Origin: Gammaproteobacteria bacterium
GTDB taxonomy: Bacteria; Pseudomonadota; Gammaproteobacteria; Nevskiales; Nevskiaceae
Length of the DNA stretch: 64,000 bases
NCBI GenBank assembly: GCA_026398815.1
Contig: JAPLSA010000028.1
Location: 1 to 64,000 of the forward strand
Reading direction: 5' to 3'
Shown: positions 1-64,000 of the stretch, piece by piece
Numbering within the stretch: position 1 is the first letter of the stretch
Layout of the letters: every line of letters begins with the position of its first letter
Program-made: the position numbers and the translations under genes
Notes under the pieces: model-generated
What the model was told of the DNA's origin: nothing
The model's database searches: none
Seen by the model: the letters and a program-made list of their open reading frames with translations, nothing else

Positions 1-660
1 CACGAGATGATGTCGCACCCGGCGCTCAACTCGCATCCGGCACCGGAGCAGGTGGTGATCGTCGGCGGCGGCGACTGCGGCACGCTGCGCGAAGTGCTCA
101 AGCATCCGGAAGTGAAGTCGGCGACCCAGGTCGAGATCGACGAACGGGTGACGCGCCTGGCCGAGCAGTATTTTCCCGAGCTGTGCGTGGCCAACCACGA
201 TCCGCGCGCCACCCTGTTCTTCGGCGATGGCCTGGCCTGGATGAAGGAAGCCAAGCCCGAAAGCCTCGACGTGATCATCATCGACTCCACCGATCCGGTC
301 GGCCCGGCGGAAGGCCTGTTCGGCGCGAAGTTCTACGTCGACTGCCTGCGGGCGCTGAAGCCGGGTGGCCTGCTGGTGCAGCAGTCGGAATCGCCGATCC
401 TGCATCTGGAGCTGATCACCGAGATGCACCGGTTCATGCGCCAGGCCGGCTTCGCCCAGACCCGGCTGATCCACTTCCCGCAGACCATCTACCCGAGCGG
501 CTGGTGGAGCGGTTCGATCGCCCAGAAGACCGCCGGCCCGCTGGCCGCACGGCTCGACGACAAGGCGATCGAAGCGATGGACTGCCAGTTCTACAACGCC
601 GACACCCACGCAGCGGCGTTCGCGCTGCCGACCTTCGTCAGGAAGGCGATCGCTGGCTGA
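1..660 (+). CDS. speE: Spermidine synthase, C-terminal part (5' end outside window)
   Basis: Transfers the aminopropyl group of decarboxylated S-adenosylmethionine to putrescine to give spermidine, in the cytosol. The reading frame is open from base 1, so the N-terminal domain lies upstream and about 219 residues are visible. Seen: the nucleotide-binding glycine motif VVIVGGGDCGTLREVLKH, the acidic residue after strand 2 (VEIDERV), the family signature IIIDSTDPVGPAEGLF, and a typical ending. The internal ATG codons at 7 and 10 are not real starts, because the residues before the glycine motif are conserved in the family. No gene follows on the same strand for 3.6 kb. Identification is firm; only the true start is unknown. 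Confidence 0.95.
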   Translation, partial: HEMMSHPALNSHPAPEQVVIVGGGDCGTLREVLKHPEVKSATQVEIDERVTRLAEQYFPELCVANHDPRATLFFGDGLAWMKEAKPESLDVIIIDSTDPVGPAEGLFGAKFYVDCLRALKPGGLLVQQSESPILHLELITEMHRFMRQAGFAQTRLIHFPQTIYPSGWWSGSIAQKTAGPLAARLDDKAIEAMDCQFYNADTHAAAFALPTFVRKAIAG

Positions 661-694
661 CGCCGGCGATCGACGACTGTCTCAGGGGGCCGTC

Positions 695-1204
695 TCAGGG
701 CCCGCGCTGCTCGACCACGATCGGCGCGGGCTGCTGCCGGCGCTGCTCGCGCTCCGTCTGCGCCGCGCGGTACAGGCGTTCGGCGGCATCAGCCGCGCAA
801 TAGCGGGCGATGTCGCGCTCGGCCACCTTCCGCTCCAGCAGCTGCTGCCGGGGTGATAGCCGGTAGACGTTGCCGAACGGATCACGTCCGTAGACCTCGC
901 TGGCCCGCGCGGTCACCTCGGCACGCTCGCGGGCCAGGCGACAGTCGGCATCGACGGCGCGGATGAACGCCTGCGGCGTGGTGGCGTCAGCCTTCGGCGG
1001 CACGCGGCGCTCGCTCAGGTAGGCCTGGGTCAGCCGCTGCTCGAAGCGGTGCTGGTCGTCGTAGTGCACCGAGCCATCGCGATCCAGCCACTTGAACACG
1101 GCGGCGGCCGACGCGCTGCCGGCCCATGCGCTGCCGGCCACGAGCAGGGCCAGCGCGAGCGGAACACGACGCCGTTCAGTCCTCGCCGCAGATCGCACGC
1201 ACAT
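695..1204 (-). CDS. DUF4124-type secreted small protein
   Basis: 169 residues with a signal peptide-like start (basic residues, then PLALALLVAGSAWAGSASA at about 15-33), followed by the DUF4124 core VFKWLDRDGSVHYDD. DUF4124 proteins are small envelope proteins of unknown function in Gammaproteobacteria. The rest is charged and helical, with many Arg and Glu. Its start overlaps the 3' end of the next upstream DUF4124 gene by 29 bp, so the two are probably co-transcribed. The function is unknown. The exact start is uncertain because no other in-frame start keeps the signal peptide intact. Confidence 0.7.
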   Translation of the reverse strand: MCVRSAARTERRRVPLALALLVAGSAWAGSASAAAVFKWLDRDGSVHYDDQHRFEQRLTQAYLSERRVPPKADATTPQAFIRAVDADCRLARERAEVTARASEVYGRDPFGNVYRLSPRQQLLERKVAERDIARYCAADAAERLYRAAQTEREQRRQQPAPIVVEQRGP

Positions 1205-1589
1205 CGGCTTCGGTGGTGGCGATCAGTCGGCGCCGCTCGTCGTCGCTATAGCTGCGGGTTTCGCCGAGGGCGTTGGTTTCGGTGATGCGGTCGGCCTGCC
1301 GGAAGCGGGCCAGCTGCTCGCGCTTGCCCGTGCAGACGGCGGCATCGACTGACGGCACTGCGACAGCCGGCGTCGGCCGTGCCGCCGGCAGCTTCACGGC
1401 GCGTGCATGGATCGGTGGGGCATCGCTGAAATGCTCGTTACCGGCGGCATCCGTCCAGCGGTAGATGCGGCTTTCCGCCGATGCTGGCGGCATCAGCAGC
1501 AGCGCCACCAGCAGTGCTGCGATCGGCCATCGGCGCGGAGGCGGCGTGCCGGCAAAGGCCGCTGGTGCCGGAAGATCGGGGATCGACAT
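1176..1589 (-). CDS. DUF4124-type secreted protein (paralogue of its neighbour)
   Basis: 137 residues. The N-terminal hydrophobic stretch WPIAALLVALLLMPPASA at about 21-38 is a probable signal peptide, followed by the DUF4124 motif RIYRWTDAAGNEHFSDAPP. The C-terminal half contains paired cysteines (AAVCTGKREQ and RAICGED) that could form a disulphide after export. The start is the ATG at 1589; a longer open frame upstream runs antisense through glnB and has no protein-like features. It overlaps the following DUF4124 gene by 29 bp and lies 35 bp downstream of glnB, so it could be in the glnB transcript. Function unknown. Confidence 0.7.
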   Translation of the reverse strand: MSIPDLPAPAAFAGTPPPRRWPIAALLVALLLMPPASAESRIYRWTDAAGNEHFSDAPPIHARAVKLPAARPTPAVAVPSVDAAVCTGKREQLARFRQADRITETNALGETRSYSDDERRRLIATTEADVRAICGED

Positions 1590-1624
1590 GGCGTTTCGTC
1601 CCTGCCCTTCCGGGCGCCGGTCAG

Positions 1625-1963
1625 TCAGACCGCATCGACACCCGATTCGCCAGTGCGGATGCGGACGGTCTGCGCCAGGTCGTAGACGAAGATCTTGCCG
1701 TCGCCGATCTGTCCGGTCTTGGCAGCCTTGGCGACCGCTTCGACGGCCTTGTCGACCTGGTCCGGCGTCAGCGCCACTTCCAGCTTGATCTTTGGCAGCA
1801 GATCGACGGTGTATTCGGCGCCGCGGTACAGCTCGGTGTGGCCCTTCTGGCGGCCGAAGCCGCGCACTTCCGTCACCGTCATGCCCTGCACGCCGGCCTC
1901 GGCGAGCGCTTCTCGCACGGCGTCGAGACGGAAGGGCTTGATGATGGCGATGAGCATTTTCAT
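1625..1963 (-). CDS. glnB: PII nitrogen regulatory protein (GlnB/GlnK family)
   Basis: 112 residues, the normal PII length. It is a trimeric signal protein that senses 2-oxoglutarate, ATP/ADP and glutamine status. Seen: N-terminal MKMLIAIIKPF; the T-loop [15 protein letters not shown] with the tyrosine (Y51) that GlnD uridylylates; the B-loop TGQIGDGKIFV; the C-loop RIRTGESG. It lies downstream of amtB but beyond a strong intrinsic terminator at 2076-2106, so it may have its own promoter or depend on read-through. It resembles the other PII gene at 3750-4088 closely; calling this copy GlnB and the amtB-linked copy GlnK is by position and is not proven. Confidence 0.9.
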   Translation of the reverse strand: MKMLIAIIKPFRLDAVREALAEAGVQGMTVTEVRGFGRQKGHTELYRGAEYTVDLLPKIKLEVALTPDQVDKAVEAVAKAAKTGQIGDGKIFVYDLAQTVRIRTGESGVDAV

Positions 1964-2075
1964 TGTTCGTTTCTCGTTGTCGCGGGGCGGTCCGAAGTGT
2001 AACAAAGCACCCTTCCGGCATCGGCCGCGCGCGCCGCGGTGCCGTACTCGGGCCGGGCCTGCGGTGCCGCCGGCC

Positions 2076-2106
2076 AAAAAAAAGGCGGGCCATGAAACGG
2101 CCCGCC
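2076..2106 (-). terminator. Intrinsic terminator after amtB
   Basis: Read on the minus strand: a perfect 8-bp stem GGCGGGCC / GGCCCGCC with a 7-base loop (2084-2106), followed directly by eight T (2083-2076). It sits 70 bp past the amtB stop and separates glnK-amtB from the second PII gene. Confidence 0.85.
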
Positions 2107-2176
2107 GACACGTACATCCCTGGAGACTTGAAGCGGCACCTGCCGTGCGCGCTGGCGCGCACGGCAGGGCTCGCGA

Positions 2177-3715
2177 TTACGGGTTGTAGGCCTTCTCGCC
2201 GTGTTCGGCGAGGTCGAGACCTTCCGATTCGGCTTCTTCGCTGACGCGGATGCCGATGGTGAACTTCAGCGCCAGCAAGGTGACCGCCGTGACTACCGAG
2301 CTGAGCACGATCGCCACCAGCACGGCCTTGATCTGGATGAGGATCTGTCCCGAGGAGTAGCCCGGCACCAGTTCGACCCAGTTGTTGTAGACGCCGACGC
2401 CGCCCTTGGCCGGGTCGACGAAGACACCGGTCAGGATCGCACCGATGATGCCGCCGACCGCATGAACACCGAAGGCATCGAGCGCGTCGTCATAGCCGAG
2501 GATCGACTTCAGGTAGGCCACCGCGAAGAAGCAGACCACGCCGGACAGCGCACCGATCACCAGACCGCCGCCGATGCCGACGAAGCCGCAGGCCGGGGTG
2601 ATGGCGACCAGACCGGCAACCGCACCGGAGATGATGCCCAGCAGCGACGGCTTGCCCTTGAAGATCCATTCCGCGAAGAACCAGGCCACGCCGGCAGCGG
2701 CGGTGGCGAAGGCGGTGTTGGCGAAGGCCAGCACGGCGTAGCCGTTGGCTTCCAGATTGGAACCGGCGTTGAAGCCGAACCAGCCGAACCACAGCAGCGA
2801 GGCACCGATCATCGACATGGTCAGGCTGTGCGGCGCCATCGCCGTCTTGCCGTAGCCCTTGCGCTTGCCGAGGATGATCGCGGCCACCAGACCGGCGACA
2901 CCGGCGTTGATGTGCACCACGGTGCCGCCTGCGAAGTCCAGCGCACCGAGTTGCCACAGGTAGCCGGCAGTGGCGTTCAGCGCATCGACCTTGTCGAGTG
3001 AGTCATAGGCATCCGGGCCCGCCCACCACCAGACCATGTGAGCCATCGGCAGGTAGGAGAAGGTGAACCAGACCACCGAGAAGATCATCACGGCCGAGAA
3101 CTTCATGCGCTCGGCATAGGAGCCGGCGATCAGCGCCACGGTAATGCAGGCGAAGGTCATCTGGAACACCGCGAACAGCAGTTCCGGAATCACCACGCCC
3201 TTGGAGAAGGTCGCGGTCGCCGTGAAGAAGCCGTTGGCGTCATAGACGACGCCCTTCAGAAACATCTTGTCGAGCGTGCCGAAGAACGGGGCCTCGCCGC
3301 TGAAGGCGACCGAGTAGCCGTAGACGACCCAGAGCACGCCGATCAGACAGAAGATCCCGAAGGTCTGGGTCATCGTCGACAGCATGTTCTTGGAACGGAC
3401 CAAACCGCCGTAGAACAGCGCCAGGCCCGGCAGCGACATCAGCAGCACGAAGGCCGTCGAGACCAACATCCAGGCGACGTCGCCATTGTTGAAGGTCGGC
3501 GCCTTCGGCGGCTCGGCGGCGGCCTCGGCCGGTGCCGCTTCAGCAGGTGCAGCCGTTGCTTCGGCAGCCGGCGCAGCCTCGGCCGGGGCAGCGGCCGCTT
3601 CGGCGGCAACCGGTTCGGCTGCCGGCACGGCAGCCTCTTCGGCGAAAGCAATGCCGCCGACGGCCGTAAGGCCGGCGAACAGCAATGCTCGGGAAAGCTT
3701 GCCAAGAGAAATCAT
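2177..3715 (-). CDS. amtB: Ammonium transporter AmtB with Ala/Pro/Glu-rich N-terminal extension
   Basis: 512 residues; conducts ammonia/ammonium across the inner membrane as a trimer. Seen: a signal peptide (about 1-25, cleavage after GGIAFA), then a low-complexity Ala/Pro/Glu segment at about 26-72 made of EAAPAEA-like repeats, then the Amt domain from about residue 75 with FYGGLVRSKN, the first pore histidine in HINAGVAGL, the second in FGVHAVGGI, and repeated glycine-rich membrane helices. The cytosolic C-terminal tail (EEAESEGLDLAEHGEKAY) is the part that contacts GlnK in this family. It follows glnK after 34 bp in the classic glnK-amtB operon. The roughly 47-residue extracytoplasmic linker is longer than in the E. 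coli protein. Confidence 0.97.
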   Translation of the reverse strand: MISLGKLSRALLFAGLTAVGGIAFAEEAAVPAAEPVAAEAAAAPAEAAPAAEATAAPAEAAPAEAAAEPPKAPTFNNGDVAWMLVSTAFVLLMSLPGLALFYGGLVRSKNMLSTMTQTFGIFCLIGVLWVVYGYSVAFSGEAPFFGTLDKMFLKGVVYDANGFFTATATFSKGVVIPELLFAVFQMTFACITVALIAGSYAERMKFSAVMIFSVVWFTFSYLPMAHMVWWWAGPDAYDSLDKVDALNATAGYLWQLGALDFAGGTVVHINAGVAGLVAAIILGKRKGYGKTAMAPHSLTMSMIGASLLWFGWFGFNAGSNLEANGYAVLAFANTAFATAAAGVAWFFAEWIFKGKPSLLGIISGAVAGLVAITPACGFVGIGGGLVIGALSGVVCFFAVAYLKSILGYDDALDAFGVHAVGGIIGAILTGVFVDPAKGGVGVYNNWVELVPGYSSGQILIQIKAVLVAIVLSSVVTAVTLLALKFTIGIRVSEEAESEGLDLAEHGEKAYNP

Positions 3716-3749
3716 CTGGGGTCCCCTCAGGAAAAGTTGATTCGTGAAA

Positions 3750-4103
<354 letters not shown>

Positions 4104-4217
4104 TTATCGTGACTGACCGCGCCAGCGCCCTGCCGGCGGAATTGGGAAAACTGCATGCGCGACGGGCAAACGTCAGCGAATCGTGAAATCGCCAGCCTTC
4201 GGCAAAACATCCAGCAC

Positions 4218-4234
4218 TGCCGGCGCCGTGCCGG
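4218..4234 (-). promoter_or_regulatory. Weak candidate sigma-54 (-24/-12) promoter for glnK-amtB
   Basis: On the minus strand the 17-mer has GG and GC separated by exactly 10 bases, with GGCACG matching the -24 half well and GGCA in place of TTGCA in the -12 half. A start site would fall near 4207, giving a leader of about 119 bases. The element lies inside a GC-rich palindrome and could be chance. An rpoN gene is present in the same window. Confidence 0.25.
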
Positions 4235-4333
4235 CCCGTGATCGCATGAACCTGACAGCGGTCAGGCGCTTCGATGGCGCGTCGGAATCCGTATAGTCGC
4301 GAGCTCGTTCCCGCAGAAGGAATCCGCCTCGCC

Positions 4334-5593
4334 ATGACCCCAACCACCTTCCAGGGCATTGCCGCCGTGATGTTCGCGCTGGCGCTGCTGCACACCTTCT
4401 CGGTTGCCTTCGTCGCGAAGATCGCCCACCACTACCCGCGCCACGCCGGACTGATCCATGCACTGGCCGAGGTCGAGATCGTGTTCGCGCTGTGGGCGGC
4501 GGCACTGATCTCGGTGTTCATGGCGATCGAAGGGCCGCATGCCGCGATCGAGTACATCGACAGCCGCAACTTCACCGAGCCGCTGTTCGTGTTCGCGATC
4601 ATGGTGGTCGCCGCCAGCCGGCCGGTGCTGGTGGCGATGGGCAACACCACCCGTGTCGTCTCCCGGGTACTGCCGCTACCACGGCAGGCGGCGACCTATT
4701 TCGCCGCGCTGACGGTGATTCCGCTGCTCGGCTCGCTGATCACCGAGCCCGGCGCGATGACCCTGGCAGCGCTGCTGCTGCGCGAAAGCCACTTCCGCCA
4801 CCGGCTGCCGCCGCGCATGTGCTATGCCACGCTCGGCGTGCTGTTCGTCAATGTCTCGATCGGTGGCGCGCTGACGCCGTTCGCCGCGCCGCCGGTGCTG
4901 ATGGTGGCCGGCATCTGGGGCTGGGATCTCCACTTCATGCTGTCCAACTTCGCGACCCATGTGGTGCCGGTGGTGCTGATCAACGCCGCCGTGGTCACCG
5001 CGATGTTCATGCCGACGCTGCGCAAGCTGCCGGGCCATGAACCGTCCGGCGACGACCATCACCTGCCGCTCGGCCAGATGCTTTTGCACCTGGGCTTCCT
5101 GGCGCTGATCGTGGTCTTCGCTCACCACCCGCCGATGTTCCTCGGCGTGCTGCTGATTTTCCTGCTCTGGGCCCACGCCTATCCGGATCACCAGAACCGC
5201 CTGATTCTCAAGGAAGCCCTGCTGGTGGCCTGCTTCCTGTCCGGACTTGTCGTGATCGGCGGGCTGCAGCAGTGGTGGCTGAAGCCGGTGCTGCAGGCGC
5301 TCGACCCGCTGCAGGTATTCGTTGCCGCAACCCTGCTGACCGCGATCACCGACAACGCCGCCGTCACCTACCTGGCCGCGCAGGTGCCGAACCTGACCGA
5401 CGAATTCAAGTTCTTCGTGGTCGCCGGCGCGATTACCGGCGGCGGCCTGACCGTGATCGCCAACGCACCGAACCCGGCCGGCATGGCCATCCTGAAACCG
5501 CTATTCCCGAACCAGACGGTCAGTGCCGGCGGCTTGTTCATCGCCGCCCTGCCGCCTACGCTGCTGATCTTCTTCGCCTTCCTGCTGTACTGA
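4334..5593 (+). CDS. Polytopic membrane protein, putative Na+/H+ antiporter family
   Basis: 419 residues, almost entirely hydrophobic, with roughly ten to twelve predicted membrane helices. Motifs resembling ion-transporter re-entrant regions are present: SLITEPGAMTLAALLL, NVSIGGALTPFAAPP, TAITDNAAVTYLAAQ and TVIANAPNPAGMAIL. The paired acidic/Asn helices (TEPGA; TDNAA; ANAPNPAG) match the putative Na+/H+ antiporter family of the ion-transporter superfamily; transport of sodium or protons is therefore inferred from family resemblance only. The ATG at 4334 is chosen because the hydrophobic domain starts right after it; an in-frame ATG at 4274 would add a basic leader with no helix. It is divergent from glnK. 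Confidence 0.75.
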   Translation: MTPTTFQGIAAVMFALALLHTFSVAFVAKIAHHYPRHAGLIHALAEVEIVFALWAAALISVFMAIEGPHAAIEYIDSRNFTEPLFVFAIMVVAASRPVLVAMGNTTRVVSRVLPLPRQAATYFAALTVIPLLGSLITEPGAMTLAALLLRESHFRHRLPPRMCYATLGVLFVNVSIGGALTPFAAPPVLMVAGIWGWDLHFMLSNFATHVVPVVLINAAVVTAMFMPTLRKLPGHEPSGDDHHLPLGQMLLHLGFLALIVVFAHHPPMFLGVLLIFLLWAHAYPDHQNRLILKEALLVACFLSGLVVIGGLQQWWLKPVLQALDPLQVFVAATLLTAITDNAAVTYLAAQVPNLTDEFKFFVVAGAITGGGLTVIANAPNPAGMAILKPLFPNQTVSAGGLFIAALPPTLLIFFAFLLY

Positions 5594-5601
5594 CCGCCCT
5601 G

Positions 5602-5795
5602 GGGTCTGTTAGCAATTACTTTGCTCGCTGCGGCGGAGGTCGCTTTTGCCCAGTGCAACGAACGAGCAGCGGCCAAAAGCCGCCGGGACTTCGTTGCGAA
5701 CCTTGACCATAGGTACGCTATGGGCTGCGGTTCGCGCCTCGCCCGGCGGCTTTTTGACCTGCAACGCAGCGACCCAAGTAATTGTTAACAGACCC
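5602..5795. repeat. MITE-like palindromic element with 20-bp terminal inverted repeats
   Basis: The 20-base ends at 5602-5621 and 5776-5795 are inverted repeats with one mismatch (GGGTCTGTTA, then G or A, then CAATTACTT). The inside is also imperfectly palindromic: GCCAAAAGCCGCCGGG near 5672 pairs with CCCGGCGGCTTTTTGAC near 5742, and the centre is CCATAG-N-CTATGG-like. No open frame is contained. It fills the gap between the antiporter-like gene and ubiK. The structure fits a non-autonomous miniature transposable element or a long extragenic palindrome; no clear target-site duplication is visible. Confidence 0.7.
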
Positions 5796-5806
5796 TAGCG
5801 CCGCCC

Positions 5807-6064
5807 ATGATCGACCCCCGTGCCCTTGAAGAACTCGCCTCGCGACTCAGCCGGGTGCTGCCGCCCGGCCTGAAGGGCCTGCGCACGGAACTGGAAGACA
5901 ACTTCCGCGCCGTGCTGCGCGCCAATCTCGATCGCCTTGAACTGGTCAGCCGCGAACGCTTCGACACCCAGGCCGAACTGCTGGCGCGCACCCAGACCCG
6001 CCTTGTCGCCCTCGAGAAGCGGCTGAAAGCGCTGGAAAAAGCCGCCGACGGGCCGGCCGACTAG
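5807..6064 (+). CDS. ubiK: UbiK-family ubiquinone biosynthesis accessory factor
   Basis: 85 residues, the usual size of the BMFP (YqiC/UbiK) family. UbiK trimers assist the Ubi complex in aerobic ubiquinone synthesis and bind lipid. Seen: an amphipathic N-terminal helix (MIDPRALEELASRLSRVL), the segment GLRTELEDNFRAVLRANLDRL, then a coiled coil with leucine spacing (RTQTRLVALEKRLKALEKA). It starts 11 bp after the palindromic element and is followed, after a repeat-rich 243-bp gap, by comM; the ubiK-comM neighbourhood is common in Proteobacteria. Confidence 0.85.
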   Translation: MIDPRALEELASRLSRVLPPGLKGLRTELEDNFRAVLRANLDRLELVSRERFDTQAELLARTQTRLVALEKRLKALEKAADGPAD

Positions 6065-6104
6065 CCCGCCCGGCCCGGACAAGGATGTCCACGCCGCCCC
6101 GGAC

Positions 6105-6346
6105 GGGCCCGTCCCTGCCGCGCAGCGCAAGGCCTGCCGGGCAGAAGGAATGAGCCTCGCGATCGTCCATAGCCGGGCGCAGAACGGGTCGGAGCGGGCG
6201 GCTTCGCGAGCACTGCTCGCGGCCCGATTCGACGGGCGGGCCCGCCAGGGCACGCCCCGGAGGAGCCCGTCCCCGCCGCACAGCGCAAGGTCTGCCGGGC
6301 AAACGGAATGAGCCTCGCGATCGTCCATAGCCGGGCGCAGAACGGG
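6105..6346 (+). repeat. Direct repeat: 84-bp duplication of the comM start region
   Basis: Bases 6105-6188 and 6263-6346 are direct repeats offset by 158 bp. From the comM ATG (6308) to 6346 the copies are identical; the upstream 45 bases differ at six positions. The upstream copy therefore carries the first 13 comM codons (MSLAIVHSRAQNG) starting at 6150, then loses homology. Between the copies is a palindrome GCGAGCA-C-TGCTCGC (about 6206-6220). Confidence 0.85.
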
Positions 6347-7822
6347 CTCCACGCCGAAGCCGTCACCGTAGAAGTTCATCTGGCACCGGGCATTCCCGGG
6401 CTGGCAATCGTCGGGCTGCCGGAAGCGGCGGTGCGCGAGTCGCGTGATCGGGTGCGGGCAGCGATCGTCAACTCCGGCTACCAGTTCCCGAACCGCCGGA
6501 TCACGGTCAATCTGGCGCCGGCTGATTTGCCGAAGGAAGGCGGCCGCTTCGATCTGCCGATCGCGCTCGGCGTGCTGGCGGCATCCGGGCAGATTCCGCC
6601 GACCTTGCTGGCGCAGCTCGAAATCCTCGGCGAGCTGTCGCTGACCGGCGAGATCCGTGCGGTGCGCGGCGCACTGCCGGCGGCACTGCGTTGCACCGAA
6701 ACAGGGCGCGCACTGCTGGTTCCGGCACCGAACGTGGCCGAAGCGGCGCTGGCAGAGGCCGCCACCGTGTACGGCGCGTCCAGTCTCGGTGCGCTGTGCA
6801 CCGAATTGCATGAGAACCGCCTGACGCGCGCGGCGGCCACGCCGGCTCCGGCGCCTGTCGACAGCGGCCCGGATCTGGCCGATGTCCGCGGTCAGCTGCA
6901 GGCACGCCGGGCGCTGGAAATCGCGGCGGCCGGCGGCCATTCGCTGCTGATGGCCGGTCCGCCGGGCAGCGGCAAAAGCATGCTGGCGCAGCGGCTGCCG
7001 AGCCTGCTGCCGCCGCTGACACAGGCGGAATCGCTGGACGTGGCGGCGATCGCCAGCATCGGGCTGGCCGGCTTCGATCCGGCCTGCTGGGGACGGCGGC
7101 CGTACCGCGCACCGCATCACACGGCCTCGGCGGTGGCGCTGGTCGGCGGCGGCGGCAATCCGCGCCCCGGCGAGATCACGCTGGCGCACGGCGGCGTGCT
7201 GTTTCTGGACGAATTGCCGGAGTTCGAGCGCCATGTGCTGGAAGTGCTGCGCGAGCCGCTGGAAAGCGGCCGGATCAGCATTTCGCGCGCCGCGCGGCAG
7301 GTGGAATTTCCGGCGCGCTTCCAGCTGGTGGCGGCGATGAACCCCTGCCCCTGCGGCTATCTCGGCGATGCCGGCCCCGGCGCCGGGCGTTGCCGCTGCA
7401 CGCCGGATCAGGTGGCGCGCTATCGCGGCCGCCTGTCAGGGCCGCTGCTCGACCGCATCGACCTGCACGTGTTCGTGCCGCGTCTCGACCCGGCAGCACT
7501 GGCCAGCCAGGCACCGCCGGTGATCGAATCGAGCGCCGACGTGCGGCAGCGGGTCTGCGCGGCACGCGAGCGGCAACGCGAACGGGCCGGCACGATCAAC
7601 GCGCTGCTCGGCCCGAAGGCACTCGACCGCGATGCCGTGCTCGACGATGCCAGCCGCCAGCTGCTGCTGACGGCAATGAGCCGCCTCGGTCTGTCGGCGC
7701 GGGCCTACCACCGGGTGCTGAAGGTGGCCCGCACGATCGCCGACCTAGCCGGCGTCGAGTCACTGGCGACCGCGCATGTCGCCGAGGCGCTGCGCTACCG
7801 GCCGGTCGATCAGGGCAGCTGA
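6308..7822 (+). CDS. comM: YifB/ComM family Mg-chelatase-like AAA+ ATPase
   Basis: 504 residues, full length for the family. ComM is a hexameric helicase that promotes branch migration during natural transformation. Seen: N-terminal Lon-protease-like domain (MSLAIVHSRAQNG to about 180), Walker A AGPPGSGKSMLAQRL near 216-228, Walker B VLFLDELPEF, the sensor/arginine-finger region with MNPCPCGYLGD and the zinc-like cysteines around it (CPCGY, CRCTPDQV), and the C-terminal AAA lid (LGLSARAYHRVLKVARTIADL). The start at 6308 is chosen over the duplicated ATG at 6150, which is not connected to the rest of the frame. It overlaps the convergent downstream gene by 13 bp. Confidence 0.95.
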   Translation: MSLAIVHSRAQNGLHAEAVTVEVHLAPGIPGLAIVGLPEAAVRESRDRVRAAIVNSGYQFPNRRITVNLAPADLPKEGGRFDLPIALGVLAASGQIPPTLLAQLEILGELSLTGEIRAVRGALPAALRCTETGRALLVPAPNVAEAALAEAATVYGASSLGALCTELHENRLTRAAATPAPAPVDSGPDLADVRGQLQARRALEIAAAGGHSLLMAGPPGSGKSMLAQRLPSLLPPLTQAESLDVAAIASIGLAGFDPACWGRRPYRAPHHTASAVALVGGGGNPRPGEITLAHGGVLFLDELPEFERHVLEVLREPLESGRISISRAARQVEFPARFQLVAAMNPCPCGYLGDAGPGAGRCRCTPDQVARYRGRLSGPLLDRIDLHVFVPRLDPAALASQAPPVIESSADVRQRVCAARERQRERAGTINALLGPKALDRDAVLDDASRQLLLTAMSRLGLSARAYHRVLKVARTIADLAGVESLATAHVAEALRYRPVDQGS

Positions 7823-8535
7823 ACGCCCCAGCGCCACTGCAGGCCGAGCAGCAGGCGCGGCCGGCGGGAATCATCCAGCGTGGTACTGGCCCCGGTGAGC
7901 TGGCCGTACAGCGACAGGTCCGCCGGCAGGCTCCAGTTCAGGACGAAGCTGTAGTCGGCATAGGCCCGACCGCTGCCGATGCGCGCGGTCTGCCGGCGCA
8001 GGCCGGCGCCGTCATTCCAGCCGACGATGCCGGTGCCGGCCAGATTCTGGGTGATCGGCCAGCGCAGTTGCCCGGCCACGCGCCAGCCGGCAGCGCCGGT
8101 GCCGAAGTAGTCCGGTGCGGCCGCAAGGCTCAGGCGCAACGGCCCCGAGTCGACCGCCAGCCGCGCTTCCGCCCAGTCGAGGTCGCGCGCTGCCGGCCCC
8201 TGCCGGTCGCCGCTGTAGGTGCGCAGATCAAGGCCGCCGTCGACGCCGATCAGCCACAGGTCGAACAGCTGCCAGGAGCGCCCCCAGCCGGCATAGACAT
8301 CGATTTCGGCATCGCCGGCGCTGCGGTTGTTGAGCACGCGGCTGCCGACGTACGCACGGTTGTCGAAGCGGTAATCGGCCCGCAGGCTGAGCGTTGCGCT
8401 GTTGTTCTGCACCTGGCCGCGAAAGACCTCCTCGCTGGCCACGGCGACGCGCAGGTCGAACGGGCCGGCGAGCGCCGCCGGGCACCACGCCAGCACGGCG
8501 CACGAGGCCAGCGCAACAAAGGGAAATTTCGCCAT
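7810..8535 (-). CDS. TorF-family (Gcw_chp-like) putative outer-membrane protein
   Basis: 241 residues with a signal peptide (about 1-23, ending CPAALAG) and alternating amphipathic strands typical of a small beta barrel, for example DLRVAVASEEVFRGQVQN, ATLSLRADYRFDN and RAYADYSFVLNWSLP. The segment after the signal peptide resembles the TorF/Gcw_chp proteins (usually SDYVFRGISQT). The protein ends in a hydrophobic strand RPRLLLGLQWRWGVQLP. The function is unknown; a porin-like role is only suggested. It overlaps comM tail-to-tail by 13 bp. Confidence 0.6.
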   Translation of the reverse strand: MAKFPFVALASCAVLAWCPAALAGPFDLRVAVASEEVFRGQVQNNSATLSLRADYRFDNRAYVGSRVLNNRSAGDAEIDVYAGWGRSWQLFDLWLIGVDGGLDLRTYSGDRQGPAARDLDWAEARLAVDSGPLRLSLAAAPDYFGTGAAGWRVAGQLRWPITQNLAGTGIVGWNDGAGLRRQTARIGSGRAYADYSFVLNWSLPADLSLYGQLTGASTTLDDSRRPRLLLGLQWRWGVQLP

Positions 8536-8736
8536 CGCGGCACTGTAGCGGAGTCGCCGCGCAGACCTGCGGCCTTGTGCGTCGGGTCAAACGCCGGCCT
8601 GCAGCCCGTCGGATGCGCGCTCGACGACCGCAGTCGGGCGAGCCGCGCACCGCGCTGGTGCAGATCGAGCCGCTGCGGCCAGCGCGGCCGCCTTCCCGTA
8701 CCTGCCAGCCGATCGGACAGCGCGGGCCGGAAAGAG

Positions 8737-8761
8737 AAAAGGCCGCACGAGGCGGCCTTTT
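8737..8761 (-). terminator. Intrinsic terminator after the beta-barrel gene
   Basis: AAAAGGCCGC, loop ACGAG, GCGGCCTTTT: a perfect 10-bp inverted repeat with A/T ends, 22 bp beyond the stop of the minus-strand barrel gene at 8783. It is symmetrical and could act in both directions. Confidence 0.8.
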
Positions 8762-8782
8762 CGGTCCATCAGCTGCAGCGGA

Positions 8783-9931
8783 TCAGAACTTGTAGATCGC
8801 CTTGACGGCGAAGTTGCCGCCATTGTCCTTGAACGCCGGCACCGAGACGCTGCCGCCTTCGCCCTGGCTCACGGTGGTGAAGCCGTTCGGGAAGACATCG
8901 TCCTTCGAGGTGTCGTAGCGGACTTCGGCGATGATGTCGAAGTGCGACGACGGCGAGTACACGCCGGCCACGGTGTAGATCTTGAACGACGAGCTGTCGC
9001 CGCCAAGCTCGGCCTTCAGTGCCGCTTCTGCCAGTTCGATACGGGCACGGGCCGCGAACTTCTCGGTCAGCTGGTACATGCCGTAGAACGCCACGCCCTT
9101 GTTGATGTACAGGCCCTTGGCGTCCTGGATGTCGCCGTTCAGCGCCAGCGTCAGCTTGTCGATACCGGTGTACTGCACGACCACGTCCGAAATGTTGGTG
9201 CGGGTCGTGAACGCACCCGACGCCGGGCCGTTGATTGGGAACAGCACGGTGCCGTCGAACTCGTCGACGCCGAGATAATTGGTCAGCGAGACCAGCAGCG
9301 TCGAAGTCGGAGTGAACGTGACGTTCGTTTCCAGCGTCTTCTGCTTGTTGGCATCGATCGTCGACGCCTGCGGCGCGCTGTTGACGGCACCGAGGGTGGC
9401 CGACAGCAGGTCATTGAACTTGTAGGTCGCACGCAGGCCGGTGTGGAAGAACGGCTGGGTGTTCTGGAACAGCCAGGAGCGCGACACGAACGGTGCAGCG
9501 TTATCGGCCGTGACTTCGTAGCCGGCGAGCGAGCCGAAGCGGCCGGCGATCACCGTGAAGCCGCCGCCGGCGTACGACACGAAGGCGGTCGGCAGGCTGA
9601 AGATCGAATCGCCGTCGCCGTAGTTGGCGTTGATGACGTTGGAATCTTCACCGGCAAGGATGTTGACGGTGGCACCGAAACCCGACTCCGGCGCGTAGGC
9701 GATCGTCAGCGAGGCCTGGTCGATGGTGAAGGTGTCGGTCTGGGCGTCATAGGCGCGGAACGCCAGCGTCTTGCCCTTGTTGAAGTTCACCGAATACGAG
9801 GCGCTGGTATAGCCGCTGACCGCAATGCCGGAGGCTTCCAGGATCGAACCGATGGTCGGGGTGTCGGCGAAAGCGATGCCGGGCAGGCAGGCCAGACCCG
9901 CGACAGACAGCAGCTTCTTCATATTGCTCAT
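8783..9931 (-). CDS. Putative beta-barrel porin (BBP2/OmpL-like)
   Basis: 382 residues. Signal peptide MSNMKKLLSVAGLACLPGIAFA, then TIGSILEASGIAVSGYTSASY and many beta strands with aromatic girdle residues, ending in AVKAIYKF with the C-terminal phenylalanine recognised by the BAM complex. Strand patterns such as FDIIAEVRYDTS and the DNAAPFVSRSWLFQNTQPFFHTGLRATYKF region resemble the putative beta-barrel porin-2 family of Proteobacteria. The start at 9931 has a good ribosome site (AGGAG about 7 bases upstream); the longer open frame to 10168 has none. The 245 bp upstream (9932-10176) hold no gene I can support, and the base-rich leader probably carries the promoter. Confidence 0.75.
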   Translation of the reverse strand: MSNMKKLLSVAGLACLPGIAFADTPTIGSILEASGIAVSGYTSASYSVNFNKGKTLAFRAYDAQTDTFTIDQASLTIAYAPESGFGATVNILAGEDSNVINANYGDGDSIFSLPTAFVSYAGGGFTVIAGRFGSLAGYEVTADNAAPFVSRSWLFQNTQPFFHTGLRATYKFNDLLSATLGAVNSAPQASTIDANKQKTLETNVTFTPTSTLLVSLTNYLGVDEFDGTVLFPINGPASGAFTTRTNISDVVVQYTGIDKLTLALNGDIQDAKGLYINKGVAFYGMYQLTEKFAARARIELAEAALKAELGGDSSSFKIYTVAGVYSPSSHFDIIAEVRYDTSKDDVFPNGFTTVSQGEGGSVSVPAFKDNGGNFAVKAIYKF

Positions 9932-10176
9932 GACTCTCCTTCGAGTAGTAATTGCGCTGAAAATGGCCAGCGGTCGACGAAAAAGCATGGACCATGCCAT
10001 ACAGCTCAAATACATGAATTTCCTTTCATTTTTCCTCGAAGTTCGCAATCTGGACCGGCTGTGGCTGCGCTCCCGGCCAGCTCGCGATGCGAGCGGCGGC
10101 CATTGCCGATCAGAGTGCACCAATTTGGCGCAGCCGCTCCCGCACGGAGGCACGGGCCCGCAATCCATCGGGCAAT

Positions 10177-10210
10177 AAAAAAGGCGGCACCGGCTTTCGC
10201 CGGTGCCGCC
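10177..10210 (-). terminator. Intrinsic terminator after the cytochrome gene
   Basis: On the minus strand: stem GGCGGCACCGG / CCGGTGCCGCC (11 bp, perfect) with loop CGAAAG, followed by six T. It lies 40 bp past the cytochrome stop. The neighbouring stretch from 9932 to 10176 has no supported gene. Confidence 0.85.
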
Positions 10211-10250
10211 CTGATCCGCGCGGTGCGGGTGGCGGCGCTGCGGGCGTCGA

Positions 10251-10727
10251 TCAGACGCCGGCGCGCTGCAGCATCAGTTCGATCGCCGCCTTGATCTCGG
10301 CATCGCTGAGATCGGCCTTGCCGCCGCGTGCCGGCATCGCGTTCTTGCCCTTGATCGCCGAGGCCGCGAGGCCGTCGACGCCACCAGCGGCACCCTTGCG
10401 CGTCGCCCAGGCGGCCTTGTCGGTCGGCTTCGGCGCTTCCAGCACGCCGGCGTCGTGGCAGGCCGAGCAGACCTGGGTGTAGACCTGCTCGCCCGACCAC
10501 GGCTCGCGGGCGACGGCTGCAGTCTTGACCAGCAGCGCCGGGTCGGTCACCACGGTGCCGATCGGCGCGGTACGGGCCGCAACCTTCTTGCTCTCGGCAA
10601 CGTTGGCGGTGTCGTGCTTCGGGGCCATGAACAGGGCCAGCACGACGATGCCGAAGGTGATGCCGAACAGCAGCGCCAGCACGCCGGCGAACGAAATCAT
10701 GAACTTCTTGTCCTGGTCTTTGCTCAC
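10251..10727 (-). CDS. Membrane-anchored cytochrome c5-type protein
   Basis: 158 residues. One N-terminal membrane segment (FMISFAGVLALLFGITFGIVVLALF, about 9-33) anchors a periplasmic mono-haem domain with CSACH at 87-91, the residues AGVLEAPKPTDKAAW typical of cytochrome c5, and a likely axial methionine in GKNAMPARGG. An electron-transfer role in the periplasm is inferred. A GTG start at 10727 is chosen, preceded by CCGGAG 6 bases upstream; longer open frames to 10844 add an arginine-rich leader without signal features. The gene is transcribed alone and ends in a strong terminator. Confidence 0.85.
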   Translation of the reverse strand: MSKDQDKKFMISFAGVLALLFGITFGIVVLALFMAPKHDTANVAESKKVAARTAPIGTVVTDPALLVKTAAVAREPWSGEQVYTQVCSACHDAGVLEAPKPTDKAAWATRKGAAGGVDGLAASAIKGKNAMPARGGKADLSDAEIKAAIELMLQRAGV

Positions 10728-10947
10728 AACGGTCTCCGGGGCCGGCAGATGAATAAGGCGAATAGTCGGGAATCGATGGTCATGTGCGACGAACGAAGGT
10801 CTGACGCGGCATGGCATCGCGGGCGCAGCCTCATTTCGGTGCACGAGACTGGGCTTGCTTCAAACTGGCGCAGACGTCGCTGTCGATGACGGGGCATTCC
10901 GGGCATCGAACCGCGAACAGCGCAGGCGCCAGCCCGAGCGACGCGAC

Positions 10948-10953
10948 ATTATA
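10948..10953 (-). promoter_or_regulatory. Perfect TATAAT -10 hexamer upstream of the cytochrome gene
   Basis: Read on the minus strand the hexamer is TATAAT, unusual in this GC-rich gap. The leader to the GTG start would be about 215 bases. No good -35 box is seen at 16-18 bp, so this is only a candidate. Confidence 0.25.
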
Positions 10954-11030
10954 GAGAAGCGCGTCCGCCGCGTGCCCGGTTTGCAGCCTGTCCGGCCCGC
11001 AATCAGACGCTCGGTTACGATAGCTATCCC

Positions 11031-12029
11031 ATGCCAGATTCCACGCTCCCCTCGCCGACCGACGACGTCGCGCTGCAGAACACCGCCCGCCGCGTGCTCG
11101 GGATCGAGCGTGATGCGCTGGACGCCCTGCTGCCGCGCATCGATGCCGGTTTTGCCCGCGCCTGCCGCCTGCTGATCGGCTGCCGCGGCCGGGTGGTGGT
11201 CACCGGCATGGGCAAGAGCGGCCACATCGGCGGCAAGATCGCGGCGACCCTGGCGTCCACCGGTACTCCGGCGTTCTTCGTGCACCCCGGCGAGGCCAGC
11301 CACGGCGACCTCGGCATGATCACCCGCGACGACGCGGTGATCGCCATCAGCAACTCCGGCGAAACCGCCGAAGTGCTGACCATCCTGCCACTGATCAAGC
11401 GCATGGGCGTGCCGCTGGTGTCGATGACCGGCCGGCCAGCGTCGACACTGGCCAAGGCCGCCGACGTGCATCTGGATGTCTCGGTGGCCCAGGAAGCCTG
11501 CCCGCTGAATCTGGCGCCGACCGCGTCGACCACCGCCACGCTGGCGATGGGCGACGCGCTGGCCGTGGCGCTGCTGGAAGCGCGCGGCTTCACGCCGGAG
11601 GACTTCGCGCTGAGCCATCCGGGCGGCACGCTCGGCCGGCGGCTGCTGCTGAAGGTCGGCGACCTGATGCATGCCGGCGAGGAGATTCCGTGCGTCGGTG
11701 ACGACGCCGCGCTGTCCGCCGCGCTGCTCGAAATGACCCGCAAGGGGCTCGGCATGACCGCCGTCGTCGACCGCGATGGCCGGGCCGTCGGCATCTTCAC
11801 CGACGGCGACCTGCGCCGCGTGCTCGATGCCGGGCTCGATGTCCGCAGCGCAGCCATCACCAGCGTGATGACGCGCGGCGGCAAGCACATCGGCGCCGGA
11901 CAGCTGGCCGCCGAAGCGGTGCACCTGATGGAACGGCACCGGATCACTGTGCTGATGGTGCTCGACGACGAACAGCGCATCGCCGGCGTGCTGCACATGC
12001 ACGATCTGCTGCGCGCCGGAGTCGTCTGA
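11031..12029 (+). CDS. kdsD: D-arabinose 5-phosphate isomerase
   Basis: 332 residues. Interconverts ribulose 5-phosphate and arabinose 5-phosphate, the first step of Kdo synthesis for LPS. Domains: an N-terminal SIS sugar-isomerase domain at about 40-175 with TGMGKSGHIGGKIAATLAS and the FFVHPGEASHGDLGMI loop, then two CBS domains at about 205-330 (LMHAGEEIPCVGDDAALSAAL; VMTRGGKHIGAGQLAAEAV). First gene of a tightly packed run: its TGA overlaps the ATG of kdsC by one base. Full length and unambiguous. Confidence 0.97.
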   Translation: MPDSTLPSPTDDVALQNTARRVLGIERDALDALLPRIDAGFARACRLLIGCRGRVVVTGMGKSGHIGGKIAATLASTGTPAFFVHPGEASHGDLGMITRDDAVIAISNSGETAEVLTILPLIKRMGVPLVSMTGRPASTLAKAADVHLDVSVAQEACPLNLAPTASTTATLAMGDALAVALLEARGFTPEDFALSHPGGTLGRRLLLKVGDLMHAGEEIPCVGDDAALSAALLEMTRKGLGMTAVVDRDGRAVGIFTDGDLRRVLDAGLDVRSAAITSVMTRGGKHIGAGQLAAEAVHLMERHRITVLMVLDDEQRIAGVLHMHDLLRAGVV

Positions 12030-12535
12030 TGCGCACCCTGAGCGAGCGTGCCCGCGAGATCCGCTGCGCCGTCTTCGATGTCGACGGCGTGATGACCGAC
12101 TGCAAGCTGTACCTGGCTGCCGATGGCACCGAACTGAAGGCGGTGCATGTCCGCGACGGCCTCGGCCTGAAGCTGCTGATGCAGGCCGGCATCGAGGTCG
12201 CGGTGATTTCCGGCCGGCCATCGGCGGCGATGCAGGCACGCTTCGAATACCTCGGCATCCGCCGCGTCTGGCTGAACGTCGAGCACAAGCTGCCGGCCTG
12301 GGAAGAGCTGAAAGCCCAGCTCGGCCTGCGCGACGAGCAGATGATGATGATGGGCGATGACACCCCGGATCTGCCGCTGCTGCAGCGCGCCGGGCTGGCG
12401 ATGACAGTGGCCGACGCGCACCCGAAAGTGCTGGCCGTGGCCCACTGGGCCAGCCGCCTGGCCGGCGGCAACGGGGCGGTGCGCGATGCCGCCGACCTGA
12501 TTCTCAACGCGCAGTCGGCCGACCTCCGTCCATGA
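12029..12535 (+). CDS. kdsC: 3-deoxy-D-manno-octulosonate 8-phosphate phosphatase
   Basis: 168 residues. HAD-family phosphatase that removes phosphate from Kdo-8-phosphate. Seen: motif I CAVFDVDGVMTD with the catalytic aspartates at about 17 and 19, motif II SGRPS, the lysine region EHKLPAWEEL, and motif III MMGDDTPDLPLL. Typical length for the short KdsC form without cap domain. Overlaps lptC by 4 bp (ATGA), consistent with translational coupling in the Kdo/LPS-export run. Confidence 0.97.
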   Translation: MRTLSERAREIRCAVFDVDGVMTDCKLYLAADGTELKAVHVRDGLGLKLLMQAGIEVAVISGRPSAAMQARFEYLGIRRVWLNVEHKLPAWEELKAQLGLRDEQMMMMGDDTPDLPLLQRAGLAMTVADAHPKVLAVAHWASRLAGGNGAVRDAADLILNAQSADLRP

Positions 12536-13089
12536 CCCGCATCGTGGTGGCGACCCTGGCCGTGGCCGCGCTGGCCGGCCTGCTGTTCACGCTGAACCGG
12601 ATCGACGACATCGCGCTCGATGTCGCCGCCAGCCCCGACAAGCTGCCGCGCTACACGCTGACCCAGGCTGACCTGACCCGCTACGACGCTGCCGGCCAGC
12701 CGTCGATGAAAGCGACGGCGGCCACGCTCGAATACTTTGACGATGAATCGGCCACCGCGACGACGCTGGTCGTCGACGTGCTGTCGGGGCCCAAGACGCC
12801 GTGGCATATCGAGGCGCCGGCCGGCAACCTGCGGGCCGGCAGCCGCGAATTCGAACTGACTGGCGAAGTCGTGGCCCACGGCCAGTGGCCCGACAACGGC
12901 GAGGCGCTGGTGATGCGCTCGCCGAGCATGATCGTCAACCCGGATACCCATGTCCTGCATACCGCCGCGGTCGTCGATGTCGACAGCCCGACGCGCAAGG
13001 GCACGGCCATTGGCATGGATGCCAATTGGGAAAAACAGGACCTGCGCCTGCTGAACAACGTGAAGATGCGCTATGAAGTCACTCGCTGA
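12532..13089 (+). CDS. lptC: LPS export ABC transporter periplasmic protein LptC
   Basis: 185 residues. One N-terminal membrane helix (IVVATLAVAALAGLLFTL) anchors a periplasmic beta-jellyroll that passes LPS from LptB2FG to LptA. Seen: the family-like segments YTLTQADLTRYDAAGQPSM, EAPAGNLRAGSREFELTGEV and [33 protein letters not shown]. Overlaps lptA by 17 bp. The position between kdsC and lptA is the conserved one. Confidence 0.93.
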   Translation: MTRIVVATLAVAALAGLLFTLNRIDDIALDVAASPDKLPRYTLTQADLTRYDAAGQPSMKATAATLEYFDDESATATTLVVDVLSGPKTPWHIEAPAGNLRAGSREFELTGEVVAHGQWPDNGEALVMRSPSMIVNPDTHVLHTAAVVDVDSPTRKGTAIGMDANWEKQDLRLLNNVKMRYEVTR

Positions 13090-13674
13090 ACTGAGAGCCC
13101 CCGCGCTGCTGCTGATGCTGGCCGCAGCCTCGGCGCCGCTGGCGCTGCACGCCCAGGGGTCGGTCAAACCGGTATCGGTGGACCGCAACGAACTGGTCAA
13201 GCTGCCGAAGCCGGCCGACCTGAAGCCGACCGGGCCGGTCACGCTGACCTCCGACAAGGCCGAGCTGGTACAGGGCAATTCGGCGATCTACACCGGCAAC
13301 GTCGTGCTGTCGTCGGACACGCTGAAGCTCGAAGGCGACCGCGTGGAACTCAAGCAGTACGCCGGCGGCCAGTACGAAGCGAAGATCACCGGCGGTCCGG
13401 CCAAGATGAACCACGCCGGCAACGGTGCCGAGAACCCGCCGGTCTCGGCGCGAGCGAAGACGCTGAACTACGACTCGCGCAGCGGCGTGCTCGATCTGGT
13501 CAACGACGCCTACGTGATGCGCGGCAGCGACGAGATCACCGGCGACACCATCAAGTACGACGTCAACCAGCGGCGCATCCAGGCCTCCGGCGGCACCGGC
13601 GGGCAGGTGAAGATCATCCTGCAGCCGTCGTCGAATGAATCGGCTGCGCCGGCCGCATCGCCAGGAGGCACGCC

Positions 13675-13678
<4 letters not shown>
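13073..13678 (+). CDS. lptA: LPS transport periplasmic bridge protein LptA
   Basis: 201 residues. Signal peptide (about 1-27, [18 protein letters not shown]), then the OstA/LptA repeat fold: [35 protein letters not shown] and [20 protein letters not shown] followed by the segment [19 protein letters not shown]. Forms the periplasmic filament that bridges LptC and LptD. The Ala/Pro-rich C-terminal tail ([15 protein letters not shown]) is disordered. Its stop overlaps the GTG start of lptB (GTGA). Confidence 0.95.
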
Positions 13679-14430
<752 letters not shown>

Positions 14431-14571
14431 TGCCGGCAGCCTCTTCCGCGTGGACGGCCTGGCGGCTTCACCGGCAGTACTTCGACCAAAGGCTTACTTG
14501 GCGATCATAATGGATCGCGGCGAATTTCGAGCAAGTACAATGCCAACACTCGAAATGGTGAAAACGCGCGA

Positions 14572-16053
14572 ATGAAGCAGTCGCTGTCACTCCGAACCGG
14601 CCTTGCCCTGACCATGACGCCTGCGTTGCAGCAGGCGATCCGCCTGCTGCAGCTGTCGAGCCTCGATCTTCAGCTCGAAATCCGCCAGGCGCTGGAATCC
14701 AACGTGATGCTGGAAGCCGATGGCGAGGACGCCGACGTCCAGACCATCGAGGAAGCGATGGCGGAATCGGACAGCAGCGCCGCCATTGCCGAAGCCAGTT
14801 CGGCCGCCGAAACCGCCATCGAGATCGGCGGCGAGAACGTGATTCCGGAAGAAATGCCGGTCGACGCCGACTGGGGCGACATCTACGACGGCGCCGGCGC
14901 GGCCGGCAGCGGCTCCGGCGAGGACGATGACGGCCTGCACGACTTCATGCAGGCCAATCTGCACGGCTCGCAATCGCTGCGCGACCACCTGACCTGGCAG
15001 GCCTCGATCGCGCCGTTCGACGAGGTCGACGCCGAAATCGCGCTGCACATCATCGATGCGATCAACGACGACGGTTATCTCGAAGACTGGGACGGCGTCC
15101 GCGAGCGGCTGGTCAGCGGCCAGAACATTCCGGCCGAGCGCGTCGAGAAGATCCTGCGCTCGGTGCAGGATTTCGATCCCTCCGGCGTCGCCGCCCGCGA
15201 CCTTCCGGAATGCCTGCGCCTGCAGCTGCAGCAGTTCCCGCCGAAGACGCCAGGCCTGGCCGCGGCCTTCAAGGTGCTGGAAGCGCCGATGGCGATGCTG
15301 GCGCGCCACGACGAAACCGCGCTGATGAAGACCACCGGCCTGCCGCTGGAAGCGCTGCGCGAAGGGCTGGCGCTGGTGCAGTCGCTGCAGCCGCATCCCG
15401 GCCGCCCCTATCAGGCGCACGAGAGCGACTACATCGCCCCGGATGTCTTCGTCGGCAAGAAGAACGGCCGCTGGCGGGTCAGCCTCAATCCGGAGCACAC
15501 GCCGAAGCTGCGCATCAACCAGCTCTACCAGGGCATGGTCAAGCGCGCCGACACCTCGCGCGACCAGCTGACTATGAAGCAGCATTTGCAGGAAGCGCGC
15601 TACTTCATCAATTCTCTGGAAGCACGGAACGAAACGCTGCTCAAGGTTGCCCAATGCATAGTCGAGGAACAGCGGGCGTTCCTCGATTACGGCGAGGAAG
15701 CGATGCGTCCGCTGGTGCTGCGCGATGTCGCCGAACAGCTGGGGATTCATGAATCCACGGTGTCGCGCGCAACCGCAAACAAGTACATGCTGACGCCACG
15801 AGGCCTCTACGAACTGAAGTACTTCTTCTCCAGCCACGTCCAGACCACCGAAGGAGGCACCTGCTCCGCCACCGCCATCCAGGCCATGATCAAGCGGCTC
15901 ATCACTGCGGAAGATCCAGCCAAGCCCCTGTCCGATTCGACGCTCGCCGAACTGCTGCTGAAGGAAGGCATCCAGGTCGCGCGTCGCACGGTCGCAAAGT
16001 ATCGCGAGGCGCTGCGCATCCCCCCGTCGCACGAGCGCAAGCCGATCGGTTGA
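14572..16053 (+). CDS. rpoN: RNA polymerase sigma-54 factor
   Basis: 493 residues. Directs transcription from -24/-12 promoters with enhancer-binding activators. Seen: region I glutamine/leucine-rich start SLRTGLALTMTPALQQAIRLLQLSSLDLQLEI; an acidic region II at about 46-120; the core-binding domain; a helix-turn-helix near LRDVAEQLGIHESTVSRATANKY; and the RpoN box ARRTVAKYRE at about 470-479. Full length. Divergence from the consensus is not evident. Confidence 0.98.
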   Translation: MKQSLSLRTGLALTMTPALQQAIRLLQLSSLDLQLEIRQALESNVMLEADGEDADVQTIEEAMAESDSSAAIAEASSAAETAIEIGGENVIPEEMPVDADWGDIYDGAGAAGSGSGEDDDGLHDFMQANLHGSQSLRDHLTWQASIAPFDEVDAEIALHIIDAINDDGYLEDWDGVRERLVSGQNIPAERVEKILRSVQDFDPSGVAARDLPECLRLQLQQFPPKTPGLAAAFKVLEAPMAMLARHDETALMKTTGLPLEALREGLALVQSLQPHPGRPYQAHESDYIAPDVFVGKKNGRWRVSLNPEHTPKLRINQLYQGMVKRADTSRDQLTMKQHLQEARYFINSLEARNETLLKVAQCIVEEQRAFLDYGEEAMRPLVLRDVAEQLGIHESTVSRATANKYMLTPRGLYELKYFFSSHVQTTEGGTCSATAIQAMIKRLITAEDPAKPLSDSTLAELLLKEGIQVARRTVAKYREALRIPPSHERKPIG

Positions 16054-16195
16054 GCCCCGACCGGCTGCGGAGTCCGAATCCGGATTCCGGCCGCTGTTCA
16101 TGGTCCGAAACCTGCAATGCATGTGTTCGACCCGTTCGTCCTGCCGGAATCCTGGCAGGCACCCGGGCCGCCTTCCCTGAAAAGGAGTTGCGTGT

Positions 16196-16519
16196 ATGAA
16201 CCTGAACATTTCCGGTCATCATCTCGATCTCACGCCGGCGCTGCGCACCTACGTCACCGACAAGCTGAAGCGCGTCGAACGGCACTTCGATCACCTGATC
16301 GATGCCGCCGTGATCCTGTCGGTGGACAACAAGCTGCAGCACAAGGCCGAAGCCACGCTGCATGCCCGCGGCACCAACCTGCATGCCGAATCGGTGCAGG
16401 GCGACATGTACGCGGCGATCGACAACCTGATCGACAAGCTCGATCAGCAGACCCGGAAGTTCAAGGACAAGCTGCGCGACCACCATGCCCGCGACGTGCA
16501 GAAGCACGCCCTGAACTAG
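16196..16519 (+). CDS. hpf: Short ribosome hibernation promoting factor (HPF/YfiA family)
   Basis: 107 residues, the short form. Binds the 30S subunit in stationary phase and promotes inactive 100S dimers. Seen: MNLNISGHHLDLTPALRTYVTDKLKRVERHFDHLIDA-type start, the basic patch on the second helix, and GDMYAAIDNLIDKLDQQTRKFKDKL. Strong ribosome site AAAGGAG upstream of 16196. Followed by an intrinsic terminator; classic position between rpoN and ptsN. Confidence 0.93.
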   Translation: MNLNISGHHLDLTPALRTYVTDKLKRVERHFDHLIDAAVILSVDNKLQHKAEATLHARGTNLHAESVQGDMYAAIDNLIDKLDQQTRKFKDKLRDHHARDVQKHALN

Positions 16520-16550
16520 AGCCCGCGCCGCTACACTAGCCGGGCTTCCG

Positions 16551-16582
16551 AAAAAGCCCCGCTTTTCGAAGCGGGGCTTTTT
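16551..16582 (+). terminator. Intrinsic terminator between hpf and ptsN
   Basis: Perfect 14-bp inverted repeat (AAAAAGCCCCGCTT / AAGCGGGGCTTTTT) around a TTCG tetraloop, followed by CTTTCC. It lies 31 bp past the hpf stop and only 24 bp before ptsN, so ptsN expression needs read-through or a promoter in or near the hairpin. Confidence 0.9.
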
Positions 16583-16605
16583 CTTTCCAGCGACCCGGAT
16601 CCTCC

Positions 16606-17052
16606 ATGAAGCTTGCCGACATCCTCAATCCCGGACGCGTCGCCGTCGCCGTCGCCGTGACGAGCAAGAAGCGCGCACTGGAGGAGATCGCCCGCCTGCT
16701 GGCGCTCGGCGCGCCGAGTGTGGCGCCGGCCGACATCCTGGCCAGCCTCGCCGGCCGCGAGAAGCTCGGCTCCACCGGACTGGGCCACGGCGTGGCGATT
16801 CCGCACGGCCGGCTGGCCGGCGTGTCGACCAGCGTCGGCGCCTTCGTCCGGCTCAAGCATCCGGTCGACTACGACACCCACGACGGCCAGCCGGTCGACC
16901 TGGTGTTCGGCCTGCTGGTGCCGCAGAACGCCACCGGCGAGCACCTGCAGCACCTTGCGGCGATCGCCGAGAAGTTTTCCGACGACGACTTCTGCGCGCA
17001 GGTGCACGCCGCCAAGGACGACGCCGCCGTCTACGCCCTGCTCGCGGGCTGA
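16606..17052 (+). CDS. ptsN: Nitrogen-regulatory PTS EIIA component
   Basis: 148 residues. Receives phosphate from the PTS and acts as a regulatory output protein. Seen: the EIIA fold with SKKRALEEIARLLA, the phosphorylatable histidine at about 67 in LGHGVAIPHGRL, and VDLVFGLLVPQNATGEHLQHLAAIA. Lies in the rpoN-hpf-ptsN-rapZ-PTS run with the partner HPr and EI genes 1.3-1.6 kb downstream. Confidence 0.95.
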   Translation: MKLADILNPGRVAVAVAVTSKKRALEEIARLLALGAPSVAPADILASLAGREKLGSTGLGHGVAIPHGRLAGVSTSVGAFVRLKHPVDYDTHDGQPVDLVFGLLVPQNATGEHLQHLAAIAEKFSDDDFCAQVHAAKDDAAVYALLAG

Positions 17053-17085
17053 GCGCCGCAGGACCGCCTCCGAGCACGGCCGACC

Positions 17086-17946
17086 ATGCGTCTGGTGATC
17101 GTCAGCGGCCTGTCCGGTGCCGGCAAGTCCGTGGCGCTCAAGCAGTACGAGGATCGCGGCTACTACTGCATCGACAACATCCCGCTCGATCTCGTGCAGC
17201 CACTGCTGAGCCACGCGGTCGACCACCCCGGCCCGCGTTACCACCGGCTGGCGCTGGGGATCGATGCCCGCTGCGACCCTCTCGAGATCGAACGCTTCCC
17301 GGCCGTGCTCGAAGGCCTGCGCGGCCAGGCGATCGACGTGCGCGTGCTGTTCCTGACCGCCGACGACAACGTGATCCTGCGTCGCTACAACGAGACCCGG
17401 CGACGGCATCCGCTGGCCACTGCCGAAGTGTCGCTGCTCGATGCGATCCGCCTCGAACGCAAGCTGCTCAAGCCGGTGGCTGATCTCGCCGACGTGCCGC
17501 TCGACACCACTCACCTGAACCTCTACGACCTGCGGGCTGCGGTTGACGTGCACCTGCCGGAGCCGGGCATCCGTGGGCTGTCGGTGCTGTTCCTGTCGTT
17601 CGGCTTCAAGAACGGCGGTCCGGAAGGCGCGGACTTCGTGTTCGACGCACGCCTGCTGCCGAACCCGCACTGGGTGCCGGACCTGCGCGCGCTGACCGGC
17701 CGCGATGCGCCGGTGATCGACTGGTTCCGCAGCCAGCGCGTGGTCGAATCGTTCTTCGACGACACCCGTGCCTATCTCGATCGCTGGCTGACGGCGGTCG
17801 AGGCCCAGGACCGCGCCTACGTCACCGTGGCGATCGGCTGCACTGGCGGCCAGCACCGTTCGGTCTACCTGGTCGAGCGCATGAAGCAGGCGTTCGAGGG
17901 CCGCTTCCCGCAGATCGTGGCCCGCCACCGAGAACTCGGCACATGA
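17086..17946 (+). CDS. rapZ: RNase adapter RapZ
   Basis: 286 residues. P-loop protein that in enterics delivers the sRNA GlmZ to RNase E and controls glucosamine-6-phosphate synthase. Seen: Walker A GLSGAGKSVALKQYEDRG at about 8-25, IDNIPLDLV, the FLTADDNVILRRYNETRRRHPL segment, and the C-terminal domain with LFLSFGFKNGGPEGADFVFD and AIGCTGGQHRSVYLVERM. Full length. Confidence 0.95.
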   Translation: MRLVIVSGLSGAGKSVALKQYEDRGYYCIDNIPLDLVQPLLSHAVDHPGPRYHRLALGIDARCDPLEIERFPAVLEGLRGQAIDVRVLFLTADDNVILRRYNETRRRHPLATAEVSLLDAIRLERKLLKPVADLADVPLDTTHLNLYDLRAAVDVHLPEPGIRGLSVLFLSFGFKNGGPEGADFVFDARLLPNPHWVPDLRALTGRDAPVIDWFRSQRVVESFFDDTRAYLDRWLTAVEAQDRAYVTVAIGCTGGQHRSVYLVERMKQAFEGRFPQIVARHRELGT

Positions 17947-17956
17947 GCGCAAGACG

Positions 17957-18358
17957 ATGACGGTCGGCGTCCTGCTGGTCATGCACGGCAAGCTCGGCCA
18001 CCACCTGCTGGAAACGATGGAGGACATGATCGGTCCGCTGCCGTTGCAGGCCGACGTGCTGGAAGTGCGCCGCGTGCAGGCCACCGACGTGCTGCTGCTG
18101 CAGGGGCGGCGGATGATCGAGCGCCTCGACGTTGGCGCCGGTGTGCTGATCCTCACCGACGCCTACGGCTCCACGCCCAGCAACATCGCCAGCCGGCTGC
18201 TGGAAGCCCCGCGCACCGAACTGGTGGCCGGCATCAACCTGCCGATGCTGGTCGAGATCTTCAATTTCCCGAAGCGCAGCCTGCCGGACATGGTCGCCGC
18301 CGCCGTCGACAGCGGCCAGGCCGGCGTGGTCGCCTTCAAACTGCCAGCACCGCCATGA
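17957..18358 (+). CDS. PTS EIIA component, mannose (ManX/PtsA) type
   Basis: 133 residues. Seen: GVLLVMHGKLGHHLLETMEDMIGPLP with the phosphoacceptor histidine at about 10, GAGVLILTDAYGSTPSNIA, and INLPMLVEIFNFP. No sugar-specific IIB, IIC or IID gene is nearby, so it is likely a regulatory EIIA in the PTS chain, as in other Gamma- and Betaproteobacteria with this locus. Overlaps the HPr gene by 4 bp. Confidence 0.88.
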   Translation: MTVGVLLVMHGKLGHHLLETMEDMIGPLPLQADVLEVRRVQATDVLLLQGRRMIERLDVGAGVLILTDAYGSTPSNIASRLLEAPRTELVAGINLPMLVEIFNFPKRSLPDMVAAAVDSGQAGVVAFKLPAPP

Positions 18359-18669
18359 CCGATCGTCCGCCTTCCGCCGAGCCCCAGTCCGCCGCCCGAA
18401 CGGCGGAAAAGACCGTGGTCATCATCAACCGGCTGGGCCTGCATGCCCGCGCGGCGTCGAAGTTCGTGACGCTGGCGTCCAGCTACGAGGCCGAGCTGAC
18501 CGTCGAGAAGGACGGCAAGCAGGTGCCCGGCAAGAGCATCCTGAAGGTGATGATGCTGGCGGCCGCGCAGGGCTCGGTGCTCAAGCTCGCCGCCCAAGGC
18601 CCGGATGCCGTCGAGGCGCTCGAAGCGCTGGCGGCGCTGATCGCCAACCGCTTCGACGAACCCGCATGA
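18355..18669 (+). CDS. ptsH: HPr family phosphocarrier protein
   Basis: 104 residues, about 17 longer at the N-terminus than a typical HPr. Seen: the active-site signature NRLGLHARAASKFV (His at about 30), the helix-2 region KSILKVMMLAAAQGS with the serine that HprK would modify in other lineages, and EALAALIANRFDE at the end. Passes phosphate from EI to EIIA proteins. Overlaps both neighbours by 4 bp. NPr is the alternative name if it works only with EIIA-Ntr. Confidence 0.92.
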   Translation: MTDRPPSAEPQSAARTAEKTVVIINRLGLHARAASKFVTLASSYEAELTVEKDGKQVPGKSILKVMMLAAAQGSVLKLAAQGPDAVEALEALAALIANRFDEPA

Positions 18670-20405
18670 GTCTCTGGCTCAACGGCATCGGCGTCTCGCG
18701 CGGCATCGCCATCGGTCGCGTCCAGAAGCTGTCGGGCGGCGATCTGGAAATCCCCGAGTACGCGATCGACGACAGCGCGATCGACGCCGAGATCGGCCGC
18801 TTCGGCGATGCCCAGGCGCGCGGCCGCGAACAGCTGCAGCAGGTGCGCAACCAGGTTCCGGCCGGCATCGGCGGCGCCGACCAGGACATCGCGGCCTTCA
18901 TCGATGCCCATCTGCAGATGATCGACGACCGCTCGCTGACCGAGGCGGTAGCCGGCGCGATCCGCAGCAGCCGCATCAATGCCGAGGCCGCGCTGAAGCG
19001 GCAGCGCGATGCGCTGGTGGCGATCTTCGAACAGATGGACGACCCCTATCTGCGCGCCCGCCGCGACGACGTGCAGCAGGTGTCCGCCCGCCTGCTGCGC
19101 ATCCTGCTGAACCGGGAACGCAAGCTGCCGGCCGCCGGTAGTGCCGGCACGTCGGCGGAGCCGAACATCATCGTCGCCGACGACATCACGCCGGCCGACA
19201 TCATCCTGCTCGCGCAGGCCGGCGCCGCCGCCTTCATCACCGAATACGGCGGCCCGCTGTCGCATACCGCGATCCTGGCCCGCTCCTACGGCATCCCGGC
19301 GATCGTCGGCCTGCACAACGCCCGCCGCCTGCTCAAGGACGGCGAGGCCGTGATCGTCGATGGCGATCTCGGCCATGCGCTGGCCGATCCCGAAGCGCAG
19401 GCGCTGCGCTTCTTCCGCGCCAAGCGCGATGAGCAGCACACGCGCCGCGCGGCGCTGTCGGGGCTCAAGGAAAAGCCGGCGGTGTCCCGCGATGGCACCA
19501 AGATCCGGCTGCTGGCCAACATCGAACTCTGCGAAGACGCCACCCACGCCGCCGATCTCGGCGCCGAAGGCGTCGGCCTGTATCGCACCGAGTTCCTGTA
19601 CATGAACCGCAAGACCCAGCCGACCGAGGACGAGCAGTACGAGGTCTACGCGCGCGTGGTGGCGTCGGTGAAGGGCCCGACGACGATCCGCACGCTCGAT
19701 CTGGGTGCCGACAAGCAGGTCGATTCCGGTGCCCGCAGCGGGCCGACGCCGAACAATCCGGCCCTCGGCCTGCGCGCCATCCGCCTGTGCCTGAAGGAAC
19801 CGGAGATGTTCCGCCCCCAGGTGCGGGCGCTGCTGCGCGCCTCGGCGCACGGCGACGTCAACATCATGCTGCCGATGATTTCCAGCGTCGCCGAGTACCG
19901 GCAGGCCACCGCCTTCATCGACGCCACCCGCGAACAGCTGGCCCGCGAAGGCGCGCGGATGGCCGCCCATGTTCCGGTCGGCGCGATGATCGAAGTACCG
20001 GCCGCCGCGCTCGCAGCGCCGCTGCTGGCGCGCTATTGCAGCTTTTTCTCGATCGGCACCAACGACCTGATCCAGTACACGCTGGCGATCGACCGCGTCG
20101 ATGAAGAGGTCAACTACCTCTACGACCCGCTGCATCCGGCGGTGCTGAAGCTGATCCGCACCACCATCGAGGCCGGCGACCGGGCCCGGATTCCGGTGGC
20201 GATGTGCGGCGAGATGGCCGGCGATCCGCGCTACACGCGGCTGCTGCTGGGGCTGGGGCTGACCGAGTTCTCGATGCATCCGGCCTCGGTGCTGGAGGTC
20301 AAGCGGATCATCATCGAATCGGATGTCCGGGCGCTGCGGGCGCAGGCCGCGAACCTGCTGGAAACCGGCGACCCACAGGCGCTGGCGGCGCTGATGTCGG
20401 CCTAG
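18666..20405 (+). CDS. ptsI: PTS enzyme I (phosphoenolpyruvate-protein phosphotransferase)
   Basis: 579 residues. Autophosphorylates from PEP and phosphorylates HPr. Seen: the N-terminal HPr-binding domain, the phospho-histidine motif EYGGPLSHTAILARSYGIPAIVG (His at about 200), the PEP-binding barrel with GLYRTEFLYMNRKTQPTEDEQ, NIMLPMISSVAEY and the cysteine loop RIPVAMCGEMAGDP. No GAF domain, so it is EI and not EI-Ntr (PtsP). It ends the plus-strand run, 15 bp from the convergent minE. Confidence 0.95.
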   Translation: MSLWLNGIGVSRGIAIGRVQKLSGGDLEIPEYAIDDSAIDAEIGRFGDAQARGREQLQQVRNQVPAGIGGADQDIAAFIDAHLQMIDDRSLTEAVAGAIRSSRINAEAALKRQRDALVAIFEQMDDPYLRARRDDVQQVSARLLRILLNRERKLPAAGSAGTSAEPNIIVADDITPADIILLAQAGAAAFITEYGGPLSHTAILARSYGIPAIVGLHNARRLLKDGEAVIVDGDLGHALADPEAQALRFFRAKRDEQHTRRAALSGLKEKPAVSRDGTKIRLLANIELCEDATHAADLGAEGVGLYRTEFLYMNRKTQPTEDEQYEVYARVVASVKGPTTIRTLDLGADKQVDSGARSGPTPNNPALGLRAIRLCLKEPEMFRPQVRALLRASAHGDVNIMLPMISSVAEYRQATAFIDATREQLAREGARMAAHVPVGAMIEVPAAALAAPLLARYCSFFSIGTNDLIQYTLAIDRVDEEVNYLYDPLHPAVLKLIRTTIEAGDRARIPVAMCGEMAGDPRYTRLLLGLGLTEFSMHPASVLEVKRIIIESDVRALRAQAANLLETGDPQALAALMSA

Positions 20406-20420
20406 GCGAGCCGCCGGATT

Positions 20421-20687
20421 TCAGCGCGGGGCGTCTTCCGGCAGCGTGATGTTCAGCTCCAGCACTTCGAGGCCGTCCTCGCGCTGGACGTTGAACTGCA
20501 CCGCATCGTCGGGCACGCGGATGTACTTGCGCACCACGGCAAGGATTTCCTCGCGCATCTGCGGCAGGTAGTTGGGGCCGTTCATGCGGCCTTCGCGCTG
20601 GTAGGCGACCGCCACCATCAAGCGGTCCTTGGCGGTCTGCGCGCTGTTCTTCTGTTTTTCGCCCCGGAAAATCTTGAGCCAATCCAT
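20421..20687 (-). CDS. minE: Cell division topological specificity factor MinE
   Basis: 88 residues. Stimulates MinD ATPase and drives pole-to-pole oscillation. Seen: MDWLKIFRGEKQKNSAQTAKDRL, the anti-MinCD segment LMVAVAYQRE (here VAYQREGRMN), and the dimerisation part REEILAVVRKYI with VLELNITLPEDAPR at the end. Follows minD after 2 bp in the minC-minD-minE order. Confidence 0.95.
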   Translation of the reverse strand: MDWLKIFRGEKQKNSAQTAKDRLMVAVAYQREGRMNGPNYLPQMREEILAVVRKYIRVPDDAVQFNVQREDGLEVLELNITLPEDAPR

Positions 20688-20689
20688 GA

Positions 20690-21499
20690 TCAGCCTCCGA
20701 ACAGCTTGGCCATGAAGCCTTTCTTCTGCTCGGTCAGAAAGCGCATCGGCCGCTCTTCACCGAGGAAGCGGGCAATCAGGTCGGTGTAGGCCTGCCCGGC
20801 TTCGCTGAGCGGATCCTTGATCACCGGCTCGCCCGAGTTGGAGCTGGTCAGCACCGTGGTCGATTCCGGAATCACGCCCAGCAGCGGGATCGCGAGGATG
20901 TCCTTGACGTCATCGACGCTGAGCATTTCGCCCTTGGCGACGCGCGTCGGGCTGTAACGGGTCAGCACCAGATGTTCCTTGACCCGCTGCTCGCCGATCT
21001 CCGCGCGCCGCGATTTCGAAGCGAGAATGCCGAGCACGCGATCGGAGTCGCGCACGCTGGAGACTTCCGGATTGGTGACCACCAGTGCTTCGTCAGCGAA
21101 GTACATGGCCAGAAAGGCACCGCGCTCGATGCCGGCCGGCGAGTCGCAGATGATGTAGTCGAAATCCTGCGCCAGATCCTTGAGCACGCGCTCCACGCCC
21201 TCGGTCGACAGTGCGTCCTTGTCGCGGGTCTGGCTGGCTGCAAGGATGTGCAGGTTGTCGAGGTTTTTGTCGCGGATCAGCGCCTGCTTGAGGGTCGCTT
21301 CGCCGTTGATGACGTTGACGAAGTCGTACACCACGCGCCGCTCGCAGCCCATGATCAGGTCGAGGTTGCGCAGGCCGACGTCGAAATCGATGACGGCGGT
21401 CTTCTTGCCGCGCATGGCAAGCCCGGTGGCGAACGAGGCGCTGGTGGTGGTCTTGCCGACGCCGCCCTTGCCCGAGGTGACTACGATGATCTTGGCCAA
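20690..21499 (-). CDS. minD: Septum site-determining ATPase MinD
   Basis: 269 residues. Membrane-cycling ATPase that recruits MinC. Seen: deviant Walker A VTSGKGGVGKTTTSASFA at about 8-24, switch I/II regions, the CDSPAGIERGAFLAM segment, and the C-terminal amphipathic membrane-targeting helix EQKKGFMAKLFGG. The start is TTG at 21499 with GGAG about 6 bases upstream; no ATG or GTG fits, because the Walker motif follows within 10 residues. Confidence 0.97.
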   Translation of the reverse strand: MAKIIVVTSGKGGVGKTTTSASFATGLAMRGKKTAVIDFDVGLRNLDLIMGCERRVVYDFVNVINGEATLKQALIRDKNLDNLHILAASQTRDKDALSTEGVERVLKDLAQDFDYIICDSPAGIERGAFLAMYFADEALVVTNPEVSSVRDSDRVLGILASKSRRAEIGEQRVKEHLVLTRYSPTRVAKGEMLSVDDVKDILAIPLLGVIPESTTVLTSSNSGEPVIKDPLSEAGQAYTDLIARFLGEERPMRFLTEQKKGFMAKLFGG

Positions 21500-21586
21500 C
21501 GGTACTCCGTGCTGCTTGTCTGTTGATGCGTGAACGATGAGGCTCGCGGCCGGCGTCGTGCCGCTGCGCCGGAGTCTCGCGAGAAA

Positions 21587-22279
21587 CTAGATCTTGTGCG
21601 CTTCGATCTTCAAGCGCCCGCCGTCGAGCCAGGCCTGCGCCGGTTCGTTGACCGGGCCGGCCTTGATCTGCTCGGCCACGGCATAGATGCCGGCGATGGC
21701 GATCAGTTCGGCGTCGAGCTTGCGGCAGAACACCCGCGCCGATTCGTCGCCCTTGACGCCGGCCAGCGCGCGCCCGGCCAGCTTGCCGTAGACATGAATG
21801 CAGCCGTCGGCGATCACTTCGGCGCCGGGGCTGACGGTATTCAGCACGATCAGGTCGCAGTCCTCGGCGTAGACCTGCTGGCCGGAGCGGATCGGATCGG
21901 CCACCACCCGCGCCGGCCGGCGGACCGCAGCAACGGCAGCCGGCGGTACTGCGGCCTGCCGCGCCGGTGCCGGTGCGGCCTTGCTGCTGTCTTTCGACAC
22001 CACCGGCAAGCCGGAGGCCCGGGCAGCAGCGGCCAGCGGGCCGTCCGACACCGCCAGCGGCTGGATGCCGACCTCGCGCAGCAGCGCCAGCAGGCCGGGG
22101 AGATCGGCGTCGATATCGCTGTCGATGACCACCGCCATGCCCTTCACGGCCTGCGGCATCTGCCGCGCCATTTCGGCGATCTGCGTCCGGATGGCGACCG
22201 GATCGGCTTCAAGCACCCGCACGCGCGTGATCGGAAGCATGCGGCCCTTCAGTTCGAGGGCGGGGCGGGAGCGAGTCAT
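21587..22279 (-). CDS. minC: Septum site-determining protein MinC
   Basis: 230 residues. FtsZ polymerisation inhibitor. N-terminal MinC_N domain (about 1-100, LELKGRMLPITRVRVLEADP), an Ala/Pro-rich linker (KAAPAPARQAAVPPAAVAAV), and the C-terminal beta-helix with RSGQQVYAEDCDLIVLNTVSPGAEVIADGCIHVYGKLAGRALAG. First gene of the min operon, 166 bp from the divergent ATP-grasp gene. Confidence 0.95.
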   Translation of the reverse strand: MTRSRPALELKGRMLPITRVRVLEADPVAIRTQIAEMARQMPQAVKGMAVVIDSDIDADLPGLLALLREVGIQPLAVSDGPLAAAARASGLPVVSKDSSKAAPAPARQAAVPPAAVAAVRRPARVVADPIRSGQQVYAEDCDLIVLNTVSPGAEVIADGCIHVYGKLAGRALAGVKGDESARVFCRKLDAELIAIAGIYAVAEQIKAGPVNEPAQAWLDGGRLKIEAHKI

Positions 22280-22445
22280 TTAGGGGGAAGAAAATCCTGT
22301 CGGCACGGGCACTGGAGCGCTGTGCCGTGGCCTATGTTTTGCGTATGTCTGATGCTAGGTTAGACACGAACCCTTTCAATATCAACGTTCCGGCCGGGAT
22401 GGCGGAATCGCGCACCACAGGACTGGACACCCCCTGGACACAAGC

Positions 22446-23960
22446 ATGGCATTCGACTGGCGCCAATATCGAGGCGACGCCGCCTACGACGAACTCTTCG
22501 ACAACGCCGGCCTCGCAAGACCCGCAGCCCGCAGCCTCGTCGAATACCTGCAAAGCCTGTCGCCAAAGGATCTGGCCGACCGACGGCTGGCCGCCGACCT
22601 CGCTATCAAGGTCATGGGCATCACCTTCACGGTCTATTCGGAAGGCAAGAACGTCGACCGCGCCTGGCCGTTCGACATCATTCCGCGCGTCATTCCGAAG
22701 AAGGAATGGGAAAAGACCGAGCGCGGCCTGAAGCAGCGGGTCACCGCGCTGAACCATTTCATCCAGGATCTGTACGGCAAGCAGCAGATCATCAAGGACG
22801 GCATCTTCCCGTCCGAGATCCTGGCCGAATCGGTGAACTTCCGGCCGCAGTGCGTCGGCGTGCGGCCGAAGCACGGCATCTGGGCGCACATCTGCGGTTC
22901 CGACCTGGTCCGCGACGGCGACGGCACCTTGTACGTGCTGGAAGACAACCTGCGGGTGCCGTCCGGCGTGTCCTACATGCTGGAGAACCGCGCGGTCATC
23001 AAGCGCATCTGGCCGGAACTGTTCCACACCACCAACATCCTGCCGGTCGACGACTACACCGCCCAGCTCTACGACACGCTGGTGGCGATCAGCCCGCGTC
23101 CGGGCGATGCGCCGAACATCGTGCTGCTGACTCCGGGCATCTACAACTCGGCGTACTTCGAGCACGCCTACCTCGCCCAGCAGATGGGTGTGGAACTGGT
23201 CGAGGGCACGGATCTGGTGGTCGGTGACGACGACTGCACCTACATGCGGACCATCGACGGGCTGAAGCGCGTCGACGTCATCTACCGCCGCATCGACGAC
23301 CTGTTCCTCGATCCGGAAGCCTTCAATCCGGAATCGATCCTCGGCTGCAAAGGCCTGATGCGCTCGTGGATCAAGGGCAAGGTCGGGCTGGCCAATGCAC
23401 CGGGCGCCGGCGTGGCCGACGACAAGGTCGTCTACGCCTACGTGCCGCAGATGATCAAGTACTACCTCGGCGAGGACGCGATCCTGCCGAACGTGCCGAG
23501 CTTCCTGTGCTTCGACGACAAGCAGCGCAAGCACGTGCTGGCCAATCTCGACAAGCTGGTGGTCAAGCCGGCCAACGAGTCTGGCGGCTACGGCATGATG
23601 ATCGGACCGCGCGTGTCGAAGGACGAGCACGAGAAGTTCCGCGCGCTGATCGAGAAGAACCCGCGCAACTACATGGCCCAGCCGACACTGAGCCTGTCGA
23701 CCGCGCCGACCATCTGCGATGAAGGCATCGAGCCGCGCCATCTGGATCTGCGGCCGTTCATCCTGAGCCGCGGCGAAAGCACCTATGTCACCACCGGCGG
23801 CCTGACCCGCGTGGCGCTGGTCAAGGGTTCACTGGTGGTCAACTCCTCGCAGGGTGGCGGCTCGAAGGACACCTGGATCGTCGACATCGACGACGACCTG
23901 CCGGCCGTCGTCAGCTCGCCCGCCGCCGCCCAATCCCAGACCCAGAAGGGAGCCGCCTGA
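22446..23960 (+). CDS. Circularly permuted type 2 ATP-grasp protein
   Basis: 504 residues. Predicted ATP-dependent ligase forming peptide-like bonds. Seen: MAFDWRQYRGDAAYDELFDNAGLARPAA start, RPQCVGVRPKHGIWAHICGSDLVRDGDGTLYVLEDNLRVPSGVSYMLENR, the DDCTYMRTIDGLKRVDVIYRRIDD segment, the KPANESGGYGMMIGP ATP-binding loop, and LDLRPFILSRGESTYVTTGGLTRVAL. In known genomes this family travels with alpha-E, transglutaminase-like and Anbu genes. It overlaps the alpha-E gene by one base. Substrate unknown. Confidence 0.9.
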   Translation: MAFDWRQYRGDAAYDELFDNAGLARPAARSLVEYLQSLSPKDLADRRLAADLAIKVMGITFTVYSEGKNVDRAWPFDIIPRVIPKKEWEKTERGLKQRVTALNHFIQDLYGKQQIIKDGIFPSEILAESVNFRPQCVGVRPKHGIWAHICGSDLVRDGDGTLYVLEDNLRVPSGVSYMLENRAVIKRIWPELFHTTNILPVDDYTAQLYDTLVAISPRPGDAPNIVLLTPGIYNSAYFEHAYLAQQMGVELVEGTDLVVGDDDCTYMRTIDGLKRVDVIYRRIDDLFLDPEAFNPESILGCKGLMRSWIKGKVGLANAPGAGVADDKVVYAYVPQMIKYYLGEDAILPNVPSFLCFDDKQRKHVLANLDKLVVKPANESGGYGMMIGPRVSKDEHEKFRALIEKNPRNYMAQPTLSLSTAPTICDEGIEPRHLDLRPFILSRGESTYVTTGGLTRVALVKGSLVVNSSQGGGSKDTWIVDIDDDLPAVVSSPAAAQSQTQKGAA

Positions 23961-24895
23961 TGCTCTCCCGCGTCGCCGAAAACCTGTACTGGTTCGGGCG
24001 CTACATGCAGCGCGCCGAGAACACCGCGCGCCTGATCAACGTCAACGCCAACCTGATGCTCGACCTGCCGCGGCGGATGCCGCTCGGCTGGGCGCCGCTG
24101 GTCGAGATCGTCGGTGCCGACCTGCGCTTCAAGGAGCTGTACCCGGAAGCCACCGAGGACAATGTGCTGCGTTTCCTGATGGTCGATCCGAAGAATCCGG
24201 GCTCGATCCTGTCGTCGCTGCACAGCGCCCGCGAGATCCTGCGGGTATCGCGCGACACCATGCCGCGCGACACCTGGGAGCGGCTCAACGACCTGTTCTA
24301 CTACGTCAACGAACGCGGCGAATCGGCGATCCTGCGGGCCAGCCGGCAAGCCTTCGTGCAGCAGGTGATCAGCGGCGCGCTGCTGGTCTACAGCGTGCTG
24401 ACCAGCAACATGAGCCGCGATGTCGGCTTCCAGTTCCTGCGCATCGGCACCAACATCGAACAGGCCGACATGACCACGCGCATCCTCGACGTGCGCACCA
24501 CCAAGCTGCTGACGCCGGACGACAAGCTCGACCTGACGCCGTTCGAGAACATCGTCTGGATGAGCGTGCTGCGCAGCCTGACCGCCTACCAGATGTACCG
24601 GCGCCACCTGCGCACCCGCGTCAACGGCTCCGGCGTGCTGCGCTTCCTGCTGCAGAACCGGGACTTCCCGCGCTCGGTGATGTTCTGCCTCGGCAACATC
24701 GCCTCGACGCTGCCGCACCTGCCGGGCGACCGCAAGATCGAGCGCACCATCGACCGCACCCGGGCGCTGATCCGCGACGCCAATGTCGACACGCTGCTGA
24801 AGACTCCGGACGGCGTGCCGGGTCTGATGGACGAGATCCAGATCGGCCTCGCCGACATGCACACGGCGGTCAGCGAAGCCTACTTCGGCGGCTGA
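23960..24895 (+). CDS. Alpha-E domain-containing protein
   Basis: 311 residues, all-helical, full length for the family. Seen: MLSRVAENLYWFGRYMQRAENTARLINVNANLMLDLP, NERGESAILRASRQAFVQ, TSNMSRDVGFQFLRIGTNIEQADMTTRILDVR, and SVLRSLTAYQMYRR. It is the standard partner of the ATP-grasp protein just upstream; the biochemical role is not established. The transglutaminase-like gene often found next to it is missing here. Confidence 0.92.
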   Translation: MLSRVAENLYWFGRYMQRAENTARLINVNANLMLDLPRRMPLGWAPLVEIVGADLRFKELYPEATEDNVLRFLMVDPKNPGSILSSLHSAREILRVSRDTMPRDTWERLNDLFYYVNERGESAILRASRQAFVQQVISGALLVYSVLTSNMSRDVGFQFLRIGTNIEQADMTTRILDVRTTKLLTPDDKLDLTPFENIVWMSVLRSLTAYQMYRRHLRTRVNGSGVLRFLLQNRDFPRSVMFCLGNIASTLPHLPGDRKIERTIDRTRALIRDANVDTLLKTPDGVPGLMDEIQIGLADMHTAVSEAYFGG

Positions 24896-25063
24896 TCCGG
24901 CCAGCGCCAACACCGGTGCCGTCCAGGCGGCACCGGCAGGCCGCGCTTCGCAGGCGCGTGCGGCGCGTGGAGCGTGGCTGCAGCCGGGTCAGCTCGGGAT
25001 AAGAAAAGGACCGCCGCTTGGGAATGCGCGAACGGTCCGGCGGCGATGCCGCCGTCGCCGGAT

Positions 25064-25936
25064 TTACCGGAAGCCGTTGTTCGGATCGTTGTCCGGCAGC
25101 CACGAACCACCCTGCGAGCCCTGCTGCAGGCTGCTGCCATCGTGCTGGCGCTGCTGCTGGCCCATCGACGACACCGGCATCGGCTGCGCCGACAGCGGCA
25201 GCGACTGCTGCACTTCCCAGTCGAACTTCGGCAGGTTGCGCACCGCGTTCTCGAGCTGCCGGCCCCAGCTGTCCCTGAGGCTGGCGTAGTACGGGGTGTC
25301 GAAGTCCAGGCGCAGCGAATGGCTGATCGTCAGCGCATCGCGTGGCAGGATCGCCACGTCCACCGGCGGGCCGACCGAGATGTTCGAGCGCATCGTCGAA
25401 TCCAGCGACACCAGCGCGCAGCGGGCGGCATCTTCCAGCTTCACCTGCGGACGCACGAAGCGATCGAGGATCGGCTTGCCGTACTTGATCTCACCGATCT
25501 GCAGGAACGGCGTCTCCGGGCTGGCCGAGATGCAGTTGCCGAGCGGATAGATCATGTAGATCGCCGGGTCTTCGCCGGTGATCTGGCCACCGAGGATCAG
25601 CGTGGTCTCGACGTTGACGTTCATGTTCGATTCGGTGGCCTGCTTCTGCGCCCGCACCGACAGCTGGCCGAGGTAGTCGGCGGCATCGAACATGTGGCGC
25701 ACGGTGCGCAGCGACACCGCGACATTCGGATCATTCATCTCGCGCCGGGCATGGGCCAGCACGTACTGCGTGGTCGCGAGGTTGCCGGCCGACAGGATCA
25801 CGAACACCCGCTCGCCCGGCACTTCCAGCACATGCAGCTTGTTGTAGGTGCGGACATCGTCGACGCCCGCAGCGGTGCGGGTATCACCAGCGAAGACGAG
25901 ACCGTCATTGACTTTGATCGCGACGCAATAGGTCAT
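25064..25936 (-). CDS. Anbu-type proteasome-like peptidase
   Basis: 290 residues. Ntn-hydrolase fold related to HslV and proteasome beta subunits (Anbu, also called BPH in some work). Seen: MTYCVAIKVNDGLVFAGDTRTAAGVDDVRTYNK with the predicted N-terminal nucleophile Thr2, FVILSAGNLATTQYV, ILGGQITGEDPAIYMIYPLGNCI and CALVSLDSTMRSNISVGPP. A Gln/Ser/Gly-rich tail of about 45 residues follows the fold. ATG at 25936 is chosen because the nucleophile must follow the initiator methionine; longer frames extend upstream without homology. It faces the ATP-grasp/alpha-E pair tail-to-tail across 168 bp. Confidence 0.9.
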   Translation of the reverse strand: MTYCVAIKVNDGLVFAGDTRTAAGVDDVRTYNKLHVLEVPGERVFVILSAGNLATTQYVLAHARREMNDPNVAVSLRTVRHMFDAADYLGQLSVRAQKQATESNMNVNVETTLILGGQITGEDPAIYMIYPLGNCISASPETPFLQIGEIKYGKPILDRFVRPQVKLEDAARCALVSLDSTMRSNISVGPPVDVAILPRDALTISHSLRLDFDTPYYASLRDSWGRQLENAVRNLPKFDWEVQQSLPLSAQPMPVSSMGQQQRQHDGSSLQQGSQGGSWLPDNDPNNGFR

Positions 25937-26086
25937 GGGATTCGTTGCGGGCCTGGATTTTCGGTATGGACGACTGGACACGCGGCCGCTCGCGGACTCA
26001 AGCATAACTTGTGCCGCAGACAGGCGAAGGGCAAGCTCGCCGCTCTCTCGATGTCGTCAATTTCGGCCAAGCCGCCGTTATCTGCC

Positions 26087-26689
26087 ATGAACTCACTCGT
26101 GATCGAATTCTTCTGGGACCCCGCCAGCCCGTACACCTGGCTGGCCGCCACGCAGATCGAGGCGCTGGCCGCCCGCACCGGCGCGACGGTTTCCTGGCGA
26201 CCGTTCGTGCTCGGCAAAGTCTTCGAGGCCACCGGCAACCGGGCGCCGGCCACGGTCGCCGCCAAGGCCAAGCACCTGTTCAAGGACCTGGGCCGCTGGG
26301 CCGCGCTGTATGGCCAGCCGCTGAATTTCCCGAAGGTGTTCCCGGTCAATTCGATCGCCGCGCTGCGGATGGCCTGCGCCGCCGGTGCCACCGGCGACAG
26401 CGGCCGCTTCGCGCTCGCCGTGATGCGCGCCTACTGGGTCGACGGCGTCGACATCGGCCAGCCGGAAGCACTGGTCGCGGCGGTCAGCGCTGCCGGCTTC
26501 GACGGCGCAGCGCTGCTGGCAGCGAGCCAGCAGCAGCCGGTCAAGGATCAGCTGCGCGCCAACACCGACGAGGCGATCAAGCGCGGCGCCTTCGGCGCAC
26601 CGACCTTCTTCGTCGGCAGCGAGATGTTCTGGGGCAACGATCGGCTGGTGCTGCTGGAAAGCGCGCTGGCCGCCGCCGCAAAGGCCTGA
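26087..26689 (+). CDS. DsbA-like 2-hydroxychromene-2-carboxylate isomerase family protein
   Basis: 200 residues. Thioredoxin-fold, kappa-class glutathione-transferase-like enzyme family. Seen: IEFFWDPASPYTWLAATQIEALA with SPY at the position where DsbA has CxxC (the serine binds glutathione in relatives), the inserted helical domain with FPVNSIAALRMACAAG and the end KRGAFGAPTFFVGSEMFWGNDRLVLLE. The ATG at 26087 is preferred because the fold begins right after it; an in-frame ATG at 26051 would add 12 residues. Substrate unknown. Confidence 0.85.
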   Translation: MNSLVIEFFWDPASPYTWLAATQIEALAARTGATVSWRPFVLGKVFEATGNRAPATVAAKAKHLFKDLGRWAALYGQPLNFPKVFPVNSIAALRMACAAGATGDSGRFALAVMRAYWVDGVDIGQPEALVAAVSAAGFDGAALLAASQQQPVKDQLRANTDEAIKRGAFGAPTFFVGSEMFWGNDRLVLLESALAAAAKA

Positions 26690-26741
26690 CCGGGCCTGCG
26701 CGGCAGCGCCGCAGACCAGCCGGCGCGGCGATAATCCGGCC

Positions 26742-27620
26742 ATGACCTCGTACCACTCCACCAGCCGTTCCGACTTCCTGCGCGCCCGCGGCATCCGCCA
26801 CCACATCCGCCGCTGGGGCGCGGCGGACCGGCCGATGATCTTCCTCGGCCACGGCTTTCTCGATGTCTCGGCGACCTTCGAACCGCTGGTCGCGGCGCTG
26901 CTCGACGCCACCGCCGGCCGCTACCAGGTGCTGGCGCCGGACTGGCGCGGCTTCGGCCATACCGAATGGCCGCAGGATGGCTACTGGTTTCCCGATTACG
27001 TCGCGGATCTGGAGGCCTTCGTCGAGCACTACGCCGCCGGCACGCCGCTGCGGCTGGTCGGCCACAGCATGGGCGCGCAGATCGTCAGCCTGTACGCCGG
27101 CCTGCGGCCCGAGCGGGTGCAGAAGCTGGTGCTGCTCGATGGCGTCACGCTGCCGGACATGCCGTCGGCAATGGCGCCGAAGCGCTTCCGCCACTGGCTC
27201 GACCAGCTGCAGGAAGCGCCGAAGCTGCGCAGCTATCCGTCGTTCGAGGATCTGGCCGGCCGCGTGCAGCGCCAGCATCCGCAGCTGTCGTCCGAGCAGG
27301 CGCTGTTCGTCGCCCGCTGCTGGGGCCGCGAGGACGGCCGGGGCCGGATCACGCTGTGCGCCGATCCGCGCCATCACCGCCACGGGCCGGGGCTCTACCA
27401 CGCCGAAGATTCCAACGCAATCTGGCGCGAAATCACCGCGGACACGCTGTTCATCGACGCCGAACGCTCGCAGATTCCGATGCCGCCGGAACAGCGCGCT
27501 GCGCGGCTCGCCTGCTACCGCCGCCACGCGGTCGAAGTGGTCGCCAGCGCCGGCCACATGCTGCACTTCGACGCGCCCGTCGAAACCGCGCAGCGGATCG
27601 CCGCCTTCCTCGATCGCTGA
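26742..27620 (+). CDS. Alpha/beta hydrolase
   Basis: 292 residues. Seen: the oxyanion-region HG motif [12 protein letters not shown], nucleophile elbow LVGHSMGAQ (Ser at about 109), a cap domain rich in Trp and Arg, and the catalytic histidine near the end in [14 protein letters not shown]. The acidic member is probably the aspartate in [11 protein letters not shown]. Substrate cannot be told from the sequence. Lies 9 bp upstream of holA on the same strand. Confidence 0.88.
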
Positions 27621-27629
27621 GCCCTGACC

Positions 27630-28667
27630 ATGCGCCTGACGCTTCCGCAACTGCCGGCCGCGCTCGCCAAGGGCCTGGCGCCGCTGTATGTCGTCGGCGG
27701 CGAAGAACCGCTGCTGGCCCAGGAAGCGCTCGACGCGATCCGCACGAGCGCCCGCGCCAAGGGCTATTCCGAGCGCGAGGTGCTGGACGCCGAGAAGGGC
27801 TTCGAATGGGGCCGGCTGCTCGACGCCTGCAATGCGATGTCGCTGTTCGCGTCCCTGCGCATCGTCGAGCTGCGCCTGCATCAGGCGCCGGATGCGGCCG
27901 GCGGCAAGATCCTGCAGCAGATCGCCGCCGATCCGCCGCGCGACGTGCTGCTGCTCGTCCACGTCAACAAGCTGGAATGGCGCAGCCGCAGCGGCGGCTG
28001 GTTTGCCGCGCTCGAAGCCGCCGGTGCCAGCCTGTACTTCGAGCCGCTGAAGGCCGCCGAACTGCCGGCCTGGATCGCCGGCCGCCTGCGCGCCGCCGGC
28101 CTCGACGCCGATCCGGACGCGCTGCGCCTGCTGGCCGAACGCACCGAAGGCAACCTGCTCGCCGCCCAGCAGGAAGTGCAGAAGCTGGTGCTGCTGCAGC
28201 CGAAGGGTACGCGGCTCGACATCGCGGCGATCGACGGCGCGGTCGCCGATTCGGCGCACATCGACGTGTTCGGCTGGATCAACAAGATCATGGCCGGCGA
28301 TGCCGCAGGCGCGGTGCGCGGGCTCGACGTGCTCAGGGGCGAAGGCATGGACGTGGTGCCGATCAACCTGCTGCTGGCGATGGGTTTCCGGCAGCTGTCG
28401 GCGGCCACGGCCATGAAGGCGCGCACCGGCAATGCCGCTGCCGCGGTGGAAGCCGCGCGCATCCACAAGGCCAATCAGGGGCCGTATACCAAGGCGGTGG
28501 AGCGGACATCGGTCAACCAGGTGCTCGGCTGGCTGCGCCGCTGCGCGCAGATCGACGTGCTCGCCAAGTCCAGCGGCAGCCAGCCGCAGGCCTGGGAAGA
28601 GTTGCTAACATTGACCGTGGCTGCCAGCGGCGCAGCGAAGCGAAAGGCGGCACCAGCACGGCGATGA
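27630..28667 (+). CDS. holA: DNA polymerase III delta subunit
   Basis: 345 residues. Clamp-loader subunit that opens the beta clamp. Seen: [37 protein letters not shown], the hydrophobic clamp-binding helix region around [27 protein letters not shown], and [18 protein letters not shown], with domain III ending [33 protein letters not shown]. Its stop overlaps the ATG of proA (ATGA). Confidence 0.93.
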
Positions 28668-29965
28668 CTGCGGCAACCCACAAGGAATTCCGGAAGGACG
28701 CGGCGAGCAACGACGCCGTCAATCGCTACATGAAAGAGGTCGGCCGGCGCGCCCGCGTGGCGGCCCGCGAAATCGCCCGCGCCACCACCGGCGAGAAGAA
28801 CGCCGCGCTGTTCGCGCTCGCCGATGTCATCGAGGCGGACGCCGCCACGATCCTCGAAGCCAATGCCCTCGACCTGCGCGCCGCCCGCGACGCCAGGCTC
28901 GACGAGGCGATGGTCGAACGGCTGGAACTGAATGCCTCCCGCATCGCCGCGATGGCCGACGGCGTGCGCCAGGTCGCAGCACTGCCCGATCCGGTCGGCG
29001 AGATGTTCGACCTGAAGATGCGGCCGTCGGGCATCCAGGTTGGCAAGATGCGAGTGCCGCTGGGCGTCGTCGGCATCATCTACGAGTCGCGGCCGAACGT
29101 GACCGCCGATGCCGCCGCACTGAGCCTGAAATCCGGCAACGCCTGCGTGCTCAGAGGCGGCTCGGAAGCGATGCACAGCAACCAGGCGATCGCCCGCTGC
29201 ATCGGTCGCGCGCTGAAGTCCGCCGGCCTGCCGGCCGATGCCGTGCAGGTGGTCGACACCACCGACCGCGCCGCCGTCGCCGCGATGCTGGCGATGCCGG
29301 AAGCGATCGACGTGGTGATCCCGCGCGGCGGCAAGGGCCTGGTCGCCTTCGTCTCCGAACATGCGCGGGTGCCGGTGATCAAGCATCTCGATGGCAACTG
29401 CCATGTCTACGTCGATGCCGAGGCCGATCTAGAAAAGGCGGTGGCGATCGCCGTCAACGCCAAGACCCAGCGCTACGGCACCTGCAACACGATGGAAACG
29501 CTGCTGGTCGATGCGCCGATCGCCGCCCGCCTGCTGAACCAGCTGGCGCCGATCTACAGCGGCCACGATGTCGAGCTGCGCGGCTGCGAACGCACCCGGC
29601 AGATCCTGCCGCAGGCGAAGGCCGCGACGACTGCCGACTGGGACACCGAGTATCTCGCGCCGGTGCTCGCCGTGAAGATCGTCGACGGCGTCGACGCGGC
29701 GATGGACCACATCGCCCGCCACGGCTCGGCGCACACCGATGCCATCGTCACCGAGAACTACACGAAGGCACGCCGCTTCCTGCGCGAAGTGGATTCCAGC
29801 TCGGTGATGGTCAATGCCTCGACCCGCTTCGCCGATGGCTACGAGTACGGGCTGGGTGCGGAGATCGGTATCTCCACCGACAAGTTCCACGCTCGCGGCC
29901 CGGTCGGCCTCGAAGGCCTGACGTCGGTGAAATGGGTCGTGCTCGGCGACGGCAATGTCCGTTGA
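28664..29965 (+). CDS. proA: Glutamate-5-semialdehyde dehydrogenase (gamma-glutamyl phosphate reductase)
   Basis: 433 residues. Second step of proline synthesis: gamma-glutamyl phosphate to glutamate semialdehyde with NADPH. Seen: [70 protein letters not shown], catalytic cysteine in [14 protein letters not shown], and the end region [33 protein letters not shown] at 28664 overlaps the holA stop; the first ~15 residues are poorly conserved. proB is not in the window. Confidence 0.97.
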
Positions 29966-30011
29966 GGGCGCGCGTTCGTGACGGCCTCCGCGTGAGGCTG
30001 CCGCGCACCGG

Positions 30012-30686
30012 ATGAAAGCGATCGGCTTCTTCGGCGGCACCTTCGCACCGATCCACAACGGTCACCTGCGGCTGGCGATCGAGCTGCAGGAGACGCTCGG
30101 CCTCGACATCGTCCAGGTCACGCCCAGCGCCCGACCGCCGCACCGCGCGACGCCCGGGATCAGCGCCGAACGGCGGCTGGACTGGGTGCGGCTGGCGATC
30201 GCCGACGAGCCCGGCCTGCGCGCCGACGACCGCGAGGTGCGCCGCATGGTCACGCTCGGCAAGGCCTCGTACACCTACGACTCGCTGGCCGAACTCAAGG
30301 CCGAGCAGCCCGACGCCCGGCTGTTCCTGCTGCTCGGCGATGATGCCGCCCACCAGCTGCCCGGCTGGCATCGCTGGCGCGAGCTGTTCGACCTCGCCCA
30401 CATCGTGGTCGTCCAGCGGCCCGGCGACGCGCCGCCGCCGGGCGCCGAACTGGCCGCCTTCCTGCGCGGCCGGATTGCCGACACGGCCCGTGCCTTGCAC
30501 GCCGCACCACAGGGCCTGTGGCTGCCGGTGCAGCTGCCGGGGCTGGCGATCTCGTCGACCCGCATCCGATCCCTGCTGCAAGCCGGCCGCAGCGTTCGCG
30601 GCCTGGTGCCGGACCCTGTGATCCGTTCACTCACCCCAGAGGACGTTCGCGCCCTGACCATCGAGGAAGCTGCCATCCATGACTGA
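30012..30686 (+). CDS. nadD: Nicotinate-nucleotide adenylyltransferase
   Basis: 224 residues. Forms deamido-NAD from nicotinate mononucleotide and ATP. Seen: the nucleotidyltransferase start MKAIGFFGGTFAPIHNGHLRLA with the HNGH motif, LFLLLGDDAAHQLPGWHRWRELF, and the C-terminal ISSTRIRSLLQAGRSVRGLVPDPV (ISSTxIR motif). Overlaps rsfS by 8 bp. Confidence 0.95.
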   Translation: MKAIGFFGGTFAPIHNGHLRLAIELQETLGLDIVQVTPSARPPHRATPGISAERRLDWVRLAIADEPGLRADDREVRRMVTLGKASYTYDSLAELKAEQPDARLFLLLGDDAAHQLPGWHRWRELFDLAHIVVVQRPGDAPPPGAELAAFLRGRIADTARALHAAPQGLWLPVQLPGLAISSTRIRSLLQAGRSVRGLVPDPVIRSLTPEDVRALTIEEAAIHD

Positions 30687-31059
30687 AACCGCCGCCATTG
30701 CATCGACTGTCCCGTCCGCCGCGCTGGGGGCGATCGCCGTCGCCGCGCTCGAAGATCTCAAGGCGGTCGACATCCGCGTGCTCGACGTCTCGAAGCTGAC
30801 CACCATCACCGACATCATGGTGATCGCCACCGGCACCTCGAACCGCCACGCGGCCTCGCTGGCGCACAACGTCATCGACAAGGCCAAGGAAAGCGGCCAC
30901 CGGCCGGTCGGCATCGAAGGCCTGAACGAGGGCGAATGGGTGCTGGTCAACCTCGGCGGCGTCATCGTGCACGTCATGCAGGCGCAGTCGCGGGCGTTCT
31001 ACCAGCTCGAAAAGCTCTGGGACTTCACCACCCGCGAGCAGTCCGCGCGCGGCAACTGA
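30679..31059 (+). CDS. rsfS: Ribosomal silencing factor RsfS
   Basis: 126 residues. Binds uL14 on the 50S subunit and blocks subunit joining under starvation. Seen: the conserved core LEDLKAVDIRVLDVSKLTTITDIMVIATGTSNRH, the segment KESGHRPVGIEGLNEGEWVLVNLGGVIVHVM, and AFYQLEKLW. The first ~15 residues are Ala/Thr-rich and may be extra. nadD-rsfS-rlmH is the common order. Confidence 0.95.
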   Translation: MTETAAIASTVPSAALGAIAVAALEDLKAVDIRVLDVSKLTTITDIMVIATGTSNRHAASLAHNVIDKAKESGHRPVGIEGLNEGEWVLVNLGGVIVHVMQAQSRAFYQLEKLWDFTTREQSARGN

Positions 31060-31081
31060 GCGTCATCCGGCGAGCGATCCG

Positions 31082-31549
31082 ATGCGCATCCGCCTGATCG
31101 CCGTCGGCACCCGGATGCCGGACTGGATCACTGCCGGTTACAGCGACTACGCCACCCGGCTGCCGCGCGAGCTGAAGCTCGAACTGACCGAGCTGGCCGT
31201 CGAGCATCGCGGCAAGAATGCCGACATCGCCCGGCTGCGCGATGCCGAAGGTGCGGCACTGCTGAAAGCGGCCGGCGAAGCACGGATCATCGTCTTCGAC
31301 GAGCACGGCAAGCAGCCGGATACGGTCGGCTGGGCGAAAGCGCTGGACGGCTGGATGCAGGGCGGCCGCGATGTCGCGCTGCTGATCGGCGGACCGGATG
31401 GCCACGCGCCGGCCGTGCTGGCGAAGGCGGAGAGCGTCTGGTCGCTGTCGAAGCTGACCTTCCCGCACGCGATGGTGCGGGTGATCGTCGCCGAGCAGCT
31501 GTACCGCGCCTGGAGCCTGCTGAACCATCACCCGTACCACCGGGCCTGA
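31082..31549 (+). CDS. rlmH: 23S rRNA (pseudouridine1915-N3)-methyltransferase RlmH
   Basis: 155 residues. SPOUT methyltransferase acting on 70S ribosomes. Seen: MRIRLIAVGTRMPDWITAGYSDYATRLP, the SAM-binding knot with DVALLIGGPDGHAPAVLAKAESVWSLSKLTFPHAMVRVIVAEQLYRAW, and the C-terminus ILNHHPYHR-like (here LLNHHPYHRA). Ends the plus-strand housekeeping run; a repeat and a convergent gene follow. Confidence 0.96.
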   Translation: MRIRLIAVGTRMPDWITAGYSDYATRLPRELKLELTELAVEHRGKNADIARLRDAEGAALLKAAGEARIIVFDEHGKQPDTVGWAKALDGWMQGGRDVALLIGGPDGHAPAVLAKAESVWSLSKLTFPHAMVRVIVAEQLYRAWSLLNHHPYHRA

Positions 31550-31607
31550 AGCTCGCGGCGCAGGGCGCGTCTGGTCGATCGCCTTCGGACGCCGAAGCAC
31601 CATCAAC

Positions 31608-31760
31608 AGTTAAGCGCAAAGCCGCAAAGGGAACGGAAAGGACGCAAAGAACAACTGATCGAGGAACATCGAAATCATTGGATCGGGTTCGCCGTCGATT
31701 TTTCTTTCCTTTCTCTTGGCGTCCTCCTCTTTGCCGTTCTTTGCGCCTTTGCGTTTCACT
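31608..31760. repeat. Imperfect inverted repeat rich in CGCAAAG units
   Basis: Left arm about 31608-31652 (AGTTAAGCGCAAAGCCGCAAAG and more) and right arm about 31706-31760, which reads GTTCTTTGCGCCTTTGCG and more, are imperfect inverted repeats, AGTTAAGCGCAAAG against AGTGAAACGCAAAG. The arms are purine-rich in one strand and far lower in GC than the flanks. The whole 243-bp gap between rlmH and the convergent thioredoxin-fold gene holds nothing else I can support. The core resembles a dispersed extragenic repeat seen in many Proteobacteria, but I cannot check copy number. Confidence 0.55.
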
Positions 31761-31792
31761 TTTGACGTTGATTCGAGCACCGCAAGCCCGCC

Positions 31793-33166
31793 CTACAGCG
31801 CGGCCTTGAGCTTGGCGACTTCGTCCGGGAAGAACGGGCCGTTGGCCTTCAGCGCATCGGCCACCACCTGCTTCGCATCGTCGTCGCGGCCCAGCTTGCG
31901 CAGCGCCTCGGCTCGGTAGCGCGCGACATTCAGGCGATTGACGCCGTAGGCCTTCGGCGCGGCCTGTTCCAGCCATGGCAGCGCCCGCGCGAACTCGCCG
32001 CGCTCGACCAGGTTGCGGCCGTGGCGAAAGGCGTAGACGTAGTCGTCCGGATAGGCCGCGATCAGCTGCGGATACAGCGCATCGAGCGCCTCGATGCGGC
32101 CGGCGCGCTCCAGGTACAGCCGCAGGTTGTCGGCCAGATTCCGGTCCCGCTTCAGATCGAGCTTGCCGGCGCCGCCGAGCCGGCGCTCGATGTCGGCAAT
32201 CGCGCGATCAAGCAGCGCCGCCTCGGCCTTGTCGTCGCCGAGCGCCTTCGACAGGTCGGCCGCCGTGGTGACGAGGCTGCGCGCGTCGGCACAGCCGGGC
32301 TTCGGCACGAAGACCTGGCGGTCGAGCAGCTGCCGCATCACCGGCACCTGACCGGCGAACAGCGACCGCCGCTGCGCCACCGACAGGCCGGCGGTGCATT
32401 CCAGCGCCCGGCCCAGTTCGTAGGCGCGGTCGCAGCCCAGCGCGCCGTCGAGCACCGCCTGCGCGACCGCCGTGCAGGCAGCGGCATCGCCGGCGCTGGC
32501 GGCGGCCTGCAGCGCCAGCCGCGATTGCCACAGGCTGCCGGCCGGGTCGGCATCGAGGGCCTGCCGGGCCGCCGGCGCCAGCCCGGCCAGCCAGGCCTGG
32601 GCCCCGGCGGCATCGCGGCGCGCCGCGAACGTGGCCAGCACCTCGCGGCCTGCAGCCCGTGATGCCGGGCTGCCATCGGCGACCCGGGCCTTGAGCGCCT
32701 CGAAATCGCCGCCGCGAGCGCTGATCGCGGCGATTTCCGGATAGAACTGCGCACGCGTGCGTTCCAGCGAAATCCGGCCCAGCTCCCGGCCTCCGGCGTC
32801 GAGCACCACATAGCTGGGCAGGCCACGGGCCGCGAACTGCTTCATCCAGTGGGCGCCTGCCGGCGAGTCGGCATCGAGCGACACGATCACCGCCTGTTTC
32901 TGCAGCCGCTGCCACTCCGGCCCGTTCTTGACGTTCTTCGCCATGAAGTAGCAGGAGTAGCACCAGGGCGCGTAGAAATCGACGATCGCCGGCACGCTGC
33001 GCTGCTTTGCTGCCGCCAACGCCTCGTCGATCGGCGCGCTCAGTTCGTCACCCTGCGCCGCTGCCGCCACGGCCAGCAGCAGCGCAGCGGCCAGCGCCCT
33101 ACTGCAGCGGCGGAAGATCGGCAGGTGCGCCCTTCGGCGGCTGGTCGGTGTAGACGATGCGGACAT
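31793..33166 (-). CDS. Secreted thioredoxin-fold protein with TPR-like tail
   Basis: 457 residues. An N-terminal hydrophobic signal (RALAAALLLAVAAAAQG, about 23-40) is followed by a thioredoxin domain at about 45-150 with the redox motif in FYAPWCYSCYFMAKN and a cis-proline region GLPSYVV, as in the DsbD C-terminal domain. The remaining 300 residues are helical with TPR-like helix pairs. Likely a periplasmic thiol-disulphide protein; the partner is unknown. The ATG at 33166 gives a 68-bp overlap with the upstream gene; a downstream CTG near the same frame could be the real start. Confidence 0.75.
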   Translation of the reverse strand: MSASSTPTSRRRAHLPIFRRCSRALAAALLLAVAAAAQGDELSAPIDEALAAAKQRSVPAIVDFYAPWCYSCYFMAKNVKNGPEWQRLQKQAVIVSLDADSPAGAHWMKQFAARGLPSYVVLDAGGRELGRISLERTRAQFYPEIAAISARGGDFEALKARVADGSPASRAAGREVLATFAARRDAAGAQAWLAGLAPAARQALDADPAGSLWQSRLALQAAASAGDAAACTAVAQAVLDGALGCDRAYELGRALECTAGLSVAQRRSLFAGQVPVMRQLLDRQVFVPKPGCADARSLVTTAADLSKALGDDKAEAALLDRAIADIERRLGGAGKLDLKRDRNLADNLRLYLERAGRIEALDALYPQLIAAYPDDYVYAFRHGRNLVERGEFARALPWLEQAAPKAYGVNRLNVARYRAEALRKLGRDDDAKQVVADALKANGPFFPDEVAKLKAAL

Positions 33167-33851
33167 TGAAGGCCTTCCCGGTTTTGTCGTCGTGCATGTT
33201 GGACACGCCTCGGTACTCGAGCAAATACCGGGTTTTCACTTCGTAAGTCAGATCGAGGCGATCGACGAACAGCCGCAGCAGCGAGTCCGGCTCGACCAGC
33301 AGCTGGATCGCCGGCTTGCCGTCGAAGCTGGTGTCGCCGACTTTCCGGCAGCGGAAGCTGTAGCTATCGAGCTGGCCGGCAACGCCGAGATCGAAGCGCA
33401 GCGTCTCGCCTTTCTGCAGACGGTCGAAGTTGGCGACGATGGCGCTGTGGAAGCCGGAATCGGCGCCCATGCCCGGCGTCTTCATGATCACCTTGGTCTT
33501 GGTCTTACCTTCGGCGGTCTTCAGCATCGTGTAGCGGTCGGCCTGCACGTCGGTGATCGCCTCGACATAGCCTTCCTTGAAGATTTCCAGCTTCATCAGC
33601 GGAATCTGCGGATCCTTGCGCAGATCGAGCGTCTTGGCGGCGATCTTGTGGCCGCTCGGGTCGTAGTAGTCGATCGAGCCATCCAGCCAGCGGAAGCCAT
33701 CGACGTTCTGGCGATGCACTTCGGTGTAACGGTATTCGCCGGTCTTCAGGTCGAAGGCATAGCCCCGGAAGCGGTGATCGGCGGCCTCGGCGGTGCCGGT
33801 CACGGCAGCGGCGATCAGCAGGGCAGCGACGGCGGAACGTGCGGACGTCAT
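33099..33851 (-). CDS. Secreted hypothetical protein
   Basis: 250 residues. Signal peptide (about 1-23, VAALLIAAAVTGTAEAA), then a beta-rich domain with many Tyr and Phe: GYAFDLKTGEYRYTEVHRQNVDGFRW, ITDVQADRYTMLKTAEGKTK and CRKVGDTSFDGKPAIQLLVEPDS. I do not recognise the family with certainty. The C-terminus has PPKGAPADLPP. It overlaps the metallo-beta-lactamase gene by 4 bp and the thioredoxin-fold gene by 68 bp, so it belongs to the same minus-strand run from 36783 to 31793. Confidence 0.7.
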   Translation of the reverse strand: MTSARSAVAALLIAAAVTGTAEAADHRFRGYAFDLKTGEYRYTEVHRQNVDGFRWLDGSIDYYDPSGHKIAAKTLDLRKDPQIPLMKLEIFKEGYVEAITDVQADRYTMLKTAEGKTKTKVIMKTPGMGADSGFHSAIVANFDRLQKGETLRFDLGVAGQLDSYSFRCRKVGDTSFDGKPAIQLLVEPDSLLRLFVDRLDLTYEVKTRYLLEYRGVSNMHDDKTGKAFNVRIVYTDQPPKGAPADLPPLQ

Positions 33852-34921
33852 GGCAGGCAGGGGCTCGAAGGGGACGCGGGTGGGACCGCAGCGGCGCTGC
33901 CGAATTCCGCTGCACGGAACGATTCGGGCGGCAGACCGCGTGCGGCCAGCGCGACGGCGAGATCGGCCACCGGCTGGGTCTGGCCGTCGTCGGCCAGCTG
34001 GAAGGTGCCGTAGTGGATGCCGTAGCTGCGCGCCGCCGCGAGGTCAACATGCGCCTGCACCGCTTCGGCCGGGTCGACGTGCTGGTAGGCGGTCAACCAG
34101 CGCGGCAGGTAGGCGCCGATCGGCAGCAGGGCCGCGCGCATCGCGCCGTAGTGCGCGCGGGCGGCGGCGAAGTGCGGGCCGTAGCCGGTGTCGCCGGCGA
34201 AATACACCGGCCCGCCGCGGGTGCCGATCACATAGGCCAGCCAGAAACTGCGGTTGCGATCGCCCGGCACGCTGCGGGTTGACCAGTGCTGCGCCGGCGC
34301 GGCGTGGATCGCGCAGCCGTTCGGCAACGCGTACGACTGCCACCAGTCCAGTTCGACCACCTTCTCGTAGCCGCGCTGGCGCAGCCGGTCGCCATCGCCC
34401 GGCGGCACCAGGAACAGCGGCTGGTGGGCGGCGTTCAGGCGGTCGAGTGTCGGCAGGTCGAAATGGTCGTAGTGGTTGTGGCTGACCAGCACCACGTCGA
34501 TCGGCGGCAGATCGTCGAAAGCGATCGCCGGCGGCCGGTAGCGGCGCGGACCGGCGAACGACACCGGGCTGGCGCGCTCGGAGAAGATCGGGTCGGTCAG
34601 GATGTTCTGGCCATCGGCCTGCACCAGCACGGTCGCGTGGTTGATGAAGGTGATGGCGAGCGCACCGTCCGCCACCCGCGCCGCCGGCTTCGGGCCGGGT
34701 GCGATGGTCAGGTCGCGGATCCAGACGCCGGGGTCCGACTCACGCCAGTAGCGCAGCAGATCCAGCGGCCCGATCTCGAAAGGCGCCGGCGTCAGGAAAT
34801 GCTCGCCGTCGAAGTGATCGGTCTTCGGTCCCTGCCAGCGGCTGCTGCCGCAGCCGGCCAGCACCGCGGCCAGCGTCGCCGCCGCAACCACCGCCACGGT
34901 GCCGGCGCGGCGGCGGCTCAC
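33848..34921 (-). CDS. Metallo-beta-lactamase-fold lipoprotein, NAPE-PLD/RomA-like
   Basis: 357 residues. Starts with a lipoprotein signal (RRRAGTVAVVAAATLAAVLAGC, lipobox LAGC), so it is probably anchored in the outer or inner membrane. Seen: the metal motif VLVSHNHYDHFDLPTL (HxHxDH), INHATVLVQADGQNILTDPIF, AAPAQHWSTRS, VYFAGDTGYGPHF, and GIHYGTFQL, which match N-acyl-phosphatidylethanolamine phospholipase D-like enzymes. GTG at 34921 overlaps the TGA of the upstream methyltransferase (GTGA), which decides the start; the open frame runs further upstream only as an antisense-like extension. Hydrolysis of a lipid is inferred. Confidence 0.85.
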   Translation of the reverse strand: MSRRRAGTVAVVAAATLAAVLAGCGSSRWQGPKTDHFDGEHFLTPAPFEIGPLDLLRYWRESDPGVWIRDLTIAPGPKPAARVADGALAITFINHATVLVQADGQNILTDPIFSERASPVSFAGPRRYRPPAIAFDDLPPIDVVLVSHNHYDHFDLPTLDRLNAAHQPLFLVPPGDGDRLRQRGYEKVVELDWWQSYALPNGCAIHAAPAQHWSTRSVPGDRNRSFWLAYVIGTRGGPVYFAGDTGYGPHFAAARAHYGAMRAALLPIGAYLPRWLTAYQHVDPAEAVQAHVDLAAARSYGIHYGTFQLADDGQTQPVADLAVALAARGLPPESFRAAEFGSAAAVPPASPSSPCLP

Positions 34922-35964
34922 GCGCGCTTCGAGAACAGGTAGTGGCCCACGCCCCATTCGTTGCCGTCGGCGTAGCCGAACAGCTCGGCCACGGCCATGT
35001 AGAACATCCGCCAGCGCTGCACCCAGACGGCGGCATCGCGCTCGCCATAGCCGTCCTTGAAGATGGCCAGGATCGCGTCGCGATTGGCATCCATGCCGGC
35101 CAGCCAGTGGTTCGAGGTCTTTTCGTAGTGCCGGCCATCCACCCACCACTGGCGCTCCAGCCGCACGTGGTCCTGGAAGTTCAGCAGCAGGTTTTCGCTC
35201 GGCATGGTGCCGCCGGTGAAGAAATACTTCGACATCCAGTCGTCCTCGCCCTTCACCTCGAAGTGATAGGCCAGCAGCTTGTGGATGAAGATGTGGATGA
35301 ACAGCCGGGCGTCCGGCTTCATCCAGCGGCTGACCTTCTCCAGCAGCAGCCCGTAGTTCTTCATGTGCTCGAACATCTCGATCGACATCACCCGATCGAA
35401 GCCGGCCTCGATGCCCTGCGCCGGGAACTCGAAGCTGACGATGTTGCCGGTCAGGATCGTCAGGTTCCGGTAGCCGCGATCACGGGCGCGCTGCTCGATG
35501 AACGCACGCTGGCCGTTGGAATTGGACAGGCCGACGATCCGGGCATTCGGGTACTTCTCGGCCAGCCACAGGCTCAACGAGCCCCAGCCGCAGCCGAGAT
35601 CGAGGATGCGCATGCCGTCCTGCAGGCCGGCGCGTTCGGCGTACAGCGCGAACATCTTGTCCTCGGCTTGGGCCAGCGTTTCGTTGCCGTTCGGGTAATA
35701 GCAGCAGGAGTACTTCAGGCGCGGCCCGAGATGGGCGTGGAAGAACGCTGCCGGCACTTCGTAGTGCTGCTCGTTGGCGGCGCCGGTTTCAACGGCGATC
35801 GGGCTGGCGCGCAGTTCGTCGACGAAGGCGTTGAAACGCTGGCTGCGCGTTTCGCCGTCCTGGTTGGCTTCGTCGACCAGCCGCCGCTTCATCAGCTGGC
35901 GCATGCCCCAGCGCGACAGGGAATCGGGGATCAGGCCTTTTTCGCAGAGATCGATGACGGTCAT
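34918..35964 (-). CDS. Cyclopropane-fatty-acyl-phospholipid synthase family methyltransferase
   Basis: 348 residues. SAM-dependent enzyme of the Cfa/mycolic acid cyclopropane synthase family. Seen: motif I ILDLGCGWGSLSLWLAEKYPNARIVGLSNSNGQ, the segment HYEVPAAFFHAHLGPRLKYSCCYYPNG, DRVMSIEMFEHMKNYG, and MPSENLLLNFQDHVRLERQWWVDG. Shorter than E. coli Cfa (about 382 residues) at the N-terminus, so it is a Cfa-like paralogue. Neighbours (DUF1295, lipase-like lipoprotein) suggest a lipid-modifying locus. Confidence 0.88.
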   Translation of the reverse strand: MTVIDLCEKGLIPDSLSRWGMRQLMKRRLVDEANQDGETRSQRFNAFVDELRASPIAVETGAANEQHYEVPAAFFHAHLGPRLKYSCCYYPNGNETLAQAEDKMFALYAERAGLQDGMRILDLGCGWGSLSLWLAEKYPNARIVGLSNSNGQRAFIEQRARDRGYRNLTILTGNIVSFEFPAQGIEAGFDRVMSIEMFEHMKNYGLLLEKVSRWMKPDARLFIHIFIHKLLAYHFEVKGEDDWMSKYFFTGGTMPSENLLLNFQDHVRLERQWWVDGRHYEKTSNHWLAGMDANRDAILAIFKDGYGERDAAVWVQRWRMFYMAVAELFGYADGNEWGVGHYLFSKRA

Positions 35965-36006
35965 GCCGGGATGTTCAGGAAGGGAATGGGACAGGCAGGC
36001 CGCCGC

Positions 36007-36783
36007 TCAGGATTTCGGCGGCCACGGAATGAAGACGCTGGTGCGGCGCATGTAGTCGGCATAGCCGGGCCGCGACTGGACCAGATGCGCTTCGAGGATC
36101 GGCACGCCGCTCATCTTCAGCAGCAACCACGCCATCAGCACGGCCGGCAGCAGCGTCACCCAGCCGTACGGGCTGCCGAACGCCAGCGGCAGGTAGGCGA
36201 TCCAGTGCAGGCTCTCGAAGAAGTAGTTCGGGTGCCGCGAATAGCGCCACAGGCCGCGATTCATCACCTGGCCCTTGGTCGAAGGGTCGGTGCGGAAGCG
36301 CTCCATTTGCGCATCGGCCACGGATTCGCCGATCACCGCGACCAGCCAGATGGCGACGCCGAGTCCCAATGCCGTGACGTGGCTGTCACCCGGGCGATAC
36401 GCCACCACCAGGAAGCCGACCGACAGCGCCCAGGCCACCAGCGCCTGGAACTGGAAGAACCAGAACATGTTGAAGTTCGCCTTCGCACCCCATTCGGCAC
36501 GGAACTTCGCGTAACGGGCGTCTTCCGGCTTGCCGGCATTGCGGATGAACAGGTGGCTGCCGAGCCGCAGCCCCCAGAGGCCACCGAGCAGGCCCAGTGC
36601 CAGCCGTGTCTCCGCTGCGGCCGACCCGAAAATTGCATACCAGACGGCGAGAAAGCCCATCGACCAGGACCAGACCGGATCGACCATGCCGGCGTTGCGG
36701 GTCTTCAGCTGCACGGCCCAGACCACGGCAAGCGCGAGTGCCACGAGAGCAAGGCCGGACAGGGCAGCGAAGACGGGCGTCAT
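36007..36783 (-). CDS. DUF1295 membrane protein (steroid 5-alpha-reductase-like)
   Basis: 258 residues, six or seven predicted membrane helices. Seen: MVDPVWSWSMGFLAVWYA, RLGSHLFIRNAGKPEDARYAKFRAEWG, and the C-terminal signature NRGLWRYSRHPNYFFESLHWIAYLP typical of DUF1295 and related isoprenylcysteine methyltransferase/reductase-like proteins. Genes of this family commonly lie beside Cfa-like methyltransferases, as here (42 bp upstream). The reaction is unknown. Its start faces the lipoprotein gene at 36964 across 180 bp. Confidence 0.85.
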   Translation of the reverse strand: MTPVFAALSGLALVALALAVVWAVQLKTRNAGMVDPVWSWSMGFLAVWYAIFGSAAAETRLALGLLGGLWGLRLGSHLFIRNAGKPEDARYAKFRAEWGAKANFNMFWFFQFQALVAWALSVGFLVVAYRPGDSHVTALGLGVAIWLVAVIGESVADAQMERFRTDPSTKGQVMNRGLWRYSRHPNYFFESLHWIAYLPLAFGSPYGWVTLLPAVLMAWLLLKMSGVPILEAHLVQSRPGYADYMRRTSVFIPWPPKS

Positions 36784-36963
36784 GGTGTCGGAGTCGGGGG
36801 CGGACGGGAGCCGGAACTTGAATCCGGAAACAGAACTCGAAAAGTCGAATCTACGGGTCGATTGTGCAGTGCACGCAAGCCAGTTTACGGTTCACCGCCC
36901 AAATCGGATGAGACGCTCGCCGCGATGCCGGCGCGCATCCTTGAATCAGGAAACAACACTTTG

Positions 36964-37404
36964 ATGATCAACAGATTTCCGGCCGCGTTGCGGCTGTCGT
37001 CGAGGCCGCTGGCGGCGGCTGGCCTGAGCGCGCTGCTGGCGCTCGCCGGCTGCGCCGGCAAGAACGCCAAGCCGGGCACCACGCTGGCCGAGGCGGAAAC
37101 CGCCGTGGCGCGCGCCGAGCGGGCGCGGATCGGCGACTACGATCCGGCATCGTGGAAAGCCGCCCGTGAGAACCTGGCCCAGGCCCGGGCCTCGTCCGGC
37201 AGCAAGGAAGCGGATATCGCCTCGCGCTGGTTCGCCGCCCGCGCCAAGGCCGATGCCGAACTGGGCATGGTGCGCGCCGAACGCGCCCGGCTTTCGGCAT
37301 TGACGATGTCGCTGAAGCGCGAGATCGCCGCGCTGTCGCCGGCGGCCGCGCCGGTGGTGGTGCCCGAAACCTCCGACAGCGCGCCACCGGAGGCCACGCC
37401 ATGA
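36964..37404 (+). CDS. Small coiled-coil lipoprotein, DUF4398-like
   Basis: 146 residues. N-terminal signal with a lipobox (ALLALAGCAGK), followed by a helical domain with Ala/Glu/Arg-rich heptads (AEAETAVARAERARIGDYDPASWKAARENLAQAR), as in DUF4398 proteins that usually precede an OmpA-like gene. No OmpA gene follows here. The ATG at 36964 is chosen (AGGA upstream); a TTG three bases earlier is possible. Its stop overlaps the next ATG. Envelope structural role is an inference. Confidence 0.75.
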   Translation: MINRFPAALRLSSRPLAAAGLSALLALAGCAGKNAKPGTTLAEAETAVARAERARIGDYDPASWKAARENLAQARASSGSKEADIASRWFAARAKADAELGMVRAERARLSALTMSLKREIAALSPAAAPVVVPETSDSAPPEATP

Positions 37405-37823
37405 GGCCGACTCCGATCCTGCCGCTGGTCGCTGCCGCCCTGTTGCTCGGCCTGTCCGCCTGCAGCAGCCTGAACCTGCCGTCGCTCAAGCTGCCGTCGT
37501 TCTCGGCGCCGGCCGAAGCGGTGCCGCCGGGCGTCGAACCGTCCACCGCCGCCATCGCCCGCATCCGCGCCGCGCTGCTGACACTGCGCAGCGATCCCGG
37601 CCTCGCGGCCCGGGTTCCGAACGAGGTCGTCGAGGCCGAAGCGCTGCTGCAATCCGCCGACGCCAGCCAGCACGATCCACAGAACGGCGCGGCCCGGATC
37701 TACCTGGCCGAGCGCAAGGTCGAGGAAGTGCGGGCGCTGGCCGAACTGCGGGCGCTGGAAGTGGAGTACGAATCGCTGCGCAAGCAGCGCGATGCGCTGA
37801 AGCCGGCCAACGGCAGCTTCTGA
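37401..37823 (+). CDS. Small lipoprotein, second of a pair
   Basis: 140 residues. Lipoprotein signal (MRPTPILPLVAAALLLGLSACSS, lipobox LSAC), a Pro/Ser-rich linker, and a helical part with VVEAEALLQSADASQHDPQNGAARIYLAERKVEEVRALAELRALEVEYESLRKQRDALK. Resembles the DUF4398 family. Overlaps the preceding lipoprotein gene by 4 bp. Function unknown; ends 66 bp before the convergent kinase gene. Confidence 0.7.
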   Translation: MRPTPILPLVAAALLLGLSACSSLNLPSLKLPSFSAPAEAVPPGVEPSTAAIARIRAALLTLRSDPGLAARVPNEVVEAEALLQSADASQHDPQNGAARIYLAERKVEEVRALAELRALEVEYESLRKQRDALKPANGSF

Positions 37824-37889
37824 GCTTCTCGCTGACCCGGCCGCCAACCCGGCGCTGACCGGCGGTGCTGACGCGGCGTGGTCCGCCGC

Positions 37890-40655
37890 TCAGCGCAGCG
37901 CCGCCAGCGTCGCCACCGCCTGCTGCGTGTGGGCGTGCCCGGGGCCCAGCGCCGCCGTCAACGTGCTGATGCTTTCCTGCAGCAGCGCGCGTGCGCGCTC
38001 GCGCTGCCCGGCGGCCGCATGCAGTTCGCCGGCCCGGGCCAGGTACCAGCCCAGATCCCACTCGCCGCCGCGATAGACGCGCCGCACCCGCGCCAGCGTG
38101 TCGTCGGCCAGGGCCAGCGCCGCCGGCAGGTCGCCGGCATCGGCCAGAAAGCGCGCGCCGTTGATCGCATGGGTCAGCGTGTCCGGGTGATCGGGCCCGG
38201 CAACACGGCGGTCGATAGCCAGCGTCTCCTGCTGCATCAGCGCCGCCTCGCGATGCCGGCCGAGCGCCGCCAGCGTGGTGGCAACATGGTTCAGGCTGCG
38301 CGCCAGCTTCGGCGTTTCGCTGCCCTTGGCGCGCTGGTAGGCGACCCCGGCCTCGAACAGCGGCAGCGCCTCCGCCGGACGGCCGAGCTTCAGCCAGGCA
38401 TAGGCGAGGTCGTTGGCGGCGGTAATGCTGTACTCGTTCTCCCGGCCGGTGGCGGCCAGCGTGCGTTCGCGCGCCTCGCTCAGCACCGGCACCGCTTCGT
38501 CGTAGCGGCCGGCCTTGTTCAGCACCGTGCCCAGCCGGCGCTGCCGCGACGCCGTCAGCAGGTGGCGATCGCCGAACGTCTCGCGGGTCAGCGCCAGCAC
38601 CTCGCGGGCCAGCGGGATCGCTTCGTCGAAACGCTGCGCGTCGGCGAGGTCGAAAGCGACATCGTTGGCCACCGAGATCGCCAGTTCGTGGGCCGGCCCG
38701 AGCCGCTGGCGCACTTCGGCCAGCAGCGCCTGTTCCGGCGCCAGGCAGGCTTCCGGCAGCCGCCGGCGCATGCAGTCGACGGCGATCAGCGACTGCCGGG
38801 CGTTGAGTTCCAGTTCCGGGCTCAGCGTGCCGGCGGCGCGCGCGGCGTCGAGCACCGCCACGGTGCCGGCCTGTACCGCCGGCAGGTCGTCCTCGACATC
38901 GAGCATTTCGATCAGGCTCATCTGCACAGCCAGCGTGTCCGGGTGGCCCGGCCCGAGCAGGCGCTTGCGGGTGGCGAACGCCGCTTCCAGCAGCGGCCGC
39001 GCCCGCGCGGTGTCGGACAGCCCGACCCAGGCCTGGCCGATCGCCTCCTCGATCGCCGCACGCGGCAGGCTGCCGGCCGCGAAGCGGCGGTCGAGATCAG
39101 CGGCGGCGGTGCCCAGCAGATCGCGGACCCGCAGCGCCGGATCGGCGGCCAGCAGCGGATTGCCGGCCGATAGCACGTCGCGGGTCAGGAAGTCGGTGAC
39201 GGCGCGGGCGTTGGCGGCTTCCTGCACGGCGCGGCGACTGGCGGCATCGGCCCGCCAGTACAGCCAGCTGGTCACCGCCAACGCCGCCACTGCCGTGATC
39301 GCCAGCGCCCGCAGCAGGCCGCGCCGGGCGCTGGCGCGGCTCAGGGCCTGCTGCAGCCGCAGGCTTTCGGCCTCGGCGGCCCGCGCCCGCTGCCGCTGCT
39401 CGCGCCGGGCATCAAGGCTGCGCAACCGCTCCGCCAGCGTCGCGGCATCGGCCAGCCGGCGGCCGGGATCGCCAGCGGCGGCGAGCAGGATGTCCTCACG
39501 CAGCAGTTCGTCGCCGATGTCGGCCTCCCAACCCGGGGCCAGCGGCCGGCGCAGATCACCGACGATGAACTGGTAGAGCATCACTCCGAGCGCATAGAGA
39601 TCGGCACGCACGGTCGGCGGCTGGCCGGTCAGCAGTTCCGGGGCGAGGTACAGCGGCGTGCCGCCGCTGGACGCATCGTCGCCGGCATCGCCCCGGGTCA
39701 GCCCGAGCCGGGTGATGCCGAGCGCGTCGAGTCGGGCGCTGTCGAACAGCCGGCCGCTGCCGAAATCGGTCAGGCGGATCTGCGGCCGGCCGTCGGGCCC
39801 GCGCCGGATCAGCACGTTGGCCGGCTTCAGGTCCTTGTGCAGCACGCCGACCGAATGGGCCGCCGCCAGCGCGTCGGCGATCTCGGCGATCAGCCGCAGG
39901 CGCTCGGCCATCGGCAGGCTGCCGATGCCGCCCTCGCGGGCCGCCCAGGCCGCGAGGTTGCCGTCCGGGCTGTACTCCAGCTCGATGAAATACGGCGCCT
40001 CGTCGAGGTTCCAGTCGCTGATCCGCGCCAGATCGTCGCGCGCGCCGAGGCTGTCGTTGAGCACCCGGAACAGCGTGATCTCGCGCTTCAGCGCCGTCAG
40101 CTGGACGCCGCTGCGGGCGAACTTGAACACCCGGCGCTCGTGGCTGAGCGACTGCTCGGCCAGCCAGACTTCGCCGATGCCGCCGCCGAGCAGCCGTTCG
40201 ACGCAGCGCCAGTTCGGCCGCAGCGGCACCGGTGCGCCGACAGCCAGGCCGAAGCCGGGACCGTCGTCGGCCGCCAGCGCCCCCGGCCGCTGCAGCTCGA
40301 CCTCGGCGACCAGCCGGTAGCCGTAGCCGTGCACGGTGCGGATCAGCGTCTGGCCGCTGTCGTTGAGCACCTGGCGCAGGCGCGCCACGCACTTGGTCAG
40401 GCTGGCCTCGGTAACCACGCGGCCAGGCCAGACGGCGTCCATGATCTCGTCCTTGGTGATCAGCTCGCCGGCGTGTTCGAGCAGCAGCCGCAGCAGCTCC
40501 ATTGGCCGCGATTCGAGCGCCATCGGCGCACCGTTGATCAGCAGCGTCCGGCTGGCCTCGTCGAAACGGATGCCGGCGAACTGCCAGAGGCGTCCGGAGC
40601 GCAGCCCGGACGATGGCCGTGACGAGGCCGGATCAGCGGGCGGCACGAATGCCAC
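37890..40655 (-). CDS. Membrane regulator: winged helix + Ser/Thr kinase + TM + TPR (regulator 1)
   Basis: 921 residues. Order: OmpR/CadC-type winged helix at about 23-119 (SLTKCVARLRQVLNDSG with the wing TLIRTVHGYGYRLVAEV); Ser/Thr kinase at about 150-415 (glycine loop LLGGGIGEVWLAE, Lys178, HKDLKPAN at 273-280 with Lys in place of the usual Arg, DFG at 297-299, APE at 338-340); one membrane segment at about 448-467 (LLRALAITAVAALAVTSWLYW); then TPR-like helices to the end (motifs such as GPGHPDTL). Predicted topology: DNA-binding and kinase parts in the cytosol, TPR part in the periplasm. GTG start at 40655. It is divergent from the hypothetical gene at 40820, with a repeat operator candidate between. 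Signal and substrates unknown. Confidence 0.9.
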   Translation of the reverse strand: MAFVPPADPASSRPSSGLRSGRLWQFAGIRFDEASRTLLINGAPMALESRPMELLRLLLEHAGELITKDEIMDAVWPGRVVTEASLTKCVARLRQVLNDSGQTLIRTVHGYGYRLVAEVELQRPGALAADDGPGFGLAVGAPVPLRPNWRCVERLLGGGIGEVWLAEQSLSHERRVFKFARSGVQLTALKREITLFRVLNDSLGARDDLARISDWNLDEAPYFIELEYSPDGNLAAWAAREGGIGSLPMAERLRLIAEIADALAAAHSVGVLHKDLKPANVLIRRGPDGRPQIRLTDFGSGRLFDSARLDALGITRLGLTRGDAGDDASSGGTPLYLAPELLTGQPPTVRADLYALGVMLYQFIVGDLRRPLAPGWEADIGDELLREDILLAAAGDPGRRLADAATLAERLRSLDARREQRQRARAAEAESLRLQQALSRASARRGLLRALAITAVAALAVTSWLYWRADAASRRAVQEAANARAVTDFLTRDVLSAGNPLLAADPALRVRDLLGTAAADLDRRFAAGSLPRAAIEEAIGQAWVGLSDTARARPLLEAAFATRKRLLGPGHPDTLAVQMSLIEMLDVEDDLPAVQAGTVAVLDAARAAGTLSPELELNARQSLIAVDCMRRRLPEACLAPEQALLAEVRQRLGPAHELAISVANDVAFDLADAQRFDEAIPLAREVLALTRETFGDRHLLTASRQRRLGTVLNKAGRYDEAVPVLSEARERTLAATGRENEYSITAANDLAYAWLKLGRPAEALPLFEAGVAYQRAKGSETPKLARSLNHVATTLAALGRHREAALMQQETLAIDRRVAGPDHPDTLTHAINGARFLADAGDLPAALALADDTLARVRRVYRGGEWDLGWYLARAGELHAAAGQRERARALLQESISTLTAALGPGHAHTQQAVATLAALR

Positions 40656-40731
40656 GGGCCACCTTCATCGTTTCGCCGATGCCTTTCAGATCAGGCACTT
40701 GCCGGCGCCGCGCAGCCGGGGTCGGAGCGCA

Positions 40732-40759
40732 TTCGGAAACTTTCGGAATTCCGTCAGGA
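40732..40759 (+). promoter_or_regulatory. Candidate operator: three 7-bp direct repeats at 10 and 11 bp spacing
   Basis: TTCGGAA (40732), TTCGGAA (40742) and GTCAGGA (40753). The gap to regulator 1 is 76 bp. Compared with the operator at 54681-54708, 21 of 28 positions match and the spacing is the same. Direct repeats at one helical turn fit binding by OmpR-type winged helices. See the findings for the comparison. Confidence 0.6.
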
Positions 40760-40819
40760 CTTCCCGCCGACCCGCTTCGATGATCGGCCGGACCTGAACT
40801 GCCCGGATGCGCTGCTGCC

Positions 40820-41374
40820 ATGACCTCCCCGCTCGCCCGTGATCCGGCGCCACTCGCGGCCGGCTGCCGCGCCGTCGATTCTGCTCGCTGCGCCGCCGAC
40901 GCGGAGCCGCCGGCCGGCGATCGCGACGCCCTGCGCCGCTGGCATGACGATCTGCGTGCCCGCCAGTACCGCGCCGACGCCGAGAACCGGCGGCTGCCGC
41001 GCATCACCCTGCTGCGCCAGGCGCTGTCCGGCTACGGCGACGACCAGGCACTGGCCGGTTACACGCGCCTGCTGGCCTTCGAAGTCGAGCACTGGCAGGC
41101 CCAGGACGGCGCCGAGCGGGCGCTGCCCGCCCCGGTCCGCGAAGCCTGCCGCAGCGCGCTGACGGCGATCATCGCCGCGCTGGCGATCGAGCAGCACGAC
41201 CTGCCGGCCTGCACGACGGCGGTTCGCGCACTCGCGCTGTACGGGCAGACACGGATGCCGGCCGGCGGGCCGCGCCGGCGCCCGACCCGCCTGCTGCGGC
41301 CGGGTTCGGCGAGCCGTCCGGAAGGGCTGCGCGTGCGCCGGCCGGAAGCCGACGGCGGCGACTGGCCGCGCGGA

Positions 41375-41395
<21 letters not shown>
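40820..41395 (+). CDS. Hypothetical protein between regulators 1 and 2
   Basis: 191 residues. No signal peptide or recognised domain. The middle is protein-like and helical (ITLLRQALSGYGDDQALAGYTRLLAFEVEHWQAQ; SALTAIIAALAIEQHDLPA), while both ends are Arg/Pro/Gly-rich and may be overlong. It lies 60 bp downstream of the candidate operator and runs tail-to-tail with regulator 2, overlapping it by 21 bp. Could be the partner gene of regulator 1. The gene is only moderately supported. Confidence 0.45.
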
Positions 41396-44188
<2,793 letters not shown>

Positions 44189-44273
44189 GGCGGAATCGGC
44201 AAGGTGGCAGGAATCGGTTCCAGGCGGGCGAATTGCGACCGGGTTCTCGGCCGGCACGGCCTGAAGCCGCGAT

Positions 44274-44302
44274 TTCAGGATTTTTTCAGATTTTCTTCAG
44301 GC
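44274..44302 (+). promoter_or_regulatory. Candidate operator: three TTCAG-type direct repeats at 11 bp spacing
   Basis: TTCAGGA (44274), TTCAGAT (44285), TTCAGGC (44296), each 11 bp apart in a T-rich stretch. The gap to the preferred regulator 2 start is 85 bp. The motif resembles the GTCAGGA unit of the other two operators. The remaining 246 bp to the subtilase ATG (44303-44548) hold no gene I can support; they should contain its promoter. Confidence 0.5.
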
Positions 44303-44548
44303 TCGAACAACAGCCCGTCGGCATCGTCCGATCCGCGCTTCCCGGCTGCACCCGTCGCCCGAAGGCCCGGCAGCCGGTGTGCGCCAGGCCACAGACGACC
44401 AGCAGATGCACGCCAACTGTGAACCGCAGCGCGGCGAGCGGGCATGGGACGCAATGACAATTCATTGACCTGGCCCAGGCGACCGGGACCGCATTCTAAA
44501 ACGCCGGCGACAGCCGGCCGGGCTGCAACCATGACAGGGAGAACAGAC

Positions 44549-47500
44549 ATGAGAGAGACATACACGCGGCGGCTGAGACAACTGACGCTGGCGCTGCTGG
44601 CCAGCGGCGCCAGCGCGGCCGCCCTCGCCGCCGGCGGCGTGCCGGCCAAGCCGGTCCCGGCCGGCTATCAGGTCGAGCCGGGCGATACCCGGGTGGTCGA
44701 ACTGCCGGCGGTGCTGCGCGACCTGCGCGGCACCAAGGCCGACGACAAGACCAATGCCCCCTACATCGGCCCGTACGCCGCAGCGGCCGGCCGTCCCGGC
44801 TTCCCGGTGTCCGCCGCCGAGCTGGCGCGCGACCCGAAGCTCAAGGTGTCCGACTTCCGGCTGCGCAGCACCGACCGCGCCGCCCTTGCCCGGCTGATCG
44901 AGAAGGCTGCGCGCGGGCCGGTTGACGCGATCGTGACGCTGAAGATGACGATGACGCCGGAAGGTCTGCTGTCCGACGCCGCCACCAATGCCCAGCGCAG
45001 CCAGATCGCCCGCCTGCAGCAGAACGTGATCAGCGCACTGGCCGGCCGCGAGCACCGCGTGCTGCACCGCTACCAGTACGTGCCGCAGCTGTCGCTGAAG
45101 CTGGACGCCAAGGCGCTGGAGCTGCTGTCGCTGCTGCCGGATGTCGCCGATATCCAGGAAGTCGAACTGTCGGCGCCGGATCTGGCCGACAGCGCGCCGC
45201 TGGTCGGCTCCACCGACCTGCTCGAGCGCGGCGTTGCCGGCGCCGGCTGGGTGGTGGCGGTGCTCGACACCGGCATCGACCTGAACCATCCGTTCCTGCG
45301 CGCCTATGTGGCCGAATCCTGCTTCTCGGGCAACGGCAATTGCCCGAACGGCACCTCGCGCCAGTCCGGCGCCGGCTCCGCTGCCGCCTGCACCTACGCA
45401 CCGGGCTGCGACCACGGCAGCCACGTGGCCGGCATCGCCACTGGTGCCTCCCAGGCCGGCTTCACCTCGCTGGAGGGCATTGCCCGCAGCGCCCGGGTAA
45501 TGCCGGTGCAGGTCTTCACCCGGTTCACCGGCAGCGACTGCACCAACCTCGGCAAGTCCAGCCCCTGCACGCTGTCGCGCACTGACGACCAGGTGGCAGC
45601 GCTGGAGTACGTCTACAGCCAGCGCTTCAACTACTCGATCGCCGCCGTCAACATGAGCCTCGGCGGTGGTCGCAATACCGGCTTCTGCGATTCCGATTCG
45701 CGCAAGCCGGCCATCGACAACCTGCGCGCGGCCGGCATCGCCACCGTGATCGCCTCCGGCAACAACGGCTACACCGATTCGGTCAGCACGCCGGGCTGCA
45801 TTTCCTCGGCCGTGGTGATCGGTGCCACCAACAAGGACGATACCGTTGCCAGCTACTCGAACAGCGTCGACTACCTCGACATGCTGGCGCCGGGCAGCGA
45901 CATCACTTCGTCGGTGCCGACCAGCGCCTTCGGCATCAAGAGCGGCACCTCGATGGCGACGCCGCATGTGGCCGCTGCCTTCGCGCTGCTGCAGTCGCAG
46001 CAGAACCGGTCGGTGTCCGAGACCCGCTCGCTGCTGCTGAACACCGGCAAGCCGATCACCGATACCCGCGCCGGTGCCGGCAACCGGGTCAAGCGGCGGA
46101 TCGACGTGCTGGCCGCCGCCAACCTGAACAATGTGACGCTGACCGATTTCGTGCCGCGCGAATACCGCCAGCCGCGGCCGATTCCGCACGGCTTCAACTA
46201 CAACGCCAACCGCAGCTACTGGTCGGCCGTCGCCGTGCGGCCGGACAACGCCGCGCTCGATGTCGACCTGCAGCTGTTCGATTCCGGTATCGGTAACGGG
46301 CAGCTGGCGAGTAGCGGCTTCGGTGCCGGGACCATCGACATCATCGCGCAGGACAACAACATCAGCCGCCGTCCGCAGGGCGTCGACTACCCGCAGGCCA
46401 GCATCTTCGGCAATGGCACCGGGCGCTACCGGATCGAAGCCTCGATTCCGGGCCGGGTGCTCAACAACCAGCTCGACGATGTGATGGACGGCACCCACGT
46501 GCTGCGCATCTACGATGCACAGGTCACCGCCGGTGTCCCGCAGTTCATCCGCGTGGTGCCGACCGGTGTCAACGATCTCGAACTGCTGGCCTTCACCTCG
46601 ACGCCGGATTCCTCGACCTGGGTGCGCAGCCGTTCGGCCGCCGCCGCCATTTCCAGCGCCGGCGGCTCCGGTGCCGCCGAATCGATCAGCTTCACGCCGC
46701 CCGCCACCGGCTTCGCCGGCATCGTGGTCACCAACAAGATCGGCGGCTTCGGCGGCTACACGGTGTACTCCGACAAGACCGCGCCGACCGGCTCGGTGAG
46801 CATCAACAACGGCGCCGCCTCGACCACCTCCACCAACGTGACGCTGACGCTGTCGGCCGCCGACGCGGAAACCGGCATCCTCGACATGCGCGTCGCCGCC
46901 GACGGCGTGGTCGATACCGAAAGCTGGGAGCCGTACGCGACGAGTAAGAGCGTGACCCTGTCCAGTGCCCCGGGCACCAAGACCGTGGCCGTGCAGTTCC
47001 GCAACCGCGCCGGCCAGGCGGCCGATCCGGTCACCGATACCATCGAGCTAACGGCACCGCTGCGTGCGTTCTCGATCAACGACGCCCGCCTGACCGAAGG
47101 CAATGCCGGGACCTCGCTGATGACCTTCACGGTGCGGCTGTCGGAAGCCGCCGCCAGCGAAGTGTCGGTCGGCTACGCCACCGCCAACGGCACGGCCACC
47201 GCCGGCTCGGACTACGTCGCCACCAGCGGCCGCCTGAGCTTCGCCGCCGGCCAGCTGACGCGGACGGTGTCGGTGACCATCAACGGCGACACCACGGTCG
47301 AGCCGGACGAAACGCTGTTCGTCAACCTCAGCAGCCCCACCGGCGCCACGATCGCCGATGCGCAGGGCATCGGCACCATCGTCAATGACGACGCCGCCGC
47401 CGGCGTGCCGGGCATCACCGTGCAGACCCGCAGCTACAACTTCGGCAATGTCCGGGTCGGCACCTCGAGCCCCGAGCGTTCGCTGGTCATCACCAGCTCC

Positions 47501-47713
47501 GGCACTGCACCGCTGGCGATCACCGGCATCCGCCTGACCGGCGACTACGCCGGCACCAGCAACTGCCCGCGCTCGCTGGCACCTGGCGCCACCTGCGCGC
47601 TGACCGGCACCTTCCGGCCGACCGCCACCGGCGCGCGACCGGGCTCGGTGACTATCACCAGCAATGCTCCGGACAGCCCGACCGTCATCAACCTGTCGGG
47701 CAACGGCACCTGA
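44549..47713 (+). CDS. Secreted subtilisin-family serine peptidase with Calx-beta and anchor domain
   Basis: 1054 residues. Signal peptide to about residue 28 (LTLALLASGASAAALAAG), propeptide-like region to about 210, then the S8 catalytic domain: Asp240 in VVAVLDTGID, His289 in CDHGSHVAGIA, oxyanion Asn405 in IASGNNG, Ser468 in SGTSMATPHVAAAFAL. Cysteines around 257-340 and 380-417 suggest disulphides. A Calx-beta domain lies at about 838-950 and a choice-of-anchor-D-like/ASPM-type domain at about 952-1054. ATG 44549 has GGGAGA upstream. Likely secreted or surface-held protease. Regulator 2 is encoded divergently. Confidence 0.93.
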   Translation: MRETYTRRLRQLTLALLASGASAAALAAGGVPAKPVPAGYQVEPGDTRVVELPAVLRDLRGTKADDKTNAPYIGPYAAAAGRPGFPVSAAELARDPKLKVSDFRLRSTDRAALARLIEKAARGPVDAIVTLKMTMTPEGLLSDAATNAQRSQIARLQQNVISALAGREHRVLHRYQYVPQLSLKLDAKALELLSLLPDVADIQEVELSAPDLADSAPLVGSTDLLERGVAGAGWVVAVLDTGIDLNHPFLRAYVAESCFSGNGNCPNGTSRQSGAGSAAACTYAPGCDHGSHVAGIATGASQAGFTSLEGIARSARVMPVQVFTRFTGSDCTNLGKSSPCTLSRTDDQVAALEYVYSQRFNYSIAAVNMSLGGGRNTGFCDSDSRKPAIDNLRAAGIATVIASGNNGYTDSVSTPGCISSAVVIGATNKDDTVASYSNSVDYLDMLAPGSDITSSVPTSAFGIKSGTSMATPHVAAAFALLQSQQNRSVSETRSLLLNTGKPITDTRAGAGNRVKRRIDVLAAANLNNVTLTDFVPREYRQPRPIPHGFNYNANRSYWSAVAVRPDNAALDVDLQLFDSGIGNGQLASSGFGAGTIDIIAQDNNISRRPQGVDYPQASIFGNGTGRYRIEASIPGRVLNNQLDDVMDGTHVLRIYDAQVTAGVPQFIRVVPTGVNDLELLAFTSTPDSSTWVRSRSAAAAISSAGGSGAAESISFTPPATGFAGIVVTNKIGGFGGYTVYSDKTAPTGSVSINNGAASTTSTNVTLTLSAADAETGILDMRVAADGVVDTESWEPYATSKSVTLSSAPGTKTVAVQFRNRAGQAADPVTDTIELTAPLRAFSINDARLTEGNAGTSLMTFTVRLSEAAASEVSVGYATANGTATAGSDYVATSGRLSFAAGQLTRTVSVTINGDTTVEPDETLFVNLSSPTGATIADAQGIGTIVNDDAAAGVPGITVQTRSYNFGNVRVGTSSPERSLVITSSGTAPLAITGIRLTGDYAGTSNCPRSLAPGATCALTGTFRPTATGARPGSVTITSNAPDSPTVINLSGNGT

Positions 47714-47757
47714 GCCGGGCCACCGTGGCGGCTGTGCCGCCACCTTGAGCGCAAGCC

Positions 47758-47792
47758 AAGGGCTGCCGGAGATTCATCCGGCAGCCCTTTTC
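47758..47792 (+). terminator. Intrinsic terminator after the subtilase gene
   Basis: Perfect 12-bp stem AAGGGCTGCCGG / CCGGCAGCCCTT with an 8-base loop, followed by TTC. It lies 44 bp past the stop. The rest of the gap to 48360 contains a decayed regulator fragment and no supported intact gene. Confidence 0.8.
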
Positions 47793-47868
47793 TTTGGCCG
47801 CTGCCGCAGCGGTGCGGAAGGCGTGGCCTCGACACAGCTGGCAACGCCGGCGTCGCCGGCTCCACGAC

Positions 47869-48091
47869 AGCGAGGCTTCGGTGGCGATCCGGCCCGGCCA
47901 CACCGCTTTCAGGAGCTCATCCGGGTGACCACTTCGTTGGCATTGCGCAGCAGTTCCACCGGCTTGCGCTCCAGCTGCACCAGCGCGCCCCTCACCCGCA
48001 GCTCCAGCGTCCGCCCGTTCGATACCGCGTTCGCAAATCGCCAGATCAGCGGCGTCTTGCCGGCATTCGTCACCACGGGGTTGATCGTCAC
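47869..48091 (-). pseudogene. Decayed N-terminal fragment of a winged-helix regulator
   Basis: Read on the minus strand it matches the first ~90 residues of regulator 2 closely (PLIWRFANAVSNGRTLEL; RGALVQLERKPVELL; then ANEVVTR), with an in-frame loss of four residues (the RQLL step), a one-base deletion near 47920 that shifts the frame before DELLKAVWPGRIATEASL, and then loss of homology; the kinase, membrane and TPR parts are absent. Nucleotide identity to 43955-44150 looks about 90 percent by eye. It sits head-to-head with the second subtilase gene, in the place the intact regulators hold elsewhere. Confidence 0.8.
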
Positions 48092-48360
48092 GGAGGCGGC
48101 GAGCGGAATGAGGGAGCAGCCGGCCGAGGAAGCTGGATACGGGTCGCCGGTGCGGGACCGCCGGAACTGCGTCCTGCGGATTTTCCAGGAACAAGCCCCT
48201 GGCCAATCGCTGGCAGCGAATTCCGCGAGCAAATGGTGACAAACGACACACCTTGCGATGACGTACAGATCACACCGTGGCGGCACCGTGCTACACCGGC
48301 GCAGCCTGCGAGCCGGATGCCGCAGCGCGGTTCGAACACCATTTCGGGAGGCAACACAGC

Positions 48361-51300
48361 ATGGATAACAACAGCCGACGTCAGCGGGGACTGAACCGTT
48401 GCGGATGGATGACCACCACGGCCGCAGCGGGCGCGCTGCTGCTGGCCGGCGCCGCGCAAGCCCAGGCGGCGCCGACGCTGCAGGCCAGCGCCGCCACGCA
48501 GATCGCCACGCTGCAGCAGATCAAGCAGGCGCGCACGGCGATCGAAGACAAGCTCGACACCGCGCTGTACATGGCGCTGCTCCGGCAGCGCGGCGACACA
48601 AGGCTGGCGCAGCTGCCCGCCTACCAGTATCTGGCGGCCGGCAAGGACGGCCGCTACACGGTCGACATCGGCATCGCCGGCCGCGACGACACCGACGCCG
48701 TGCTGCACAAGCTCGTCGAGCTGAAGGCGGTGCTGGTATCGGCGAAGGACGCCGCCTACCGCCACCAGACGATCCGCGCGCGCGTTCCGCTGGCCGACCT
48801 GATGGCGCTTGCCGCGCTCAAGCAGGTGACGCTGATTGCCGATGCGGTGCCGGCCACGACCCACGCGCTGGACCGCTCGGAAGGCATCGAGGCACATGCC
48901 GCCAATCTGGCGCGGGCCAGCTATGGCGCCAACGGCGCCGGCCAGAAGGTCTGCGTGCTGTCCGACGGCGTGACCTCGCTGGCCGCCGCGCAGGCCAGCG
49001 GCGACCTGCCGGCCGTCGACGTGCTGCCAGGCCAGTCCGGCACCGGCGATGAAGGCACGGCGATGCTGGAGATCATCCACGACCTGGCGCCCGGCGCCGC
49101 GCTCGGCTTCGCCACCGCCTTCATCAGCGAAGCCAGCTTCGCCGACAACATCCGTGCGCTGGCCGCCAGCGGCTGCACGGTGATCGTCGACGACATCCTC
49201 TATTTCGACGAATCGCCATTCCAGGACGGACCGGTGGCCGTGGCGGTCAACGACGTGACCGCTGCCGGCGTGCTGTATTTCTCCTCGGCCGGCAACGAGG
49301 GCAACAAGACCGACGGCACTTCCGGCACCTGGGAAGGCGATTTCAAGGCCAGCACTGCCGCGAACCCGACGCCGCTGGCCGGCGTAGGGCCGCTGCACGA
49401 CTTCGGCGACGGCGGCAATTCCCTGCGGGTGACCGCGGCCGCTTCGGCCGGCGCGATCCTGACCTGGGCCGAGCACTACACGCTGAGCGGCGGCACCGCC
49501 GCCACCGATTACGACCTCTACGTGCTCGACGGCGCGCTGAGCTCGGTCACCGGCTCGTCGATGAGCCGCCAGAACGGCAGCGGCGGCAACGACCGCGCCT
49601 ACGAGCGCGTGAGCAACGTGCCGAGCGGCAGCCGGCTGGTCGTCAACCGCTTCGCCGCCGGCCCGACCGCGCCGCCGATGTTCAACCTGATCGCTTTCCG
49701 GGGGAAGGTCGATCCGGCGCTCAGCACCGCCGGCACCACGCGCGGTCACAGCGCGGCCGCCGCCGCCTTCAGCTTGGCGGCGACGCCGGCGGCGACACCG
49801 TTCGACGGCAGCACGCCGCCGGGGCCGTTCCCGAACGCCTTCACCGCCGTCAACGCCACCGAAAGTTTCAGCTCCGACGGCCCGCGCCGGATCATCCTGC
49901 GGCCGAACGGCGCGGAGATCACGCCCGGCAATCGCAGCACCACCGGCGGCACGCTGCGCCAGAAGCCGGACCTGACCGCCGCCGACGGCGTCAGCACCTC
50001 GGCGCCCGGCTTCAGCACCTTCTACGGCACCTCGGCCGCCGCGCCGCATGCCGCCGCGATCGCCGCGCTGCTGAAATCCGGCGCGCCGACCCTGACGCCG
50101 GCCCAGGTCCGCACCGCGCTGACCTCGACGGCGATCGACATCGAAGCGCCGGGCGTCGATCGCTCGACCGGCTTCGGCATCGTCATGCCGGGGCCGGCGC
50201 TGGCCTCGGTCGGCGCCACGCCGCAGGCGGTGCTGGCGGTCGGCAACGCGGTCTACACGCAGGTGTCGGGCGATGGCGACAACGCCATCGAGCCGAACGA
50301 GACCTGGTCGGTGTCGATCCCGCTGCGCAACGTCGGCGCGGCCACCGCCGCGTCGGTCAGCGGCACGCTGAGCGCGCCGTCGACCACCGGACTGACCATC
50401 CTCGACAGCGTGTCGAGCTACCCGAACCTGGCACCGAACGCCAGCGCCGCCAACAGCACGGCGTTCCGCTTCCGGGTCGAGTCGAACTACCTCTGCGGTC
50501 GTCCGCTGGCGCTGCTGCTGACGGCGGCCTACACCGGCGCCAACAGCCCGCAGCCGTTCCCGCTGACCACCTCGACCGGCAACCTCGGCAGTCGCCAGAC
50601 CTTCCGCTACAGCGGCCCGGTGGTCGCCATTGCCGACGGCAGCAACACCGGCCCGGGCGCCAATGCCAGCCTGCCGGTCGCGGTGCCGACGCTGTCGGGC
50701 GTGATCGGTGACATCGACCTGAGCATTGACGGCAGCACCTGCAGCGCAGCGGCCGGCGCCACGACGGTGGGCATCGACCACACCTATCTCGGCGATCTGC
50801 AGGTACGGCTGCTGGGACCGGACGGCACCGTGGTGCCGGTGATCAGCAATGTCGGCGCCGGTGGCAACAACTTCTGCCAGACGCTGCTCGACGACGACAG
50901 CACCGGCGGCAGCATCCAGACCACCGGCAGCGCGCCGTACACCGGCAGCTTCAAGCCGAACGCCGCCTTGAGCGCCTTCGACGGCAAGAGCGCGGCCGGC
51001 ACCTGGACCTTGCAGGTGCAGGATTTCGCGGCCGCCGACACCGGCAGCGTGCGGGCGTTCTCGCTCGGCATCACGCCGTCGGTCTGCGATGCGGTGTCGC
51101 TGCCGAGCGCGAGCATCAACGATGTCAGCGTCATCGAAGGCAACAGCGGTACGAAAACCGTCACCTTCACCGTCACGCTGTCGTCGCCGGCGCCGTCCGG
51201 CAGCACCACCAGCGTGCGCATCGCGACAGCACCGGGCACCGCGACGGCCGGAAGCGACTATGTCAGCAGCTCCGGCACGTTGACCTTCGCCGCCGGGCAG

Positions 51301-51786
51301 ACTTCGCGCACGCGCAGCATCACGATCAACGGCGACACGATGCCGGAAGGGAACGAAACCTTCTTCGCCAACCTGTCGTCGCCGGTCGGCCTGACGATTG
51401 CAGACAGCCAGGGCGTGGCGACGATCATCGATGACGATGCGCCTGCGGCACCGAGCCTGTGGATCAACGACGTCTCGGTCCCCGAAGGCAACAGCGGCAC
51501 CCGCAACATCACCTTCACGGTGACCTTGTCGGCGGCGGCGAGCGGCACCGTGGGGGTCACTGCGACGACCGCCAACGGCACGGCCACCGCCGGCTCCGAC
51601 TACACCGGCGGCACGGTAAATTTGAGCTTCGCGCCGGGCCAGACCTCGCGCACCGCCAGCCTGCCGATCCGGGGCGACACGGCGGTCGAGCCGAACGAGA
51701 CCTTCTTCGTCAATCTGAGCAATCCCACCGGCGGCGCGACGATCGCCGACGGCCAGGGCATCGGCACCATCCTCAACGACGACTGA
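48361..51786 (+). CDS. Secreted sedolisin/subtilase-like peptidase with P domain and two Calx-beta domains
   Basis: 1141 residues. Signal region ends near 37 (GALLLAGAAQAQAA). The catalytic domain is S8/S53-like with Asp202 in CVLSDGVTS, Glu231 in DEGTAMLEIIHDLAPGA where subtilisins have the histidine, Asn312 in SSAGNEG and Ser558 in YGTSAAAPHAAAIAALL, i.e. a Glu-Asp-Ser arrangement. A proprotein-convertase P-like domain is at about 755-905 (DIDLSIDG; TYLGDLQVRLLGPDG; GTWTLQVQDFAAADTGSV) and Calx-beta domains are at about 911-1025 and 1030-1141. Ribosome site GGGAGG precedes ATG 48361. Secretion is likely; target unknown. Confidence 0.9.
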   Translation: MDNNSRRQRGLNRCGWMTTTAAAGALLLAGAAQAQAAPTLQASAATQIATLQQIKQARTAIEDKLDTALYMALLRQRGDTRLAQLPAYQYLAAGKDGRYTVDIGIAGRDDTDAVLHKLVELKAVLVSAKDAAYRHQTIRARVPLADLMALAALKQVTLIADAVPATTHALDRSEGIEAHAANLARASYGANGAGQKVCVLSDGVTSLAAAQASGDLPAVDVLPGQSGTGDEGTAMLEIIHDLAPGAALGFATAFISEASFADNIRALAASGCTVIVDDILYFDESPFQDGPVAVAVNDVTAAGVLYFSSAGNEGNKTDGTSGTWEGDFKASTAANPTPLAGVGPLHDFGDGGNSLRVTAAASAGAILTWAEHYTLSGGTAATDYDLYVLDGALSSVTGSSMSRQNGSGGNDRAYERVSNVPSGSRLVVNRFAAGPTAPPMFNLIAFRGKVDPALSTAGTTRGHSAAAAAFSLAATPAATPFDGSTPPGPFPNAFTAVNATESFSSDGPRRIILRPNGAEITPGNRSTTGGTLRQKPDLTAADGVSTSAPGFSTFYGTSAAAPHAAAIAALLKSGAPTLTPAQVRTALTSTAIDIEAPGVDRSTGFGIVMPGPALASVGATPQAVLAVGNAVYTQVSGDGDNAIEPNETWSVSIPLRNVGAATAASVSGTLSAPSTTGLTILDSVSSYPNLAPNASAANSTAFRFRVESNYLCGRPLALLLTAAYTGANSPQPFPLTTSTGNLGSRQTFRYSGPVVAIADGSNTGPGANASLPVAVPTLSGVIGDIDLSIDGSTCSAAAGATTVGIDHTYLGDLQVRLLGPDGTVVPVISNVGAGGNNFCQTLLDDDSTGGSIQTTGSAPYTGSFKPNAALSAFDGKSAAGTWTLQVQDFAAADTGSVRAFSLGITPSVCDAVSLPSASINDVSVIEGNSGTKTVTFTVTLSSPAPSGSTTSVRIATAPGTATAGSDYVSSSGTLTFAAGQTSRTRSITINGDTMPEGNETFFANLSSPVGLTIADSQGVATIIDDDAPAAPSLWINDVSVPEGNSGTRNITFTVTLSAAASGTVGVTATTANGTATAGSDYTGGTVNLSFAPGQTSRTASLPIRGDTAVEPNETFFVNLSNPTGGATIADGQGIGTILNDD

Positions 51787-51822
51787 TCACGCTCGCCAGC
51801 GCGGCTTCGTCAAAGCCGCGAT

Positions 51823-51862
51823 CGGAAAACGGAAAGGCGCTTCGGCGCCTTTCCGTTTTCCG
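51823..51862. terminator. Bidirectional intrinsic terminator
   Basis: Perfect 18-bp inverted repeat (CGGAAAACGGAAAGGCGC and its complement) around a TTCG loop, between the converging subtilase gene and regulator 3. Both sides end in A/T-rich stem bases, so it can stop both transcripts. Confidence 0.85.
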
Positions 51863-51869
51863 GCACCGG

Positions 51870-54611
51870 CTACAGGCCGGCGATCGCTTCGCGGGCCTTG
51901 CGGGTGTTGTCGTTGTCGGCGCCGAGCGTGCGGGTGAAGGTGGCCAGGCTTTCGTCGAGCAGCGTCCGGGCTTCGCTCTTGCGGCCGTGGGCCGCCAGCA
52001 GGCTACCAAGCTTCAGCGTGTACCAGCCGAGATCCCATTCGCCATCGCGGTACTGGCGACGGGCACCCGCGAGTGCGGCCCGGGCCAGCGCTTCGGCTTC
52101 GCTGCCGCGACCGGCGGCATCGGCGATCAGCGCCAGGTTCATGCCGTGCAGCAGGCTGTCCGGATGGTCCGGGCCAACGCTGTCGTGGTCGATCTTCAGC
52201 GCCTCGCGGGCCAGCGGCAGCGCTTCGGCCGCGCGGCCCAGACGCATCAGGGTCAGCGCGACATTGTTCAGGCTGCGGGCCAGCTTCGGCGTATCAGTCG
52301 GCACGCCGTGCTGACGCTGGAAATCGAGATAGCGCTGGAACAGCGGTAGCGCCTCGGCGTTGGCGCCGGACACGGAATAGGCATAAGCGAGGCCATTGGC
52401 GGCGGTAACGCTGTACTGGGTCTCGCGACCGCCACTGATCGCCAGCGCCGCTTCGCGCGCCGCCCGCTGCTCGGCGATCGCCTCGTCGACCCGACCGGCC
52501 ATGTTCAGCACGGTGCCGAGGCTGCGCCGGCGCGACACCGACAGGATGTGCCGTTCACCGTGCTGCCGAAGGGTCTTGCCGAGCACCGACCGCGCCAGCG
52601 CCAGCGCGTCGTCGAAGCGCTGCGCCTCGGCGAGATAGAAGGCCAGGTTGTCTTCGGTCTGCAGCGTCAGTTCGTGATCGTTCCCGAGCCGCCGGCGCAG
52701 CTCGGCGACCATCGCCAGTTCCGGCTCGAGGCAGGCGGCGGCCACGCCGCGCAGGCCGCAGTCGACGGCGATCAGCGCCTGCCGCGCGGTCAGCTCGGTG
52801 GCGGCGTCAAGCGGTCCATGGGCGAGCACCGCCTGTGCCAGCGCCCGTTCGCGCTGCAGCTCGTTGGCGTTCTCGTAGGCAGCGAGCAGGTGCAGCTGCG
52901 CCGCCCGGGTGTCAGCCGCCGTGTCGCCGAGCAGGCGACGGCGCTGCTCGACCGCCGATTCCAGCAACGGAATCGCCAGGGCCGGATCGTCGAAGCCGCT
53001 GTAGATCTGGCCGATGGCATCGGCAATCGCTGCCGCCGGCAGGGAATCGGCCGGGAAACTGCGCTTGAGTTCATCGGCCGCAGGGCCGATCAGCGCGCGC
53101 AGGCGGATATCGGGGTCGGCGCTGATCAGCGGATTGGCCGCCGACAGCAGGTTGCGGGTCAGGAAATCGGTGACCGCCTGGGCCGCCTGCGCCTGCGCTT
53201 CGGCGCGCCGGCTTTCGCCTTCAGCGCGGAAGTACAGCGCGGTGCTGGCCGCGAAGCCGAGCAGCAGGGTCGCCGCCAGCGCCCGCAGCAGGCCACGTCG
53301 CGCCTGGGCACGGGCCAGCCGCTGCTCGAGATCGCGGGCATGGGCCTGCACCGCCAGATCGCGCGCCTGTTCGAGCCGCCGCAGATCGAGGCTGCGCAGC
53401 CGCAGCGCCAGCTGCGCCGCTTCGCCAAGCCGCACAGCCGGATCGCCGGAGGCGGCCGCAGCAATGTCCTCGCGCAGCAGCTGGTCGGCGACATCGTTTT
53501 CCCAGCCCGGCGCCAGCGGCCGGCGGAAATCGCCGACCACCATCTGGTAGAGCATCACGCCAAGGGCATAGACATCGGCACGCGCCGACGGCGGCTGGCC
53601 GGCCAGCAGTTCCGGCGCCAGATACAGCGGTGTGCCGCTGGCGCTGCCATCGCCGATCCCGGTCTGGGTGAAACCCATGCGGGTGATGCCGAGCGCGTCG
53701 AGCTGGCCGGCATCGAACACCCGGCCACTGCCGAAATCGCTGAGCCGGACGTGCGGCAGGCCTTCGCCATCGAGCCGGATCAGCACGTTGCCGGGCTTCA
53801 GGTCCTTGTGCAGCACGCCGGCGCTGTGGATCGCCGCCAGCGCATCGGCGATCTCGGCGACCAGGCGCAGGCGGGTCGCCGGTGACAGCGCTGCCAGCCC
53901 GCCCTTCGCTTCGGCCCATTGCTGCAGGCTGCCTTCGGGGCTGTATTCGAGTTCGATGAAATGCGGCGCGGCATCAAGCTGCCAGTCGAGGATGCGGGCC
54001 AGGTCGTCGCGCGGCCCGAGTGTGTCGTTGAGCAGGCGGAACAGCGTGATCTCGCGTTTCAGCGCAGTGGTCGGCGCACCGTCGGCGGCGAACTTGAACA
54101 CCCGCGGCGCGTGGGTCTTGGCGTGCTCGCCGAGCCAGACCTCGCCGAAACCGCCGCCGCCGAGGCGCTGGCGGAACTGCCAGTGCGGCCGCAGCGGGAT
54201 CGCCTCGCCGGCTGCAAAGCCGAAGCCGTGTGCGGTCGCCAGCGCGGTCAGCTCGCCGCGGCCGCTCGCCTGGCTGCTGACATCGGCGGCCAGCCGGTAG
54301 CCATAGCCGTAGACGGTGCGGATCAGCAGCTGCTCGCTGTCGCCGATCGCCTGGCGCAGGCGGCCGACGCACTTGGTCAAGCTGGCCTCGGTGACGATCC
54401 GGCCCGGCCACAGGGCGTCGAGGATCTCGTCCTTGGTGACCACGTCGCCGGCATGGGCGAGCAGCAGGCGCAGCAGTTCCTGCGGCCGGTATTCGAGCGG
54501 CACGACGACGCCGTCGACCGTCAAGCTCAAGCTGGCCTCGTCGAACTGCACGCGCCCGAAGCGCCACAGGATCGGGCTGCCGGGCGCGGGCTTGTCGAGC
54601 GGCTGGGTCAT
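51870..54611 (-). CDS. Membrane regulator: winged helix + Ser/Thr kinase + TM + TPR (regulator 3)
   Basis: 913 residues. Winged helix at about 14-111 (SLTKCVGRLRQAIGDSEQ and IRTVYGYGYRLAADV), kinase at about 145-400 with glycine loop LGGGGFGEVWLGE, Lys173, HKDLKPGN at 268-275, DFG at 292-294 and APE at 332-334, membrane segment at about 442-461 (LLRALAATLLLGFAASTALYF), TPR-like helices to the end. Close paralogue of regulators 1 and 2, with regulator 1 the nearer. The ATG at 54611 is the natural start. Divergent from the GloVer-repeat gene at 54809, with a triplet operator candidate at 54681-54708. Inputs and outputs are unknown; binding of its own operator is inferred. Confidence 0.9.
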   Translation of the reverse strand: MTQPLDKPAPGSPILWRFGRVQFDEASLSLTVDGVVVPLEYRPQELLRLLLAHAGDVVTKDEILDALWPGRIVTEASLTKCVGRLRQAIGDSEQLLIRTVYGYGYRLAADVSSQASGRGELTALATAHGFGFAAGEAIPLRPHWQFRQRLGGGGFGEVWLGEHAKTHAPRVFKFAADGAPTTALKREITLFRLLNDTLGPRDDLARILDWQLDAAPHFIELEYSPEGSLQQWAEAKGGLAALSPATRLRLVAEIADALAAIHSAGVLHKDLKPGNVLIRLDGEGLPHVRLSDFGSGRVFDAGQLDALGITRMGFTQTGIGDGSASGTPLYLAPELLAGQPPSARADVYALGVMLYQMVVGDFRRPLAPGWENDVADQLLREDIAAAASGDPAVRLGEAAQLALRLRSLDLRRLEQARDLAVQAHARDLEQRLARAQARRGLLRALAATLLLGFAASTALYFRAEGESRRAEAQAQAAQAVTDFLTRNLLSAANPLISADPDIRLRALIGPAADELKRSFPADSLPAAAIADAIGQIYSGFDDPALAIPLLESAVEQRRRLLGDTAADTRAAQLHLLAAYENANELQRERALAQAVLAHGPLDAATELTARQALIAVDCGLRGVAAACLEPELAMVAELRRRLGNDHELTLQTEDNLAFYLAEAQRFDDALALARSVLGKTLRQHGERHILSVSRRRSLGTVLNMAGRVDEAIAEQRAAREAALAISGGRETQYSVTAANGLAYAYSVSGANAEALPLFQRYLDFQRQHGVPTDTPKLARSLNNVALTLMRLGRAAEALPLAREALKIDHDSVGPDHPDSLLHGMNLALIADAAGRGSEAEALARAALAGARRQYRDGEWDLGWYTLKLGSLLAAHGRKSEARTLLDESLATFTRTLGADNDNTRKAREAIAGL

Positions 54612-54680
54612 TGCCTGGGCGTCTCTTTAGGGTGCCGGCCGAAAGTCGCAAGGCCTTGATGTCGTTCGGTTTCCCGAGAA

Positions 54681-54708
54681 TTCTGAACAATTCCGAATTT
54701 GGTCAGGA
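54681..54708 (+). promoter_or_regulatory. Candidate operator: TTCNGAA, TTCNGAA, GTCAGGA triplet
   Basis: TTCTGAA (54681), TTCCGAA (54691), GTCAGGA (54702), spacing 10 and 11 bp, 69 bp from regulator 3 and 100 bp before the GloVer-repeat ATG. Same phase and order as at 40732-40759. Confidence 0.6.
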
Positions 54709-54808
54709 TTGCCAGCCCCGCAATTTCCATCATCCACCCCGATCGCTGCAAGCCGGTGCCGAACGACCACGCAGCAGACCTCGCGGCAGAACTCCTGGGA
54801 GAGCGGAC

Positions 54809-57800
54809 ATGAAACGGATGGCAGACAAGGGATACCGGGCAGCAGCGCCCCGGCCGGGACGGCAAGCCCGGCACTGGCTGGCGGCGGTGGTCGGCTGGCT
54901 GACGCTGGCCGCTGCGGCGATCACTGCGGTGCCGGCCCAGGCGGCTGCCCGTGTCGTCTACTCGCTCGGCCTGCATTCCAACGATGCCCGCCAGGGCGGA
55001 AGCTTCTATGGCTCGGGCGGTTCCTCGAACAGCAACGGCGCGCTGCGTGGGCCGGACGGCAGCGTCTATGTCGCGACCAGCGGCCTGCTCAACGACGGCA
55101 CGGTGCTCGCCCGCTATGGCACCGACGGCAGCTACACCGCGCTGCACTGGTTCAACGGCGGCAGGGCGCTTGACCTCGCCGGCACCACGATCAACGATCT
55201 TTCCGGGGCCCGCGGCACGCCGATCATCGCCAGCGACGGCGCGCTGTACGGCGTCGCCGCAGCGGGCGGTGCCAAGGGCAACGGCGGTGTCTATCGCCTG
55301 ATCCTGTCCGGTGCCGATGCCGGCGAGTACCGGATCATCCACAGCTTCGACTGCGAGCGCGGCTGCGCGCCGTCCGGCAGTCTGGTCGAGAACGCCAATG
55401 GCCTGTTCTACGGCACCACGCGCACCGGCCGCGGCAGCAACGATGTCGGCAGCGTCTACAGCCTGAGCAAGACCGGCGTTCATGTGCTGCTGCACGGCTT
55501 CGCCAGCAGCAATCCGGCTGGCGGCAACGATCCGCAGTCATCACTGACGCTCGGTGCCGATGGTGCCTACTACGGCAGCACCGTGTTCGGCGGCACCGGC
55601 GGCGGCGATGGCTGCAATGCCTGCGGCACGGTGTTCCGGATCACCACCGGCGGCAGCTTCACCACGCTGCACAGCATGACCGCCGGCGAAGGCAATCGGC
55701 CGATCGGCCGGCTCGCGCTAGGTGCCGACGGCAATCTCTACGGCACCAACGCCGCCGGCGGCGGCACCTCGACGTCCGGCAGCGTCTACAACGGCAGCGC
55801 GTTCCGGATCACCCCGGCCGGCACCTTCACCGTGCTGTTCCGCTTCATCGCCGACACCAGCGTCGACGCCGCCAATACCGGCATCTATCCGGCGTCGGGC
55901 CTGATCACCGGCCCGGACGGCAATTTCTACGGCACCACCGAAAGCGCGGTGCCGACCAATGCCGCGCCAGGCTGCGCCGGCAGCGGGGCACTCGGCCCGG
56001 CCGGCACCGTCTACCGGCTGACCCCGGCAGGCGTGCTGACCACGCTGTCCTGCTTCACCTACGACAGCGCCGGCCGCCACGCCGACGGCAGCGGCCCGGA
56101 TGCGGCCTTGACGCTCGGGGCCGACGGCGCGTTCTACGGCACGACGATCAGCGCCGGTCTGGTGCCGGCGGGCACCACGCCGTCCAATCCGTCGACGCCG
56201 TCGGTGGGCAGCGGCACCGTATTCCGCGTCACCAGCGGCGGCAGCATCACCCGCATCGCCACCTTCTCGGCCCCGCCGAGCGAAGGCCGCACGGCCAGCG
56301 GTGCCTTGCTGCAGGCGGCGGACGGCAGCTTCTACGGCGTCACCGCCGCGGGCACGCCGAAAGGCTACGGCGGCTCGATCTTCCGGGTGACGGCCAGCGG
56401 CACGCTGAGCACGCTGCATCAGTTCAGCCCCGGCGGCCTGCCCGAATCGGGCGTGATCGCCGGTCCGGACGGCGCGTTCTACGGCGCGGCGGAACTGGGC
56501 GGCAGCAATGGCTTGGGCTCGATATACCGGATCACCGCGGACGGTGATTTCTCGACCCTCTACAGCTTCACCGGCGGTGCCAACGGCCTGCGTCCGAAAG
56601 CCGCGCTGACCCTGGGCAGCGACGGTCTGTTCTACGGCACCACCAGCGAGGGCGGCAGCGGCACGGGCAGCGGCACGATCTTCCGGGTCTCCCCGACCGG
56701 CAGCTACACGCCATTGCACAGCTTCGATCTCGCCACCACCGGCAACCAGCCGCTGGGCAAGCTGCTGCAGGCCAGCGACGGCAACTTCTACGGCACCACC
56801 ACCAGTTTCGGCGCCAACAACGCCGGCACGCTGTACCGGCTGACCCCGGCCGGCGTGGTCACCGTGCTGCACGCTTTCCGGGGCGATGCGAGCGAGGGCG
56901 GCGGCCCGGCGGCCGGCGTGATCCAGGGTGCCGACGGCGCGCTGTACGGCACCACGGCCGGCGGCGGTTCCACCGCGGGCGGCACCGTGTACCGGGTGAC
57001 GCTGGATGGCGCGTTTTCGACGCTGTACACCTTCCGTAGCGGCGCGCCGGGCGAAAACCCGCGCAGCCCGCTGCTGCTCGGCCGCGACGGGAATTTCTAC
57101 GGCACCGCGTCGAACATCAGCTTCAATGACAGCCGTGGCGTGGTCTACCGGCTGACCCCGCAGGGCCAGTACGCAGTGGTCTACCAATCCGCCAGCCTTG
57201 CCAACGAGGACGGTCTGGAGGACGAGCCGATCCAGGCCGCCGACGGCGATCTCTATGTGCCGACCCGCAGCGATGGCAGCTTCAACTTCGGCAGCGTGAT
57301 CGCCATCAGCGGCCCGGCCGACCGGGTCGGCACGCTGAGCGCAGCGGCAGGCATCGGCAGCGTCACGCTGAACTGGCCGGTGGCGCCGCGCGCGGTCAGC
57401 TACAACGTCTACCGGGCGACGACGCCGGGCGGTCAGGGCAGTACGCCGATCGCCACCGGCATCACCGCCGCCGGCCTGACCGGCAGCTACTCGGCGACCG
57501 GCCTGACCGCCGGCACGGCGTATTACTTCACCATCACCGCGGTCAACGCGCTCGGCGAAACGCAGTTCTCCAACGAGGCGAGCGCCACGCCGACCGCCGC
57601 AGCGCCCACGGTGTCGATGACCGCCAACCCGGCCAGCCTGGTGCTCGGTGCTTCATCGAACCTGACCTGGTCGTCGACCAACGCCACCGCCTGCACCGCC
57701 AGCGGCAGCTGGAGCGGCTCCCGCGCCACCAGCGGCAGCGCCAGCGTCACCCCGGCCGCAGCAGGCACGGCGACCTACACGCTGAGCTGCACCGGAGCCG

Positions 57801-58693
57801 GCGGCACGGCCAACGCCTCGGCGACGGTGACGGTCAGCGCCCCGGCACCGACGGTGACCATCAGCGCTGCGCCGACCACGATCATCCTGGGCGCCACCTC
57901 GACGATCAGCTGGACCACCAGCAATGCCAGCAGCTGCACCGCCAGCGGCGCCTGGACGGGTGCCAAGGCGACCACCGGCAATCAGGTGGTGACCCCCGAC
58001 AGCGGCGGCAGCCTCGGCTACACGCTGAGCTGCACCGGCGCCGGCGGCACCGCCAGCGCCACGGCAACCGTCACCGTCAACGATCCGCCGCTGCTGCCGG
58101 TACCGACGGTGACCATCGCCGCCGCACCGGCCACCGTGACGCTGGGCGGCAGTTCGACCCTGACCTGGTCGAGCAGCGATGCGACCGCCTGCACCGCCAG
58201 CGGCGACTGGAGCGGCGCACGGGCGGTCAGCGGCAACACCGCCATCACGCCGATCACGACCGGCACCGCCCGCTACATCCTGAGCTGCACCGGCGGCGGT
58301 GGCACGGCAAGCGCAACGGCCACGGTCACCGTCAATCCGGTGCCGCCCGCTGCGCCGACGGTGACGCTGGCGATCACCCCGGCCAGCCTGACGGCCGGCG
58401 CCAGCGCCACGCTCAGCTGGTCATCGACCGACGCCAGCGCCTGCACCGCGAGCGGCGACTGGAGTGGAACGCGGACCACCAGCGGCACGCTGAGCGTGAC
58501 GCCGACTGCCACCGGCGTGCAGACCTACACGCTGGCCTGCAGCGGCGCCGGCGGCACTGCCAGCCGCAGCGTCACGCTGACCGTCAGCGCCGCACCCGGC
58601 AAGGGCGGCGGCGGTGCCTTCGGCGGGCTGCTGCTGCTCGCCGGCGGCGCCGCAGCCGGCTGGCGCCGGCGGCGCCAGCAGCGGCACGACTGA
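54809..58693 (+). CDS. Large secreted GloVer-repeat protein with FN3, Ig-like repeats and GlyGly-CTERM-like tail
   Basis: 1294 residues. Export signal near 22-48 (WLAAVVGWLTLAAAAITAVPAQAAA). Then about 14 choice-of-anchor GloVer-type repeats (about 60-835), each with a core like DGNFYGTT followed by GTVFRI or GTLYRL, so a beta-propeller-like array. A fibronectin type III-like domain lies at about 840-930 (ITLNW-like core TLNWPVAPRAVSYNVYRATT), four Ig-like repeats at about 932-1260, and a C-terminal GGGGAFGGLLLLAGGAAAG followed by an arginine cluster, as in rhombosortase (GlyGly-CTERM) substrates. ATG 54809 has GGGAGAG upstream. Probably surface-displayed or released; role unknown. Confidence 0.88.
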   Translation: MKRMADKGYRAAAPRPGRQARHWLAAVVGWLTLAAAAITAVPAQAAARVVYSLGLHSNDARQGGSFYGSGGSSNSNGALRGPDGSVYVATSGLLNDGTVLARYGTDGSYTALHWFNGGRALDLAGTTINDLSGARGTPIIASDGALYGVAAAGGAKGNGGVYRLILSGADAGEYRIIHSFDCERGCAPSGSLVENANGLFYGTTRTGRGSNDVGSVYSLSKTGVHVLLHGFASSNPAGGNDPQSSLTLGADGAYYGSTVFGGTGGGDGCNACGTVFRITTGGSFTTLHSMTAGEGNRPIGRLALGADGNLYGTNAAGGGTSTSGSVYNGSAFRITPAGTFTVLFRFIADTSVDAANTGIYPASGLITGPDGNFYGTTESAVPTNAAPGCAGSGALGPAGTVYRLTPAGVLTTLSCFTYDSAGRHADGSGPDAALTLGADGAFYGTTISAGLVPAGTTPSNPSTPSVGSGTVFRVTSGGSITRIATFSAPPSEGRTASGALLQAADGSFYGVTAAGTPKGYGGSIFRVTASGTLSTLHQFSPGGLPESGVIAGPDGAFYGAAELGGSNGLGSIYRITADGDFSTLYSFTGGANGLRPKAALTLGSDGLFYGTTSEGGSGTGSGTIFRVSPTGSYTPLHSFDLATTGNQPLGKLLQASDGNFYGTTTSFGANNAGTLYRLTPAGVVTVLHAFRGDASEGGGPAAGVIQGADGALYGTTAGGGSTAGGTVYRVTLDGAFSTLYTFRSGAPGENPRSPLLLGRDGNFYGTASNISFNDSRGVVYRLTPQGQYAVVYQSASLANEDGLEDEPIQAADGDLYVPTRSDGSFNFGSVIAISGPADRVGTLSAAAGIGSVTLNWPVAPRAVSYNVYRATTPGGQGSTPIATGITAAGLTGSYSATGLTAGTAYYFTITAVNALGETQFSNEASATPTAAAPTVSMTANPASLVLGASSNLTWSSTNATACTASGSWSGSRATSGSASVTPAAAGTATYTLSCTGAGGTANASATVTVSAPAPTVTISAAPTTIILGATSTISWTTSNASSCTASGAWTGAKATTGNQVVTPDSGGSLGYTLSCTGAGGTASATATVTVNDPPLLPVPTVTIAAAPATVTLGGSSTLTWSSSDATACTASGDWSGARAVSGNTAITPITTGTARYILSCTGGGGTASATATVTVNPVPPAAPTVTLAITPASLTAGASATLSWSSTDASACTASGDWSGTRTTSGTLSVTPTATGVQTYTLACSGAGGTASRSVTLTVSAAPGKGGGGAFGGLLLLAGGAAAGWRRRRQQRHD
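57604..58590 (+). repeat. Four tandem Ig-like repeat units inside the GloVer gene
   Basis: Four units of about 240-265 bp begin near 57604, 57844, 58108 and 58353. Each codes for a domain with cores such as LTWSSTNATACTASG and YTLSCTGAGGTA. DNA and protein repeats are similar enough for recombination and copy-number change. Confidence 0.8.
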
Positions 58694-58698
58694 TCGGT

Positions 58699-58731
58699 CG
58701 ACGGCGTCCGGGGTGTCGCCGGACGCCGTCG
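58699..58731 (+). terminator. Perfect 13-bp hairpin after the GloVer gene, no T tract
   Basis: Stem CGACGGCGTCCGG / CCGGACGCCGTCG with a 7-base loop just past the stop. No run of T follows, so it may be a processing or Rho-associated structure and not an intrinsic terminator. Confidence 0.4.
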
Positions 58732-58762
58732 CAGTGCCTTGCAGCCATCAGGAGTCGCGACG

Positions 58763-59005
58763 ATGACCGTTTCCTGCAATGCCGCCGGAGCCCGGCCGTT
58801 GCCGCCGGTGTCACCGCCGTCGGCCCGGCAGCAGCCGTGGCCGCCGTCGTGGCGGCAGGCGCCAGCCGCCGTCGACGACGCCGCCAGCCTGCAGTTCGGC
58901 TTCGGCGCCTGCGCCCGTGCCGGCTGCCGCTGCACCCACTATCGGGGGCTCGCCGGCAGCTGCGCCAACGACGGCTGCCGGCATCCGATCGGCGACCACT
59001 GGTAG
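58763..59005 (+). CDS. Small cysteine-rich protein, possible zinc-binding
   Basis: 80 residues. Pro/Ser/Arg-rich first half, then a Cys/His cluster FGACARAGCRCTHYRG..CANDGCRHPIGDHW with spacing C-x4-C-x-C and C-x3-C-x-H plus a terminal His, which looks like a small zinc-binding module. The ATG at 58763 has AGGAG 8 bases upstream, better than the in-frame ATG at 58739. It follows the GloVer gene by 70 bp. I do not recognise the family. Moderately supported as real. Confidence 0.55.
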   Translation: MTVSCNAAGARPLPPVSPPSARQQPWPPSWRQAPAAVDDAASLQFGFGACARAGCRCTHYRGLAGSCANDGCRHPIGDHW

Positions 59006-59064
59006 CCGCCGGCAGTCGGAGACCGGGTCGGCGCAAGGCCAAGGGCCGGCGATCCGGTCACCGA

Positions 59065-60122
59065 TCACCCGCCAGGCCTGATGCCGACCGTCGAGCGCCG
59101 CCGGCGCGGATCCTTGAGATCGAGCTGCAGCGGCGCGGCCAGCTCGAGCCGGATGGCATCGAGGCCGGCGACACGCTGCGGCGCCGCCAGCGCCAGCAGT
59201 TCGAATCGTGGACCGCGAGCAGCCGGGGCGGCCGGCCGCTGCGCTCGCCCAGGTAGTCGTTGGCACCCTTCAAGCGACCCGCCCTGCAGTGGCGGGCTGA
59301 GGATGTCGGCGCTGATGGCGATCGGATGGCTGCAGGCCACCGGCTTGCGCGCGCCGAGCTTGGCGTGACTGTCGATGTACTTCGCCAGATGCGGGTCCTC
59401 GGCACTGCAAGCCATCGGCAGGAAGCGATCGCCAGCGCAGCACGACAGCTGCAGTTCGCGCATCGCCGCACCGTCGCCATCGGTGACCGCCGACAGGTGC
59501 AGGAAGTCCTTGCGCGCCGGACGGTCCTGCACCTCCAGCGCCACCGGGATCTGCTTCCAGGTCCAGCTCAGCTTGCCGGCAAGCCGGGTCACCGGGTGCT
59601 CGGTGGGCGACCTCGTGCCGCAGGTCGACGCCGCCGTCGGCGACCCTGCCGTTGTTCCGGTCGGCCGCCAGCTGAAGTGCAGCTTCAGGCCGCCGGCTTG
59701 CGGTTCAGCGTGGCCTTGATGGTGAGCTTGCGGCCTTCGGGATCTGGCTGGAAGTTGATGAACCAGCGCTTCTGCCTGTCATACCAGGGACCAGGCTTTC
59801 CGGTCTCGGCCTGGTGCTGGAGGGCGACGCTGCTGATCCGGATCACCGTGCTGCGGACGACATCGGCGCCGGCCTTGGCCGACTTCGCCAGCCCGCCTGC
59901 GGCGCGATCGAGCCCGACGCTCAGTTCGCTGCCGCGCGCGGCCAGCACCACCTGGCAGCCCGGATCGGCCGCCGCCGGCCCGTGGCCGGCCGTGCGCGCC
60001 TTGAGCACCAGCTTGGCGCGGCCGCCGCTCGATGGCATCGACACCGTTCGCTTCGACGACGGCTGGCGCATCTGCGACGAGACGCCGCGGCCGGTTTCCG
60101 GCTGCGATCTTCCATCAATCAC
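59065..60122 (-). pseudogene. Frame-disrupted remnant of a hypothetical gene
   Basis: The minus strand shows strong third-position G/C bias in successive different frames. Part 1 is 60122 to about 59690 (RWFINFQPDPEGRKLTIKATLNRK), which stops just after NRKPAA. Part 2 (about 59690-59290) is in a second frame (TRLAGKLSWTWKQIPVALEV; ADILSPPLQGGSLEG). Part 3 continues briefly in another frame (GANDYLGERSGRPPRLLAV), then returns (FELLALAAPQRVAGLDAIRL). At least three shifts are needed to join them, and no signal peptide or good start is present at 60122 (GTG). Either a decayed gene or assembly indels. Family not recognised. Confidence 0.5.
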
Positions 60123-60149
60123 GCAGTCATCTTCGCCGTGCCGCTGCTG

Positions 60150-60611
60150 TCAGCCGATCAGCTGCAGCAACGCGGCGGCCGACAGCCGCAGGTTGTCCTG
60201 CCACGGCAGGCCGACGATCTCTCGACCGGTCAGCGAGTCCCTGAATGGCATCACTTCGCCGCTGCCGATCACCAGCTGGTAATCGACGGTCACTTCGGTC
60301 CCGGCAGCGAGATCGGTAGCGGCAAAGATGAAGCCGAGATGCCACAGCGCGGTCGGCGCGAAGCTGTGGTTGACGTAGCACTCGTCCGACCATTCCGGCG
60401 TCAGCGAATACCAGTCCTCGAACCAGCGGACGCTCGATTCGGCCTCGATCGAATCGGCCGGGAACTGGCGCAGCTTCGTTTCCGGCCAGACCGTGTGGAT
60501 GTTGTCCGGGGCGATGATCACCCGGCCCTTCGCGACATCCTCGGCGAGGAACAGGCCCTTGCCGGCCATCGGGATGCCGGAAGCGGCGACCTCGTAGGTA
60601 GGGACGATCAT
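60150..60611 (-). CDS. SET-domain protein
   Basis: 153 residues with ATG at 60611; a GTG at 60626 would add five residues. Seen: the SET-like start AASGIPMAGKGLFLAEDVAKG, the cofactor/substrate signature CYVNHSFAPTALW (the NHS-x-x-P motif) and the catalytic-tyrosine region GTEVTVDYQL. SET domains are protein lysine methyltransferases in eukaryotes and in some bacteria. Single small domain without flanking pre/post-SET. Target unknown; the gene sits alone between the remnant and hslO. Confidence 0.8.
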   Translation of the reverse strand: MIVPTYEVAASGIPMAGKGLFLAEDVAKGRVIIAPDNIHTVWPETKLRQFPADSIEAESSVRWFEDWYSLTPEWSDECYVNHSFAPTALWHLGFIFAATDLAAGTEVTVDYQLVIGSGEVMPFRDSLTGREIVGLPWQDNLRLSAAALLQLIG

Positions 60612-60660
60612 GAGTGCGGCGCACACAAGAAAGCGTTGGTGATGTGGCGACGGATCGCAG

Positions 60661-60713
60661 TGCGAATCAAGGCGCGATGAGGAGCCATAGTTGTTCTATG
60701 GCGACGATTCGCA
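60661..60713. repeat. Palindromic extragenic element 3' of hslO
   Basis: TGCGAATC (60661) pairs with GATTCGCA (60706), and inside it GCCATAG-TTGTT-CTATGGC (60684-60702) is a perfect inner hairpin. The element lies between hslO and the SET gene. The CCATAG/CTATGG core also occurs in the centre of the 5602-5795 element. Confidence 0.6.
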
Positions 60714-60771
60714 ACGCCGAGTCGCGCCGCGAGACGCGGCACAGCGCCGACGATTTCTTGTACGCGCTGCA

Positions 60772-61665
60772 CTAGTGTTTGAGCACGGACTGCTCGCTGC
60801 CTTCGGCGACGAACAGCGTGGCGGCGTCGCTGCGCGAATAGACGTAGGCCTTGCCGCAGAACTCGCAGGTGACTTCGACCTTGCCCTGCTCGGTGACGAT
60901 CTTGTCGACCTCCTCGCGGCCCAGCGACAGCAGCAGCAGCGAGATGCCTTCGCGCGAGCAGCGGCAGCTGACATTGATCGCCTGCGGCGCCTGGAAGCCC
61001 CAGTCCTCGTTGGCGAACAGCCGGCGCATCAGCGTTTCCGGCGGCGCACCGAGCAGTTCGTCGGCGTTCAGCGTGCCGGCGAGAATCGACAGGTGTTCCC
61101 AGACGTCCTGAGTCGCTTTGGTGTGCTCCAGCGGCAGGCGCTGCAGCATGAAGCCGACCACGCGGTCGCGGGTGGCGCCGAGGCGGATCAGCGTTGGCAA
61201 CTGCTCGCTCTGGTCGAAATAGCCTTCCAGCGATTCGGCGAGGCTCGCGCCATCGATCGGCACCATCGCCTGCCGCGACGGCTGATCGCTGTCCGACGGC
61301 TCCAGCATCAGCGCCAGGATGCCGTGGCTGAGCATGTCGCGATAGCCGAGATTCGCCTCGTCCCTGTCCACCACGCTCGACACCTTCGCCATCGCCCGCA
61401 CGGTCAGCGGCGCGGCCTCGGCCTGCAGCACCTGGGCGACCAGCAGCTTGATCGCCTGCTCGCTCTGGAACTGCAGGTTGATGCGGCCTTCGAAGCGGGT
61501 GTGCGTGGCCAGCAGCGGCATCGCCGCCAGCGCCTGGCCGATCAGCTCGCGCACCGACGGCGGATAGGCGCGGTGATCCATCATCGCCGCCACGCCTTCG
61601 TCGATGACGACGAAGGCGCCATGCGCGATGTGGTTCGCGAACTGGAACGGAATCAGCTGGTTCAT
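60772..61665 (-). CDS. hslO: Redox-regulated chaperone Hsp33
   Basis: 297 residues. Holdase activated by oxidation through a C-terminal zinc centre. Seen: MNQLIPFQFANHIAHGAFVVID, TRFEGRINLQFQSEQAIKLLVAQ, FMLQRLPLE and the zinc cysteines CRC at about 234-236 and CEFC at about 267-270. The start is ATG 61665, because a longer open frame upstream is antisense to gatB. Lies 8 bp past gatB. Confidence 0.96.
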   Translation of the reverse strand: MNQLIPFQFANHIAHGAFVVIDEGVAAMMDHRAYPPSVRELIGQALAAMPLLATHTRFEGRINLQFQSEQAIKLLVAQVLQAEAAPLTVRAMAKVSSVVDRDEANLGYRDMLSHGILALMLEPSDSDQPSRQAMVPIDGASLAESLEGYFDQSEQLPTLIRLGATRDRVVGFMLQRLPLEHTKATQDVWEHLSILAGTLNADELLGAPPETLMRRLFANEDWGFQAPQAINVSCRCSREGISLLLLSLGREEVDKIVTEQGKVEVTCEFCGKAYVYSRSDAATLFVAEGSEQSVLKH

Positions 61666-61673
61666 GGCGCGGA

Positions 61674-63125
61674 TCAGCCGGCGAGGCGTTCCTTGAGCAG
61701 GCGGTTCAGCGCATCCGGATTGGCCTTGCCCTGGGTCGCCTTCATCGCCTGGCCGACGAAGAAGCCGAACAGCTTGTCCTTGCCCGAGCGGTAGTCGGCG
61801 ACCTGCTGCGGGTTCCTGGCGATCACGTCGTCGATGGCGGCGATGATCGCCGACTCGTCGGTGATCTGCACCAGCCCCTTGGCCTTGATGATGTCGTCGG
61901 CCGAGCCCTCGCCGTTGAGCATCGCTTCGAAGACATCCTTGGCGAGCTTGCCGCTGATGGTCTTGTCGGCGATGCGCTTGAGCATGCCGGCCAGCGCATC
62001 GGCGCTGATCGGCGATTCGGTGATGTCCTTCGACAGTTTGTTCAGCGCGCCGAGCAGGTCGGTAGCCACCCAGTTGGCGCACAGCTTGGCTTCCGCGCCA
62101 CTGGCGGCGACCACGGCCTCGTAATAGGCCGCAAGTTCACGCGACGAGGTCAGCGTCTTGGCGTCGTAGTCGGACAGGCCGAAGTCCTTCTCGAAACGGG
62201 CGCGCTTGGCGTCCGGCAGTTCGGGCAGGCTGCCGCGAATCGCGTCGATGTACTCCGGCGTGCATACCACCGGCAACAGGTCCGGGTCCGGGAAGTAGCG
62301 GTAGTCGTTGGCGTCTTCCTTGGAACGCATCGCCCGCGTCTCGCCGGTGTCCGGGTTGAACAGCCGGGTTTCCTGACGAATCGTGCCGCCGGCCTCGATC
62401 ACTTCGATCTGCCGCTCGATCTCGTACTCGATCGCCTTTTCGACGTAGCGGAACGAGTTGACGTTCTTGGTCTCGGTGCGGGTGCCGAACTTCGGCGCGC
62501 CGACCTTGCGAACCGACACGTTGGCGTCGCAGCGGAAACTGCCTTCCTGCATGTTGCCGTCGCAGATGCCCAGATAAACGACGATCTGGTGCAGCTTCTT
62601 CAGATAGGCCACCGCTTCGGCTGCGGTGCGGATGTCCGGCTCGGAGACGATCTCGATCAGCGGCGTGCCGGCGCGGTTCAGGTCGATGCCCGAGGACTTC
62701 TGGAAACCCTCATGCACCGACTTGCCGGCGTCCTCTTCCAGATGCGCGCGGGTGATGCCGATGCGCTTGCTCGCGCCGTCTTCGAGTTCGATGTCCAGAT
62801 GGCCTTCGAACACGATCGGCAGCTCGTACTGCGAGATCTGGTAGCCCTTCGGCAGATCCGGATAGAAGTAGTGCTTGCGCGCGAACACGCTGCGCGGCGC
62901 GATCTTGGCGCCGACCGACAGGCCAAAGGTCACCGCCTTCTTCACCGCATCGACGTTCAGCACCGGCAGCATGCCGGGCATGCCGAGGTCGATCGGCGAC
63001 GCCTGGGTGTTCGGCTCGGCACCGTAGGCGATCGCCGAACCGGAAAAAATCTTCGACTGCGTCGACAGCTGGCAGTGCACTTCGAGGCCGATGACGGCTT
63101 CCCAACCTTCCGGGATGCGACTCAT
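61674..63125 (-). CDS. gatB: Asp-tRNA(Asn)/Glu-tRNA(Gln) amidotransferase subunit B
   Basis: 483 residues. Converts misacylated Asp-tRNA(Asn) or Glu-tRNA(Gln) with GatA and GatC. Seen: [88 protein letters not shown]-like [26 protein letters not shown], and the GatB/YqeY C-terminal helices. ATG at 63125 overlaps the gatA stop (ATGA). Confidence 0.97.
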
Positions 63126-64000
63126 GACGCGTACTCCGTCGGCCACTGGGTGTGGAAGTCGGTGGCCTGCTGATACTGGTGCGCGACGTTCAGCATCCGC
63201 GCTTCGCTGAAGAAGTTGCCCATCAGCTGGAAGCCGGTCGGCAGGCCGTCGACGAAACCGCAGGGCAGGCTCATCGCCGGGATGCCGGCCAGGTTGGCGG
63301 CGATGGTGTAGATGTCGTTCAGGTACATGGCGACCGGGTCGTCGCTGTTCTGGCCGAACTTGAAGGCGACATCGGTGGCGGTCGGCCCGAGGATCAGGTC
63401 GATGCCGTCGGCAAAGGCACGCTTGAAATCGTCGTAGATCAGCCGGCGGACCTTCTGCGCCTGCAGGTAGTAGGCATCGTAGTAGCCGTGGCTGAGCACG
63501 TAGGTGCCGATCATGATCCGGCGCTGCACTTCGGCGCCGAAGCCTTCGCCGCGGCTGCGCTTGTACAGCTCTTCCAGCGACTTCGCGCCCTCGGCGCGAT
63601 GGCCGTAGCGCACGCCGTCGAAGCGGGCCAGATTGGAACTGGCTTCGGCCGGGGCGACGACGTAATAGGTCGGCACGCTGAGCGGCGAGTTCGGCAGGCT
63701 GATCTCGCGGAAGTTGACGCCGAGCCGGGTCAGGGTGGCGATCGCCTCTTCCACCCGGGCGCGGACGCCGGGGGCCATGCCGTCGGCAAAGTATTCCTTC
63801 GGCAGGCCGATGGTCAGGCCCTTGATCGACTGGCCGAGGCCCGAGACCAGGTCATCGACCGGGCGCTCGACGCTGGTCGAGTCCTTGGCGTCGAAGCCGG
63901 ACATCGCCTGCAGCACCTGGGCGGCATCTTCGGCGGAACGGGCAACGACGCCGGCCTGATCGAGGCTGGAGGCGAAGGCGATCATGCCGTAGCGCGACAC
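63122..64000 (-). CDS. gatA: Amidotransferase subunit A, 3' part (5' end outside window)
   Basis: 292 residues visible. Amidase that releases ammonia from glutamine for GatB. Seen: [42 protein letters not shown] (SLDQ signature), [18 protein letters not shown] and [32 protein letters not shown]. The catalytic serine motif with the Ser-cisSer-Lys triad lies upstream of base 64000 on this strand, outside the window. Overlaps gatB by 4 bp. Confidence 0.96.

What the first reader, a model, noticed from the sequence alone, without database searches (positions are those of the whole stretch)
37890..54611. A CadC-like topology with a kinase domain inserted between DNA-binding domain and membrane helix
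In CadC/ToxR one-component regulators the winged helix links directly to a membrane helix and a periplasmic sensor. Here a complete kinase-like domain sits between them. Two copies have HKD instead of HRD (Lys274 in regulator 1, Lys269 in regulator 3) and one has DLG instead of DFG (regulator 2), while the Gly loop, Lys and APE are kept. The TPR part would be periplasmic.
Basis: partly seen in the sequence, partly recalled or inferred. Interest (0 to 1): 0.6.

Follow-up and report, generated by a model that had tools for sequence, protein, structure and literature searches.

The report
Membrane kinase receptors that bind DNA
Three neighbouring bacterial genes encode membrane receptors in which a DNA-binding domain, a protein kinase and an outward-facing repeat domain form one chain; they belong to a large family that seems to control the gene next door, and in some relatives the outer part has been swapped while the rest stayed the same.

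Summary
R1 (37890-40655), R2 (41375-44257) and R3 (51870-54611), all minus strand, each encode OmpR-type wHTH, Hanks-type kinase, one membrane helix and a helical-repeat (TPR) domain. They belong to a large family: 8 copies in this genome, matches in 32 of 61 relatives. HKD is the family norm (70 of 78); catalytic Lys, Glu, Asp and DFG-Asp are kept in at least 76 of 78, so active kinases are predicted. Charge bias fits wHTH and kinase inside, TPR outside (69 of 78).

Most likely these are one-piece receptors driving dedicated local circuits. Promoters carry 10-11-bp-phased triple repeats (24 of 78 against 43 of 807 controls; held-out set 9 of 26). The window's operator patterns occur nowhere else in the 4.3-Mb genome. 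Neighbours are often large exported proteins.

Unexpected: in 4 of 15 orthologue groups the TPR part is replaced between species while the cytosolic half is conserved, once with ~93% identical DNA on both sides. The kinase clade also has cyclase-headed members. The mechanism is inferred, not shown.

The parts
37890..40655 (-). R1: wHTH-kinase-TM-TPR receptor (921 aa, HKD)
   Evidence: Pfam Trans_reg_C, Pkinase, TPR_10/12; alignment
41375..44257 (-). R2: wHTH-kinase-TM-helical repeat receptor (960 aa from the first GTG; my gene caller prefers a start at 44188; HRD, DLG)
   Evidence: Pfam Trans_reg_C, Pkinase; AF2 solenoid; start
51870..54611 (-). R3: wHTH-kinase-TM-TPR receptor (913 aa, HKD)
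   Evidence: Pfam; AF2 pLDDT 88.0
40721..40759 (-). R1 operator candidate: four related units at 10-11 bp
   Evidence: core TTCYGAA-N3-TTCYGAA has 2 sites in the 4.3-Mb genome, this one and R3's
44270..44301 (-). R2 operator candidate: three CTGAA units at 11-bp spacing, conserved in 5 orthologous promoters
   Evidence: 1 site in the genome
54681..54697 (+). R3 operator candidate: TTCYGAA units at 10 bp, in a block conserved in orthologous promoters
47865..48091 (-). remnant of a fourth regulator: wHTH only, frameshifted, 86.5% DNA identity to R2's wHTH over 200 aligned positions
44549..47713 (+). divergent neighbour of R2: exported subtilase with Calx-beta and choice-of-anchor D domains
48409..51786 (+). 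divergent neighbour of the remnant: subtilase with P-domain and Calx-beta domains
54887..58693 (+). divergent neighbour of R3: GloVer-repeat protein (13 repeat stretches); its signal peptide probably begins upstream of the start called here
40820..41395 (+). 191-aa ORF divergent from R1, no family match; overlaps the end of R2

Best explanation
Each protein is a one-piece membrane receptor. Predicted from sequence and comparison: wHTH and kinase in the cytosol, one membrane helix, TPR solenoid in the periplasm. Supported by comparative evidence: the wHTH binds tandem 10-11-bp direct repeats in its own promoter region, so the circuit is local and covers the receptor gene and usually the adjacent gene, often a large exported protein. 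Inferred: a periplasmic partner (the neighbouring exported protein, or in some loci a small co-operonic protein) contacts the TPR domain; this changes kinase activity; phosphorylation in cis, or in trans between tandemly bound receptors, of the wHTH, the linkers or the kinase itself changes promoter occupancy or RNA polymerase contact. The kinase thus plays the part that a separate kinase such as PknS plays for its ECF sigma factor, with the effector fused.
For: Catalytic residues conserved in at least 76 of 78. TM segment most hydrophobic of three regions in 75 of 78; K+R bias 69 of 78. Promoter repeats: spacing 10-11 in 24 of 78 against 43 of 807 controls (p 8e-11; orthologue-weighted 13 of 37, p 1e-7); spacings 8-9, 12-13 and 14-15 not enriched. 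Held-out taxa including Acidobacteriota: 9 of 26 (7 of 21 without possible duplicates) against 0 of 26 for the three other spacing pairs. Genome-wide only 1 and 2 sites for the two window operator patterns. Divergent neighbours with a signal peptide and >=400 aa: 19 of 41 against 18 of 226 control pairs (p 2e-8); divergence itself 41 of 78 against 226 of 799. ECF sigma genes within 1.5 kb: 20 of 30 plain kinase-TPR loci against 0 of 80 wHTH-kinase loci. In X. citri PknS, a kinase-TM-periplasmic TPR protein, phosphorylates sigma factor EcfK (PMC13147305, abstract and passages).
Against: No activity, binding or localisation data exist for any member here. 54 of 78 promoters do not pass the repeat threshold, which was set after seeing examples. 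Conserved Ser/Thr of the wHTH (T59, T99) are, from recall, usual OmpR-family positions, so no family-specific phosphosite was found in it. The Gly loop is degenerate in many members (G154 in 31 of 78), and two members lack catalytic residues. 37 of 78 copies have a co-directional upstream neighbour.
Confidence: 0.62

Rival explanations
1. Pseudokinase version: the kinase fold binds ATP or nothing and only relays shape changes, as in ToxR/CadC where no phosphorylation occurs.
For: Degenerate Gly loop (G154 in 31 of 78) and two members without catalytic residues.
Against: Beta3 Lys and alphaC Glu 78 of 78; catalytic Asp, Lys, Asn and DFG Asp 76 of 78 each.
Confidence: 0.15
2. The kinase acts mainly on other proteins, and the wHTH serves only to autoregulate the gene.
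For: Operators lie in the receptor's own promoter region; PknS-type kinases act in trans (PMC13147305).
Against: The shared intergenic region also holds the promoter of the divergent neighbour, which is unusually large and often exported.
Confidence: 0.2
3. Cytosolic TPR: the hydrophobic helix is not membrane-spanning and the protein is a soluble or peripheral regulator.
For: Seven of 78 members have a best window below KD 1.6; no localisation data.
Against: Charge bias 69 of 78, hydropathy 75 of 78; in the G013/G009 pair the sequences part right after the membrane helix.
Confidence: 0.07

Closest known systems
ToxR/CadC one-component membrane regulators
   Same: N-terminal OmpR-type wHTH, one predicted membrane helix, outward C-terminal sensor, local target genes
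   Different: a ~270-residue kinase domain lies between wHTH and membrane; the sensor is a TPR solenoid; the NCBIfam CadC model (PRK10153) matches only the wHTH, far below cut-off
PknS-EcfK (Xanthomonas citri) and other ECF43-linked receptor kinases
   Same: Hanks kinase, one TM helix, periplasmic TPRs (PMC13147305, passages)
   Different: effector is a separate sigma factor; the ECF-linked kinases sampled here are an HRD clade apart from the HKD clade; 0 of 80 wHTH-kinases have an ECF gene within 1.5 kb
Cyclase-headed HKD kinases (L036, L042-L045 here)
   Same: same kinase clade (SH-aLRT 100); four of five have a predicted membrane helix after the kinase, the fifth record ends there
   Different: N-terminal class III cyclase-homology domain instead of wHTH (Pfam match in 2 of 5; the other 3 by homology)
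agr / ComD specificity groups (recalled, no call)
   Same: conserved kinase half, exchangeable sensor half between relatives
   Different: histidine kinases with peptide pheromones; not homologous

Membership tests
ToxR/CadC family | N-terminal OmpR/PhoB-type wHTH | tested here: met
   Pfam Trans_reg_C in all three
ToxR/CadC family | single membrane helix, outward C-terminal part | tested here: met
   prediction only: hydropathy and charge bias
ToxR/CadC family | wHTH linked directly to the membrane helix, no enzyme domain | tested here: not met
   Pkinase between them
ToxR/CadC family | match to a CadC family model over its length | tested here: not met
   PRK10153 35-49 bits, cut-off 400, only positions 23-111 of 516 at most
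Hanks-type Ser/Thr kinases | VAIK Lys, alphaC Glu, HxD, Asn, DFG and APE motifs | tested here: met
   76-78 of 78 for the catalytic residues; P and E of APE 78 of 78
Hanks-type Ser/Thr kinases | protein kinase fold | tested here: met
   Foldseek and VIA on AF2 models
Hanks-type Ser/Thr kinases | kinase activity | not testable with these tools
   needs an assay
ECF43-linked receptor kinases (PknS type) | kinase-TM-TPR order | tested here: met
ECF43-linked receptor kinases (PknS type) | ECF sigma gene nearby | tested here: not met
   0 of 80 against 20 of 30 plain kinases
ECF43-linked receptor kinases (PknS type) | groups with these kinases in a kinase tree | tested here: not met
   separate clade, SH-aLRT 100 (X. 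citri PknS itself not in the tree)
FxSxx-COOH system TPR protein | NCBIfam NF040586 above cut-off | tested here: not met
   112 and 103 bits, cut-off 300, TPR region only

The most novel reading that the evidence does not exclude
These are polymorphic recognition receptors: a constant intracellular module (wHTH operator reader plus HKD kinase plus membrane helix) carries an exchangeable periplasmic TPR domain that, in some loci, is inherited together with a small co-operonic partner gene (and sometimes a radical SAM peptide-epimerase-like or tyrosinase gene). Exchange of the outer cassette at the same locus would re-tune which partner, kin or competitor molecule is recognised while the genetic output stays the same, like agr or ComD specificity groups but in a DNA-binding Ser/Thr kinase.
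Probability: 0.25. Interest if true: 0.9.

Novelty: new variant of a known kind. Interest (0 to 1): 0.68.

Why it matters
If right, signal reception, Ser/Thr phosphorylation and promoter binding sit in one polypeptide, which makes phosphorylation control of a transcription factor testable without a partner search. Each receptor has a predicted operator and an obvious first target gene. The kinase clade gives a natural series in which the same kinase is fused to different outputs (wHTH or cyclase-like domain) and to exchangeable sensors, useful for asking how a Hanks kinase passes a signal to a fused domain and for building sensors.

Tried and rejected
Degenerate-kinase reading: HKD tested against 78 homologues and found to be the norm. 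Plasmid-borne family: tblastn against plasmids gave 671 records, none covering 80% of the query. Silent cassettes as the source of the exchanged ectodomains: the TPR types of G013 and G009 were searched in nine genomes; each genome has at most one match, so intragenomic shuffling is not supported in these genomes. wHTH monophyly against cyclase-headed members: one tree nests the five inside, another has the wHTH rows on one side of a branch with support 6; unresolved. A family-wide core motif TCYGAM was weakly enriched before removing controls that share the promoter; at spacings 10 and 11 it is 4 of 78 each against 2 and 7 of 807. A first neighbour count with a stricter signal-peptide rule gave 17 of 41 against 14 of 226; the reported one extends the ORF upstream. 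The remnant's promoter shows no obvious repeat by eye (not scored). Small co-operonic proteins: 0 of 7 scanned match Pfam or NCBIfam.

Limits: start codons and genes come from my own caller. Stretches L111, L122, L126, L147, L148 and L173 gave no called gene with both domains and were dropped; 2 of 80 genes under 600 aa were left out of the 78. Homologues were picked by similarity to R3, so the set favours this architecture. The plain-kinase set was picked by similarity to a kinase that has an ECF neighbour; 30 of the listed matches had loci. The signal-peptide rule is crude. The 12 small genes were hand-picked from loci with an open frame just after the receptor.

Full report
What is there. 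The window (G000, contig C28, a genome whose named near relatives are Nevskia) holds three minus-strand genes, R1, R2 and R3, with the domain order wHTH - kinase - membrane helix - TPR. AlphaFold models built on 70 and 38 homologues (pLDDT 88.0 and 85.7) show a winged helix (about 14-115 of R3), a kinase (about 141-406), a long helix through the membrane segment (442-492) and a solenoid (504-912). pTM is 0.54 and 0.53, so domain orientation is not to be read. R2's C-terminal half is a solenoid without Pfam TPR matches. A wHTH remnant of a fourth, R2-like copy lies at 47865-48091.

Family. This genome has eight copies; 32 of 61 relatives have a match at E<=1e-60. From stretches around these my caller recovered 80 genes with both domains, 78 of them of 600 aa or more. 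A scan of one genome per species gave 26 further wHTH-kinases among the 80 loci kept, in Alpha-, Beta- and Gammaproteobacteria and Acidobacteriota; some may be the same genomes. HxD middle residue: Lys 70, Arg 6, other 2 of 78; DFG Phe 71, Leu 7; His 78, catalytic Asp 76, Lys 76, DFG-Asp 76, beta3 Lys 78, alphaC Glu 78. In the wider set: Lys 18, Arg 2, Leu 2, Asn 1, Gln 1, motif not matched 2, of 26. In a kinase tree of 141 rows the 56 wHTH-kinases and five kinases without wHTH form one side of a branch with SH-aLRT 100 against 80 HRD kinases. All five of those others have an N-terminal domain related to each other (36-56% identity), which Pfam calls Guanylate_cyc in two. So the constant unit is the kinase with its membrane helix, and the N-terminal output varies. 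Whether cyclase-headed members nest inside or sit beside the wHTH clade is unresolved.

Topology. The segment before the TPR part is the most hydrophobic of the three regions compared in 75 of 78, with more K+R on its N side in 69, equal in 4, fewer in 5 of 78. A DNA-binding N-terminus and one helix put the TPR part in the periplasm. This remains a prediction.

Neighbours. Upstream neighbours are divergent in 41 of 78 (control 226 of 799). Among divergent neighbours, a crude signal peptide plus >=400 aa: 19 of 41 against 18 of 226; >=800 aa: 12 of 41 against 5 of 226. A signal peptide alone is hardly enriched (23 of 41 against 92 of 226, p 0.05). Related copies are not independent here. Identified neighbours: subtilases with Calx-beta domains, GloVer repeats, OmpA-like barrel with DUF5122 and cadherin-like domains, FG-GAP/Calx-beta, gamma-glutamyltranspeptidase, AcrB-type pumps; several have no family. 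ECF sigma genes lie within 1.5 kb of 20 of 30 plain kinase-TPR genes but of 0 of 80 wHTH-kinase genes. An effector fused instead of encoded next door fits, but the two kinase groups are not close relatives.

Operators. Alignment of orthologous promoters showed repeated short words at 10-11 bp. Triple 7-bp repeats at exact period 11 occur in 15 of 78 receptor upstream regions against 21 of 807 controls (p 5e-8); periods 8-10 and 12-16 give 1-4 of 78 and are not enriched. With spacing 10 or 11: 24 of 78 against 43 of 807, p 8e-11; weighting each orthologue group once, 13 of 37, p 1e-7. Controls overlapping a receptor promoter were removed in that call (they had been present). In the held-out taxa, same threshold: 9 of 26, or 7 of 21 without possible duplicates; other spacings 0 of 26 each. 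The repeated word differs between paralogue groups. In the whole genome CTGAA-N6-CTGAA-N6-CTGAA occurs once, before R2, and TTCYGAA-N3-TTCYGAA twice, before R1 and R3; reversed-pattern controls gave 0. 11-bp phased direct repeats are known for PhoB-type regulators (recalled). This is the best evidence that the wHTH works and that each circuit is local.

Ectodomain exchange. Mean pairwise identity is 0.48 (wHTH), 0.51 (kinase), 0.32 (juxtamembrane, helix and linker) and 0.19 (TPR) over 78. Among 58 pairs with >=75% identity in the wHTH-kinase half, 20 have a TPR half below 40% or undetected; they fall in 4 of 15 groups, and 11 groups have none. In the R2-type locus, G013 and G009 share 93.8% DNA identity over 4992 bp through the exported neighbour and the cytosolic half, then no detectable match across the TPR part, then 93.0% over 1695 bp from 46 bp (G013) or 21 bp (G009) past the stop. 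At protein level the two part right after the membrane helix. G002 shares G013's type (94%), G009 shares this window's type (63%), G014 is distant (35-37%). Both types occur in two genomes, which argues against a chimeric assembly. No second copy of either type was found in nine genomes. In the other exchange groups homology breaks between codons 414 and 503; matching DNA resumes after the gene in L142/L143 and L155/L166, while in some pairs no downstream match was seen in the stretch examined.

Co-inherited genes. In the groups with exchange, a gene of 111-273 codons often follows the receptor within 90 bp. For 12 hand-picked cases its similarity tracks the TPR half (Spearman 0.61) more than the cytosolic half (0.45) over 66 non-independent pairs. 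For example L100.8 is 87-88% identical to L153.4 and L157.8 in the cytosolic half but 26-30% in the TPR half, with no small-gene match, whereas with L143.7 it shares 67%, 33% and a small-gene match at E 2e-8. Two receptors are followed by a radical SAM gene nearest to YydG peptide epimerases, below that family's cut-off, and at L157.8 a tyrosinase-domain gene follows the small gene. TPR halves of the exchange groups have lower GC3 relative to their kinase half (-0.119, n=18) than the others (-0.048, n=60). These point to imported outer cassettes, some with a partner gene; ligand and function are unknown.

Mechanism. Shown by comparison: architecture, kinase residue conservation, phased repeats in own promoters, divergent large exported neighbours, ectodomain exchange. 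Inferred: membrane orientation, sensing by TPR, kinase activity, phosphorylation of the wHTH or linker, activation of the neighbour. The nearest tested case is PknS of Xanthomonas citri, a kinase with a periplasmic TPR part that phosphorylates the sigma factor EcfK at five residues (PMC13147305: abstract, outline and passages; also PMC8103513 passages).

Print. Searches of the open-access library found no description of a wHTH-kinase-TM-TPR protein: Trans_reg_C with Pkinase, with or without TPR, 0 papers; searches gave nothing to the point in the titles and abstracts listed. Most subscription papers are not in that library, and the architecture is visible in any Pfam scan, so it may be noted elsewhere.

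Noticed in passing
window 47865-48091 (-): Decayed wHTH-only remnant of an R2-like regulator divergent from the second subtilase: one exported gene has apparently lost its receptor.
   Followed up: yes
L134 and L137 (R2-type locus): Clean replacement of the TPR ectodomain between close relatives with ~93% identical DNA on both sides.
   Followed up: yes
L142, L143, L153, L155, L157, L159, L166 (just downstream of the receptor): Small variable co-operonic genes, several with paired-cysteine motifs, no family match in those scanned; could be partner or precursor peptides.
   Followed up: partly
L099:11560-12501 and L175:9796-10770: Radical SAM genes nearest to YydG peptide epimerases directly after a receptor gene.
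   Followed up: partly
L036, L042, L043, L044, L045: HKD kinases with an N-terminal class III cyclase-homology domain in place of the wHTH; L042 carries WD40 repeats instead of TPR.
   Followed up: partly
L119 (G002): Three receptor genes in tandem, two of them preceded by 99-aa exported proteins with repeated LNG-type units.
   Followed up: no
L104, L105, L106: In this genome three plain kinase-TM-TPR genes each sit beside an ECF sigma gene.
   Followed up: yes
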